Shown here: positions 1-43,282 of the stretch, in pieces
Numbering within the stretch: the first letter of the stretch is position 1
Layout: the number at the start of each line of letters is the position of its first letter
NCBI RefSeq assembly: GCF_002287235.1
Contig: NZ_LMVP01000135.1
Span: 1-43,282 of the forward strand
Source: Methanosarcina spelaei
Lineage (GTDB): Archaea > Halobacteriota > Methanosarcinia > Methanosarcinales > Methanosarcinaceae
Direction: 5' to 3'
DNA length: 43,282 nt
Program-made: the position numbers and the translations under genes
Notes under the pieces: generated by a model
Databases searched by the model: none
The model's input: only the letters and a program-made list of their open reading frames with translations
Told to the model about the DNA's origin: nothing

Positions 1-626
1 TAAGCTATTTTGATAAAAGTTTCACTTTAGAAAGTAGCGGAGCGTATTGATTTTAGATAAAATATTCAAAAAAAATATCTAATGAATAAACAAATTCTTT
101 GGCAAAAATGCCAAAGAATTTGTTTTTCAAGATTATTGCAGCTTTTTGAGGTAGTTAGCAGAGAAAATTGTAGGTTTGAGGAAAGAACAATAAGAGAAAT
201 CACTAGATTATGGAATTGTGTCCATATTTTTAATTTTTTACAAAAACGGGTTAGCTCTTTGTAATAATGCTACAAAATTTTTGGGCAAATAAGTTTAAGT
301 ATAGTATGCGCACATAGTCTCTTAAAAAAAATTTAATGATGAACTGAAGTAACTTCAAAATTGAGCTCAAGCAGGAAGCAGGAAGTATGCACAGGGAATT
401 TAAAAACAGTCTCAAAATAATAGTTTTTCCTCTGCATCAGATTGAGTTTCTAGGGCCAATTTCTTATGGTCTCTCAGTCTTTAAGAAGAGTTTTACCAGA
501 TACCGAACGCTGGCCTTGATGGGAATACTTTCAATCTGCTTTCCTTAACTTTATATGTTGTGGCGTTGTAGTTTAAAACGCCTCTCTACACAATACAAGA
601 TAAACAAGAGGCTTGAGGTAGGAAGA
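1..626. other. AT-rich spacer before the RPA operon
   Basis: I see no convincing gene here. A 60-codon open frame at 82-264 lies mostly over an insertion-sequence-end hairpin (listed separately) and has no ribosome binding site, so I do not call it. The remainder is AT-rich with no clear RNA gene. The promoter of the RPA operon should lie in the last 150 bases, but no TATA/BRE pair stands out enough to place it. Confidence 0.5.
88..125. repeat. 17-bp perfect hairpin, IS-end remnant
   Basis: Positions 88-104 and 109-125 are perfect inverted copies (17 bp) around an AAAA loop. The same sequence, decayed, recurs in the same orientation at about 22158-22215, at the 5' end of a decayed IS1634-type transposase gene. 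The likeness covers the hairpin and some 20 bases after it, then stops. This suggests the terminus of the same insertion-sequence family, with the element body removed or lying left of the window. Confidence 0.5.
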
Positions 627-1898
627 ATGAAACAAATAGCCCAATCTATTCGAGATCGATTTTTGAAACTTGGCATCGATGTACCTGTAGAGGATATCGA
701 AAGCAGACTTGATGAACTGATTACGAAGTTTAAAGTTCCTTCAAACGAAGCTCAGCGCAGCGTGACCAATTACTTTTTGAAGAAATATTCTATTCCTAAG
801 AATGAATTTTACACCAGGCAGGCTGAGCCGCAGCTTACTAAGATTATGAATATTTCGGAAAATGGACAGTGGGCAAATCTTAAGGCAAAGGTTGTCCAGC
901 TCTGGGAAAATACTCATGAGTCCATCTCTCAGGTAGGATTACTGGGAGATGAAACCGGAATTATAAAGTTTACCGAATGGAAAAATGCCGAACTGCCTGA
1001 GCTTGAACAGGGAGAGAGTTATCTTTTCAGGAGCGTTGTTATAGGAGAGTACAATGGCAGATTCCAGGTTCAGCTTAATAAGAATACTTCTATAGAAAAA
1101 TTGGATGAAGTCATTGAAGTTGGAGGCGGTGACTTCACACCGGCTGCAAGAGAATCCGAACTCAGGAATATTTCCGACCTTTCTGGAGGCCAGTGGGCTA
1201 CAGTCAAAGGAAAAGTAGTTCAGCTCTGGGAAAATTCTCATGAATCGATTGAGCAGGCAGGGCTTATAGGGGACCCCACAGGGGTTATCAAATTCACTAA
1301 CTGGGCCAGTTCCGAGCTTCCTGACATGGAAGAGGGCAAGAACTACATGTTGAAAAATGTAGTTGTCAACGAATGGGGCGGTAAGATCCAGATTCAGCTT
1401 AACAGATCAAGTTCCATAGAAGAACTTGATGAAGATATCAAAGTCGGGTCCTCAACTTCCACATATTTCGGAGCAATGGTGGACATCCAGACCGGTTCAG
1501 GCCTTATAAAGCGCTGTCCTGAGTGTAAAAGGGCTCTGGTTAAGGGTGCCTGTCCGGAGCACGGAAAAGTAAAAGGGGAATATGACCTGAGGATAAAAGC
1601 GGTTCTGGACTCAGGAACTTCCACTCAGGATATCCTGATTAATAGAGAACTTACTGAGGAGCTTGCAGGACTTTCTCTCGATACTGCAATTGCAATGGCT
1701 GCTGACGCTCTCGATCCCGGGGTAGTGTTGGATACTATAAAACATGAGCTTGTAGGCAGGTACTATACCGTAACCGGGCACAAGCTTGATCGCTACATCC
1801 TTGTGGATTCCATTACTCCCAAGACTTCTCTGGATAAAGAGATGCTTGATGAGATGCTTTCGCTTAATGAAACATTTACAAAGCTGGAGGTGCAGTAA
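627..1898 (+). CDS. Replication protein A (RPA2/RPA3-type), two OB folds plus zinc finger
   Basis: Single-stranded-DNA-binding protein of 423 aa for replication and repair. The middle holds two near-identical OB-fold repeats (about residues 75-165 and 190-280), each beginning GQWA and containing KVVQLWEN, then a zinc finger C-x2-C-x8-C-x2-H at about residues 297-312. This is the layout of the shorter Methanosarcina RPA subunits. The ATG at 627 is chosen because GAGGTAGGAAG precedes it; the frame is open back to 555 but that extension has no ribosome binding site. The next gene starts on the base after this stop, so the two are probably translationally coupled. Which paralogue (RPA2 or RPA3) it is cannot be settled from the sequence alone. 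Confidence 0.93.
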   Translation: MKQIAQSIRDRFLKLGIDVPVEDIESRLDELITKFKVPSNEAQRSVTNYFLKKYSIPKNEFYTRQAEPQLTKIMNISENGQWANLKAKVVQLWENTHESISQVGLLGDETGIIKFTEWKNAELPELEQGESYLFRSVVIGEYNGRFQVQLNKNTSIEKLDEVIEVGGGDFTPAARESELRNISDLSGGQWATVKGKVVQLWENSHESIEQAGLIGDPTGVIKFTNWASSELPDMEEGKNYMLKNVVVNEWGGKIQIQLNRSSSIEELDEDIKVGSSTSTYFGAMVDIQTGSGLIKRCPECKRALVKGACPEHGKVKGEYDLRIKAVLDSGTSTQDILINRELTEELAGLSLDTAIAMAADALDPGVVLDTIKHELVGRYYTVTGHKLDRYILVDSITPKTSLDKEMLDEMLSLNETFTKLEVQ

Positions 1899-2468
1899 AT
1901 GCCAGGCTTTTTCAGAGAAGCTGCCCGCAGAGTTTTTGCCCAGGAACTGAAGGATTCGAACCTGACTTCAAGGGACGAAAGTGATCAGTATGCTCCACAG
2001 TATGTCCTGACACCCACAGGAGCTAAAGTAAACCGCATCTTCCTTGTTGGCACACTTATCGAAAAGGAAGATATCGGTACCGATTCCGAGTACTGGAGGG
2101 GAAGGGTTTCGGACCCTACAGGTTCTTTCCTGGTCTATGCCGGACAGTACCAGCCCGAAGCAGCTCAGTTCCTTGCTGAGTGTGAACTACCAGCTTTTGT
2201 AGCAGTTGTGGGCAAAACCAGTACATATACCACAGATGACGGGAATGTCCTGACTTCTATCCGCCCCGAGTCTATTCAGCAGGTAGATGAACTTACCCGG
2301 AATCTCTGGGTGCTTGATACTGCAAAGCAGACGCTTGAAAGGATAAGAGCAATTGAAGCAGAGGAAGATCAAAACTCAAAACTTGCAAAAGAACACTACT
2401 CGACTGATACCGGTTACTACCGCGAAATAGTCAAAAAGGCTCTTGAGTCCCTCAAAGAAAGAGAATAA
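1899..2468 (+). CDS. RPA-associated protein (COG3390-like)
   Basis: A 189-aa protein of the family encoded next to archaeal RPA genes, thought to act with the neighbouring RPA in DNA repair or replication. The central part reads as an OB fold: KVNRIFLVGTLIEKEDIG, then YWRGRVSDPTGSFLVYAGQY. The C-terminal third is charged and helical. The ATG at 1899 directly follows the RPA stop codon, and GGAGGT inside the end of the RPA gene is its ribosome binding site, so the pair forms one operon. The length is normal for the family and no defect is visible. The function is inferred from family and context. Confidence 0.88.
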   Translation: MPGFFREAARRVFAQELKDSNLTSRDESDQYAPQYVLTPTGAKVNRIFLVGTLIEKEDIGTDSEYWRGRVSDPTGSFLVYAGQYQPEAAQFLAECELPAFVAVVGKTSTYTTDDGNVLTSIRPESIQQVDELTRNLWVLDTAKQTLERIRAIEAEEDQNSKLAKEHYSTDTGYYREIVKKALESLKERE

Positions 2469-2502
2469 AATCAAAACAAGTGAAAACCATACTATCAAAA
2501 TC

Positions 2503-2531
2503 GGGGGATGAATGCCCCTAAACTTTTTATT
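2503..2531 (+). terminator. Hairpin and T-rich tail after the RPA operon
   Basis: GGGGAT and ATGCCCC form a short GC-rich hairpin 35 bases after the RPA-associated gene, followed by CTTTTTATTTTA. It resembles an archaeal T-tract terminator strengthened by a hairpin. No experiment supports it. Confidence 0.5.
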
Positions 2532-2836
2532 TTATTCGAATACTACGCTAGCTTATTGCGTGGATGAAAACTTCCCCGGTAACCATTGATTGATGATAGT
2601 ATAATTATCAATTCCATTTTCGGTTATTAACTTCTGCTCAAACTAAATTGTTTAGGGTTATTATTTTCCTTTAAAGGAATTATATGGCTACTTTCACCGA
2701 TGTCACTGTTTTTCTGAAGCAGCCAACTATGCAAGAAACCAAGTCGAAAAAGAGTTTGGAGATGCAGTAGATGTTGCCAATAATAGATTTATAGGAAATT
2801 CAAACTTGTATTTAAAACTTTATGGAAGAGAAGATC
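2532..2836. other. Spacer with an ORF-like scrap
   Basis: No complete gene is seen. From about 2690 to 2835 one plus-strand frame is open and reads like protein (for example EKEFGDAVDVANNRFIGNS) but has no start codon and runs into the next gene. It may be the tail of a lost gene. I do not recognise it. Confidence 0.35.
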
Positions 2837-3751
2837 ATGAAACTTAGTCAAATTTGTATCTTGACTTTGGTACTGGCAAGTGCAATATTTGTGGCTTTTG
2901 CTTCTGAAGAGGGAGGAATAATCTTTACGAAAGAAGATGCAAAGCAAACAAAATACCTTGATCCGTCAACTGCAAACGTAAATATTAGTTTTGAGGATGC
3001 AAAAAACAAGATAATATCAGAAAATCCGGAAGTAATCAATGAATCTATCCATGGAGAACTGATTGATGATGAAAATTTTGGGATAATCTGGCAAATAAGC
3101 TCAAAAACAACTAATGGAAAAAGCATCTTAACAGGAATAGATGCCTCTAATGGAGAGCAACTTTTTGTATACGATGGATCAAAGAATGTACAGGGCAAAG
3201 ACAGTGTAAGCAAAGATGATGCTCTGGAAATAGCAGAAGAATATATCAAATCCAGGGTTTCAGCGGATAAAATTAATGATATTGAGCTTGAACATATAAA
3301 CTACAAAGAACCTCCGGCTGACGATCTCCCTGGAACTTACAAAATTAGCTACGCAAGAATTATCCGGGGAATACCTTCTCTTTCTGATGGAATACAGGTA
3401 GAGATCAACGCGGAAACAGGCGAAGTTTCAAGCTATCGTAAAAGATGGTCTATGGATGAGGAAGAACTAGCACTCATTGATACGGAACCAGGCGTTACGG
3501 ATGAAAAAGCAGTTGAGATTCTCAAAGAATACATGAGTAACGAACCTTCTATAGGAGAAGAAAAAGCAAATACTGTAAAAGTTATTTCGTCGAACCTTGT
3601 CTGGAAAGAGGACGATGAAGATAAAATTCATCTGGCATGGTGGATCCGATTCATGGATTCAAGTTTTGCAAAGGACGCTACCTATCCTGCTTCAGTATGG
3701 ATTGACGCACATTCAGGAGAAATGTTGCTGTTTGATTATTACAGAGACTAA
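2837..3751 (+). CDS. Secreted PepSY-domain protein
   Basis: A protein of 304 aa when started at the ATG at 2837; an in-frame ATG at 2822 would add five residues. The N-terminus is a signal peptide: a short basic start, a hydrophobic stretch ILTLVLASAIFVAFA, then a likely cut before SEEGG. The rest is acidic and holds PepSY/YcdB-like repeats, seen as segments beginning VSKDDALEIAEEYI and TDEKAVEILKEYM, each followed by beta hairpins of the type IDASNGEQLFVYDG, INAETGEVSSYRK and IDAHSGEMLLFDY. PepSY domains often bind or inhibit proteases; the partner here is unknown. It stands alone, with its own terminator about 60 bases downstream. Acts outside the membrane, probably at the cell envelope. 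Confidence 0.75.
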   Translation: MKLSQICILTLVLASAIFVAFASEEGGIIFTKEDAKQTKYLDPSTANVNISFEDAKNKIISENPEVINESIHGELIDDENFGIIWQISSKTTNGKSILTGIDASNGEQLFVYDGSKNVQGKDSVSKDDALEIAEEYIKSRVSADKINDIELEHINYKEPPADDLPGTYKISYARIIRGIPSLSDGIQVEINAETGEVSSYRKRWSMDEEELALIDTEPGVTDEKAVEILKEYMSNEPSIGEEKANTVKVISSNLVWKEDDEDKIHLAWWIRFMDSSFAKDATYPASVWIDAHSGEMLLFDYYRD

Positions 3752-3812
3752 GTTCAAAAGAGTTCTAACTTTCCATTCCTCTTTGCATAAAAGTACGTAA
3801 TTATTTATTCTC

Positions 3813-3835
3813 AAGGAACTTTTGTTCCTTTTTTT
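3813..3835 (+). terminator. Strong hairpin/T-tract terminator
   Basis: AAGGAAC at 3813-3819, loop TTTT, and GTTCCTT at 3824-3830 form a perfect 7-bp stem running directly into a run of T. It is placed correctly to end the PepSY gene transcript. Confidence 0.7.
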
Positions 3836-3907
3836 CCTTTCACCTGTCCCTTTTCCTTTCACCTGTCCCTTTTCCTTTCACCTGTCTCTTTTCCTTTCAC
3901 CTGTCTC
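3832..3907. repeat. Four exact-length copies of a 19-bp tandem repeat
   Basis: The unit TTTTCCTTTCACCTGTCCC is repeated four times without gaps, the last two copies with one change (GTCTC). It begins inside the T-tract of the terminator and lies between two gene ends, so it is in a convergent intergenic space (about 325 bases, otherwise empty). Confidence 0.9.
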
Positions 3908-4076
3908 TTTTCAGGTATTCTATGTTTTTTTCTCTTAACTCAACTTTCAAAGAAATAATCTGCAAAGGGAATTCAATAGCTCGCAGGGAAAAATCCTTCA
4001 GTAATACTATCTCGTCATCATTAAAATGTCCTATATAATTACTTAAAATGGTTCAGAATTCTTTTGTCTTTGAGGG

Positions 4077-4805
4077 TTAACGTGACACTATTTTAAAATT
4101 AACAATTTTTCCTTTCTCCATAAAGGCAATCTCGTCACTCATCCATTCAACAACCTTAATATCGTGGGAGATAAACAGAAAACTTATCTTGAACTTGATT
4201 TGCAGTCCCTTAAGAAGCGAAAGAATTTGAGCTTGGACAAGTGGGTCTAGCATCGAAGTAGGCTCATCCGCTACTATTAATTCCGGTTTCATGCTAAGGA
4301 TTCTTGCAATTGCAACTCTCTGAAGCTGACCTCCACTTAGCTCTTTGGGATAGCGAAAAAGAAGCTCTTCATTAAGGGAAACAATTTCAATAAGTTCCTT
4401 TATCCTCTCCAATTCTTTGTCTTTAGCGCAAAGCCTGTGAAGCCTTAAAGGTTCTGCAATTATATCATAAACTTTCATCTTTGGGTTCAAGCACGATTCA
4501 GGGTTTTGAAAAATGATCTGCATCCTGGTTCCCAGGTATTTTAAAGAGTGGCCTTTAAGTATTGAAATATCCTTACCATCAAAGATAATGCTACCTTCTG
4601 TCGGTTCAAGCAATCTTAACACTGTTCTTCCAAGTGTGGATTTCCCACAACCACTTTTTCCAACAAGACCTAGAGTCTTCCCTTTTTCTATCCTGAAATT
4701 TACTCCATCTACGGCCTTGTTAACCTTAATCTGGAAAAGCCCGGAATAATAATGCTTTTTCAGATCTTTCACTTCTAACAATGCCGTATGCCCACCTCCG
4801 CACAC
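4077..4805 (-). CDS. ABC transporter ATPase, NikE/DppF-like
   Basis: Second ATPase of the importer; it hydrolyses ATP at the inner face of the membrane to power uptake. Walker A is GKSGCGKSTLG, the signature is LSGGQLQR, and Walker B is LIVADEP followed by the switch histidine in FISHD. At 242 aa or less it lacks the cysteine-rich C-terminal oligopeptide domain found in its partner, as is usual for NikE. The start is uncertain: GTG at 4805 overlaps the preceding gene by 31 bases, but GGAGGTG at about 4793-4799 points to a later start, most likely TTG at 4781. It is the last gene of a five-gene minus-strand operon. Confidence 0.85.
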   Translation of the reverse strand: MCGGGHTALLEVKDLKKHYYSGLFQIKVNKAVDGVNFRIEKGKTLGLVGKSGCGKSTLGRTVLRLLEPTEGSIIFDGKDISILKGHSLKYLGTRMQIIFQNPESCLNPKMKVYDIIAEPLRLHRLCAKDKELERIKELIEIVSLNEELLFRYPKELSGGQLQRVAIARILSMKPELIVADEPTSMLDPLVQAQILSLLKGLQIKFKISFLFISHDIKVVEWMSDEIAFMEKGKIVNFKIVSR

Positions 4806-5818
4806 CCAGGAGAAGGAGTATCTGGGATCAAATGTGGTTCTCTTTTTACATTCTTACTATTTTTTTCAGAAAATAAGCAGCGAGCAAAATGATCATCTAC
4901 ATGTTCCAATAGGGTTGGGTGGATTTTTGAGCAGTCTACCAGCTGGTTACTACATCGGGGATGGTACCTACAACCGGAAGGAGGGAAGATCAGACTTGGA
5001 GACTGACCTGAAACATTCATTAGCCCTTTTTCTGGAAGCGAATGCAGTAGTGCAAAAGTATAAGGGTGTTTTGGATCGGAGATGACCGTTGCCGTTTTCC
5101 CGATTTCAACGATTTCTCCAGCATACATCACTGCAGTCCTATCTGTAAGTTTAGTAGAGACGTCCAGATCATGAGTAATTAAGAGCATGGAAGAATTTTC
5201 CTTCTTGACAAGCTTGGCAATTATTTCAAGAATTTGCAATTTTATATCAGGATCAAGCCCCTTTGTAGGTTCGTCTGCAATAAGAAGTCTTGGCTTGAGA
5301 GCAAGCGCTACTACCATCATAACCCTCTGCAGCATCCCACCACTGAACTGATGAGGATACTCAGACTTTCTTGAAGAATCTATTCCAACAAGCTCAAGCA
5401 TCTCTGAAGCCTTCTTTTCTGCATCTTTTTTTTTCATGCCTTCATGGTATCGATAAATTTCAGCAATTTGACTACCTACAGAGAGTACCGGGTTAAAACA
5501 GATTGAAGAGTCCTGTAGCATGATCCCTATTTCCTTTCCTCTCAGACTCCTCATTTCTTTTTCAGAAAGACTTAAAATATTCTTACCCCTGTAAACGATT
5601 CTCCCTTCTATCCTTGCATTATTTGAGAGCAGCCTTAAAAGGGCTTTTCCAAGGGTAGTTTTTCCACAGCCTGTTTCTCCAATAAGCCCAAAAATCTCTC
5701 CTTCTTTGATCTCAAAGGAAATGTTCTCGTTTGCTTTTACAAGGCCCTTTGAGGTTTTGAAAGAGACATTTAGGTTTTCTACTGAAAGAAGTTGAGTGGA
5801 GAGGAAAGAAATACTCAT
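4775..5818 (-). CDS. ABC transporter ATPase, NikD/DppD-like
   Basis: First ATPase of the importer, 347 aa. Walker A is GETGCGKTTLG, signature FSGGMLQR, Walker B LLIADEP, switch LLITHD. The C-terminus carries the oligopeptide/dipeptide transporter extension (DPKHPYTFALLHSLP) with its cysteine motif CRYHPRC and further cysteines downstream, which in this family can bind an iron-sulfur cluster. The ATG overlaps the stop of the upstream permease as ATGA, and GGAGGTG precedes it, so translation is coupled. Substrate cannot be read from the ATPase. Confidence 0.9.
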   Translation of the reverse strand: MSISFLSTQLLSVENLNVSFKTSKGLVKANENISFEIKEGEIFGLIGETGCGKTTLGKALLRLLSNNARIEGRIVYRGKNILSLSEKEMRSLRGKEIGIMLQDSSICFNPVLSVGSQIAEIYRYHEGMKKKDAEKKASEMLELVGIDSSRKSEYPHQFSGGMLQRVMMVVALALKPRLLIADEPTKGLDPDIKLQILEIIAKLVKKENSSMLLITHDLDVSTKLTDRTAVMYAGEIVEIGKTATVISDPKHPYTFALLHSLPEKGLMNVSGQSPSLIFPPSGCRYHPRCSNQLVDCSKIHPTLLEHVDDHFARCLFSEKNSKNVKREPHLIPDTPSPGCAEVGIRHC

Positions 5819-6705
5819 CTATCCAGCACCTCCTGTTTAGCATACTGTCCCAAGCTGGCTCTTAATCCGTCTGCTGCAAAATTTAAAGCAAAAACTGTAA
5901 GCATAATCATGAGACCTGGAACAAAACAAAGGTGAGGATATGTGCGCAGGTATGGAATTCCGGATTTGAGCATAGAGCCCCATTCGGGCGTAGGAGGCTG
6001 GATTCCAAGTCCTAGAAAACTTAGAGCAGAGGCAAAGATTATCACATGGGCAATCTCAAGAGTCCCAAGAACGATTACAGGTTCCATGCAGTTTGGAAGT
6101 ATATGTTTTCGCATGATGTAGAAATTTGAGGGTCTAAGAGCCCTTGCCGCTTCCACAAAATCTCTTTTTTTTAAAGAGAGGACCTGTCCGCGTACAAGCC
6201 TTGCATAAACAGGCCATTGAGTAAGGGATAAGGAAAGGACGACACTTAAAAACCCCGGCCCCAGCAGTCCTGCTATCATAAGGGCAAGAATGATATTGGG
6301 GAAAGCCAGCATCACGTCTACGCCTCTCATAAGGATTTCATCAAACAGGCCTCCTTTATACCCTGAAAGCAACCCAAGAGAGGTACCTGCAATGGATGTA
6401 GCTGCAACAACAAGAATTCCAATGCCGAGAGAGATGCGTGTGCCATAAATCACTCTTGAAAAGATGCAGCGCCCAAATTCATCAGTTCCTAAAGGGTATT
6501 CATGGCATGGGCCAAGAAGTCGTTTGTCAAGTTTCTGGGCAAAAGGATCATTTGGAGAGATATAGGGAGCAAATAGGGCCAGAAAACATAGGATAGCAAT
6601 AAACAAAATTCCGAAGAGTGCAAGTCTGTTTTTTCCAAACTCCCATAGACTTAGCCTTTTTTCATTCATAGAAGATTTTTCAGTCATTTTTATATTTTCA
6701 GTCAT
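5815..6705 (-). CDS. ABC transporter permease, NikC/DppC-like
   Basis: Membrane permease, 296 aa when started at the ATG at 6705, which overlaps the upstream permease stop as ATGACTGA with AGGT nine bases before it. A longer open frame reaches 6951 but would lie wholly inside the upstream gene. The N-terminus has the characteristic single helix (LALFGILFIAILCFLALFA) then a periplasmic-type segment with LLGPCHEYPLGTDEFGRC and five more helices. The coupling loop shows EAARALRPSNFYIMRKHILPN, the EAA motif that docks on the ATPases. The ALSFLGLGIQPPTPEWGSML segment is typical of NikC/DppC. Confidence 0.9.
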   Translation of the reverse strand: MTENIKMTEKSSMNEKRLSLWEFGKNRLALFGILFIAILCFLALFAPYISPNDPFAQKLDKRLLGPCHEYPLGTDEFGRCIFSRVIYGTRISLGIGILVVAATSIAGTSLGLLSGYKGGLFDEILMRGVDVMLAFPNIILALMIAGLLGPGFLSVVLSLSLTQWPVYARLVRGQVLSLKKRDFVEAARALRPSNFYIMRKHILPNCMEPVIVLGTLEIAHVIIFASALSFLGLGIQPPTPEWGSMLKSGIPYLRTYPHLCFVPGLMIMLTVFALNFAADGLRASLGQYAKQEVLDR

Positions 6706-7711
6706 ACATGTCATACCTGATTCTCGGGTCAAGCACTGCATACAATATATCCACTGCAAGGCTGGAAAGAGAAAAGAGCACTGCGATAAAAAGAACACAG
6801 CCCTGAACCATAGAAAAGTCTCTTGCAAAGATCGAATCAACAAGAAGTTTTCCGATACCTGGCCAGGAGAAAATTGTTTCCACAATAACAGCTCCTCCAA
6901 GAAGATAACCCAATTGCATTCCTGCAAATGTAACAACTGGGAGTAAGGCATTTTTCAGTGCATGCCGTAAAACGACAGTATACTCATCAAACCCTCTGGC
7001 ACGTGCAGCCAAAATATATTCTTTCTCCATCACCTCCATAAGACTAGCTCGGGTAAGTCTGGCCGTAATTGAAGACATTGAAATTCCAAGGGTTAGAGCA
7101 GGAAGAGTAAGGTGACTCAGGCTTCCATACCCATAACTAGGGAAAATATGAAGAGTCAGGGAAAAAAGCCAGATCAGAAGAATTCCAAGCCAGAAGTTAG
7201 GGATAGAAATGCCTATCAAGGAAAAAAACGCGCAACAATTGTCAAGCAGAATATTTTTCTGAAAAGCGCTCAGAACTCCTATAGGTAAGGCGATTAGGAG
7301 AGAGATTAATAAGCCGGCAACTGTAAGTTCTATAGTTGCCGGCAACTTCAAGAGTATTTCTTCAAGGACATCATCAGAGGTTATAATAGATCTTCCAAGA
7401 TCAAGATGCAAGAGATGATCCAGCCATATAAAGTACTGGAAATAAACAGGAGCATCAAGTCCTTCTGCTTCCCTGACGGATTCAATCTGGCTTTTATCAA
7501 GATCTTGTCCATATCTCTCAAGAGCTATGAGCTCAGCAGGATCTCCTGGCGCAAGGTACATGGCAAAAAAAGAAACAAGAGTAACCCCTGCTATTACTAT
7601 TAATACCATGGCCAAGCGATTTGCAATGTACTTCCACATAGATATTCTTCTTATGTTTCTGTCGTTTTCTGATATCGGTCTCTTAACTTCTGATGCTTTC
7701 GGATATTCCAT
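6698..7711 (-). CDS. ABC transporter permease, NikB/DppB-like
   Basis: Partner permease, 337 aa by the first ATG; a second ATG at 7639 (MWKYIANRLAMVLIV) would remove a hydrophilic 24-residue leader and matches the usual family start better, so the true start is open. Six membrane helices follow. Family marks are YLAPGDPAELIA near the start, the EAA loop ILAARARGFDEYTVVLRHALKNALLP, and the end segment GVILVDPRIRY-like (AVLDPRIRYD). It sits 65 bases after the binding-protein gene and overlaps the next permease by 8 bases. Confidence 0.88.
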   Translation of the reverse strand: MEYPKASEVKRPISENDRNIRRISMWKYIANRLAMVLIVIAGVTLVSFFAMYLAPGDPAELIALERYGQDLDKSQIESVREAEGLDAPVYFQYFIWLDHLLHLDLGRSIITSDDVLEEILLKLPATIELTVAGLLISLLIALPIGVLSAFQKNILLDNCCAFFSLIGISIPNFWLGILLIWLFSLTLHIFPSYGYGSLSHLTLPALTLGISMSSITARLTRASLMEVMEKEYILAARARGFDEYTVVLRHALKNALLPVVTFAGMQLGYLLGGAVIVETIFSWPGIGKLLVDSIFARDFSMVQGCVLFIAVLFSLSSLAVDILYAVLDPRIRYDMYD

Positions 7712-7776
7712 TTTAAGGTTTATCTTCCCGTCTGTGAAGTTTCTAATGTTCTGTCCTTTCGGAACCTTGTTTTAAT

Positions 7777-9351
7777 TTACTTTCTTTCAAGATAAACTCC
7801 AGAGAGGTCCAGCCAGGGATCTTCTGCTGTTATCACAAAACCTTTTACAGAAGGCCCGGTTGCTACTACCTTTTCTTCATGTACAAGATAGAAAGCAGGG
7901 ACTTCTTTTATTACAAAATCTTGTAGAGCGTAATAGAGTTCTTTCTGCTTCTGCGGATCTATGGTCGAATCTGCTGCATCTACAAGCTGGTCATAGGTTT
8001 CATTGTGGTAGTGAGAGTAAGGACTTTTAGAATGGTGAATAAAGAAGTGTTTTGGATAGGGACCCCAGACAAAATAGCCAGTTCTGAGTATCATGCCAAA
8101 GTTTCCCACACCTTCTAGTTTACTGATCGCTCCCTCATCAAGTACTTGAATTTCCACATTCATTCCTATTTTTCTGAGATCTTCCTGCGCAACCTGAGCC
8201 ATAAGAGTATGCCTGGCTGCCCATGCACCCTTACTTACAAGCAAGGTACAATTCAAGGGACTTCCATCTTTTTCAAGAATTCCATCCCTATTGGAATCTT
8301 CCCATCCTGCTTCTTTAAGTAGAGCCTTTGATTTATCAAGGTCTTGCGAATATGTTTTCAGGTTAGGGTCAGAGTACATCATGTTGGGAGAATACGGTCT
8401 TCCTTCTGCCGGTTTTCCAACGCCGTTAAGGACATCGTTCACTAAGGCTTTGGTATCTATTGCGTAGGCAACACTCTGGCGTACTTTTGTATCGTTAAAA
8501 GGAGTTTTATCGCAATTGAACTGCAGGAAATCCGTAAAAGTACTTAGCTTCTTTTGAACCTGGATACCTTTTTTGGCTTCGAGCCTCTTGACATCATACT
8601 CTGGAACCTTGATAATCATATCCAGTTCTCCGTTCTCAAACGCCATAACTTGCGTAGAAGGATCAGGGATGATTTTAAAACTAACTTTATTAAGCAGAGA
8701 CTTATTTCCCCAGTAAGCATCATTTCTTATAAGCACTATTTCCTGATCTTTTTTCTGCGATTCAAACTTAAATGGTCCTGTCCCTACCGGTTTGATGAAA
8801 TTTCCTGCTTTATCAAGACAACCAGGCCCCATTATGGGCCAGGCTACATGAGTCAGGTAAAAAGGTAGAGGCATGGGTTTTTGGAGAACAAATTTCACGG
8901 TATAGTTATCAAGAGCCTCTATACTTTTAATCGGTTTCAGTACTGCCTGTCTCACATAGGATTTGTCAGAGTAAGAAAACACAACCGAATCTGCGTTAAA
9001 AGATGTACCGTCATGGAAGGTCACATTCTTGCGTAGGTGGAAGATCCATGTCGTCCCGTTGTCAGGCGTTTCCCATGACTCGGCAAGTCCCGGGATAATA
9101 TTCAGGTTAGAGTCAAGCCTTACAAGGGTTTCATAGACCTGAGACCACACAAACCTGGCATCACCATCCGCAAACTTGTCAAGATACCAGTTGTTAACGT
9201 CTGAACTTATGCCCACAACAAGGTCCTGAGAGTTTTCCACGAAACTGTCTCCTTTGGCAGTTTCATCGTTTTCTCCGCTTATGCAGGCGCTTGCACCAAT
9301 TACTGCAAGCAGCATGCAGGTTAGTAAAATAAGCTTGAAATTTCGATCCAT
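7777..9351 (-). CDS. Nickel/peptide-type substrate-binding lipoprotein (SBP_bac_5)
   Basis: Captures substrate outside the membrane and delivers it to the permeases encoded just downstream. The 524-aa protein starts with a lipoprotein signal (basic residues, hydrophobic core, ASAC with the lipid cysteine at 23). The mature part is a family 5 binding protein: YETLVRLDSNLNIIPGLAESW, TWIFHLRKNVTFHDGT, VGTGPFKFES and VRQSVAYAIDTKAL are all typical. NikA/CntA-like proteins that bind nickel or nickel-chelates and proteins that bind peptides share this fold, so the substrate is an inference; nickel demand is high in methanogens, and the divergent methyltransferase gene is compatible with a chelate. 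First gene of the operon. Confidence 0.85.
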   Translation of the reverse strand: MDRNFKLILLTCMLLAVIGASACISGENDETAKGDSFVENSQDLVVGISSDVNNWYLDKFADGDARFVWSQVYETLVRLDSNLNIIPGLAESWETPDNGTTWIFHLRKNVTFHDGTSFNADSVVFSYSDKSYVRQAVLKPIKSIEALDNYTVKFVLQKPMPLPFYLTHVAWPIMGPGCLDKAGNFIKPVGTGPFKFESQKKDQEIVLIRNDAYWGNKSLLNKVSFKIIPDPSTQVMAFENGELDMIIKVPEYDVKRLEAKKGIQVQKKLSTFTDFLQFNCDKTPFNDTKVRQSVAYAIDTKALVNDVLNGVGKPAEGRPYSPNMMYSDPNLKTYSQDLDKSKALLKEAGWEDSNRDGILEKDGSPLNCTLLVSKGAWAARHTLMAQVAQEDLRKIGMNVEIQVLDEGAISKLEGVGNFGMILRTGYFVWGPYPKHFFIHHSKSPYSHYHNETYDQLVDAADSTIDPQKQKELYYALQDFVIKEVPAFYLVHEEKVVATGPSVKGFVITAEDPWLDLSGVYLERK

Positions 9352-10099
9352 AAAATAATCCTCAATTCAGCTAAAAGGACTTCTAAAAGGACTTTTAAAG
9401 AGGCTCCCTCGAGGAAAAATCGAAGAACACGATTTATCTCGAAACTAAAAACCAGTTTAAACACTGTATAGGCTAGAAATATAATACATTTGAAAGATAA
9501 TACATTTGAAAGATAATACATTTTTAATATCGTTTTACTGTAAACATATTATTATAATAAATATGAATTTAATAAATTATTGTAATACCTAGTTATATAA
9601 AAAAGTTTTCTTATAATACTAAATGTAAACATTGTTAACATAAATATTGTCTGGTTGAAAGCCTGAACAAATAAACCAATTCTCAATTATCTCGAAAATA
9701 GGGGTAGAATATCGTGCTCAACTGGCGAAATTGGTGGCGTGTTACTGCACTTATAGTTCAATTCGTTTGTATTCGGTTAAGGAATCTGTTAACGTTAAAA
9801 TGGCTACTTCAATTATCTATACGTATCGATTTACATTTGTAGGTTTTCAAAAACAATAAAAATAACATATTTCTTATAGATCGTGTCTTAACCGAATACA
9901 AATGCATTGCAATTCAAGAAAATCTCCATTTTTCTATATTGTCAATTGGAATTCAACAGGTGTAACTTCTTTGGTTGTCAGCTCTGACGAATTTGTTTTA
10001 CCATTTAACAAGATATATATATTCATATTTGTATTTGTTTTTGTAACATATTTTGTCAATTTTAAACAATTTTATATGTATGTAGTTTGAGCTGATAAT
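9352..10099. promoter_or_regulatory. Divergent regulatory spacer between importer and methyltransferase
   Basis: This 748-base AT-rich spacer must hold the promoters of both the importer operon (minus) and the methyltransferase (plus). It contains a 16-bp tandem repeat (ATAATACATTTGAAAG, 2.6 copies at 9481-9522) about 130 bases upstream of the binding-protein gene and the long inverted repeat at 9766-9902. No gene is supported; a 62-codon frame at 9902 has unnatural composition. Exact promoter elements cannot be placed. Confidence 0.5.
9766..9902. repeat. 16-bp perfect inverted repeat, arms 105 bases apart
   Basis: TTTGTATTCGGTTAAG at 9766-9781 is matched by its exact complement at 9887-9902. 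The core TCGGTTAAGGAAT is found again at 19537-19549, where it too faces a complementary TCGGTTAAG arm (19698-19706). The pair could be a small mobile element or a paired regulator site; both are guesses. Confidence 0.7.
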
Positions 10100-11002
10100 A
10101 TGGACCCATGTAACATTGACTGGAATGAAGTCTGGAAAGGGACGTTGGAAAGAGAATTAGAATCGAACAAAAATGTAGATTGTTCAGCTATATGGCACAA
10201 TAAGGAAAGGGCCAGACGCTTCTGGGAGATGTTTCAGGATAATAACGCAAAGACAATAACCGAAAAGAGGATTAAGGGCATGAAACTCTCTTCTGACTCC
10301 AGAGTTCTTGATATAGGGTCAGGGCCCGGTACCCTTGCAATTCCGATTGCACAGCAGGTAGCTCATGTAACTGCTGTTGAACCTTCTGACGGCATGATGA
10401 GCGTCATGAAGGAAAATATTGAAGAGTACGGAATCAAGAATATCAACTGTGTACACAAAGATTGGGAAGCCATTGATGTCGAATCCGATCTTTCTGCTCC
10501 TTATGATGTGGTTTTTGCTTCTTATTCCTTGGGCATGAAAGACATACGGACTTCAGTTCAAAAGATGATAGATGCTTCTTCAAGGTATGTTTATCTGTAC
10601 TGGTTTGCGGGAGAAACTTCATGGGATATGCATTCTCGAATACTCTGGCCTTTCCTTCACGGATATGAGTATCAGCCAGCCCCGAAATGCGATGTTCTCT
10701 ACAATGTGCTCTACAGTATGGGAATCTACCCAAATGTCAAAGTTTTCCCTTTCGAGCACGTCCACAGGTATGCAACTTTTGAAGAAGCAGTTGAGGATTT
10801 CAAGTCGTATTATAATGTAACCTCAAGTACCCAGGAGACCATTCTCAGGTCCTATCTGAAAGGTATTCTTGAGGTAAACAATGGGAATCTTATTCAAAGA
10901 GGGTGGTCCACCAGAGTAAAAATGTGGTGGAAAAAACAAACTGAGGAGATCGGGGATCTTAATGAACCGCTATTTCCTCTAGAAAACACACGTTTCTGTT
11001 AA
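10100..11002 (+). CDS. Class I SAM-dependent methyltransferase
   Basis: A 300-aa methyltransferase. Residues 69-77 (VLDIGSGPG) are the SAM-binding motif I; TAVEPSDGMM is the acidic motif II region, and YDVVFASYSLGM the motif IV region. The N-terminal 60 residues (WNEVWKGTLERELESN) and the Trp-rich tail are shared with a group of methanogen methyltransferases of unknown substrate. The ATG follows GAGCTGATAAT, a weak ribosome binding site. It is divergent from the nickel/peptide importer across a shared regulatory spacer, so it may methylate a metal chelator or a peptide carried by that system; this is inference only. No truncation is seen. Confidence 0.82.
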   Translation: MDPCNIDWNEVWKGTLERELESNKNVDCSAIWHNKERARRFWEMFQDNNAKTITEKRIKGMKLSSDSRVLDIGSGPGTLAIPIAQQVAHVTAVEPSDGMMSVMKENIEEYGIKNINCVHKDWEAIDVESDLSAPYDVVFASYSLGMKDIRTSVQKMIDASSRYVYLYWFAGETSWDMHSRILWPFLHGYEYQPAPKCDVLYNVLYSMGIYPNVKVFPFEHVHRYATFEEAVEDFKSYYNVTSSTQETILRSYLKGILEVNNGNLIQRGWSTRVKMWWKKQTEEIGDLNEPLFPLENTRFC

Positions 11003-11004
11003 GC

Positions 11005-11353
11005 TTGAACACAATTTTTTTGAGGCTTTTTACGTATTTCAGAGCAGCACTGTCAGGTCTACAGGGAATAAAAATCATTTCCAACACAAGTCAAATTTAT
11101 AACTTGTCTATTCCTCGTAGACTTGACAGAATTTCACGGATACTGGGTAAGAACTACTCTTTAGTCGTGAATCAGGTTGATGTAAATGACAAAAGTCTGG
11201 TTCTCTCTGTGTAAAAACGGAAGAGAAACCGAGTCCGGAACTGTGAAAGCGGACGGGACTCCTGAGGACAAGATATTTGCAGTAGCTGCATACATCGAAA
11301 GCGGAGTGACCAGCTCTACTTTTTGTGTGAATATTCCCATAATTTCCTTATAA
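11005..11353 (+). pseudogene. Remnant of an S-layer-domain-like protein, frameshifted
   Basis: Two overlapping frames read as one protein broken by a shift near 11186-11214. The first ends ILGKNYSLVVNQVDVND; the second continues WFSLCKNGRETESGTVKADG then EDKIFAVAAYIESG and stops at 11353. The pattern (YSLVVNQVDVNDKxxxLSLYKNGxExxSG) resembles the duplicated beta domain of Methanosarcina S-layer proteins. No signal peptide or full domain remains, so it is a decayed fragment. The family assignment rests on pattern memory and should be taken as tentative. Confidence 0.4.
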
Positions 11354-11612
11354 AAACCAATGAGGTTTTGAACTGAAAATCATTTTATCCATAAAGAATG
11401 GCTAAGAGTCATTTTGAAACTCTTCTATTTAATTTATAAATTTTGCTATATTCTGTAAATGTTTGTATTGTCAACGGTCTCAGAGCCAGAAAAGGCAAAA
11501 TATACATAAATAAAAGAGACATGGTATAAAATGAATAATTTGTGTTTGAGTGAAATTTCGGAGTAATATTATTTAAGTAGTAATATAATTTAACAATATG
11601 TGAGATGATTCT

Positions 11613-11834
11613 GTGAAAACCTATCTTCTGGTCTGGTTCAGCAGTGAAGGGACCCGTCCGTCGGAAGTAAACCAGCGGTTGATGTCTCTGGGTTTCGAGC
11701 CTATGAAGGGCAGCTATGATTTTGTGTACAACTGGAATAGCAATGTCAATGTTGAGACAATTCTCGAATTTGGGGATAAAGTATACCTGAGCCTTCAGGG
11801 CACAGGCGTTATGTTCAAATTGGAAACACTGTAA
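11613..11834 (+). CDS. Small conserved-looking protein of unknown function
   Basis: A 73-aa protein starting at GTG (GTGAAAACC) with GTGAGATGA about ten bases upstream. It begins MKTYLLVWFSSEGTRPSEV and reads as a compact alpha-beta fold: a beta strand, a helix (PSEVNQRLMSLGF), then three strands (YDFVYNWN, KVYLSLQG, VMFKLETL). The ferredoxin-like shape would suit a regulator or toxin/antidote-sized protein, but I recognise no family. Codon use looks genuine and the opposite-strand frame here does not. It converges on the phosphoesterase gene. Confidence 0.6.
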   Translation: MKTYLLVWFSSEGTRPSEVNQRLMSLGFEPMKGSYDFVYNWNSNVNVETILEFGDKVYLSLQGTGVMFKLETL

Positions 11835-11858
11835 ATAGGGCTTGCAAAAATTGAATTT

Positions 11859-11922
11859 CCCTGACCCTGTGCTTAGCAAGTAATGTGCCGAATTTAAGCA
11901 GCAAATAAACTACTGGTCAGGG
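11859..11922. terminator. Inverted repeat between convergent genes
   Basis: CCCTGACC (11859-11866) and GGTCAGGG (11915-11922) are perfect complements, with a weaker inner pairing (TGCTTAG against TTAAGCA). It lies between the stop codons of two genes that face each other, so it could act as a two-way terminator or as the stem of a small RNA. Without a T-run the terminator role is uncertain. Confidence 0.4.
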
Positions 11923-11984
11923 TTAATTCTACAGGTAGTCCAGATTGTGAATCCTTGCATGTAATCTATGCCAGTTTCAGACGC

Positions 11985-12545
11985 TTAAGCATTTTTTTCG
12001 TTTCGATTTTTTTCCTGCTCACCCTTCTTCAGGGAATCCCGAAACTTTATATAATCACAGGTAGCTCCCTCAAGAGTAATTATTCTACCATTAATACTTC
12101 CTTTTTCTATTATAAGTTCTACAACACTTGGGTTTGACATCCTGGATCTGGTAGGAGAGCCAGGACAAACAAGCACAACATCTTTTTTCTCTATCAATGG
12201 CCGGTGCAAATGACCGAAAATCAGAATATCTACCCCCATCTCTTTTGCGAGATAACCCTGTGCAGTTGTATCGGTAACCGAAAGTCCTCCTTCATGTACA
12301 ACTCCGATTTTTACACCTTCAACTTCGAATTTCAGTCTTTCTGGAAGGAGCTTTTTGAGTTCGGAAGTGTCATCGTTTCCAAAAACGGCTTTTAACTTGC
12401 CGCTGGCGTTGAAGGCGTTATAGGCTTTTACGGTACTGAAATCTCCTGCATGGACTATAAGGTCACATTCTTCAAGCAGCGTTTGAAGTTGCTGGGGAAT
12501 TTCTCCGGTTTTCATATGAGTATCGGAAAGTACAATCATCTTCAT
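11985..12545 (-). CDS. YfcE/MJ0936-type metallophosphoesterase
   Basis: Soluble metal-dependent phosphodiesterase of 186 aa. All calcineurin-fold ligands are visible: D8 and H10 (SDTH), D35 (HAGD), N57 (GNDD), H84 (VVHEGG), H112 and H114 (GHLH). This matches the archaeal MJ0936 and bacterial YfcE group, which cleave phosphodiesters in vitro with two metal ions; the natural substrate is not known. Start ATG at 12545 follows AAGGAG. The end is a basic, glutamate-rich tail (about 20 residues) longer than in the usual 165-aa members. It stands alone. Confidence 0.9.
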   Translation of the reverse strand: MKMIVLSDTHMKTGEIPQQLQTLLEECDLIVHAGDFSTVKAYNAFNASGKLKAVFGNDDTSELKKLLPERLKFEVEGVKIGVVHEGGLSVTDTTAQGYLAKEMGVDILIFGHLHRPLIEKKDVVLVCPGSPTRSRMSNPSVVELIIEKGSINGRIITLEGATCDYIKFRDSLKKGEQEKNRNEKNA

Positions 12546-12591
12546 GGGTAATCTCCTTATTATAAAATATACCCTTTAAAGTTAAATCTGT

Positions 12592-12754
12592 ACTGCAAGC
12601 CTTTTCAAAAAAGGCTTGAGCGAAAACACCGAGCAACGGCGTGACAATTGGCGCACTGCAAGCCTTTTCAAAAAAGGCTTGAGCGAAAATCCCGGTCAAC
12701 GGCGTGACAATTGGTGCACTGCAAGCCTTTTCAAAAAAGGCTTGAGCGAAAATC
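12592..12754. repeat. 63-bp tandem repeat with hairpin core (2.6 copies)
   Basis: Units start at 12592, 12655 and 12718, exactly 63 bases apart. Each begins with a hairpin in which AAGCCTTTT pairs with AAAAGGCTT. The second half of the unit is also conserved (AACGGCGTGACAATTGG). The repeat lies just upstream of the phosphoesterase start. Similar AAGCCTTTT/AAAAGGCTT hairpins are, from memory, dispersed in Methanosarcina genomes. A short reverse-strand frame through it only reflects the repeat. Confidence 0.9.
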
Positions 12755-12995
12755 GTTCGAAAAAGTAGGGATAAAAGTCATTTCTTCCTATTCAGGCATT
12801 TCATTCGTGTTTGGGAATGATAAAAATATAACTTCAGAATATTTTGATAAACTTAACTTCTAATAATTGTAATGTATCAAATATAAATGACCCGCCAAAA
12901 TTGGTGTTTTTCGAAATTATCTTCATATTTCAGTTTAGGAATTAATCTATAGTTCCATTTACCATAATCATTTCTGGTAACAAAACCCTTGATAT

Positions 12996-13094
12996 TATAT
13001 CTGAATCATTCCTAACTATATTGGAAGCTATATCTGAATCATTCCTAACTATATTGGAAGCTATATCTGAATCATTCCTAAATATATTGGAAGT
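12996..13094. repeat. Three copies of a 33-bp tandem repeat
   Basis: Units at 12996-13028, 13029-13061 and 13062-13094; the first two are identical and the third has two changes. The unit begins TATATCTGAATCATTCCTAA. It sits about 60 bases before the small membrane-protein gene and probably overlaps its upstream region. Confidence 0.9.
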
Positions 13095-13152
13095 TATTGA
13101 CCGGTAAGATCATGAAAACAAGGATTGAAACAAAAATAAATTGAGGTCAAAC

Positions 13153-13416
13153 ATGAAAAGACTTACTAAGAAAGCATGGTTTCACAAAAGGCGTATTGGT
13201 TGGGGCGTTAGTCCAGCTAGCTTAGAAGGCTGGTTGGTAACTGTTGGGTTTATAATTATTGCTCCGCTTGTAGGTATGCATTATAGTGAAGAGAGTATAA
13301 CCAGATATGTTATTCTTATAGCAATGGCGGTTATCCTTATTGCAATTATTCTTCTAACTGGTGAGGCACCAGGCTCTGAACTATGGGATGAGTTAAAGAA
13401 AAAAAATGATAGGTAA
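13153..13416 (+). CDS. Small two-helix membrane protein
   Basis: An 87-aa protein with start ATG at 13153 because GAGGTCAAAC immediately precedes it. It opens with a basic segment (MKRLTKKAWFHKRRIGWGVSPAS) then EGWLVTVGFIIIAPLVG and YVILIAMAVILIAIILL, two membrane helices, and a charged tail. The opening (basic residues, WGWxP-type, WLVT) resembles a widespread small bacterial and archaeal membrane protein family with no assigned role. No operon partner. Confidence 0.7.
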   Translation: MKRLTKKAWFHKRRIGWGVSPASLEGWLVTVGFIIIAPLVGMHYSEESITRYVILIAMAVILIAIILLTGEAPGSELWDELKKKNDR

Positions 13417-13458
13417 GGAAATCAATGCGTTTATTTGAATTTATAAAACCCTTCCAAA

Positions 13459-13569
13459 ATGGAGGAGTATATATCCGTTCGAGATAAGTTTATGCAGTTA
13501 AACAAAGCAAACTTAAACATGGAGGCAGATAATTATTCCGGAGAATCCAGCTATTTTGAGAGGTTCTGA
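13459..13569 (+). CDS. Possible 36-codon small ORF
   Basis: The frame MEEYISVRDKFMQLNKANLN continues to ESSYFERF before a stop at 13567-13569. The composition looks protein-like, but there is no clear ribosome binding site before the ATG, and it may be the tail of a lost gene. I recognise no family. A palindrome CAGACC-CGCA-GGTCTG at 13620-13635 follows it. Confidence 0.25.
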   Translation: MEEYISVRDKFMQLNKANLNMEADNYSGESSYFERF

Positions 13570-13660
13570 TAAAACTGTCCAGTAGTGACAGTACTCGGAA
13601 AAATTAGGATTTTTTGATTCAGACCCGCAGGTCTGGAATTCATTTAAAAATTAAAGAGAA

Positions 13661-14449
13661 TTACTCGAGAGTCAGGTCTACGAGTTCATACTCAAGGTTT
13701 TCGGTTTCCAACCTGTTAAGAAGGGAAGGAACCTGTTCATCTACTGAGACTACAAGGGATGATAAGCCATGGTATGCAGCCTCAATAACTGATTCGTTAC
13801 TTCCGAACATAACATTTGGGGTTATGCCGATCTTACGCAGAGCGATAAGTGCTTCGACACCGATAGCTGCTATATAAGGTTTTGAGCTTGTCAGGGATCT
13901 CAGGCGTTCAATATCTATTTTTCTTGATCCTCCACGCTCAATTCTCGGAACCTTGCATATTGTAACCGTAGCATTTTCCAGGTCAATCAGGCCTCGCAAG
14001 CTCGTTACTCCCACGTCTTCTCCGGCAGATGCATCGGAAATTACACTGCCTGATGCACCTGTTTTTTCCGTACTACTTACGTACAGGAGTCCTCTTTCCA
14101 TTTTCAGGTATACTTGCTCGCCTTCTTTTACATCCTCTTTTGCAATCGCTGTCCAGGTTGAGACATGGCTGATTATATCCTCCATGACAAAGCGGGCGTA
14201 TTGCTTCATTTCCGTGGCATTTTCAAGGACCCATTCCACACCTTCTTTTGTAATCCTGTACCTGACCCGGCCCTCAGTAACTATCAGCCCGTCATTTACA
14301 AGTTCTTTAATATATTCAGAAACTGCCTGGGGAGTTATTCCTATCTTTGCAGCAATTTCTTTTTGTCTTACATTAGGCTGGTGGGCTGCAACTTCGATAA
14401 GGACCTGAAATTTGGTTACTCCGCTTTTAGTCTGGAGGATTTTAATCAT
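13661..14449 (-). CDS. Winged-helix transcription regulator with C-terminal sensor-like domain
   Basis: A 262-aa DNA-binding protein. Residues about 15-75 are a winged helix: NVRQKEIAAKIGITPQAVSE is the helix-turn-helix and LIVTEGRVRYRITKEG the wing. The rest is a mixed alpha-beta domain conserved in methanogens, including IAAIGVEALIALRKIGITPN and GLSSLVVSVDEQVPSLL, which has a Rossmann-like rhythm and may bind a small ligand. The ATG at 14449 shares its A with the stop of the upstream regulator (TGATG), and GGAGAA lies before it, so the two are coupled. Context suggests control of, or by, polyamine/hypusine genes, but this is not shown. Confidence 0.8.
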   Translation of the reverse strand: MIKILQTKSGVTKFQVLIEVAAHQPNVRQKEIAAKIGITPQAVSEYIKELVNDGLIVTEGRVRYRITKEGVEWVLENATEMKQYARFVMEDIISHVSTWTAIAKEDVKEGEQVYLKMERGLLYVSSTEKTGASGSVISDASAGEDVGVTSLRGLIDLENATVTICKVPRIERGGSRKIDIERLRSLTSSKPYIAAIGVEALIALRKIGITPNVMFGSNESVIEAAYHGLSSLVVSVDEQVPSLLNRLETENLEYELVDLTLE

Positions 14450-14970
14450 CAATCGTAGTTCTCCTCTACATCTTCAATTAATTTTAATCTTTGCCCCATT
14501 ACAGAAAGCCTTTCGGATCTACGGGCAACAGCACAAATATAAAATGGGTTTCTATTAAGCGTCCTTGTGAGGTTGCTCATGGAGGTATTGCCTTCTTCTA
14601 CTAGCCTTTCCAGTTCTTCCATCGCATCTTTGACCTCTTCATATGGCTTGAAGGTCAGCATAATGATATCGCTCAAATCCTCAAAAGAACACTGAAAATT
14701 AACCTGAACCTTGGAATAGGAACTGTGGTATTCTTTGGAGGGTTTTTGCCCTGCCTCCGGAACTCTCCACTGGCTCTCCAGGAGCCCGGCTTTTTTCAGG
14801 ATATGAAGGCTTTTTGATGAGTCTGTACCCATGAATTCATCTATCTCTGCTCTGGTCATCCACTTGTTTGAAAGTGTGTCAAATATTTTTTTGTGAGTTC
14901 TTGACCCAAAAGTCCTGAGTAATGGTACTAAATAGGAAGGATCGTTAATTATTCGAGTTCTTTTACCCAT
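14449..14970 (-). CDS. Winged-helix (ArsR-like) regulator
   Basis: A 173-aa protein. Residues about 15-75 (LLRTFGSRTHKKIFDTLSNK, then MTRAEIDEFMGTDSSKSLHI, then LKKAGLLESQWRVPEAGQKP) form an ArsR-type winged helix with a long wing. The C-terminal part holds two helices (VKDAMEELERLVEEG; NLTRTLNRNPFYICAVARRS) of the kind used for dimer formation. The ATG follows GGAGAGGAG, a strong ribosome binding site. It lies 63 bases after the deoxyhypusine synthase gene and is coupled to the next regulator. No metal-binding cysteines typical of ArsR/SmtB are seen. Confidence 0.78.
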   Translation of the reverse strand: MGKRTRIINDPSYLVPLLRTFGSRTHKKIFDTLSNKWMTRAEIDEFMGTDSSKSLHILKKAGLLESQWRVPEAGQKPSKEYHSSYSKVQVNFQCSFEDLSDIIMLTFKPYEEVKDAMEELERLVEEGNTSMSNLTRTLNRNPFYICAVARRSERLSVMGQRLKLIEDVEENYD

Positions 14971-15033
14971 TTACTCCTCTCCTTCTCGTCTTACGTTATA
15001 AGCTTTCAAATATAATAAAGATTTGTAATTTGA

Positions 15034-16071
15034 TTACTCTCTATAATCAACATCAAGCCCTTCAGGCTCTTTCCAGTTAAAAATCGGAGCTTTTCGTTTC
15101 AATTCACGGCATTTTTCATGAAGTGCATGGGCCACAATAGGGAGAGCGATAGTAGCATCCACGAAGACCTGCACTTTTTTTGCCTGAGCTGCAATTTTTC
15201 CCCAGGAAACGGCTTCATCGAAAGTACAGCCTGAAAGACCTCCCCAGTGAGGAGCATCAGTAGTGTATTGAATTGCATAATCATGCCCTCCGATATGCAT
15301 TCCAAGAATAGAAGCTATTACTTCGGTCTGCTGGATAAAATTCTTGGGGACTCCACCTCCAATATAAACAACTCCGGTTTTTCCTGATTTTTCGACAATC
15401 TGCGTGACCTCATCAACATCTTTTATCTGGTCAATATCAAGTTTCAGTCCTCTTCTTCTTGCAATAGTAAGCCCGATTCCTATTGAGCTGTCAGAAAGTG
15501 CAGGAACGAAGATAGGGATATTGTGCCTGTATGCACTTACGACTATAGAATCCTCGGCCGCTCCACGCCTTACAAGTTCTTTTCCTAGCAGATACATGAA
15601 CTCCCTTGAGGAACAGGATATTTCCCCGATTTCTTCTGCAAAATCCGCAATCAGGTTATCTGCAGTTCTGAACTCTTCCTCAACTGCAAAAACATCATAA
15701 ATTCTGTCCACTCCATGCTCAAAGAGATTTTCATCATCAACCAGATGTGAACCCACATAGTGTTTCTTGCCGAGAGCTTCATGTGAGTCATGGAACATGT
15801 TCGCTCCTGTGCTTACAAGGCAGTCTATCATCTTCTCCTGGATCATATACGAGATAACCCTACGCATGCCAGCAGGAACCATAGCTCCTGACAGGCCCAT
15901 AAGCACAGTCATATTTTCTTGTTTTAGCATGTTATGCCAGGCCTGGACAGATTCGGCCAGCTTTCTTCCCTGGAAGCCTGTCTTAAGCATTCCGTCCATC
16001 AGTTCGCTTACAGACCTGTCCTTTACATCTATCGGAACGGTTGGGTTATCTGTGAACACATTAAGATGCAT
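15034..16071 (-). CDS. dys: Deoxyhypusine synthase family enzyme
   Basis: NAD-dependent enzyme of 345 aa that moves an aminobutyl group from spermidine to a lysine of the translation factor aIF5A, the first step to hypusine. Seen here: an N-terminal GFQGRKLAESVQAW, the NAD-site segments TGANMFHDSH and YIGGGVPKNF, and the catalytic lysine in SWGKI at residue 292. The NAD-binding and active-site motifs are complete. Methanosarcina can carry more than one member of this family; a homospermidine- or agmatine-related role for this copy is possible. It lies 315 bases after pdaD on the same strand, linking agmatine production to the polyamine-using enzyme. Confidence 0.9.
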   Translation of the reverse strand: MHLNVFTDNPTVPIDVKDRSVSELMDGMLKTGFQGRKLAESVQAWHNMLKQENMTVLMGLSGAMVPAGMRRVISYMIQEKMIDCLVSTGANMFHDSHEALGKKHYVGSHLVDDENLFEHGVDRIYDVFAVEEEFRTADNLIADFAEEIGEISCSSREFMYLLGKELVRRGAAEDSIVVSAYRHNIPIFVPALSDSSIGIGLTIARRRGLKLDIDQIKDVDEVTQIVEKSGKTGVVYIGGGVPKNFIQQTEVIASILGMHIGGHDYAIQYTTDAPHWGGLSGCTFDEAVSWGKIAAQAKKVQVFVDATIALPIVAHALHEKCRELKRKAPIFNWKEPEGLDVDYRE

Positions 16072-16386
16072 ACCATTCTCCTAATAAGCAGATAATGATA
16101 GTTTTGCATGTGATTTCTAAGACCTGAAGACACTTGGCAACAGGCGGTAAGAAATGCAAATAGCACTAATAATTATATAATTTATTAAATATCAATATAT
16201 GCAGACTCTTCCTCGACAATATCAACAGAGATGAACCTTCCTCAGGAAACTAATTTGTCAGGCTTGAACCAGGATCAAAGAGTGTGAAATTGACAGCATG
16301 ATGAGCATACTTTATTTCCAGAGTGAAGTTCTAAACAATCGCAGAAATTGTTGTAGGTATACTGTTAATGCTCAGATTGTTAATGT
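16072..16386. other. Spacer between pdaD and deoxyhypusine synthase
   Basis: A 315-base AT-rich stretch with no gene. AATTATATAATTTATTAAATAT near 16170-16195 is a candidate TATA region for the synthase gene on the minus strand, which would mean the two genes need not share one transcript. Confidence 0.4.
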
Positions 16387-16884
16387 TCATATAGTAAAGA
16401 CTGCTACGGATATCACGGTCATCCAGTCTCCATGCTCATCTACAGAAGATGACCTGGGAAAACTGAGAGTCCTGAGGGGGGCTTCGTTTGTCCATGTACT
16501 GTACATGCTTCGTGCAAGTTTTTCGGAATGTTTCCCAACGTCCTGCGCGGTCTCTCCATATGCATGGTATTCTGATATGTAACCGTGCCTGTTTATGGTT
16601 TGTGGGAATGCACAACCAACTGATGCACTGAGCGTTCTTCTTGGCTCATTGGAAGAAATCCTGGACATTACGCAAAACACAATCTCTCCGGGACTTAACT
16701 CTTCAAGCCCTTTCTCTCTGGATACAACCTCACACTTGGGGGGTAGGATAGAACTTACAGTTACAAGGTTAAATTTCTCAATACCTGCATCCCGGAGTGC
16801 AACTTCAAATGATTCAAGATTTTCGGGGTGTCTACCAACTCCACTTGTAAAAAATACTTTTTTGGGAATTAATTTCGTAATCAT
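16387..16884 (-). CDS. pdaD: Pyruvoyl-dependent arginine decarboxylase
   Basis: Converts arginine to agmatine, the first step of archaeal polyamine synthesis. The 165-aa proenzyme has the expected length and opening (KKVFFTSGVGRHPENLESFE). Self-cleavage should occur between S44 and S45 in VTVSSILPP, making the pyruvoyl group on S45. The C-terminus ends ISVAVFTI as in the family. Start ATG at 16884 is the first in frame and the protein aligns from there. It is upstream of the deoxyhypusine synthase and two regulators on the same strand. Confidence 0.95.
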   Translation of the reverse strand: MITKLIPKKVFFTSGVGRHPENLESFEVALRDAGIEKFNLVTVSSILPPKCEVVSREKGLEELSPGEIVFCVMSRISSNEPRRTLSASVGCAFPQTINRHGYISEYHAYGETAQDVGKHSEKLARSMYSTWTNEAPLRTLSFPRSSSVDEHGDWMTVISVAVFTI

Positions 16885-17128
16885 CTTTGCAGCCTTGCGA
16901 AATAATCAATTTAAGCTTAATTCAAATGGCAATTATTATTTTTAAGCGTTGCCCTCAATTCTGCTGGAAAGAGCTCAATTCTTATTTATTTAGTTAATTG
17001 TGAATATAAACATTATATTAATTATTCTATTTTTCTCAATGTTTTTTTGGTTCAGGTCCAGTCTATGCTGGAATTTTGCAAATAGATATTATTATAGCCC
17101 CCTCCCTATTTCTTCATTCAGATAAGGC

Positions 17129-18196
17129 TTATAATTCCTTTCTGCCTTTAATGCCGTAATTTACAGTTATCCCCACTAAAAGTACAGCTAATGAACAGTA
17201 CTTTTGGACAGAACTCCTTGTATATCTGTGCAAATCCTCCATAGAGTATGCTTTCTTCGCCAATTTGAATACATCCTCTATGATTGACCTTATAGATCTG
17301 AACTCTTTCCATTTGCTTATTAGCTCTTTAAATTTTGCAATTATTTCTTTGTAAAATTTTATTTCCTTTTCAATATTTCTTTTTGAATCAAAGATTTTCA
17401 GAGGATATCTCAGCATATTGAAAAGTTTCTTAAAATTACAGTTTTTCCTTGGGAATATTAAAGGAACCACTTTAAACTCTCTTACAGATATAACATAGTT
17501 ATCATAAGAGTAGTATCCTCTATCAGCATAGATAACGTCTCCTGCTTTTATTATTCTCCTTCTCTTAAGTTCTTTAAGTATTTCGGGATAAATTTTAGGT
17601 TCTGATACATTTGCTTCATTAATTAGAAACGCTAAAGGTTTCAATGTTTGAGATTCAAGTGCAAGAGTCAGTTTCATACCAATGAAGAAACCTCTGTGGG
17701 TTGAGTAACCCCATTTGTATTCTTTGTTTTCTAGACTTTCTTTGGTAATCTTTTTAGCGTGCCAGTTAAGGTTAAGGTTTATGTCAGTACTGTCAATAAT
17801 AATGCCTTTTGATCCATTTTGTCTCTTAGGGCATAAATCCTTTAAAAGTTCAAAAACAAAAGCAGTAAACTGTTGTGGTTCATAATTACTAAGAATACCA
17901 TAAATTTCCTTTTGTGTAGGTATTGAACTGATTTTTAAAAAAGTTCTCAAGCTTTCTCTTTCTTCTAATTCTTTGATAGCGTAGGAGATTTCACAGGAAA
18001 AAAACATGCTCAGAAGGACAATTTTAATAGCAGGCACTGACTTTTGGAGGGGCAGAATGCCCCTCTTTGTAAGGATTTGTCTGCAAGATCTCAAATCAAA
18101 AACGTTTAATATCTCGGACAACAATTTCCATTTGAAATCTTCTTTTAGTGATATAAGCGGAGCTTTTCTTACAAAAAACACATTGTATTGACACAT
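17129..18196 (-). mobile_element. Intact DDE transposase gene (IS4/IS5-like)
   Basis: A 355-aa transposase, apparently uninterrupted. The likely DDE residues are in IIIDSTDIN, VIYADRGYYSYD and RSIIEDVFKLAKKAYSMEDL. The N-terminal part (IKIVLLSMFFSCEISYAIKE, LKISSIPTQKEIYGILS) is the helical region usual for this group. It is basic and AT-rich like its surroundings. I could not resolve the terminal inverted repeats or a target duplication, so only the gene is marked. Flanks of 240 bases (left) and about 400 bases (right) carry no other gene. Exact IS family is not certain. Confidence 0.8.
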
Positions 18197-18602
18197 TGCC
18201 GTGTGATAAAATGAACAATGTCAGAAAAAAATCAATAAGTGCACAGATATATTTGAATTGTATGAAGAAAACAGATACTTGGAGCCCATTTATACATTAT
18301 CATATATACTTCTGTCGAATTAAGGTTAGAATAAGTAAAACCTACATTCTGCAGATGTACACAGATGTAGAATTTATTTGCCGATTTGCCATATCCCCTC
18401 ATCAAACCCGATTTTAAGTTTTAGCTTATTGCCTTATTGAGATGATAAGTGGCATTTTTGTGTGTATCTGCGGAAAGTGGGATAAAAATAATACCGAGAC
18501 AGAATTAGAAGAAGAAAAATCAAAGAAAAAAGTAAATGGAAATTTTGGAAAATAACAAGATTAAAATAGATTTCTTCCTCACTCATTTGCTCTTACATTA
18601 AT
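18197..18602. other. Spacer right of the transposase
   Basis: A 73-codon frame at 18196-18417 has no ribosome binding site and improbable composition, so I reject it as a gene. The segment probably contains the untranslated end of the insertion sequence. No RNA gene is seen. Confidence 0.4.
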
Positions 18603-19085
18603 TTAAGCTACAACCCATGTTCCGAAGACACCAAATGTTTCAGTTCCACTTACCTTCTTACCGTAGACTTTGATTGTCCATGGCGTTGCATCCCACGCTC
18701 CTGTCTTTTTTGTTAACTTTACACCCGTACAACCATCTATTTTTCCATCATAACTGTCAGAATAAGGTCCGTATTTTTTTCCATCGGGTGCAATTATAGT
18801 AAGTGTTAGAGAATTTTTGGGGTTACCCCAGTCACATTCTATCGTTATCGATTTAACTTTTTTTCCGATATTTATTTTTCGTGTATCGGTTTGTCCTTGT
18901 TTTAGGCCGTGGCCGTCTGAAGCGCTTATGGAAATGAGATTATCGATGTAGTTAATGTTAATAGGCTGAGAAGCTGGACTAACTTCCTTTACTGGAACCA
19001 TAGAACTATCTTCCTTGGCTGAAACTACAGACACAGCCATCATACTCACAACGATACATAACACAAATAATTTCCATGTTTTCAT
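18603..19085 (-). CDS. Secreted protein with P-domain-like beta sandwich
   Basis: A 160-aa exported protein. The signal peptide is MKTWKLFVLCIVVSMMAVSV followed by VSA and a likely cut before KEDSS. The mature part is beta-rich: KVKSITIECDWGNPKNSLTL, TIIAPDGKKYGPYSDSYDG and TPWTIKVYGKKVSGTETFGV. This resembles proprotein-convertase P domains and other bacterial pre-peptidase C-terminal type sandwiches, which stabilise or target exported enzymes. No catalytic residues are visible. It is alone; the upstream 700 bases are AT-rich and gene-free. Confidence 0.65.
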   Translation of the reverse strand: MKTWKLFVLCIVVSMMAVSVVSAKEDSSMVPVKEVSPASQPININYIDNLISISASDGHGLKQGQTDTRKINIGKKVKSITIECDWGNPKNSLTLTIIAPDGKKYGPYSDSYDGKIDGCTGVKLTKKTGAWDATPWTIKVYGKKVSGTETFGVFGTWVVA

Positions 19086-19805
19086 ATTATCACAAATAAA
19101 AATAAAGAGGTTTAATTATAAATAGTTAATCTAATTTTCTTAATTTGAATACATTTTTTATAGTAATCCTATTTATATAATATAAACAAAAAATAGTATT
19201 ATTTTACTCAATTCCCAAATCAAATTTGATATTATAATTATTAATATGCAAAAATGATTTAATGCATTTATATCTTTCCAATATAAATTAAAACTATGTA
19301 CTAATTACAATAATGTTGTTTTTCTTAAAAGTTTGATTTCAAGTCAAAATTGTGCAAAAAAGACATATAAAGCTTTTAAATTTAGGACTTATGCACTTGA
19401 GGAACAAAATCAATTACAGGAAAGACTGTAAATTAAATTGAACTTTAAAAGAAACACGATTTTTGCCTGAATTTTCAATAAAAACTAATAGCAAGAAGCA
19501 CCTTTGCAAATTGGTAATTGTATTACCCAGTGATCATCGGTTAAGGAATTTTCTTGCCTGCTAGCTATCGATTTTGCATCCAAATCCTGCTTTAAGGTTT
19601 AGCCTATTTACGTGGAATCGATGCCCTATTCCAGCTTATAACTTATTGAACTATTTGATAAGTGTTGAGGATTTACGCAATTTGTCATGATTCCTCACTT
19701 AACCGAAGACGCATGAGAAGGAATTCGTTTATTACTAAAAGTAATTGTCAGGCAGCCTGCGAAGTGCGAAGATTCTTCTTTTGCAGTATCAGAAGCTTTT
19801 TCGGG
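19086..19805. other. Long AT-rich spacer with an inverted repeat
   Basis: No gene is supported in these 720 bases. The sole structure seen is TCGGTTAAG at 19537-19545 facing its complement CTTAACCGA at 19698-19706; the outer arms also pair loosely (GGAATT against ATTCC). The same core occurs in the inverted repeat at 9766-9902. The small frame at 19662-19883 has no coding signs. Confidence 0.5.
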
Positions 19806-20318
19806 TTATTGAGATTGTTTAGTAATGTTATTATGAATCTCAGAATATTTCGGGCTATCTGGATAAAAGACGCTCAATGTTGAATCTACATTTTGTACTC
19901 TCCGAACGCCCTGATTATACGGAAAAATAATAGTGAGCACGTCGGAATGAATCCCTAATTTTCGAGAGTCATGCATATAATCATGACCCTCTTTCTGCGA
20001 AACGTTTGTCAGCTGGATTGTGGCACTGTTAAGTCCTATATCCTTTATTTGCATTTCTGGAAATTTGAAAAATATTTCCTTCATTTTTGGCTCTATATTT
20101 TTACTGCCAAAAAGGAATATATATGCCTTGGCAAATGGAGATAGATGATATTCAACATCAATTGTTGCATTTGTTCCACTAAACTCCATTACTATATTGT
20201 CAATATGGATATACTTTCCTTCCCTATATTGCTCAGAGTTCATTGCTGGAGCTATTCTTGCAGCCAATAAAACGGCCGAAATAATAAAGGTAATTATAAC
20301 TATTGATTTTAAGTTCAT
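19806..20318 (-). CDS. Exported or membrane-anchored methanogen protein, function unknown
   Basis: A 170-aa protein with an N-terminal hydrophobic signal or anchor (KSIVIITFIISAVLLAARIA). The remainder is a beta-rich extracellular domain: YIHIDNIVMEFSGTNATIDV, FLFGSKNIEPKMKEIFFKF, and SDVLTIIFPYNQGVRRVQNV. I believe similar proteins occur in other methanogens but cannot name a family. The start ATG at 20318 is the only one that keeps the signal. The end is hydrophilic with no second membrane helix. It stands alone next to a MITE-like element. Confidence 0.6.
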   Translation of the reverse strand: MNLKSIVIITFIISAVLLAARIAPAMNSEQYREGKYIHIDNIVMEFSGTNATIDVEYHLSPFAKAYIFLFGSKNIEPKMKEIFFKFPEMQIKDIGLNSATIQLTNVSQKEGHDYMHDSRKLGIHSDVLTIIFPYNQGVRRVQNVDSTLSVFYPDSPKYSEIHNNITKQSQ

Positions 20319-20388
20319 AGTGACTCAGTTCCAGAATCTAGTTATAAAAATAAATGTAACATCATTACATATTTATAATTTTATAATT

Positions 20389-20529
20389 GAACCTATCAAT
20401 AACTCAAAACTGTTTCTCCGAATCTGGAATTCAGAATAATCAATGAGTTTTTGATCACATTTAGATCACAAGGGATTGTTCTGAAACTTCTATCAGGTTT
20501 GAGTATAAGGCTGGTTTTAGGATAAGCTC
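20389..20529. mobile_element. MITE-like element, copy B
   Basis: About 140 bases with no coding capacity. The right end TTTTAGGATAAGCTC (20515-20529) and the left end beginning GAACCTATC form an imperfect inverted repeat. The inside shares TTTCTCCGAATC and further patches with copy A at 27022-27151. The ends resemble those of the IS5-like element at 28444-29424 (GAGCCTATCCGAAAA). Confidence 0.5.
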
Positions 20530-20532
20530 TCT

Positions 20533-20911
20533 TTATCTCTTCACTCCAGCCTCCTCCGTCATATAGCACCCGAAATAGGTGTTTTTCTCTACTTTTCTCA
20601 GGATATTGTTTATATTTTCAAGTGCAACTTCCATCTTTTCTATTCTCTTCTCGATCTCTTTAATCTGACAAGAATTACTTGGTCTGTAGTCATAATTTCA
20701 GCCCTCGTATATATTTACAGGTTAGCTTAATAGAAGCTTTTGATGTATATTTCTGTATGCTCTTTTTGTATGTTCTACAATCATTTATATAGTCAACGTG
20801 CTTATTCCAAAACTCAATATTGCTTCTCTGAATTTTAACTTTGCTTTCAAAGATGATTGATTTTCCGTTATCTTGCGGCTTTATTTGTGTATGCCTAACA
20901 AAAGAATAATC
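20533..20911 (-). pseudogene. Two decayed ORF fragments of unknown origin
   Basis: On the minus strand a 74-codon frame (20690-20911) without a start codon reads IIFESKVKIQRSNIEFWNKH then VDYINDCRTYKKSIQKYTSK. It ends where a second frame (20533 to about 20700) begins, reading CQIKEIEKRIEKMEVALENI then NNILRKVEKNTYFGCYMTEE, a coiled coil. Both look like genuine protein, and could be one gene split by a shift or two linked genes. I recognise neither. They lie directly behind the decayed IS1634-type transposase and may be cargo or an older gene. Confidence 0.4.
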
Positions 20912-20929
20912 CTACAAATAACGATTATG

Positions 20930-22163
20930 TTAAGATGGTAGATGTTTCCCCATGTTCAGAAAAGAAAATAATGATGCTTGCTTTGTGTCCATTTCTTCCA
21001 CAATAATTTTGCTTTCTTTGGATTCTTTTTCCTGGACTACACAATCCTAATCTCAGACAGTTTTTTAACTAGTTGTTTCATAAAAAACCCATATATCTTT
21101 GTCTCCCATGCCAAATATCTGTAGAAAAGCAGGCCAATCATAACCAAATAATACATGAACCCTTATATTTTCATCCTTATGATGACATACTAATATAGGG
21201 ACAAGCAAATGATCGTTCAACAGCTTAAAATCGTCTTCAACAAGGTTTTTGCTGTTACATGTTTTTACTATCTTTTTAGTACGCTACTCGTGCTTATCCG
21301 TAAACAGGATGTTTTTCCCAAATATTTTTTTACACTTTTTTTGTTCTCCTCATCAACCCAGAACCTCAACTGAGACGTTTTCTTACCTTCAGGAGCTTCA
21401 ATTATTTCATATTTTATGACACTCCGGAATTTTTTCAGAATAATTTCTGAAACTTCATTTTCTACACTGCTCCTGTTTCTCTCTTTTCCTTTACTGCTTT
21501 CTAATCTTCGCTGCAAGTCTTTGAGTTGATCAATTATTTTTGATTTGTTTGTTTCATAAGTACTTTTTTGAAATTTGTAAGTCCCTTCGTTGTAGGTGAT
21601 TACAGTTGTGAATTCTGTTCCGTAGAACTGGTGTTTTGTCCGTACCCAAAAATCTCGTTACTTTTTGTGTTCTTATACAGGTACTCATACCTTGAAAGTG
21701 GAACATCAAGGAGTTCCTCAGCCTGATTTGCTTTTGCGGCTCCTACAAAACTCATTTTTGAGGTTACCTTTTCAATGTTGTCTTTTGAGTTGTTACCCTT
21801 ATCGAAAACAAGAACAGAATCGTCAGAACAGATATTTAATTCAGTCAGTCGATTTATAATGTTGTCTACAATGCCTGAAAATTCTTTCAAATCAGGAACA
21901 TTTCTAGGATACGTTTCGTGAATAAAGGGTATATTGCACGCATTTTAACCTATGTAGAAGTCATGAGGATTAAGGTACAAAGATGAAAGAGGAGTTGAAT
22001 GCAAAAATACACCTGCAAGAGAGGCAGGAATTGTGGAGTCAAAATGGACTTTAGAGGAACTGCTGACATTCAGGTGTTTTAAAACATCAATCAAATAAAA
22101 ATTGACCATCAAACAATTTTTCAACATAAAAATCAAACTGTCAAACTCAGGATTAATAAACAA
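20930..22163 (-). pseudogene. Decayed IS1634-type transposase
   Basis: Scattered frames on the minus strand rebuild a transposase of the IS1634 group. In order: IHETYPRNVPDLKEFSGIVD, VLVFDKGNNSKDNIEKVTSK, FVGAAKANQAEELLDVPLS, IKYEIIEAPEGKKTSQLRFW, KHE, VEDDFKLLNDHLLVPILVCH, HKDENIRVHVLF and IIVEEMDTKQASLFSFLN, ending at a stop at 20930-20932. Several stops and shifts interrupt it, and about 35 residues are missing between FYI (near 21945) and the HETYP segment. It cannot make an active enzyme. Confidence 0.85.
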
Positions 22164-22481
22164 ATTCTTTGAAAAAAATATTAAAGAGTGTGTTTTTCAA
22201 AATCATTGCAACTCATTTGAAAGTTTCACAGATCTTTTGTATAAATTTGCCAGTCTCTTCTTACATTCTCTGCACTTCTCCTTTACAAGCTCTCTCATAA
22301 GCTTTATATTATGCAGAATAGTTACATCGTGTATTACTCCCTGCAATTTTCTTGCTTACTTCTCTCACAGAAAAGTCAGGTCTTTTCGAAGATTCGAAAA
22401 GATACGGGCTCGTTTGCTTGGCTGTTCCAATAAATGTTTTCCCGGCCTGAGTCCTGAAGAATTAATTAACAACAATAAAAC
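22157..22481. other. IS-end hairpin remnant and spacer
   Basis: Bases 22157-22215 match the hairpin segment at 88-140, with a decayed stem (AAACAAATTCTTT against AAAGAGTGTGTTT). This would be the outer end of the decayed transposon. The rest to 22481 shows only an open plus-strand frame (from 22102) that runs over IS sequence and is not a believable gene. Confidence 0.45.
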
Positions 22482-23147
22482 ATGATGTCGGTACAGATGG
22501 AAGAAAAACTTAACCTTAAACTCCTGGAACTACTTGAAGGTAAGCAGCTCTCAATCAGTGGGCTTTCCAGAGAACTGAAAGCCAGAGGCATAGATGAGCA
22601 CCGCCTGGTTCTTACAGGTTATCTCAGGGCACTCAGGGATCTTGAAATTCTGGAAGAAACTGAAGTTCCTCCCTCAAAGATCTATGCGTTGCCTGAAAAA
22701 ACCACGGAGCTTTTATCTGAAAAAGGCAAAGAGTCCAGGTCTCCGGAACTTTCTGACCCGGAAGAAGTTTATTCTATTCTCAAGGCCCAGCTTCTTAAAA
22801 TCAACCTGGATTTCAGGATTCCTGTAGGAGTATATGTGGTCTCCAGACTGTTTGAAAGGCCCTGTTTCCGCAGGGAATTGAAGCTTATAGGAATCACTCA
22901 AAAACATCTTGAGCAGTACCTGGAAAAACCCGGCATAGTCTATGAAGCTCAGGATACACATTTGAAAAAAGCCAGAGCCGACATTACGAAAATTGAGATA
23001 CCTTCTGATGACCCTGCATATGAAATGCGGGAAAATAAGGAAGAAGTAATCAGGCTTGCGAATGAAGTCTTTGCAGGACTGATAAAACATAGGCTTGACC
23101 TTGAGGGTCTGGTAGCAAAGAGCAAGCAAACTACCCTTCTACCGTGA
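22482..23147 (+). CDS. Winged-helix protein conserved in methanogens
   Basis: A 221-aa, lysine- and glutamate-rich soluble protein. The N-terminal 60 residues are a winged helix (LLELLEGKQLSISGLSRELK, then TGYLRALRDLEILEETEVPP, then SKIYALP). The middle part (VYSILKAQLLKINLDFRIPV, VGVYVVSRLFERPCFRRELK) is a second helical domain. The family is of the DNA-binding type but without known target. Starts at 22482, 22485 and 22497 are all possible, since none has a strong ribosome binding site. The next feature downstream is the 14-bp repeat array and then a nitrilase-type enzyme gene. Confidence 0.7.
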   Translation: MMSVQMEEKLNLKLLELLEGKQLSISGLSRELKARGIDEHRLVLTGYLRALRDLEILEETEVPPSKIYALPEKTTELLSEKGKESRSPELSDPEEVYSILKAQLLKINLDFRIPVGVYVVSRLFERPCFRRELKLIGITQKHLEQYLEKPGIVYEAQDTHLKKARADITKIEIPSDDPAYEMRENKEEVIRLANEVFAGLIKHRLDLEGLVAKSKQTTLLP

Positions 23148-23179
23148 AGATCTTTACTGTTTAAATCGTAATTTAATTC

Positions 23180-23459
23180 TTTCAATTCATCTCTTTCAAT
23201 TCATCTCTTTCAATTCATCTCTTTCAATTCATCTCTTTCAATTCATCTCTTTCAATTCATCTCTTTCAATTCATCTCTTTCAATTCATCTCTTTCAATTC
23301 ATCTCTTTCAATTGATCTCTTTCAATTCATCTCTTCCAATTGATCTCTTTCAATTGATCTCTTCCAATTGATCTCTTCCAATTGATCTCTTCCAATTGAT
23401 CTCTTTCAATTCATCTCTTCCAATTGATCTCTTTCAATTCATTTCTTCCAATTAGTTTC
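23180..23459. repeat. 20 copies of a 14-bp tandem repeat
   Basis: The unit TTTCAATTCATCTC repeats at exact 14-base intervals for 20 units. The first ten or so copies are identical; later ones drift to TTCCAATTGATCTC. The gradient from uniform to mixed suggests growth by slippage at the left side. It fills the spacer between the winged-helix gene and the nitrilase gene and ends 65 bases before the latter's start, so copy number could affect its expression. Confidence 0.95.
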
Positions 23460-23524
23460 CTTAATTTGAAATCTCACATTTACAGATTTAACCAGTTTGT
23501 TGGTTGTTGGTTGGTGATCCGGAC

Positions 23525-24376
23525 ATGAAAGTAGCCTGTATCCAGATGGATGTGCTGCATTGCAGAAAGCAGGAAAACCTTGAAAAAGCCCTGCATATGG
23601 CTCTCAAAGCCGTAAGAAAAGGAGCCGAACTTATTGTTTTACCCGAAGTCTTCTCAACAGGGTTTTGCTACGAGTACTTTGACCATGCAGCAGAGATCTT
23701 GCCTTCTTCTCTCCTTGAAAACCTGGCCTGTTTCTCCGATGCCAATGACTGTGTTATCATGGGCTCAGTAATTGAAAAAGTCGTTTCGGAAGAGACTTCT
23801 GACAGTGGGAAACCCGTGGATTCTGAAAATTCTACTCTTTCGGATTTCAGTAATTCTTCGTTTTATTACAATCTCGGTTTTTGCTTTGAATCAGGCACTC
23901 TTGCAGGTAGTTATCGGAAAACTCACCCCTTCAAAACCGAAAACAGTTATTTCTCAAAAGGCAGTTCTATAGAGCCCATTTCTCTTAAAAAGCAAAATCT
24001 GAAAATAGGTTTTGAAATCTGCTATGAACTCCGCTTTCCCGAGGTTGCAAGAAAACTTTCCCTTGCCGGTTCTGACCTGCTTGTGACCACAGCCGCATTT
24101 CCCAATCCAAGGTCTGAACACTGGAAAATTCTCGCAAAGGCAAGAGCAATTGAAAACCAGATCCCACATATTGCCTGCAACCGGATAGGTTCTGCTCCTG
24201 ACTGCAGTTATTTCGGAAACTCCATGATAATAGATGCCTGGGGTGAGGTAAAAGCCGATGCGGGCAATAAAGAATGCATAATAGTGCATGACCTTGACCT
24301 GTCTGGAAAAAACGAAGTCCGTAAAATGATTCCTGTTTTTGAGAATAGGAGAACTGAACTTTACTCTGAAGATTAA
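23525..24376 (+). CDS. Nitrilase-superfamily carbon-nitrogen hydrolase
   Basis: A 283-aa amidase-type enzyme, cytoplasmic. The catalytic triad is E41 (LPEVF), K132 (YRKTHPF) and C166 (EICYELRFPE). Start ATG at 23525 is chosen because GGTGAT lies six bases before it and the protein then begins MKVACIQMDV as in the family. The closest groups are omega-amidase/NIT2-like and related archaeal amidases; the substrate cannot be told. An acidic, serine-rich insert of about 25 residues (85-110) is unusual. A scrap of a very similar gene lies at about 31510-31572. Confidence 0.88.
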   Translation: MKVACIQMDVLHCRKQENLEKALHMALKAVRKGAELIVLPEVFSTGFCYEYFDHAAEILPSSLLENLACFSDANDCVIMGSVIEKVVSEETSDSGKPVDSENSTLSDFSNSSFYYNLGFCFESGTLAGSYRKTHPFKTENSYFSKGSSIEPISLKKQNLKIGFEICYELRFPEVARKLSLAGSDLLVTTAAFPNPRSEHWKILAKARAIENQIPHIACNRIGSAPDCSYFGNSMIIDAWGEVKADAGNKECIIVHDLDLSGKNEVRKMIPVFENRRTELYSED

Positions 24377-24728
24377 AAGAATATTTTAGTCTTCTTTCGA
24401 TAATAATTTCTGTAACTGTTAATACTACTCCTCTTATTAGGAACTGGTTTATCTCAATTGACCGAATCTGATTTTCCGATTCAGAGGATGTTTTTATTAT
24501 GTTCAATCAGAGGCTGTTTTTTTACACTTTATCCTCATGTTTCAGAACACAATGTAATCACCATATAAAAAAATGTATATTTATTAACAATCTAATAAAT
24601 GACTGGAGTATAACATAATTTTTTGCCAAAAATACTAAAAATTAAGAACAATCTGTTACTTTTAACCCTTAAATCCATGTTGAATTGAAAAATAAAATAT
24701 GCCATGAAATTTAAATTTTGGAGGAACA
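24377..24728. other. Upstream region of the protease-exporter pair
   Basis: A 352-base AT-rich spacer without a gene. CCATATAAAAAAATGTATATTTATTAAC near 24562-24590 offers a TATA-like box. GGAGG at 24719-24724 serves the next gene. Confidence 0.5.
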
Positions 24729-25646
24729 ATGATTCCTAAATACAGATACAAACCCTGGACCTATTTTGCTGCGACCTTTATTGCAACTTATGCTCTCTGG
24801 TTTGCAGGAGCATATCTAAGTTTTCAGGATGAAAAAAATGGACTTTATATGTTATTTATGTTTTTTGGATTGCTAGTACCTTTTCTACTCTCGTTTTTTG
24901 TGATCTTTACGTCAAAAAATTCGGGTTTAAAAAGAGATTTTATTAACCGACTTATCAACCTCAGGTTAATAAAGCCAAAAATGTTTCCAGTATTTTTTTT
25001 AGTAATGCCTCTGACTGTTCTCATATCTATTTTTATTTCGCTTCCGTTTGGAGGATCAGTTTCGCAGTTTCAACTTGCTGATGGTTTCTCTTTTTCGACA
25101 GGGTCCGTACCTACGTTGGTTTTTCTTATGCTTGCTGCATGTTTTGAAGAACTTGGATGGAGAGGGTATGCATTTGACAGTCTGCAGAGCCGTCACACCT
25201 ACTTCATGGCATCAATAATTTTCAGTATACTATGGTCGCTCTGGCACTTTCCTCTGATATTTGTCAACCACTTCTATCAGTACGAAATTTATCACGAAAA
25301 CATATTGTATGCGGTAAATTTTTTTGTCGGTATCATTCCTATGGGGGTATTTGTCAGCTGGATCTGCATTAAAAATGGAAAAAGTATTCCTGCAGCAATT
25401 CTCTTTCACTTTATTGTAAATATCTGCCAGGAGGCACTGACTGTGACTCAGACAACCAAATGCATTGAGACTCTGGTTATTACTTTAGTTGTCGCTATTA
25501 TTATTGTATTAGACAAAGAAATGTTCTTTTCAAAAGTAAGTCCTGCTCCTGAAACTCAAAATCTTGTTTCTGAAACTCAAAATCCTGCTCCTGAAACTCA
25601 AAATCCTGTTTCTGAATCTCAAAATCCTGCTCACGAGGTTCACTAA
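24729..25646 (+). CDS. CPBP-family intramembrane metalloprotease
   Basis: A 305-aa membrane protein with about eight helices. The CPBP/CAAX-protease motifs are present: EELGWRGY with E140, E141 and R145, the WHFPL histidine near 172, and HFIVN near 226. These place catalytic residues inside the membrane. Such proteins process prenylated or peptide substrates or give immunity to bacteriocins; the substrate is unknown here. The tail holds four 7-residue repeats of the type PAPETQN/PVSESQN encoded by 21-bp repeats, an unusual add-on. GGAGG precedes the ATG. The stop is directly followed by the exporter start. Confidence 0.88.
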   Translation: MIPKYRYKPWTYFAATFIATYALWFAGAYLSFQDEKNGLYMLFMFFGLLVPFLLSFFVIFTSKNSGLKRDFINRLINLRLIKPKMFPVFFLVMPLTVLISIFISLPFGGSVSQFQLADGFSFSTGSVPTLVFLMLAACFEELGWRGYAFDSLQSRHTYFMASIIFSILWSLWHFPLIFVNHFYQYEIYHENILYAVNFFVGIIPMGVFVSWICIKNGKSIPAAILFHFIVNICQEALTVTQTTKCIETLVITLVVAIIIVLDKEMFFSKVSPAPETQNLVSETQNPAPETQNPVSESQNPAHEVH

Positions 25647-26993
25647 ATGACAGGCGAATCTGAAAAAATGACAACTGAACAAAAAAATCTTTACTCCAGA
25701 TTCCTTTTTATCTGGTTTGGACAATTTATCTCAGTAATAGGTACCGGACTTACCATTTTCTCCTTAGGTGTATATGTATATCAGCAAACAAATACTACTT
25801 CTAGCTATGTTTTTATACTGATGTGCGTCTTTTTACCGCCCTTCATGCTAAAACCCTATGGAGGAATACTGGCAGACCGTCATGATAGACGTTTAATGAT
25901 GATTTTAGGGGACTTAGGAGCTACTTTCGGACTTCTTTTCATATTTTTTATGATGCTAAAAGGAAACATCCAACTCTGGCAAATTTACCTTGGGATTGCA
26001 ACAAGTTCTGTTTTTTCGGCTTTTCAGGAACCAGCCTATAAAGCTTTAATTACCGACCTCTTACCTGAAACTCAATATGCCAGAGCAAGTGGACTGGTGC
26101 AGCTAGCAAGTTCTGCCCAATATCTGATTTCTCCTTTTTTAGCCGGAATTTTGTTAACAATAATTGATATTGAGTTTATATTTTTAATCGATACCGTCAC
26201 TCTCTTAATCTCCAGTTCTATTGTCATCTGGATAAAAAATATTTCAGGCAGGGCGAAAATAGACCAATCTAAACAAAACGTCATAGAGGACCTTAAAGAG
26301 GGAGTGAAAGAATTCTCAAAAAATAGAGGTGTAGTTAATCTGGTTATTGTTACCATGATCATATTGTTTTTTGTAGGACTGCTTCAGTCTCTTTTTATTC
26401 CACTGCTTCTGGGCTTAACAACAGTAAAGACAGTTGGGATCTCTCAATCAATATGTGCCTCAGGCATACTAATCGGAAGCCTGTTTATTGGAGTATTTGG
26501 CAGCAAGAACGGGTATGTAAAAATATTATCTATTTCTTTGTTCCTATCAGGCATATTCTTTGCAAATCTAGGGCTCTCAAAAAATGTAATATTCATTACT
26601 TTAGCAGGATTCATGTTTTTTGCCACTTTGCCTTTTATTAACACCTCTATTGAGGTCTTAATCAGAAAAAGTATTGACAATAGGAAACAGGGGCGTGTAT
26701 GGTCTCTCATTTCCATGATTACCTATCTTGGCTCCATAATGGCTTTTGCAGTTGCAGGTTTCTTAGCAGATAAAGTTTTCAATCCTCTTTTGGAGGTGGA
26801 CGGTTTACTGGTTAAAACAGCAGGTCTTATTGTCGGAATAGGAGAAAACAGGGGGATTGCCCTTATGTTTATAATCTCCGGACTAATGATCTCTATAATT
26901 GCTTTATTAATCTGGCAAAACGAGAAAATAAAAAGATTAGAATATGTTGAAAGTCAGGATTCGGACATAATCTTATCCTATCAACCGGGCTGA
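25647..26993 (+). CDS. MFS exporter, macrolide-efflux-like
   Basis: A 448-aa transporter of the major facilitator superfamily with 12 predicted membrane helices. The N-terminal part (FIWFGQFISVIGTGLTIFSL and VYVYQQT) and motif A (GGILADRHDRRLMM) match the MFS_3 group of macrolide and siderophore exporters. Substrate is unknown. The ATG abuts the stop of the protease gene (TAAATG) with GAGGT in that gene's end, so the two are translationally coupled and likely serve one process, such as export of a peptide or drug. The end is short and hydrophilic. Confidence 0.88.
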   Translation: MTGESEKMTTEQKNLYSRFLFIWFGQFISVIGTGLTIFSLGVYVYQQTNTTSSYVFILMCVFLPPFMLKPYGGILADRHDRRLMMILGDLGATFGLLFIFFMMLKGNIQLWQIYLGIATSSVFSAFQEPAYKALITDLLPETQYARASGLVQLASSAQYLISPFLAGILLTIIDIEFIFLIDTVTLLISSSIVIWIKNISGRAKIDQSKQNVIEDLKEGVKEFSKNRGVVNLVIVTMIILFFVGLLQSLFIPLLLGLTTVKTVGISQSICASGILIGSLFIGVFGSKNGYVKILSISLFLSGIFFANLGLSKNVIFITLAGFMFFATLPFINTSIEVLIRKSIDNRKQGRVWSLISMITYLGSIMAFAVAGFLADKVFNPLLEVDGLLVKTAGLIVGIGENRGIALMFIISGLMISIIALLIWQNEKIKRLEYVESQDSDIILSYQPG

Positions 26994-27021
26994 TAAATTA
27001 ACAGGCATTAACTTATTTATC

Positions 27022-27151
27022 GAGCTGATCCCAAAACTAAAAATTGCTTCTCTGAATCCTGTATTTCGAATGATCACTCAAGTTTCTGATCATGACAACA
27101 ATCCTGAAAATTCTTGATGATTAAGAACTAAATGGCTTTTGGGATAGGCTC
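27022..27151. mobile_element. MITE-like element, copy A
   Basis: GAGCTGATCCCAAAA at 27022-27036 and TTTTGGGATAGGCTC at 27137-27151 are inverted copies (13 of 15 match). The roughly 100 bases between them have no coding capacity and resemble copy B at 20389-20529 in patches such as TTCTCTGAATC. The right end equals the ends of the IS5-like element at 28444-29424 over GAGCCTATCC and AAAA, with one base difference between. Confidence 0.6.
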
Positions 27152-27280
27152 ATCAATAAAAAAATTTATGAGAAATGCTTCCTGACTCAGTGAAAATTTT
27201 CCTGTCCATAGGAGTAATTTCACTCAAATTTCAGTAAGCTCTTCCGCCTGTCTACGCGGCAGACTTAAAGAAAGACACAC

Positions 27281-27501
27281 TATAACAGATAAATGTTATA
27301 CTCCCTATAACAGATAAATGTTATACTCCCTATAACAGATAAATGTTATACTGGCCCGAAAAACCTGTAATTTACTTCTAGGATATTATGAACAAATCCT
27401 GAGCAAATTTTATCCCTGGTAAGAGAAGATCGAAGAAGAATCTTTTTCATAGCAGTGTATAAATTCAAATGTCTTTTTCATAGCAGTGTATAAGTTCAAA
27501 T
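27281..27501. repeat. Two short tandem repeats (25-bp x3 and 31-bp x2)
   Basis: TATAACAGATAAATGTTATA, itself a palindrome with TATAAC/GTTATA arms, occurs at 27281-27300, 27306-27325 and 27331-27350, with CTCCC joining the copies. A second repeat with a 31-base period starts at 27441 and 27472 (TCTTTTTCATAGCAGTGTAT, differing once later). Both lie in a gene-free part between MITE copy A and the DUF3303-like pseudogene. Confidence 0.9.
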
Positions 27502-27582
27502 ATTTTGACAAAGATTTCTATAGAAAAGCAAAACTATGATAAAAATTTCAAAATACAGTGATGTTCAGGAGAGATCAGAGAA

Positions 27583-27880
27583 ATGCTGTTTCTGGTAATA
27601 AGTAACCCTCACCCTCCCAGGCCATCAGAAGCGAGAGATTCGAGAATAAATTTTCGGTCCTGAATTGAAGATCTGATTTCAAAAAATAAAGTTATCTGTT
27701 TTTATCCCAGAGTGGGGGAGAGGGTCTGTAGTAGTATTCAATGCGAGTTCAAACGATGAGCTTCATGGGTTTATGACACAGTGGCTGGAAATAGTTCCGG
27801 CAAACTTTGAAATTTATCCGCTGGCAACTCTAGCCGAGGCTGAAGATGCTCTTAAAGGAAGTTGTATTGGTATCTCATAG
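27583..27880 (+). pseudogene. Broken DUF3303-like small protein gene
   Basis: Starts MLFLVISNPHPPRPSEARDS with AGGAGAGATCAGAGA before the ATG. An in-frame TGA interrupts near 27661, after which VICFYPRVGE continues in the same frame. A single-base shift near 27716 then gives GSVVVFNASSNDELHGFMTQ and WLEIVPANFEIYPLATLAEA before the stop at 27878-27880. The pieces in order rebuild a roughly 100-aa protein of the DUF3303 type. The gene has been lost by at least two changes, unless the sequence has errors. Confidence 0.65.
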
Positions 27881-27970
27881 TCAAACTGCCACTTTTTATG
27901 TATTTATGCATTGAAATTAGATTTATCGGAAAACAAAAGTTTTTGTGGTTGCAAAGTAGAGGATAGATAG

Positions 27971-28405
27971 ATGACTGCTGAGATCTATGAAGTTGTATTG
28001 AATGATTTTGATGAGATTATCAAGCTTCTTAAGCAGCTTTGGCCCGACAAAACATTGGACTGCAATGCATTAATGAAAATCATTTCCATTGGCATTGGAT
28101 CTAAGGATAGTATCTATCTATGTACTAAAGTTGATGATAAGGTAGTCGGGTTCTGTTCTTTGATAATTAGAGAAAGCCTCTGGCAGGAAGATCTTGTAGG
28201 ACATATAAATGAATTGATAATCGACAAATCATTTAGACGCATGAATCTCGGCACTGAGTTATTAGACGCTGCTATTGCTGCTGCGAAGAAAAAAGGATGC
28301 AAACTAATAGAACTCGATTCGGCTTTTCACCGTGAAGATGCACATAAATTCTATGAAAATATCGGCTTCACAAAAAGGGCATATCTTTTTTCAAAAGAAA
28401 TATAA
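27971..28405 (+). CDS. GNAT-family N-acetyltransferase
   Basis: A 144-aa acetyl-CoA-dependent acetyltransferase, cytoplasmic. The GNAT core is visible: VDDKVVGFCSLIIRES (strands 2-4 region), HINELIIDKSFRRMNLGTEL with the acetyl-CoA loop (R/Q-x-x-G/A pattern RRMNLG), and CKLIELDSAFHREDAHKFYE plus NIGFTKRAYLFSKE. The pattern is close to aminoglycoside 6'-type and other small-molecule acetyltransferases; the substrate is unknown. ATG at 27971 follows GAGGATAG. It lies upstream of the IS5-like insertion, beyond which a histidine phosphatase follows on the same strand, and the two may once have been neighbours. Confidence 0.85.
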   Translation: MTAEIYEVVLNDFDEIIKLLKQLWPDKTLDCNALMKIISIGIGSKDSIYLCTKVDDKVVGFCSLIIRESLWQEDLVGHINELIIDKSFRRMNLGTELLDAAIAAAKKKGCKLIELDSAFHREDAHKFYENIGFTKRAYLFSKEI

Positions 28406-28443
28406 TCATGGAGTATAATATCCTGGAGTTTCCGGGCCTGACA

Positions 28444-29424
28444 CTTAGAGCCTATCCGAAAAGTATTTGGATTACATTCCTAGTGTCATGAAAACTTAAT
28501 TGTGGATCATCATTTTAAACCAAAACAATATCATCTGATGGTGTTCATCTAAATAATTTGTTCTTAATTTGGGTTTTCACGATACTAGTAATGTTTGGTA
28601 TTGAGAACACGCAAAACGGGACACGACTACGAGATCTCTGATGAATTCTGGAATAAAATACAACCTTTATTACCACTGCCCAAACCTAAAAAGAAGGCTG
28701 GAAGACCTAGAGAAGATGATAGGAAAATTATGAACGGTATTCTCTACCTCCTTCGTACGGCTGCCAATGGAAAGCGTTGCCAAGATTTTATGGAGCACCA
28801 AGCACCGTACATGATAGATTTGAGGAGTGGCAAAAAGCTGGATTATTTGAGAATATGTGGCAAGCTGGTCTACTGGAGTACGATAATGAAAAAGGGTTAG
28901 AGTGGGAATGGCAAGCTATTGATGGAGCGATGACAAAAGCACCATTAGGTGGGGCTGGAACAGGAGCCAATCCCACTGATCGCGGCAAAAAAGGTACAAA
29001 AAGGAGTCTGTTAACTGATGGTAAAGGCATACCACTTTCAGTAACAGTGGATGGAGCAAATAGTCACTATAAAAAGCTTGTAAAAGGAACTCTTGATTCC
29101 AGAATTATTCAAAAACCTTCGCATAAAGTAGTTCAAAATATATGTATGGATAAGGGATATGATTTCCCTGATATAAGAGAACTGGTTGAGGATTATGGTT
29201 ATACTGCTCACATCAGAAAACGTGGAGAAGAAAACATAAGAAAAAAAGAGATATCAGGTTACAGAGCAAGAAGGTGGGTAGTGGAAAGAACACATTTGGC
29301 TCAATAGATTCAGAAGGCTACTTATTAGATGGGAAAAGAAAATTGAAAATTACATGGCTATGCTGCATTTAGCATGTACATGGATAACTTTCAAAGCAGC
29401 AGGACTTTTCGGATAGGCTCTAAG
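28444..29424 (+). mobile_element. IS5-like insertion sequence with perfect 21-bp ends
   Basis: The left end (28444-28464, starting CTTAGAGCCTATCCGAAAAG) and right end (29404-29424, ending CTTTTCGGATAGGCTCTAAG) are perfect inverted copies over 21 bp. Total length is about 980 bases. The inner part holds a transposase reading frame broken in two places (separate entry). The outermost bases CTTA and TAAG could include a TA or TTA target duplication. The element splits a space between two plus-strand genes. Confidence 0.88.
28595..29416 (+). pseudogene. IS5-family transposase, frameshifted twice
   Basis: The first frame runs from TTG 28595 (RTRKTGHDYEISDEFWNKI, KAGRPREDDRKIMNGILYLL) and shifts near 28757, where one G appears missing from CGTACGG; the second frame then carries WKALPRFYGAPSTVHDRFEE, the DDE segments AIDGAMTKAPLGG and NICMDKGYDFPDIREL, and RARRWVVERTH. 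A second shift near 29298 leads to LNRFRRLLIRWEKKIENYMA and a stop at 29414-29416. The first shift could be a programmed one, but the site does not look like a slippery heptamer. It is therefore probably inactive, although its perfect ends point to recent insertion. Confidence 0.85.
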
Positions 29425-29522
29425 CAATATAATTAAGGAATCATGATAAAGCCGAACTGGTTAAGGAAATATTGTCAAAGGATACTTAACAATTCCTGGA
29501 AAGCCGAGCAAGGAGATGTAAA

Positions 29523-30152
29523 ATGAAAAATATTATTACTATTCAGCACACGCAATCTGTCCATCATACGAATGGGATGATAGGCGCCTGGACTGATTGG
29601 GAGTTAACTGAGCTGGGAAAGCAACAGGCATTCAACATCGGTAAAGCCTTGAGAAAAGAAATAACAAATAAACGTTATGTTATGTATGCATCTGACTTGT
29701 TGCGAGCCAAGCAAACTGCAGATATTATAGCTTGCTTATTGGAAATTGTACCAATTTATAAGAGGGAACTTCGAGAAATTAACTTAGGAAGCGCCACTGG
29801 GAAATCGGTTAAATGGTTACATAAGAATCAAATTAAGCAGGATATGTATACATCGTCACTGGACTATAAATGTCTACCAGATGCGGAATCAAAACGAGAT
29901 TTATATCGCCGATTGCTTCCTTTTTTACATGAAGTACAAAATTCTCAGGAAGAAAACATTATAATAGTTTCACACGGCGGCACATTAAGCATGCTATTTT
30001 ACATATGGCATAGTCACGACATCAATAATTTGGACCACACGGAATTTCAGGGCATCTCAGGAGGAGTTTCAGTTTTAAATGAAAATGATAAAGGAGTAAG
30101 AATTATACGAAAGTTAAATGATTTATCCTACATATCTAACACCGTCAGATAA
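29523..30152 (+). CDS. Histidine phosphatase (phosphoglycerate-mutase-like)
   Basis: A 209-aa enzyme of the histidine phosphatase fold. The N-terminal motif is IQHTQS, with the phospho-accepting H9 but Gln where most members have Arg in RHG. The second histidine is in VSHGG near residue 150. YASDLLRAKQTADII and LREINLGSATGK are family segments. ATG follows AAGGAGATGTAAA, a good ribosome binding site. The substrate may be a sugar phosphate or a nucleotide. The QHTQS variant is shared with some firmicute sequences, as far as I recall, which would fit gene transfer. Confidence 0.82.
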   Translation: MKNIITIQHTQSVHHTNGMIGAWTDWELTELGKQQAFNIGKALRKEITNKRYVMYASDLLRAKQTADIIACLLEIVPIYKRELREINLGSATGKSVKWLHKNQIKQDMYTSSLDYKCLPDAESKRDLYRRLLPFLHEVQNSQEENIIIVSHGGTLSMLFYIWHSHDINNLDHTEFQGISGGVSVLNENDKGVRIIRKLNDLSYISNTVR

Positions 30153-30171
30153 GTACAGAAAATTTGGATAA

Positions 30172-30329
30172 GTATCCAATTTCAATAACACGGCTGTCGT
30201 TTTTGATGTATTCGCCGAGAAGCTTTTTGGTGTAATGAGACTCTAAACCACTTGCTCTCGACTGTATAACTCTAATGTCTCCTTGCCGTTCGCATATTTT
30301 TCGTGGACTCTATCTTGATTAGTTGCCAT
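30172..30329 (-). pseudogene. N-terminal stub of a SAM methyltransferase
   Basis: Begins at ATG 30329 as MATNQDRVHEKYANGKETLE, then a one-base shift before GLESHYTKKLLGEYI and KNDSRVIEIG, and the match stops at the first glycine of the SAM motif (usual continuation IEIGCGTG). After that the sequence is unrelated. The start lies only 10 bases after the stop of the acetyltransferase, so the two were probably an operon. The rest of the gene has been deleted. Confidence 0.65.
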
Positions 30330-30339
30330 GCTGTTCACT

Positions 30340-31146
30340 CTATTCTAATCTTATTTCATCAACTCTGCCACGGGGGACAAAACCAACGTTTGTGTATGCT
30401 TTGTTTGATGACGGATTGGAAAGGTCGGCATATAAGATCGGGATTTTTCCTTCCGCAATTATCAGTTTACAGATATGTGCGACTATAGCTCCGGCAAAGC
30501 CACAGCATCTGTGTTCCGGCAATGTGTAGACTTCATTAATCGCAACATGCTTTTCTGTTTTCCTTGCGATTTTTGCCATTGCGACTGGCTTTCCGTTTTG
30601 TCGGATAACAAAGGATTGCAGAGTTTTGATTATATTTTCCGCTTCTTTCATACTGTCTTCCCGAGACATTTCACGGCCAAAACACTCGCGCGCATAACAG
30701 CGGGACAACTCCGCAATAGTTTCAAGATCGTCGAGCATAGCTCTTTCGACAATGACAGAATTATTTTTTGGAGGTATAATTTCAGGGCACTCAAAGCTTT
30801 GCATTTGTATGCGGTGAAGGGTGGCATTCTTTTCCTTAATGAATATTTCAGCAATGGCAGAAGCAACATCGGGCTTTGCGACATAATATGCCATATTACC
30901 GATATTGAAGTTTTCATAAAAACATTCGCATAGTTCTCTGAGTTCTGGTTTGCCTATATTTTCTGCCGTCCATATCCATGTCGGTACCGTGGGAAAAAGT
31001 ACACTGCAAATGATATAGCTTTTCTCATTGCTTAAAAGCAACTTTGCGGATGATTTTAGGACTTCAATTAGACTAAATGGAACGATATCTTTTTGATATG
31101 CTTCACTCTTAAAGATCGGATGGGTGTAATCAATTTTGGCTGACAT
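30340..31146 (-). CDS. GNAT-family acetyltransferase with extra N-terminal domain
   Basis: A 268-aa protein. Residues 130-268 are a GNAT domain: VERAMLDDLETIAELSRCYA, FVIRQNGKPVAMAKIARKTE, then INEVYTLPEHRCCGFAGAIV with the acetyl-CoA loop, and ILYADLSNPSSNKAYTNVGF. The N-terminal half is a poorly conserved domain found in similar two-domain acetyltransferases. The substrate is unknown. The ATG follows GGAGG, and the stop of a broken upstream acetyltransferase is directly before it (TAATG). Composition is similar to the surroundings but sequence style looks firmicute-like. The downstream methyltransferase is only a stub. Confidence 0.82.
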   Translation of the reverse strand: MSAKIDYTHPIFKSEAYQKDIVPFSLIEVLKSSAKLLLSNEKSYIICSVLFPTVPTWIWTAENIGKPELRELCECFYENFNIGNMAYYVAKPDVASAIAEIFIKEKNATLHRIQMQSFECPEIIPPKNNSVIVERAMLDDLETIAELSRCYARECFGREMSREDSMKEAENIIKTLQSFVIRQNGKPVAMAKIARKTEKHVAINEVYTLPEHRCCGFAGAIVAHICKLIIAEGKIPILYADLSNPSSNKAYTNVGFVPRGRVDEIRLE

Positions 31147-31500
31147 TATATTTTCCTCCTGTATCGTATAGCCACGAGCTGTTTTCCGTAGTTAGTTTCT
31201 TCTCTTGCTCCGTCAAATGCAAAGCCGCAATTTTCATAAAAAGGTCTTGCCGACGTATTTTCCTCAAGCACATGCAATACAATCGCTTTTTTACTCATTG
31301 AGAGCATAAGACAGAGCGAAATCTATTGCTTGTGTACCAAAATCCTGATGGTGATAATCGGGTGTGAATATAAACCGTGCAGTTCATAGAAGTTGTCATC
31401 CAAGTCATTATCTCGCAGCGGCACGACGGTCATTATGCCGACGGTTTTGCCGTCAAGTTTAAGCGCATAATGCCGGTGCAGGCACCTCCCGCAATGCCTA
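31147..31500 (-). pseudogene. Frameshifted GNAT acetyltransferase
   Basis: Reading down the minus strand, three frames join into one GNAT domain: GRCLHRHYALKLDGKTVGIM and VVPLRDNDLDDNFYELHGLY, then DYHHQDFGTQAIDFALSYAL, then KKAIVLHVLEENTSARPFYE and NCGFAFDGAREETNYGKQLV. At least two single-base changes break it. It ends directly at the start of the intact acetyltransferase, with its stop overlapping that gene's upstream region. The 5' end stops near 31500, next to the nitrilase scrap. Confidence 0.75.
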
Positions 31501-31509
31501 GAACCTTAT

Positions 31510-31572
31510 TCAGAATCAAAAATAGTTATTTCTCAAAAGGTGGCTCAATAGAGCCGATATACATTTTGAAAT
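31510..31572 (+). pseudogene. Scrap of a nitrilase-family gene
   Basis: The translation KNSYFSKGGSIEPI matches ENSYFSKGSSIEPI of the nitrilase gene (codons 140-153, near 23943-23984), and the DNA is nearly identical over AATAGTTATTTCTCAAAAGG. About 55 bases are preserved, with nothing of the gene before or after. It marks a duplicated or rearranged segment at the border of the acetyltransferase remnant. Confidence 0.7.
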
Positions 31573-31632
31573 GGTACTAATCCTTCAATAATATACTTAC
31601 TGGTTAGTTTTAATTCAATTTTTTAGTTAAAA

Positions 31633-31686
31633 GTATCAGTTAATTAAACTGTATCAGTTAATTAAACTGTATCAGTTTGTTAAATT
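31633..31686. repeat. Three copies of an 18-bp tandem repeat
   Basis: The unit GTATCAGTTAATTAAACT occurs at 31633-31650 and 31651-31668, then a changed third copy to 31686. It lies just beyond the MarC-like fragment. Confidence 0.85.
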
Positions 31687-31691
31687 GTATT

Positions 31692-31886
31692 TTAATTTCC
31701 TAAACCAAATATATTTATTATACCTATAGCCGCCAGGTCCACTGCAATAGCCCCAAGCAAAAGGCCCATTGACCTTGTAAAGACCAGCATTCCGTTATAC
31801 CCTCTAAATTTGTGAATCCTTGGTGAGAGGGGGAGATAAAAAGACTTAAATTTCTTAATGGTGCCTGTTTTATTCTTTTTAGGCAC
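31692..31886 (-). pseudogene. C-terminal fragment of a MarC-like membrane protein
   Basis: The 64-codon frame ends GYNGMLVFTRSMGLLLGAIA then VDLAAIGIINIFGLGN, which has the pattern of the last helix of the MarC/UPF0056 family (TRxMGLLLAAIAV). The first 30 residues (KKNKTGTIKKFKSFYLPLSP) look unrelated. Only the end of a 200-aa protein remains. If translated it would be a one-helix peptide, but decay is more likely. Confidence 0.5.
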
Positions 31887-32338
31887 TTACTCTAATTTTC
31901 AGACCATTCTTTTTGTTTTTTATGATCTCTATCAGGCCACAACAACTTAAATCAAGGTCCTAATCGAGGTCTTAACAGAAAAACATAAACTCTAAATTTT
32001 TGTGTGATCCTTAAACGGGAAATTTCTATTTGATCTAGGTCAAAACTTAAACATTTAATTTTCTTGTTTGAATCAGCGTCGTCACTGGAAGTTCTTCAAA
32101 ACTCTCTGAAAACCATTTCCTAGTCAGGAGTTTTATTTAGCTTGGTTAAAAAGCATCAAAACCTGTTAAAAAACCTATTGAATTATTATTTCTCTTTTAG
32201 ATTAGAAAAGGAAATTAAAGGATTATCATAAATAAAAACATATGAGTTTATGATACCAAAAACGGCAAGAAATATAAAAAAGATCAAGAAGCCTTTGTGG
32301 CTTCTTTCAATCTCTATAATTCTTCATTTACTCTTCTT
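31887..32338. other. Spacer ending in the leuS terminator
   Basis: No gene is supported in these 452 bases. The right part holds the leuS terminator (separate entry). The left part is AT-rich with no repeat or RNA structure that I can identify. Confidence 0.5.
32271..32306 (-). terminator. leuS terminator
   Basis: Read on the minus strand, AAGAAGCC-ACAAA-GGCTTCTT is a perfect 8-bp hairpin (32286-32306), followed by GATCTTTTTT. It lies about 33 bases after the leuS stop codon. Confidence 0.75.
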
Positions 32339-35239
32339 TTAATCTTCTTTCTTTTCTTCAATATAAATAGCGGGCCTGAGAGGTTCGGCAAACCTTGACT
32401 TCTTTCCAGGGTCAAAGGCAGGAGAATCGGCACTGTGGACTTCAACAAGGCAGACAATCTCTTTTTCCAGGAACGAAATTGACTCTTTCAAGAGAGTCTG
32501 TTCATCAATGTTAGGACCTGTAAGGATTTCATACCTGTCTGCGCTCCCGCTTTTGAACTCCTGAACGATTTTCTGTACAAACTTCGGGATTTCCTTGCCG
32601 AAACGCTTGAGGTCAGGGTTTGCCATTAGCTTTTTAATAAGAGTGCCTACTTCGAGCGAACATTCAAGCTGCATCTCGCAGGCGCACCTTATTGCTTCGG
32701 CTTTCCAGGCAGGTGCTGTGTAGAGGTGAACCTTCTGTGGGGTCATCTTTGTTACCCTTATGATTTCCTCAACGTCTTCCAGGGTTCCCTTTATCATTTC
32801 TTCGGCAAGCTCAGCACCGTCATCTATCAGATCTTCGTTATAGAGTGGGTACTGGGCAAGGGAGATAGGGTCCTTATGCCCCATTGCTTCCCAGATTTCC
32901 TCACAGAGGTGCGGGGTAAAAGGAGACATAAGCCTGACCCAGTTGTCCAGCACATAGTAGAGCAGGGTCTTTCCTCCCCGTCTCTGGTACCATTTGACAT
33001 CATTTTGCAGCAGGAAGAACGAGTTCTGGATTGCTTCCCTTGTCTGGATGGAGTAGAGGGCTGCATTCGTATCTCGGATATAGTTCTGCATCCTCGAAAG
33101 TATCCAGCGGTCGATTTGCTTTAGCTCAGTGCTAAGGTCCGCACGTTTTCCGCTCTCAATAACACTATTTGCAAAAGAATAGAACCTGTCTACCTGCCTT
33201 CTGGCAGATTCGATTCCTGTCCTCTGCCAGTCTGCATCCTGCGTCTGTTCGGCTGTGGAAAGGATATACATTCTTGTTATATCCGCACCATATTTGCTGA
33301 CTGCGCTTTCCATTGTCAGGATCGGGCCTTTGGACTTGCTCATTTTCTGCCCTTCAAGGGAAACGAAACCGTTTACTGCAAGAGCTTTAGGCCACTTTTC
33401 CTCTTCAAAGAGGGCTACGTGGTGGAACAGGAAAAAGAGCAGATGGTTTGGGACAAGGTCTTTGCCTGAAGAGCGAAGGTCAACCGGATACCAGTAATTG
33501 AAATGCCTGCGGATCTCTTCAAGAAGCTCCGGACTGAGGCCAGTATCCGCACTGGCTGCTGCCAGATCGCTCTTTCCAAGCAGGATATAGTCAAAGAATG
33601 ATAGAGTGAGATTTTCGATCTTCAGTTCACCGTTTTCGATAAACCTGGCAATGACATAATAACTCATATAAATTGTCGAATCCCCTAGAGATTCAATCAA
33701 CCATTCCTTATCAAATGGAAGGCGGGTTCCAAGGCCTTTCCTGCGAGCGCAGGCTTTATCCTTAAGCCAGTCAACCTTGTTTTCAAACTCGACCCTGTAC
33801 TCTTCGGGAATAACTCGCATCTGATCCAGGCATTTATAGACCTTTGCTTTCCATTCGGGATTTGAATAGTTAAGGAACCACTGGCCTTTGACCATGTTTA
33901 CGACACAGGGAGTACCGCAGCGGCAAACAACAGGTTCGCTGAATTCATAAAAGGTCTCACCGGCATTTGAGCTAACGAAGTCTCTGGTAAGGATATCCTT
34001 GATTTTAGAGACAGCCTGTCCTTCGTATTTTCCTGTAAGCTCCTTAAGGACTCCACCGTGGAACTCCCTTCTGTATACAATCTTTGTAGCTTCCTCAGCT
34101 TTCGGGTCTTTCTGGCTTGTAATTCCCATGCTTTCAACGATTTCCTTTGCAGGGAATTCCCCGAATTCATGCACCTTGATAAGGGAAATCAGCTTAATGT
34201 TCCTGAGGTCTTCGGTTATTCCGTACTCGCTCAGGTCGGCATCGTAAAGGTCGCGAAGAGCCAGGTAGTCAAAAGGTGCATGGGCAGGCACGCTCATTAC
34301 TATTCCGCTCCCGTTTTCAGGTCTGACAAAAGATGCAGGGAGGGAAATTATTTTGTCACCCGTAACCGGGTTTGTGAGTTTTATTCCTATTATGGATTTT
34401 GCAGGTACGTCTTCAACATACTCGACTGTCCGGTCCGTAAAAGTCAGTTTTCGGAAAGCTTCTTTGCTGACAACCCAGAACTCTTCATTTTCGCCCTGCG
34501 TGACCTTTGCTTTTACATAGGTTACGTCAGGATTAACCCATAGATTAGTCACTCCGTACGTCGTTTCCGGCCTGAGGGTTGCACAGGGCAGAACCAGGTC
34601 TTTATACCGAAACTTGATCAGAGTATATTCGACAATGGTAGCTTCTTCCCCATGGAGGATATCGTGGTCTTCCACGGGGTTATTGTCGTTCGGGCACCAT
34701 TTTACCGGATGGGAGCCTTTTACAATCAGGCCCTTTTCTTCAAGCCGGATATACTGCCATTCTATAAATTTCTTATATGTTGGGTCAGTCGTTGTAAACT
34801 TGCGTCTCCAGTCAATGGAATATCCGATATTACGCATTGCTTTCTCGGATTCGCGTTTGAAATAATCAACAATTTTTTCAGGGGTATTGAGCGTCGGCAG
34901 GATATCTCCTGGAATTCCATGGAGGCGTTCATAGACGTCCATGGTCTGAGGGTCCCGATTTGCAATCAGTTCAGCAAGCCCCACAATGGGTGTACCTGTC
35001 ACATGAAAGCCCATAGGGTACAGCACGTTATACCCGAGCATTCTTTTATGCCTTGCAACAACATCCCCTATTGTAAAAGTCCGGGTATGTCCCGCGTGCA
35101 GGTTCCCATTCAGGTAGGGGTAGGGGATGGTTATGAAAAATTTTTCTCGTTTATCGGGCTCGGCCTGAAAAATGTGGCTTTCATTCCACTTTTTTTGCCA
35201 TTTCTTTTCGATCTCGTGAGGCTTATAATCCTGCTCCAT
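32339..35239 (-). CDS. leuS: Leucyl-tRNA synthetase (archaeal type)
   Basis: Charges tRNA-Leu with leucine. The 966-aa protein is the normal archaeal length. HAGH at residues 48-51 is the HIGH motif, KMSKSKG near residue 632 is the KMSKS loop, and the editing domain lies between (for example LRPETTYGVTNLWVNPD and GIVMSVPAHAPFDYLALRD). The C-terminal part holds the tRNA-binding segments. Start ATG at 35239 has GGTGTGA before it and the protein begins as its relatives do. Only 63 bases separate it from the threonine synthase stop, so it may share that transcript. Sequence is intact. Confidence 0.97.
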   Translation of the reverse strand: MEQDYKPHEIEKKWQKKWNESHIFQAEPDKREKFFITIPYPYLNGNLHAGHTRTFTIGDVVARHKRMLGYNVLYPMGFHVTGTPIVGLAELIANRDPQTMDVYERLHGIPGDILPTLNTPEKIVDYFKRESEKAMRNIGYSIDWRRKFTTTDPTYKKFIEWQYIRLEEKGLIVKGSHPVKWCPNDNNPVEDHDILHGEEATIVEYTLIKFRYKDLVLPCATLRPETTYGVTNLWVNPDVTYVKAKVTQGENEEFWVVSKEAFRKLTFTDRTVEYVEDVPAKSIIGIKLTNPVTGDKIISLPASFVRPENGSGIVMSVPAHAPFDYLALRDLYDADLSEYGITEDLRNIKLISLIKVHEFGEFPAKEIVESMGITSQKDPKAEEATKIVYRREFHGGVLKELTGKYEGQAVSKIKDILTRDFVSSNAGETFYEFSEPVVCRCGTPCVVNMVKGQWFLNYSNPEWKAKVYKCLDQMRVIPEEYRVEFENKVDWLKDKACARRKGLGTRLPFDKEWLIESLGDSTIYMSYYVIARFIENGELKIENLTLSFFDYILLGKSDLAAASADTGLSPELLEEIRRHFNYWYPVDLRSSGKDLVPNHLLFFLFHHVALFEEEKWPKALAVNGFVSLEGQKMSKSKGPILTMESAVSKYGADITRMYILSTAEQTQDADWQRTGIESARRQVDRFYSFANSVIESGKRADLSTELKQIDRWILSRMQNYIRDTNAALYSIQTREAIQNSFFLLQNDVKWYQRRGGKTLLYYVLDNWVRLMSPFTPHLCEEIWEAMGHKDPISLAQYPLYNEDLIDDGAELAEEMIKGTLEDVEEIIRVTKMTPQKVHLYTAPAWKAEAIRCACEMQLECSLEVGTLIKKLMANPDLKRFGKEIPKFVQKIVQEFKSGSADRYEILTGPNIDEQTLLKESISFLEKEIVCLVEVHSADSPAFDPGKKSRFAEPLRPAIYIEEKKED

Positions 35240-35302
35240 TCGTGTTCACACCCATCGATTATTTTTCTACTATTATTCCTATTGTTATCAATTTTTCAAG
35301 TT

Positions 35303-36520
35303 TTATTTCATTTTTCCGAAGATAGCTTCCCGGATGGCTTCTATACTAGCATCCACAACAATAGGCTCTTCGCAGACGTCAATTACGGTCTGCGGGTCTT
35401 TAAGCAGGTGCCCTGTAGTAATACATACAACGGTCTCGTCTCTGCTTATAACACCCATATCAATAAGTTTCTTAAGCCCTGCAACTGAAGCCGCACTTGC
35501 AGGTTCGACACCTATTCCTTCAAGCCTTGCAAGGTCTTTCTGAGCTGCAAGGATCTCTTCGTCAGTAACGGATTCTGCAGTCCCTCCTGATTCCCGGATA
35601 GCAGCAAGGGCTTTTTTGGCGTTAACAGGATTTCCGATCCTGATTGCTGTTGCAACGGTTTCGGGTTTTTCCTCAGGAGTTATTTCAGGAGCCTCGCTCT
35701 TTATGGCTTTTACAATGGGGCAGGAGCCTGCAGCCTGGATTCCGGTCATCTTCGGGAGTGAGTCCGTTATGCCAAGCTTCTTAAATTCCCTGAAGCCCTT
35801 CCAAATAGCTGTAATGTTTCCTGCGTTTCCTACGGGCAGGACGATTCTGTCAGGTACTTTGAAGCCTAGCTGATCTGCAATCTCAAAACCGATAGTTTTC
35901 TGACCTTCCAGCCTGTAGGGGTTGATTGAGTTTAAGAGATAGATCTTCTCCTGGGAACAGAGGGTGCGCACAAGGGCAAGCGCGTCGTCAAAATTTCCAC
36001 GAATGCTGAGGACCTTTGCTCCATGCATAAGGGCCTGGGCTACTTTTCCAAGAGCAACTTTTCCTGCAGGCAAAAGTACGATGACAGGAATCCCGGCTTT
36101 TGCCCCATAGATTGCAAGGGCTGCTGAGGTATTTCCCGTAGATGCGCAGGCAACGGTGCTCATGCCCAGTTCAAGAGCTTTTGTAACTCCTACGGTCATT
36201 CCCCTGTCTTTAAAAGAGCCTGTAGGGTTCATGCCTTCGTGTTTCACATAAAGCTTTTTAATTCCGATTTTCTCAGCCAGGCGGTCGCATTTATAAAGTG
36301 GAGTTCCGCCTTCCCTGATAGTTACAGGCTCTCTTTCTATAGGAAGAAGTTTTGCGTACTTCCAGACCGAAGGGCATTCAGTCTTCAATTTTTCCATGTC
36401 TATTTTAATTGAGGAATAGTCATAAATAACGTCAAGCAGTCCATCACATTTGCTGCATGTGTAAATTACTTCATCTTTTGAATACTCTGCACCGCATTCG
36501 ATACATTTGAGATGATACAT
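35303..36520 (-). CDS. thrC: Threonine synthase
   Basis: Makes threonine from O-phosphohomoserine with pyridoxal phosphate. The 405-aa protein carries an N-terminal zinc ribbon (C6, C9, C22, C25) as in archaeal forms, the PLP lysine K104 in GSFKDRG, the substrate loop ASTGNTSAALA, and the PLP-phosphate loop PVGNAGNITA. The end, VDASIEAIREAIFGK, is family-like. ATG at 36520 follows GGAG. leuS follows on the same strand 63 bases later, giving a small amino-acid operon. Confidence 0.96.
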   Translation of the reverse strand: MYHLKCIECGAEYSKDEVIYTCSKCDGLLDVIYDYSSIKIDMEKLKTECPSVWKYAKLLPIEREPVTIREGGTPLYKCDRLAEKIGIKKLYVKHEGMNPTGSFKDRGMTVGVTKALELGMSTVACASTGNTSAALAIYGAKAGIPVIVLLPAGKVALGKVAQALMHGAKVLSIRGNFDDALALVRTLCSQEKIYLLNSINPYRLEGQKTIGFEIADQLGFKVPDRIVLPVGNAGNITAIWKGFREFKKLGITDSLPKMTGIQAAGSCPIVKAIKSEAPEITPEEKPETVATAIRIGNPVNAKKALAAIRESGGTAESVTDEEILAAQKDLARLEGIGVEPASAASVAGLKKLIDMGVISRDETVVCITTGHLLKDPQTVIDVCEEPIVVDASIEAIREAIFGKMK

Positions 36521-37123
36521 TAAATTTCTCCTATTTCTGATATTTTGGATTCCAGGTTTTACTCATACCTGAGTAGTGTTAGATAGCCCGAGTTTAGGCA
36601 GCATAATCTGGATTTTGGACTAGTACAATATTAGAGTTTAATAATATTTTGTATCCTTAACACTTTACTTACTTTTAAATTCTACTGTTTTCGAGTTTGT
36701 TATTTTTCCAGTAAATTTATTATATTTCCAGTAAGTTTGATATCGTTTCCAGATAGTAACCTTTTGGCAATAACTCTGAGAACTCAAATTTAAAATAAGA
36801 TTATAAAATTAATATATCTAAACACGATATTTCGGTATCCATAACCTAAAATTCTGATTAGGAAAGAAATTTATTTTTTCCAGGTAAGCACTTTAAACTT
36901 GCCTGCCTGTAATTAAACAATACTCTACTAGAAAGATATGAAATATCGCCTGCAATCTTATACTCGTATATGAAATATCTTTATTCTTTCTTTTTCATCA
37001 GCATTCTCCGTAAAATGGAGAAGATATAAAACGGAGACGATGATACTTATCGCAGGTTAACTTATTAATATAATCTTCTAAATAATATTCTGAAAAGTCA
37101 ATAATTGCATATTCTAGTTTTCT
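36521..37123. other. Promoter-side spacer of thrC
   Basis: A 603-base AT-rich spacer without a gene. ATATGAAATATC occurs twice (about 36935 and 36967), and CAGGTAAG faces CTTGCCTG near 36880-36905. These may be remnants of repeats. A TATA-like AATAAGATTATAAAATTAATATATC lies near 36793-36820 but is 270 bases from thrC, so I cannot assign it. Confidence 0.4.
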
Positions 37124-37456
37124 TCAGTCAAACTGGTATTCTTTTACCTCTTTACTGAGGAAGTAACCAAGAACTGTCCTGATCAGTACAACCGTACCCA
37201 GCACTGTAAGATCCTGTATAGCCGGATTTCTCAGGGTTCCAAGAATAGCAACTACGATATAAAATTCAAGTCCGAAGAGTATTCTATTTGTAAGTTCCTT
37301 CCTTATTGTTTCGAGGTTCTGAGACTTTTTTAATGTTTCAGAGAATAAAATCTGAATTGTTGCCCTTAATCCTCCATAGATAATAATAGTTGTCCCTATT
37401 GCTTCGAAAATCCATTCAAAATAGAGCAGGAAATTGTTAAACAATCCAGATAACAA
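37124..37456 (-). CDS. DUF1622 membrane protein, copy 1
   Basis: A 110-aa membrane protein of the DUF1622 family. It has three or four helices: FEWIFEAIGTTIIIYGGLRA, LFGLEFYIVVAILGTL and LTVLGTVVLIRTVLGYFLSK. The conserved part RTVLGYFLSKEVKE is shared with the second copy 180 bases upstream, and about half the residues are identical. The function of the family is unknown; a role in ion balance has only been suggested by the membrane topology. The start is the first ATG of the frame. A 14-bp repeat array separates the two copies. Confidence 0.82.
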   Translation of the reverse strand: MLSGLFNNFLLYFEWIFEAIGTTIIIYGGLRATIQILFSETLKKSQNLETIRKELTNRILFGLEFYIVVAILGTLRNPAIQDLTVLGTVVLIRTVLGYFLSKEVKEYQFD

Positions 37457-37486
37457 CCTTTTATCACTCTCCAGAAAGTAAATACT

Positions 37487-37612
37487 GGAATTAATTTACT
37501 GGAATTAACTTACCGGAATTAATTTACTGGAATTAGCTTACTGGAATTAGCTTACTGGAATTAGCTTACTGGAATTAGCTTGCTGGAATTAGCTTGCTGG
37601 AATTAGCTTACT
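37487..37612. repeat. Nine copies of a 14-bp tandem repeat
   Basis: The unit GGAATTAGCTTACT recurs at exact 14-base intervals from 37487 to 37612, with a degenerate tenth copy to 37626. Copies differ in one to three bases, mostly on the left. It lies between the two DUF1622 genes. Confidence 0.93.
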
Positions 37613-37633
37613 GGAGTTTGCTTAAACTTGTAG

Positions 37634-37981
37634 TCAACTTTCAGTCAAATTAATATCTTTAACTTCTTTACTCAGGAAGTAGCCAAGAACTGTCCTGATT
37701 ACTACGATAGCTCCGACAAGTAACAGATCATCTGCTGTAGGGTTTCTTACAGTTACGATTATATCACCAACTATTAACAGTTCAAGAGTGAAGAGTATTT
37801 TGTTTGTAAACTCTTTCCTTATTTGTTCATATTTGTAGGGTTTTTTGAAGGCTTCCAGAAGTAGAATTTTAGTTGCAGCCTTTAATCCTGCGTATACTAC
37901 AAGAAGTGCACTCACAAGCTCGAAGAATCTAACAAAAATCTCCAGGATCACACTTGTAAATTCAAGTACCATTCTTACCAT
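37634..37981 (-). CDS. DUF1622 membrane protein, copy 2
   Basis: A 115-aa paralogue of the neighbouring gene. Helices are FVRFFELVSALLVVYAGLKA, ILFTLELLIVGDIIV and LLLVGAIVVIRTVLGYFLSK, and the loop KYEQIRKEFTNKI parallels NLETIRKELTNRI in copy 1. The tandem pair points to a local duplication followed by divergence; both remain intact, so both are probably used. The function is unknown. Its start at 37981 lies downstream of an AT-rich repeat-bearing spacer. Confidence 0.82.
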   Translation of the reverse strand: MVRMVLEFTSVILEIFVRFFELVSALLVVYAGLKAATKILLLEAFKKPYKYEQIRKEFTNKILFTLELLIVGDIIVTVRNPTADDLLLVGAIVVIRTVLGYFLSKEVKDINLTES

Positions 37982-38313
37982 TCCAAAAGTACCTGCTTTA
38001 GAATAAAATCAATCTCAAAAATTAGGGTTTTTATTTACATAGAAAAAGTTTTAAAAGCTTCGTCCGAACCTTTTATTTTATTCTTTATGTATTCTTTATA
38101 TATTCTTTATTTAATATATATTCTTTACTTAATATATATTCTTTACTTAATATATATTCTTTACTTAATATATCTTTTATCCCGAAGATATATCGCTCAA
38201 AAAAGTCTTATTTCTGTCAAACTAAAAGTTCAATAAAAAATATTTATTCCGGCGATAGAACACCGGAGTGAAAAAGTCAAAGTATTAGTTTACTTTTTAC
38301 CAGCATTTCCCGA
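37982..38313. other. Spacer with an 18-bp tandem repeat
   Basis: Between 38099 and 38173 the motif TATATTCTTTACTTAATA recurs about four times at 17-18 base intervals, preceded by looser TATTCTTTA copies from 38079. No gene is present in these 332 bases. The purine-rich hairpin TCCGGCGATAGAACACCGGA near 38247-38266 lies just after the peptidase gene on the minus strand and could act as its terminator. Confidence 0.6.
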
Positions 38314-41160
38314 TTATAGTCCCTGAATCTCTCCGTGCGCCAGGACGTAGGTTTTGACAGCATTAGGAGCTCCCAGCAGGAGTTTTCGAATCCTGTTATA
38401 AACACTCGGGTATTTTTGGGCGTTAAGTTCTCCGAGAAGGTCTGCCATGATCTTTACCAGGGGGATATGATAATTTGATTCCATCTGGTCTATGTTTGCA
38501 AAGGCATTGAGCATATTGACCGTGCTGTACTCATTCACAGGAGCTAGCTTTCTCAGGATTTCTGCAAAAAGCGCCCTGCCTTCTTCGGTCTGAAGTGATT
38601 TTTTCCTGTTGCGGGCAAAGCTTCCATAAAGGGCACGCTGATCATTTGTCTGCTCGATCCTGAAAGCGTCTGACCTTTCCATTTCTCTGACAAGTTCCAC
38701 TGCGTCAACGCTACTGTTGCTTCCTATTACGGAAAGGAAAGCTTCCCAGGAAACGAGATTTTTCTTTGACTCCGCTTCAAAGGCCCTCAGAACTTCAATT
38801 TTGTCGGGCGCCGAGCTGTTGAGGTATGCGGCAAATGCGCTCAGTCGGTCAGTTGCACAGGTTGCAGTCTCAAACTGTTGTTTTATCATTGTATGAATCT
38901 CGGCAGTATCAAGGGTTGCAAGGATGCCAAGACAGACGTTTTTGGCCTGCCGGTTCTTGATTACCCTTGCCGTCTCCTCAAGAGTTGAGTCCCTGGGAAT
39001 CGAGGCTTCTTCAAAGAAACGGTAGGTGGAAATTACGGAATTTACATATTTCCTGGCAACAGCTTTCAGGAGTTTCTGTCTTACCTCATAAAGCTCCTGG
39101 TACCTGTGGGCAAACTCTTCATCCTCAACGGACTCAAAAATGGTCAGGAATTGCCCTCCTGCCTTTTCAAGAAGCTGCCGGTCATTGAGAAGCCTGTAGT
39201 AAAGTTCTATGAAGCTTTCAGAGGGCTTGGATTCGGGGTTTTTAAGGAGCTTTAATTTTTCCCTGTCAACAAGGGTATAGAAAGCCGTAAACCTGCCTAT
39301 GATATCTCTGTCCTTCCTTACTTGCATCATGAGCTCGTCATGGCTTGCTTTGTATACAAGCTTCCCATAGAAAGAATAACCTCTATTAAGGGATAGGAAG
39401 GCTGGCATATCTACGTTTTCGATTACAATCTCTGAGGTTTCCCCGCTAACCCTTTCCATTATTTCTACAAGGTCGCTTCCATTTTCGTCAACAAGAGCTG
39501 CCCTGAACGGGAATTCCCAGGGTTTTCCGCCCTCTGGGAATTTTTGTTTGAGGAAGAATGTGACCTTCCTGGCATCCCGGTCATATTCGGCTGAAACCTC
39601 AACTACAGGGAACTTTGTCTGCCTCAACCAGGTTTCGGACATCTCCTTTACGGGCTGCCCGCTTTCTTCTTCCATGGCTTCCATCCAGTCCTGAGTGGCT
39701 GCATTGGAATGTTTGAACCTTTTGAAATACCTGTCCAGGCCCCTGACAAAAGTGTCCTTCCCTATAAGAGCCTCGACCATGCGCACGTATTCCGGGGCTT
39801 TTACATAGGTGACTGCAGTAATCAGATCATTTGGGTCGTTGAAGCCCTCAGGAATTATCGGCATGGAAGCTGCACCAGAGTCCAGGGCAAAAGTTCCCGA
39901 AGCCGGAGCAAGCAGTTCAAGCACTCTGCCCAGTCTGTTATAGTCCTCGCCAAAGAAAAAAGCGTGATGCTGTTCTTCGACATGAACGGTCACGGCTTCG
40001 TTCAGCCAGATTTCAAACGGGCTTCTTCCTGTGACTTCGGACCCGTTCTGGTTATGGTGATATTCGTGCGCCTTTACCCGAATCATATATTCATAAGCCG
40101 GATCCGTCATCTGCGGGAAAGGCATTATGCGGTTTGTGGTAATCGTAGTGTTCCCGACATTTTCCATGCCTCCGAAATCCGAATTCTGCATGCCGATTTC
40201 CCTGTAGACGGTACCTGTATATCTGTACCCGGGATTGATGGTTTTGTTAAGCCTGGCAAGCCTGTCCCTCACCTTTGTAATATCTTCTTCCAGCGTGGAG
40301 TCGTGCTTTACTTCAAGTTTCATCTTCTCTCGCATGCGGACAAGGTCCCAGAGCTCTCTCCTAACAGATAGCTTATCCTCATCGAATTGCTCTGGCCCTG
40401 TGAATAGGTAAACCCACATAACCGCATCGTGAAGGAGATCCAATGCTTTTTCGGCTGGGGCTGCATCAGATGCTGGCGGCACGAGCAGTTCCAGCATGAA
40501 AGTGCCTCCGTCAGGATACTCAAATTCCCTTTTAAAGGTCGAGTAAGTCCCAACCCCCAGGAAAAAGAGATAGGTCGCCATCGGCGTGACCGAGTTATCA
40601 TATACGATTTTGTCCCGCCCGGGTTTTACCGTATGCCTCTCAACCACAACATCTCCATTCGTAATGAGATTCGTATACCTCGAATCCGCAATTATGGTAG
40701 TCTTGTAAGTGCATTTTGCAGCCATATCGTCAATGCAAGGCACGATCCTCTGGAACCCCCACTGCTGGCACTGTGTGATCTGCTGCGGAGGAGCTCCTGC
40801 CGGTGTTTCGTCATAGTAAAGCCCTTCAAGGATATTTTTAGTCGGCCTGCAAACCGTATCCGTAACTACTGCAACCTCGGTATGCGGTGGAATTTCTTCC
40901 CTGAAATTAATCTCAAGAATCGCATCATCCTTCCGGTATCTGTAAGAAACCTCGTACTGTATGCAGCTCACAGCCCGTATCTCAAGGTCCCTACAGTTTA
41001 ATTCCAGTTTCTCAATTGGGGCATCCTTTGTCCTTACCCTGAGAATGGATTTCACATTCGTTCTGTCATCATAAACATCAAATACCAGATGCATATGCAA
41101 AACGTCAACAGTAAGTTCCCCAAAGTCTTCAGGGTAATATTTGCAAAGTCTACATTTCAT
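38314..41160 (-). CDS. M1-family zinc metallopeptidase
   Basis: A 948-aa aminopeptidase-like protein, probably cytoplasmic since no signal is present. GGMEN at residues 330-334 is the substrate-binding motif, HEYHH at 365-369 with E388 (WLNEA) gives the exact HExxH-x18-E zinc site. Residues about 255-320 are a charged helical insert (LVRMREKMKLEVKHDSTLEE) not usual in M1 enzymes. The C-terminal 350 residues are helical and resemble the ERAP/tricorn-factor tail. The HEYHHNQNG version in place of HELAHQWFG makes it a divergent member. ATG at 41160 is the only fitting start. Confidence 0.9.
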   Translation of the reverse strand: MKCRLCKYYPEDFGELTVDVLHMHLVFDVYDDRTNVKSILRVRTKDAPIEKLELNCRDLEIRAVSCIQYEVSYRYRKDDAILEINFREEIPPHTEVAVVTDTVCRPTKNILEGLYYDETPAGAPPQQITQCQQWGFQRIVPCIDDMAAKCTYKTTIIADSRYTNLITNGDVVVERHTVKPGRDKIVYDNSVTPMATYLFFLGVGTYSTFKREFEYPDGGTFMLELLVPPASDAAPAEKALDLLHDAVMWVYLFTGPEQFDEDKLSVRRELWDLVRMREKMKLEVKHDSTLEEDITKVRDRLARLNKTINPGYRYTGTVYREIGMQNSDFGGMENVGNTTITTNRIMPFPQMTDPAYEYMIRVKAHEYHHNQNGSEVTGRSPFEIWLNEAVTVHVEEQHHAFFFGEDYNRLGRVLELLAPASGTFALDSGAASMPIIPEGFNDPNDLITAVTYVKAPEYVRMVEALIGKDTFVRGLDRYFKRFKHSNAATQDWMEAMEEESGQPVKEMSETWLRQTKFPVVEVSAEYDRDARKVTFFLKQKFPEGGKPWEFPFRAALVDENGSDLVEIMERVSGETSEIVIENVDMPAFLSLNRGYSFYGKLVYKASHDELMMQVRKDRDIIGRFTAFYTLVDREKLKLLKNPESKPSESFIELYYRLLNDRQLLEKAGGQFLTIFESVEDEEFAHRYQELYEVRQKLLKAVARKYVNSVISTYRFFEEASIPRDSTLEETARVIKNRQAKNVCLGILATLDTAEIHTMIKQQFETATCATDRLSAFAAYLNSSAPDKIEVLRAFEAESKKNLVSWEAFLSVIGSNSSVDAVELVREMERSDAFRIEQTNDQRALYGSFARNRKKSLQTEEGRALFAEILRKLAPVNEYSTVNMLNAFANIDQMESNYHIPLVKIMADLLGELNAQKYPSVYNRIRKLLLGAPNAVKTYVLAHGEIQGL

Positions 41161-41293
41161 AAAAATGTCACCGAATAAAATTATAAGAGTTATATTCTAG
41201 GATACAAAAGGAAGGTATGAGATTTAAAGGTGTAGTTCTTATAACTCCCTCACAATCAAAATGTATAAAAATTCTAACTGCATATAACGCAGC

Positions 41294-41719
41294 ATGAGTT
41301 TTAACTTGATTTTAAACAAAGAGTATACAAAAGAAGAGATTGAATATGCATTTGATACTCGCTTTGGTTATGGAATAAAAGGAATTAACTTGAGAAAATT
41401 CACAGATGGTAAGCCATATATTATTTTGTTCTCAAAGCAGTTTGGTCCTTACACAGATGAATTTAGTAAGAACATATTTTCCTATGATGGGGAAGGAATA
41501 AATAAAAATCAAAAATTAACAGCTGCAAATAAAGCTCTTGTAGACTCGCAAAAGGATGGAAGAAGTATATATGGATTTAGACAAGATCGTGAAAAAGGAG
41601 TGTGGAAGTATGTTGGATTACTCAAGGTGATCAATTGGAAGTATACTCCTAAAAATGGATTTAATACTTATGTTTTCAAACTAAAAAAAGTTAATCTTCA
41701 AACAATTAATACTATTTAG
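41294..41719 (+). CDS. Stand-alone SRA/ScoMcrA-like domain protein
   Basis: A 141-aa soluble protein. The order of segments (GYGIKGINLRKFTDGKPYII, LFSKQFGPYTDEF, IFSYDGEGINKNQKLTAANK, ALVDSQKDGRSIYGFRQDRE, KGVWKYVGLLKVINW) resembles the SRA-type modified-DNA reading domain of McrA-like HNH nucleases: the GEG.....Q....ANKAL stretch and the final W.Y.G...V. No nuclease domain is attached or encoded nearby. The gene has no clear ribosome binding site and is AT-rich. It might be a reader module or a fragment of a lost restriction enzyme. The family call is from memory and moderate. Confidence 0.55.
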   Translation: MSFNLILNKEYTKEEIEYAFDTRFGYGIKGINLRKFTDGKPYIILFSKQFGPYTDEFSKNIFSYDGEGINKNQKLTAANKALVDSQKDGRSIYGFRQDREKGVWKYVGLLKVINWKYTPKNGFNTYVFKLKKVNLQTINTI

Positions 41720-41742
41720 TTATTTATGACTAATTTTTGATA

Positions 41743-42000
41743 TTATTTTTCGTTAGTGGTTTCAATTACCCATAAATGAGTTCCTGGGACACCTGTAAGG
41801 TGTTCGGGGTTTAAGCCTTCGATATACTCGTCATCGAGGATACTGAGCCCGTTGCTCAGGTTAAGTTCCCATAAATAGACTGCTGATGGGTCTTCTCTAA
41901 GACTGACAGTAAAATTCTCTCCTTTTTTCAGGCTTATGTTTTTTTCGCTGTCAGTTTCGGTTATTACCTGGCCTTTCTTATTTTGTATTGAGTTATAGGC
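41743..42000 (-). pseudogene. Chagasin-type protease inhibitor remnant
   Basis: The minus-strand frame from 42000 to a stop at 41743-41745 reads LKKGENFTVSLREDPSAVYL, then WELNLSNGLSILDDEYIE and GVPGTHLWVIETT. It follows the chagasin (inhibitor I42) pattern, GExFTVxLxENPTTGYxWEL and GxPGTHxWxI. The NPTTGY loop that enters the protease active site is replaced by DPSAVY, no start codon precedes it, and the usual C-terminal strand is missing. It is a broken remnant. Confidence 0.6.
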
Positions 42001-42131
42001 TCAGACCTATTTATGCAAAATCAGATTTCGAAAAAGCTGGAGGTTATAATGACTTTTTCAATTGGTATGCAGCAAAAAGGGGGCTTGACACCTTGAATAA
42101 GAAATTGAAAATTATTTCAATTGATGTCTGA
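41991..42131 (+). pseudogene. Unrecognised gene tail
   Basis: One plus-strand frame reads RLRPIYAKSDFEKAGGYNDF then FNWYAAKRGLDTLNKKLKII and SIDV before a stop. It has protein-like composition but no start. It may be the end of a lost gene joined to the chagasin remnant. I recognise no family. Confidence 0.3.
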
Positions 42132-42525
42132 ATCTCAAAGTTTCATAATTTAAAATCAGTATCATGATCAGTAATTCCCTATCCTGCTTCGCAAGTTATA
42201 TATACTATCCCCAATAAATAAGGGTACTGTACAAAAGTCTCTAATTCGGAGCGTGTTTTTTCAGATAATGTTGCACCAGAAGATCAATGTAAAACTGAAC
42301 CTTCAGATGCATCTGTTGAAGTTTTCAGCTTTTTGTCTCATTTTTAGGACTCCATAAGAGCTAGTATGCATGCTTTTGTGGAGAACACTATTTAATTTTT
42401 GAGCTGGTTGAAAGCTGCCGACAATAAGACCTTATTGACTAAAACACAAAAAGAATTATGACAAAACAAAAACGAGCTAAATAAAGAGCACACTTAGTAC
42501 CTTTATTTGCGAGGCTTGAAACAAA
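42132..42525. other. Spacer before the small membrane protein
   Basis: No gene is seen in these 394 bases. A TATA-like ATATATACTATCC lies near 42199-42212. A weak GAGG is found 13 bases before the next start. Confidence 0.4.
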
Positions 42526-42765
42526 ATGTCAGAAGAATCAGATGATCCAGACAGTAGTGATAGTAGCAGTCGTCAAAAGATGTTCACAGTAACCGGAGTG
42601 GTTCTGTGCGCTATACAGCTTGCGTTCTTCGTAGGCATGATTTTAAAATTTATCGAGACGGATTTCCCCGGTGGTTTTACATTCATGCTGCTTGCTTACT
42701 CTTCAGCATTCGTTTACAGGAATCTGGAGAATTCCGGGAAAATTCCCAGTATAGTCGAGAACTGA
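42526..42765 (+). CDS. Small two-helix membrane protein
   Basis: A 79-aa protein. The first 18 residues are acidic and serine-rich (MSEESDDPDSSDSSSRQK). Two helices follow, FTVTGVVLCAIQLAFFVGMI and GGFTFMLLAYSSAFVY, joined by a short loop (LKFIETDFP). No family is recognised. The reading frame has good codon use for this organism and an acceptable start, so I take it as real with moderate confidence. It has no neighbour to give context. Confidence 0.55.
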   Translation: MSEESDDPDSSDSSSRQKMFTVTGVVLCAIQLAFFVGMILKFIETDFPGGFTFMLLAYSSAFVYRNLENSGKIPSIVEN

Positions 42766-43282
42766 TGACTGTGTGGCTTCGCTCTGAAAACCACACTCTA
42801 TAGTAACTATCTGTTTTGAATTTTTTCCTTTTTCCTATTTTTTATCTTTTCCTTTTTACCGTTTATCTTTTACCTTTCACTTTTTATTTTAGCTTTTAAT
42901 CTTTTACCCTTCAACTGTTACATCTTGCCATTGTTTGTTATTTTTTGTGTTTTTCGACAATGTATTAAAAGTTCTGTAAATTCGTTCTGCATATAATACA
43001 TAGGTTTTTAGGCAAAATCTAAACATGACTTCGATTTCTAGCCGGATTTTTCAGATAAAAACTCTCTAAGGATATATTATATTCAGGTTTAAATAAAATT
43101 TGAATTACGAACATTCTCTATAAAGGTTCATATTTTAGATATTTTTGAGTTTTTGACAGGAAAAACTGGTAATTTCCTGCTAAAATACCAACGTTCTATG
43201 AAAATGTTCGTATTAGGTAAGTGCACAAAATCTGTGTATAAGTAAACAGAGAATTTACAGAAAAATCGGTACACTACCTTTT
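42766..43282. other. Gene-free end with pyrimidine tract and inverted repeat
   Basis: From 42815 to 42910 the sequence is a run of imperfect TTTTCCTTTTTACC-like pyrimidine repeats. TACGAACATT at 43106-43115 faces AATGTTCGTA at 43203-43212 (10 bp perfect, longer with mismatches), which could be the edge of another small element. No gene is supported up to the window's end. Confidence 0.5.

Follow-up and report, generated by a model that had tools for sequence, protein, structure and literature searches.

The window, that is the whole stretch of DNA analysed here, covers 43,282 nucleotides of Methanosarcina spelaei. The source assembly is a draft of 559 contigs, in which a join error could be hidden; none was evident. 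Within the window, a nitrilase-type (carbon-nitrogen hydrolase) gene, hereafter nit (positions 23504 to 24376, + strand), and leuS (32339 to 35239, - strand) converge on an interval of 7963 bp (24377 to 32338). The place and order of nit, the left border of this interval, are kept in nearly all relatives, and the right border, leuS, is conserved as well. The initial annotation had described positions 27583 to 31886 as a dense graveyard of small transferred genes. Every piece it listed was found, including the three acetyltransferase genes of which one is broken (GNAT1, GNAT2 and the broken GNAT3). The natural unit is wider than that and comprises the entire nit-leuS interval, with the genes for a CPBP protease and an MFS transporter inside. 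No tRNA was found in the window. Moreover, none of the open frames in the window or in the nit-leuS intervals compared with it looked like an integrase; the window itself has only an inactive IS5 element in this respect. The comparison was based on the leuS neighbourhood, fetched from up to 24 related genomes.

The two genes that follow nit encode a CPBP CAAX protease of the MmRce1 family (24729 to 25646, +; NCBIfam NF041656, 502 bits) and an MFS transporter (25647 to 26993, +; Pfam MFS_1). The protease gene occupies the same place in five relatives (G003, G004, G005, G026 and G030), and the transporter gene in three of them (G003, G005 and G030), with a stub in G004. In comparisons with G003, G005 and G030, dS was 0.24-0.35 for these two genes and 0.27-0.43 for nit and leuS. 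The dN/dS ratio was 0.19 for the protease (versus G030) and 0.13-0.16 for the transporter. Further downstream lies the intact acetyltransferase gene GNAT1 (27971 to 28405, +; 144 aa; Pfam Acetyltransf_1, 7e-18). Its product shares 94% amino acid identity with that of a syntenic, leuS-adjacent gene in G030, and a GNAT1 remnant was detected at the equivalent position in G027. For this gene, dN/dS was 0.16 and dS to G030 was 0.17, lower than the values for nit, leuS and thrC (0.32-0.40).

The fourth intact gene of this group encodes a histidine phosphatase of 209 aa (29523 to 30152, +), an old resident by the evidence that follows. The His_Phos_1 domain was recognized at 2e-30, with a score of 106.5 bits against a cut-off of 21.7. 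Copies 80-86% identical to it directly follow nit in G007 and in G001, where nit, with the phosphatase gene after it, is displaced from leuS. The dN/dS ratio was 0.10-0.14, and dS to these two genomes was 0.71, against 0.97 and more for the flanking genes. In a phylogenetic tree, the three Methanosarcina phosphatases grouped, with support 100/99, with the copies from a Methanoregula and from Clostridium frigidicarnis, inside a family whose members are mostly clostridial. This grouping argues for an old exchange with Clostridia, the direction of which is unproven. The RHG catalytic motif is missing: QHTQS is found there in all five aligned relatives, and R61, E85 and H151 are kept. By its domain, the predicted protein belongs to a variant group of branch 1 of the histidine phosphatase superfamily.

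Altogether, the closest relatives of the protease, transporter, GNAT1 and phosphatase genes are Methanosarcina genes with a matching neighbourhood, and the dN/dS ratios of the four range from 0.10 to 0.19. The intact genes had been taken for recently acquired cassettes in decay; on the basis of synteny and dN/dS, these four are residents under purifying selection and not dying genes. The lower dS of GNAT1 and of the phosphatase relative to their flanking genes hints at exchange within the genus. A comparison of GC content and codon use with those of core genes had also been suggested as a check. The interval genes were indeed at or below the core range, both for GC (0.36-0.41 versus 0.39-0.475) and for codon score (-0.07 to 0.04 versus 0.036 to 0.135), but the resident protease and transporter genes were as low as GNAT1. 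Therefore, composition cannot tell new genes from old ones at this locus.

Relics and small elements are interspersed with these genes. The C-terminal relic of a MarC gene (31692 to 31886, -; PF01914, E=6e-4) matches, with 72% identity over 39 aa, a complete MarC encoded between nit and leuS in G012. A fragment of a DUF3303 gene lies at about 27711 to 27880 (+; PF11746, E=1.2e-3, slightly under the curated cut-off). A MITE-like repeat (27022 to 27151), of which the genus contains many copies at 93-100% identity, corresponds to a lineage insertion; the flanks of this position are continuous in G005 and G030. The IS5-like element (28444 to 29424, +) listed in the initial annotation is indeed present, and that description has to be corrected in that its transposase gene is a pseudogene, into which a miniature element is nested. 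The match to the transposase model NF033580 (132 bits against a cut-off of 110), the ends made of 21-bp perfect inverted repeats and the related copies of 871-874 bp, each with a single frame of 258-275 aa, place the element in the IS5 family. The copy in the window is dead: its transposase displays two frameshifts relative to the intact copies of relatives, and it harbors a MITE-like insert (28480 to 28589) flanked by CTAG and missing from the relatives' IS copies. Separate copies of this insert occur in G027 (94-95%) and in G009 and G012 (82-85%). The element is preceded by TTA and followed by TAA; in two relatives, TTA stands on both sides of the copy.

The 3' part of the interval contains a block of bacterial type on the - strand. 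GNAT2 (30340 to 31146; 268 aa), an intact acetyltransferase gene recognized by Pfam, has full-length relatives at 27-37% identity in Clostridia (4 of 391 genomes sampled). Within its own genus, full-length relatives reach 25-26% identity only, and no relative at E<=1e-10 was found in 294 other Halobacteriota genomes sampled. GNAT2 was probably acquired from bacteria. Searches of plasmid and phage collections for a vector identified none and returned weak GNAT2 relatives only. The acetyltransferase remnant GNAT3 (about 31146 to 31500, -) is broken; this broken reading matches Pfam Acetyltransf_1 at 1.4e-5, and its matches are otherwise weak and mixed. The stop of GNAT3 and the start of GNAT2 share the sequence TAATG, which is preceded by a Shine-Dalgarno-like AGGAGG. 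Finally, a frameshifted N-terminal stub of a methyltransferase gene (about 30175 to 30329, -) ends at 'VIEIG', where it is cut at SAM motif I. This stub gave no match in Pfam or on plasmids, and matched a 270-aa clostridial open frame at 44% over all its 53 aa (1 of 291 Clostridia). We considered that GNAT3, GNAT2 and the methyltransferase might form an operon kept in Clostridia, and rejected this idea after reading the loci of the GNAT2 relatives, which are not flanked by such a trio. Only this 3' block looks newly foreign, and two of its three genes, GNAT3 and the methyltransferase, are broken.

The length of the nit-leuS interval was determined in 15 relatives, where it amounts to 148, 196, 222, 259, 313, 337, 382, 1012, 1146, 1490, 1790, 2057, 4553, 4656 and 10,383 bp, exceeding 1 kb in 8 of the 15. 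Control intervals in the same genomes measure 33-438 bp (leuS-thrC) and 298-755 bp (DHS-ADC). The ADC-wH and wH-nit intervals are stable except for one outlier apiece (3175 and 5346 bp), ADC-wH reaching 5.6 kb in the window itself, and the thrC-38314 interval is likewise variable (1168-4315 bp). Among the six adjacent gene pairs measured, which provide a local control and not a genome-wide ranking, nit-leuS is the most variable. In five further genomes (G001, G008, G010, G011 and G030), nit is not beside leuS within the fetched stretch, which makes this interval a breakpoint of rearrangements as well. The cargo between the two genes varies from species to species, with the protease, transporter and GNAT1 genes nevertheless at a shared place in relatives. 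In the nearest relatives, G004 and G027, the intervals look like different deletions of one shared resident array. Thus, much of the graveyard appearance stems from differing deletions of a common resident set. These comparisons confirm that the window holds a genuine gene-turnover spot between two conserved genes, as judged against neighbouring intervals only (it spans 148-10,383 bp, whereas leuS-thrC and DHS-ADC stay at 33-755 bp). In leuS, the 5' part is 2-3 times more diverged than the interval-side part when compared with the two closest relatives; no such step was observed versus G003, G005 or G030. This mosaic relative to the two nearest genomes hints at recombination in the flank, and does not imply exchange of the interval itself.

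A nitrilase scrap had also been noticed (31509 to 31558, +; codons about 136-159, 82% identical to nit). A nit DNA profile was searched against all fetched neighbourhoods, and the scrap turned out to be one of four recurrent displaced nit pieces, found in G023 (9519-10028, E=6e-72), G026 (3138-3222, 6e-17), G001 (6759-6845, 4e-11) and the window (31476-31560, 4e-8). The best E obtained with this profile on Markov-shuffled sequence was 1.7. All four pieces are on the same strand as the intact nit, downstream of it and past a cargo, which consists of a histidine kinase gene in G023, a CPBP gene in G026, a histidine phosphatase gene in G001 and the whole array in the window. The G001 piece begins right at the phosphatase stop. 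All derive from the 3' 55% of nit and start at profile positions 386, 395, 498 and 765, with at most about 20 nt separating the starts of the pieces in the window and in G023. Control profiles for wH, leuS, thrC and DHS detected no such pieces in the nit-leuS intervals. Strong extra matches to wH were limited to two cases: in G010, the wH gene itself, which runs past the edge of the locus, and in G014, a remnant located immediately upstream of nit. Most cargo-bearing intervals (G003, G004, G005, G007, G012, G014 and G027) contain no nit piece. The pieces of G023 and G026 are closest to the nit of their own genome. A donor copy from a distant lineage was envisaged for the second nit piece of G023 and rejected, as this piece is sister to its own nit. 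Like the MarC tail, the nitrilase scrap is a leftover of a local gene and not an acquired cassette.

We propose, with a probability of about 0.6, that the window represents one state of a nit/leuS turnover spot, composed of layered residents, one added bacterial block and small elements, into which DNA enters by nit-anchored recombination. Each lineage would have retained, relocated or lost the residents (CPBP, MFS, GNAT1, histidine phosphatase and MarC relic) in its own way. The bacterial-type GNAT3-GNAT2-methyltransferase block would have been gained in this lineage and would since have partly decayed, and a MITE, as well as the IS5 copy with its nested MITE, would have been inserted too. 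From the displaced pieces, we infer recombination anchored in the nit gene: an imprecise join at the other end would leave a nit piece beyond the cargo, and neither an integrase nor a tRNA would take part. Insertions may be cheap at such a convergent 3'-3' position, as they would interrupt neither a promoter nor an operon. This mechanism is read from scars alone, and a simple partial duplication of nit that later decayed would look identical.

Such duplication is central to another explanation, which is possible and deserves consideration, namely that the interval is an ordinary permissive convergent intergenic region subject to neutral insertions, deletions and tandem duplications, the nit pieces being decayed tandem duplicates. 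The convergent orientation, the affinity of the G023 and G026 pieces to their own nit and the resemblance of G004 and G027 to different deletions of a single array are all consistent with it, but the pieces always lie past the cargo and never directly after nit. Moreover, nit is the only tested neighbour that left pieces in the interval, the other four having left none. The scattered starts of the pieces (386, 395, 498 and 765), which reveal no fixed attachment site, and the fact that none of the four intervals has an open frame for a recombinase effectively rule out a site-specific integrative element that would use a site in nit, restore the gene and push its old 3' part outward. We regard this option as very improbable, even though it would produce the arrangement seen in four genomes (intact nit, cargo, then a same-strand 3' piece of nit) and would fit the close starts in the window and G023. 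A tRNA-targeted island was ruled out as well, the window containing no tRNA.

The initial annotation had instead favoured a hot spot that recently took up one small firmicute cassette after another, all of them now in decay. This proposal agrees with GNAT2, GNAT3 and the methyltransferase stub, and the phosphatase family is clostridial. However, GNAT1, phosphatase, CPBP, MFS and MarC have syntenic relatives within the genus, and purifying selection acts on those that are intact. A firmicute origin of GNAT1 is unsupported, because none of the 291 Clostridia sampled contains a relative at E<=1e-20. As a general explanation, the proposal is therefore unlikely: it is refuted for these five genes and stands for the GNAT2 block only. 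Likewise, decay of acquired cassettes describes the two broken genes of this block, and not the local relics MarC and nit. Returning to the turnover spot with nit-anchored entry, its broadest form would make nit beside leuS a recurrent recombination anchor in Methanosarcina, where incoming DNA was repeatedly joined in events that can leave a 3' piece behind the cargo, as a record of integrase-free entry. We consider this generalization tentative and rather doubtful.

Methanosarcina genomes are unusually large for archaea and rich in bacterial genes. Firmicutes and Proteobacteria are the main bacterial sources reported for them (Garushyants et al. 2015, PMC4455057), and the phosphatase and GNAT2 would fit such transfer as two more candidates, its direction being unproven. 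Horizontal-transfer hotspots located between core genes and devoid of mobile elements have been proposed to gain their genes through recombination in the genes that border them (Oliveira et al. 2017, PMC5635113). The nit-leuS spot resembles these hotspots in that two conserved genes surround a high-turnover interval with no integrase or tRNA. It differs in that theirs are bacterial and within species, whereas ours concerns an archaeal genus; an extra feature here is the presence of displaced pieces derived from one of the two border genes. In homology-facilitated illegitimate recombination, discussed along with partial duplications made by transformation (PMC3784515), a homologous anchor and an imprecise far join can similarly part-duplicate the anchor around new DNA. 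That process is known from bacterial transformation experiments, whereas here it would be deduced from old scars.

Both the kind of locus and its genes are ordinary, and the recurrent displaced nitrilase pieces are the feature worth following. Most work on gene transfer in Methanosarcina has dealt with which genes arrived, not with the place of entry or the join. At the nit-leuS spot, about 20 genomes allow resident genes to be distinguished from a fresh bacterial block and from scars made of gene pieces, which would make the mechanism of entry testable.

The ADC-wH interval, left of the nitrilase-type gene nit (23504-24376, plus strand), constitutes a second insertion-rich spot in the window. 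It spans 5.6 kb (16885-22481), as against 449-640 bp in most relatives, and carries an IS transposase (17129-18196) as well as two small low-GC genes.

Repeats were detected between nit and leuS (32339-35239, minus strand). A 130 bp MITE-like repeat (27022-27151), with numerous copies throughout the genus, has ends (GAGCTGATCCCAAAA and TTTTGGGATAGGCTC) similar to the IS5 ends. Short tandem repeats were located at the 3' end of the CAAX protease gene (period 21 bp, 25536-25642), ahead of the acetyltransferase gene GNAT1 (period 25 bp, 27275-27352) and adjoining the C-terminal MarC relic (period 18 bp, 31622-31690).

Comparison of 32339-36520 with the two nearest relatives, G004 and G027, revealed that leuS is a mosaic: divergence is about 2-3% in the 3' part and, beyond a step at around 34140, rises to 5-8% in the 5' part. 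In six Methanosarcina genomes, nit or leuS is adjoined by an orphan protein of 313-330 aa (L063:5036-5980; loci L042, L043, L045, L051 and L062) that had no match in Pfam and is absent from the nit-leuS interval of the window.

An isoleucyl-tRNA synthetase-like gene immediately precedes two of the four clostridial relatives of the acetyltransferase gene GNAT2 (30340-31146, minus strand; loci L152 and L154 for the relatives), and GNAT2 in the window is close to leuS. These synthetase neighbours may be due to chance.

In the histidine phosphatase (29523-30152), alignment A1 placed QHTQS at the position of the superfamily RHG. This motif is kept from Clostridia to methanogens, and other conserved residues are retained. 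The QHTQS group may use a different chemistry from that of the RHG superfamily.
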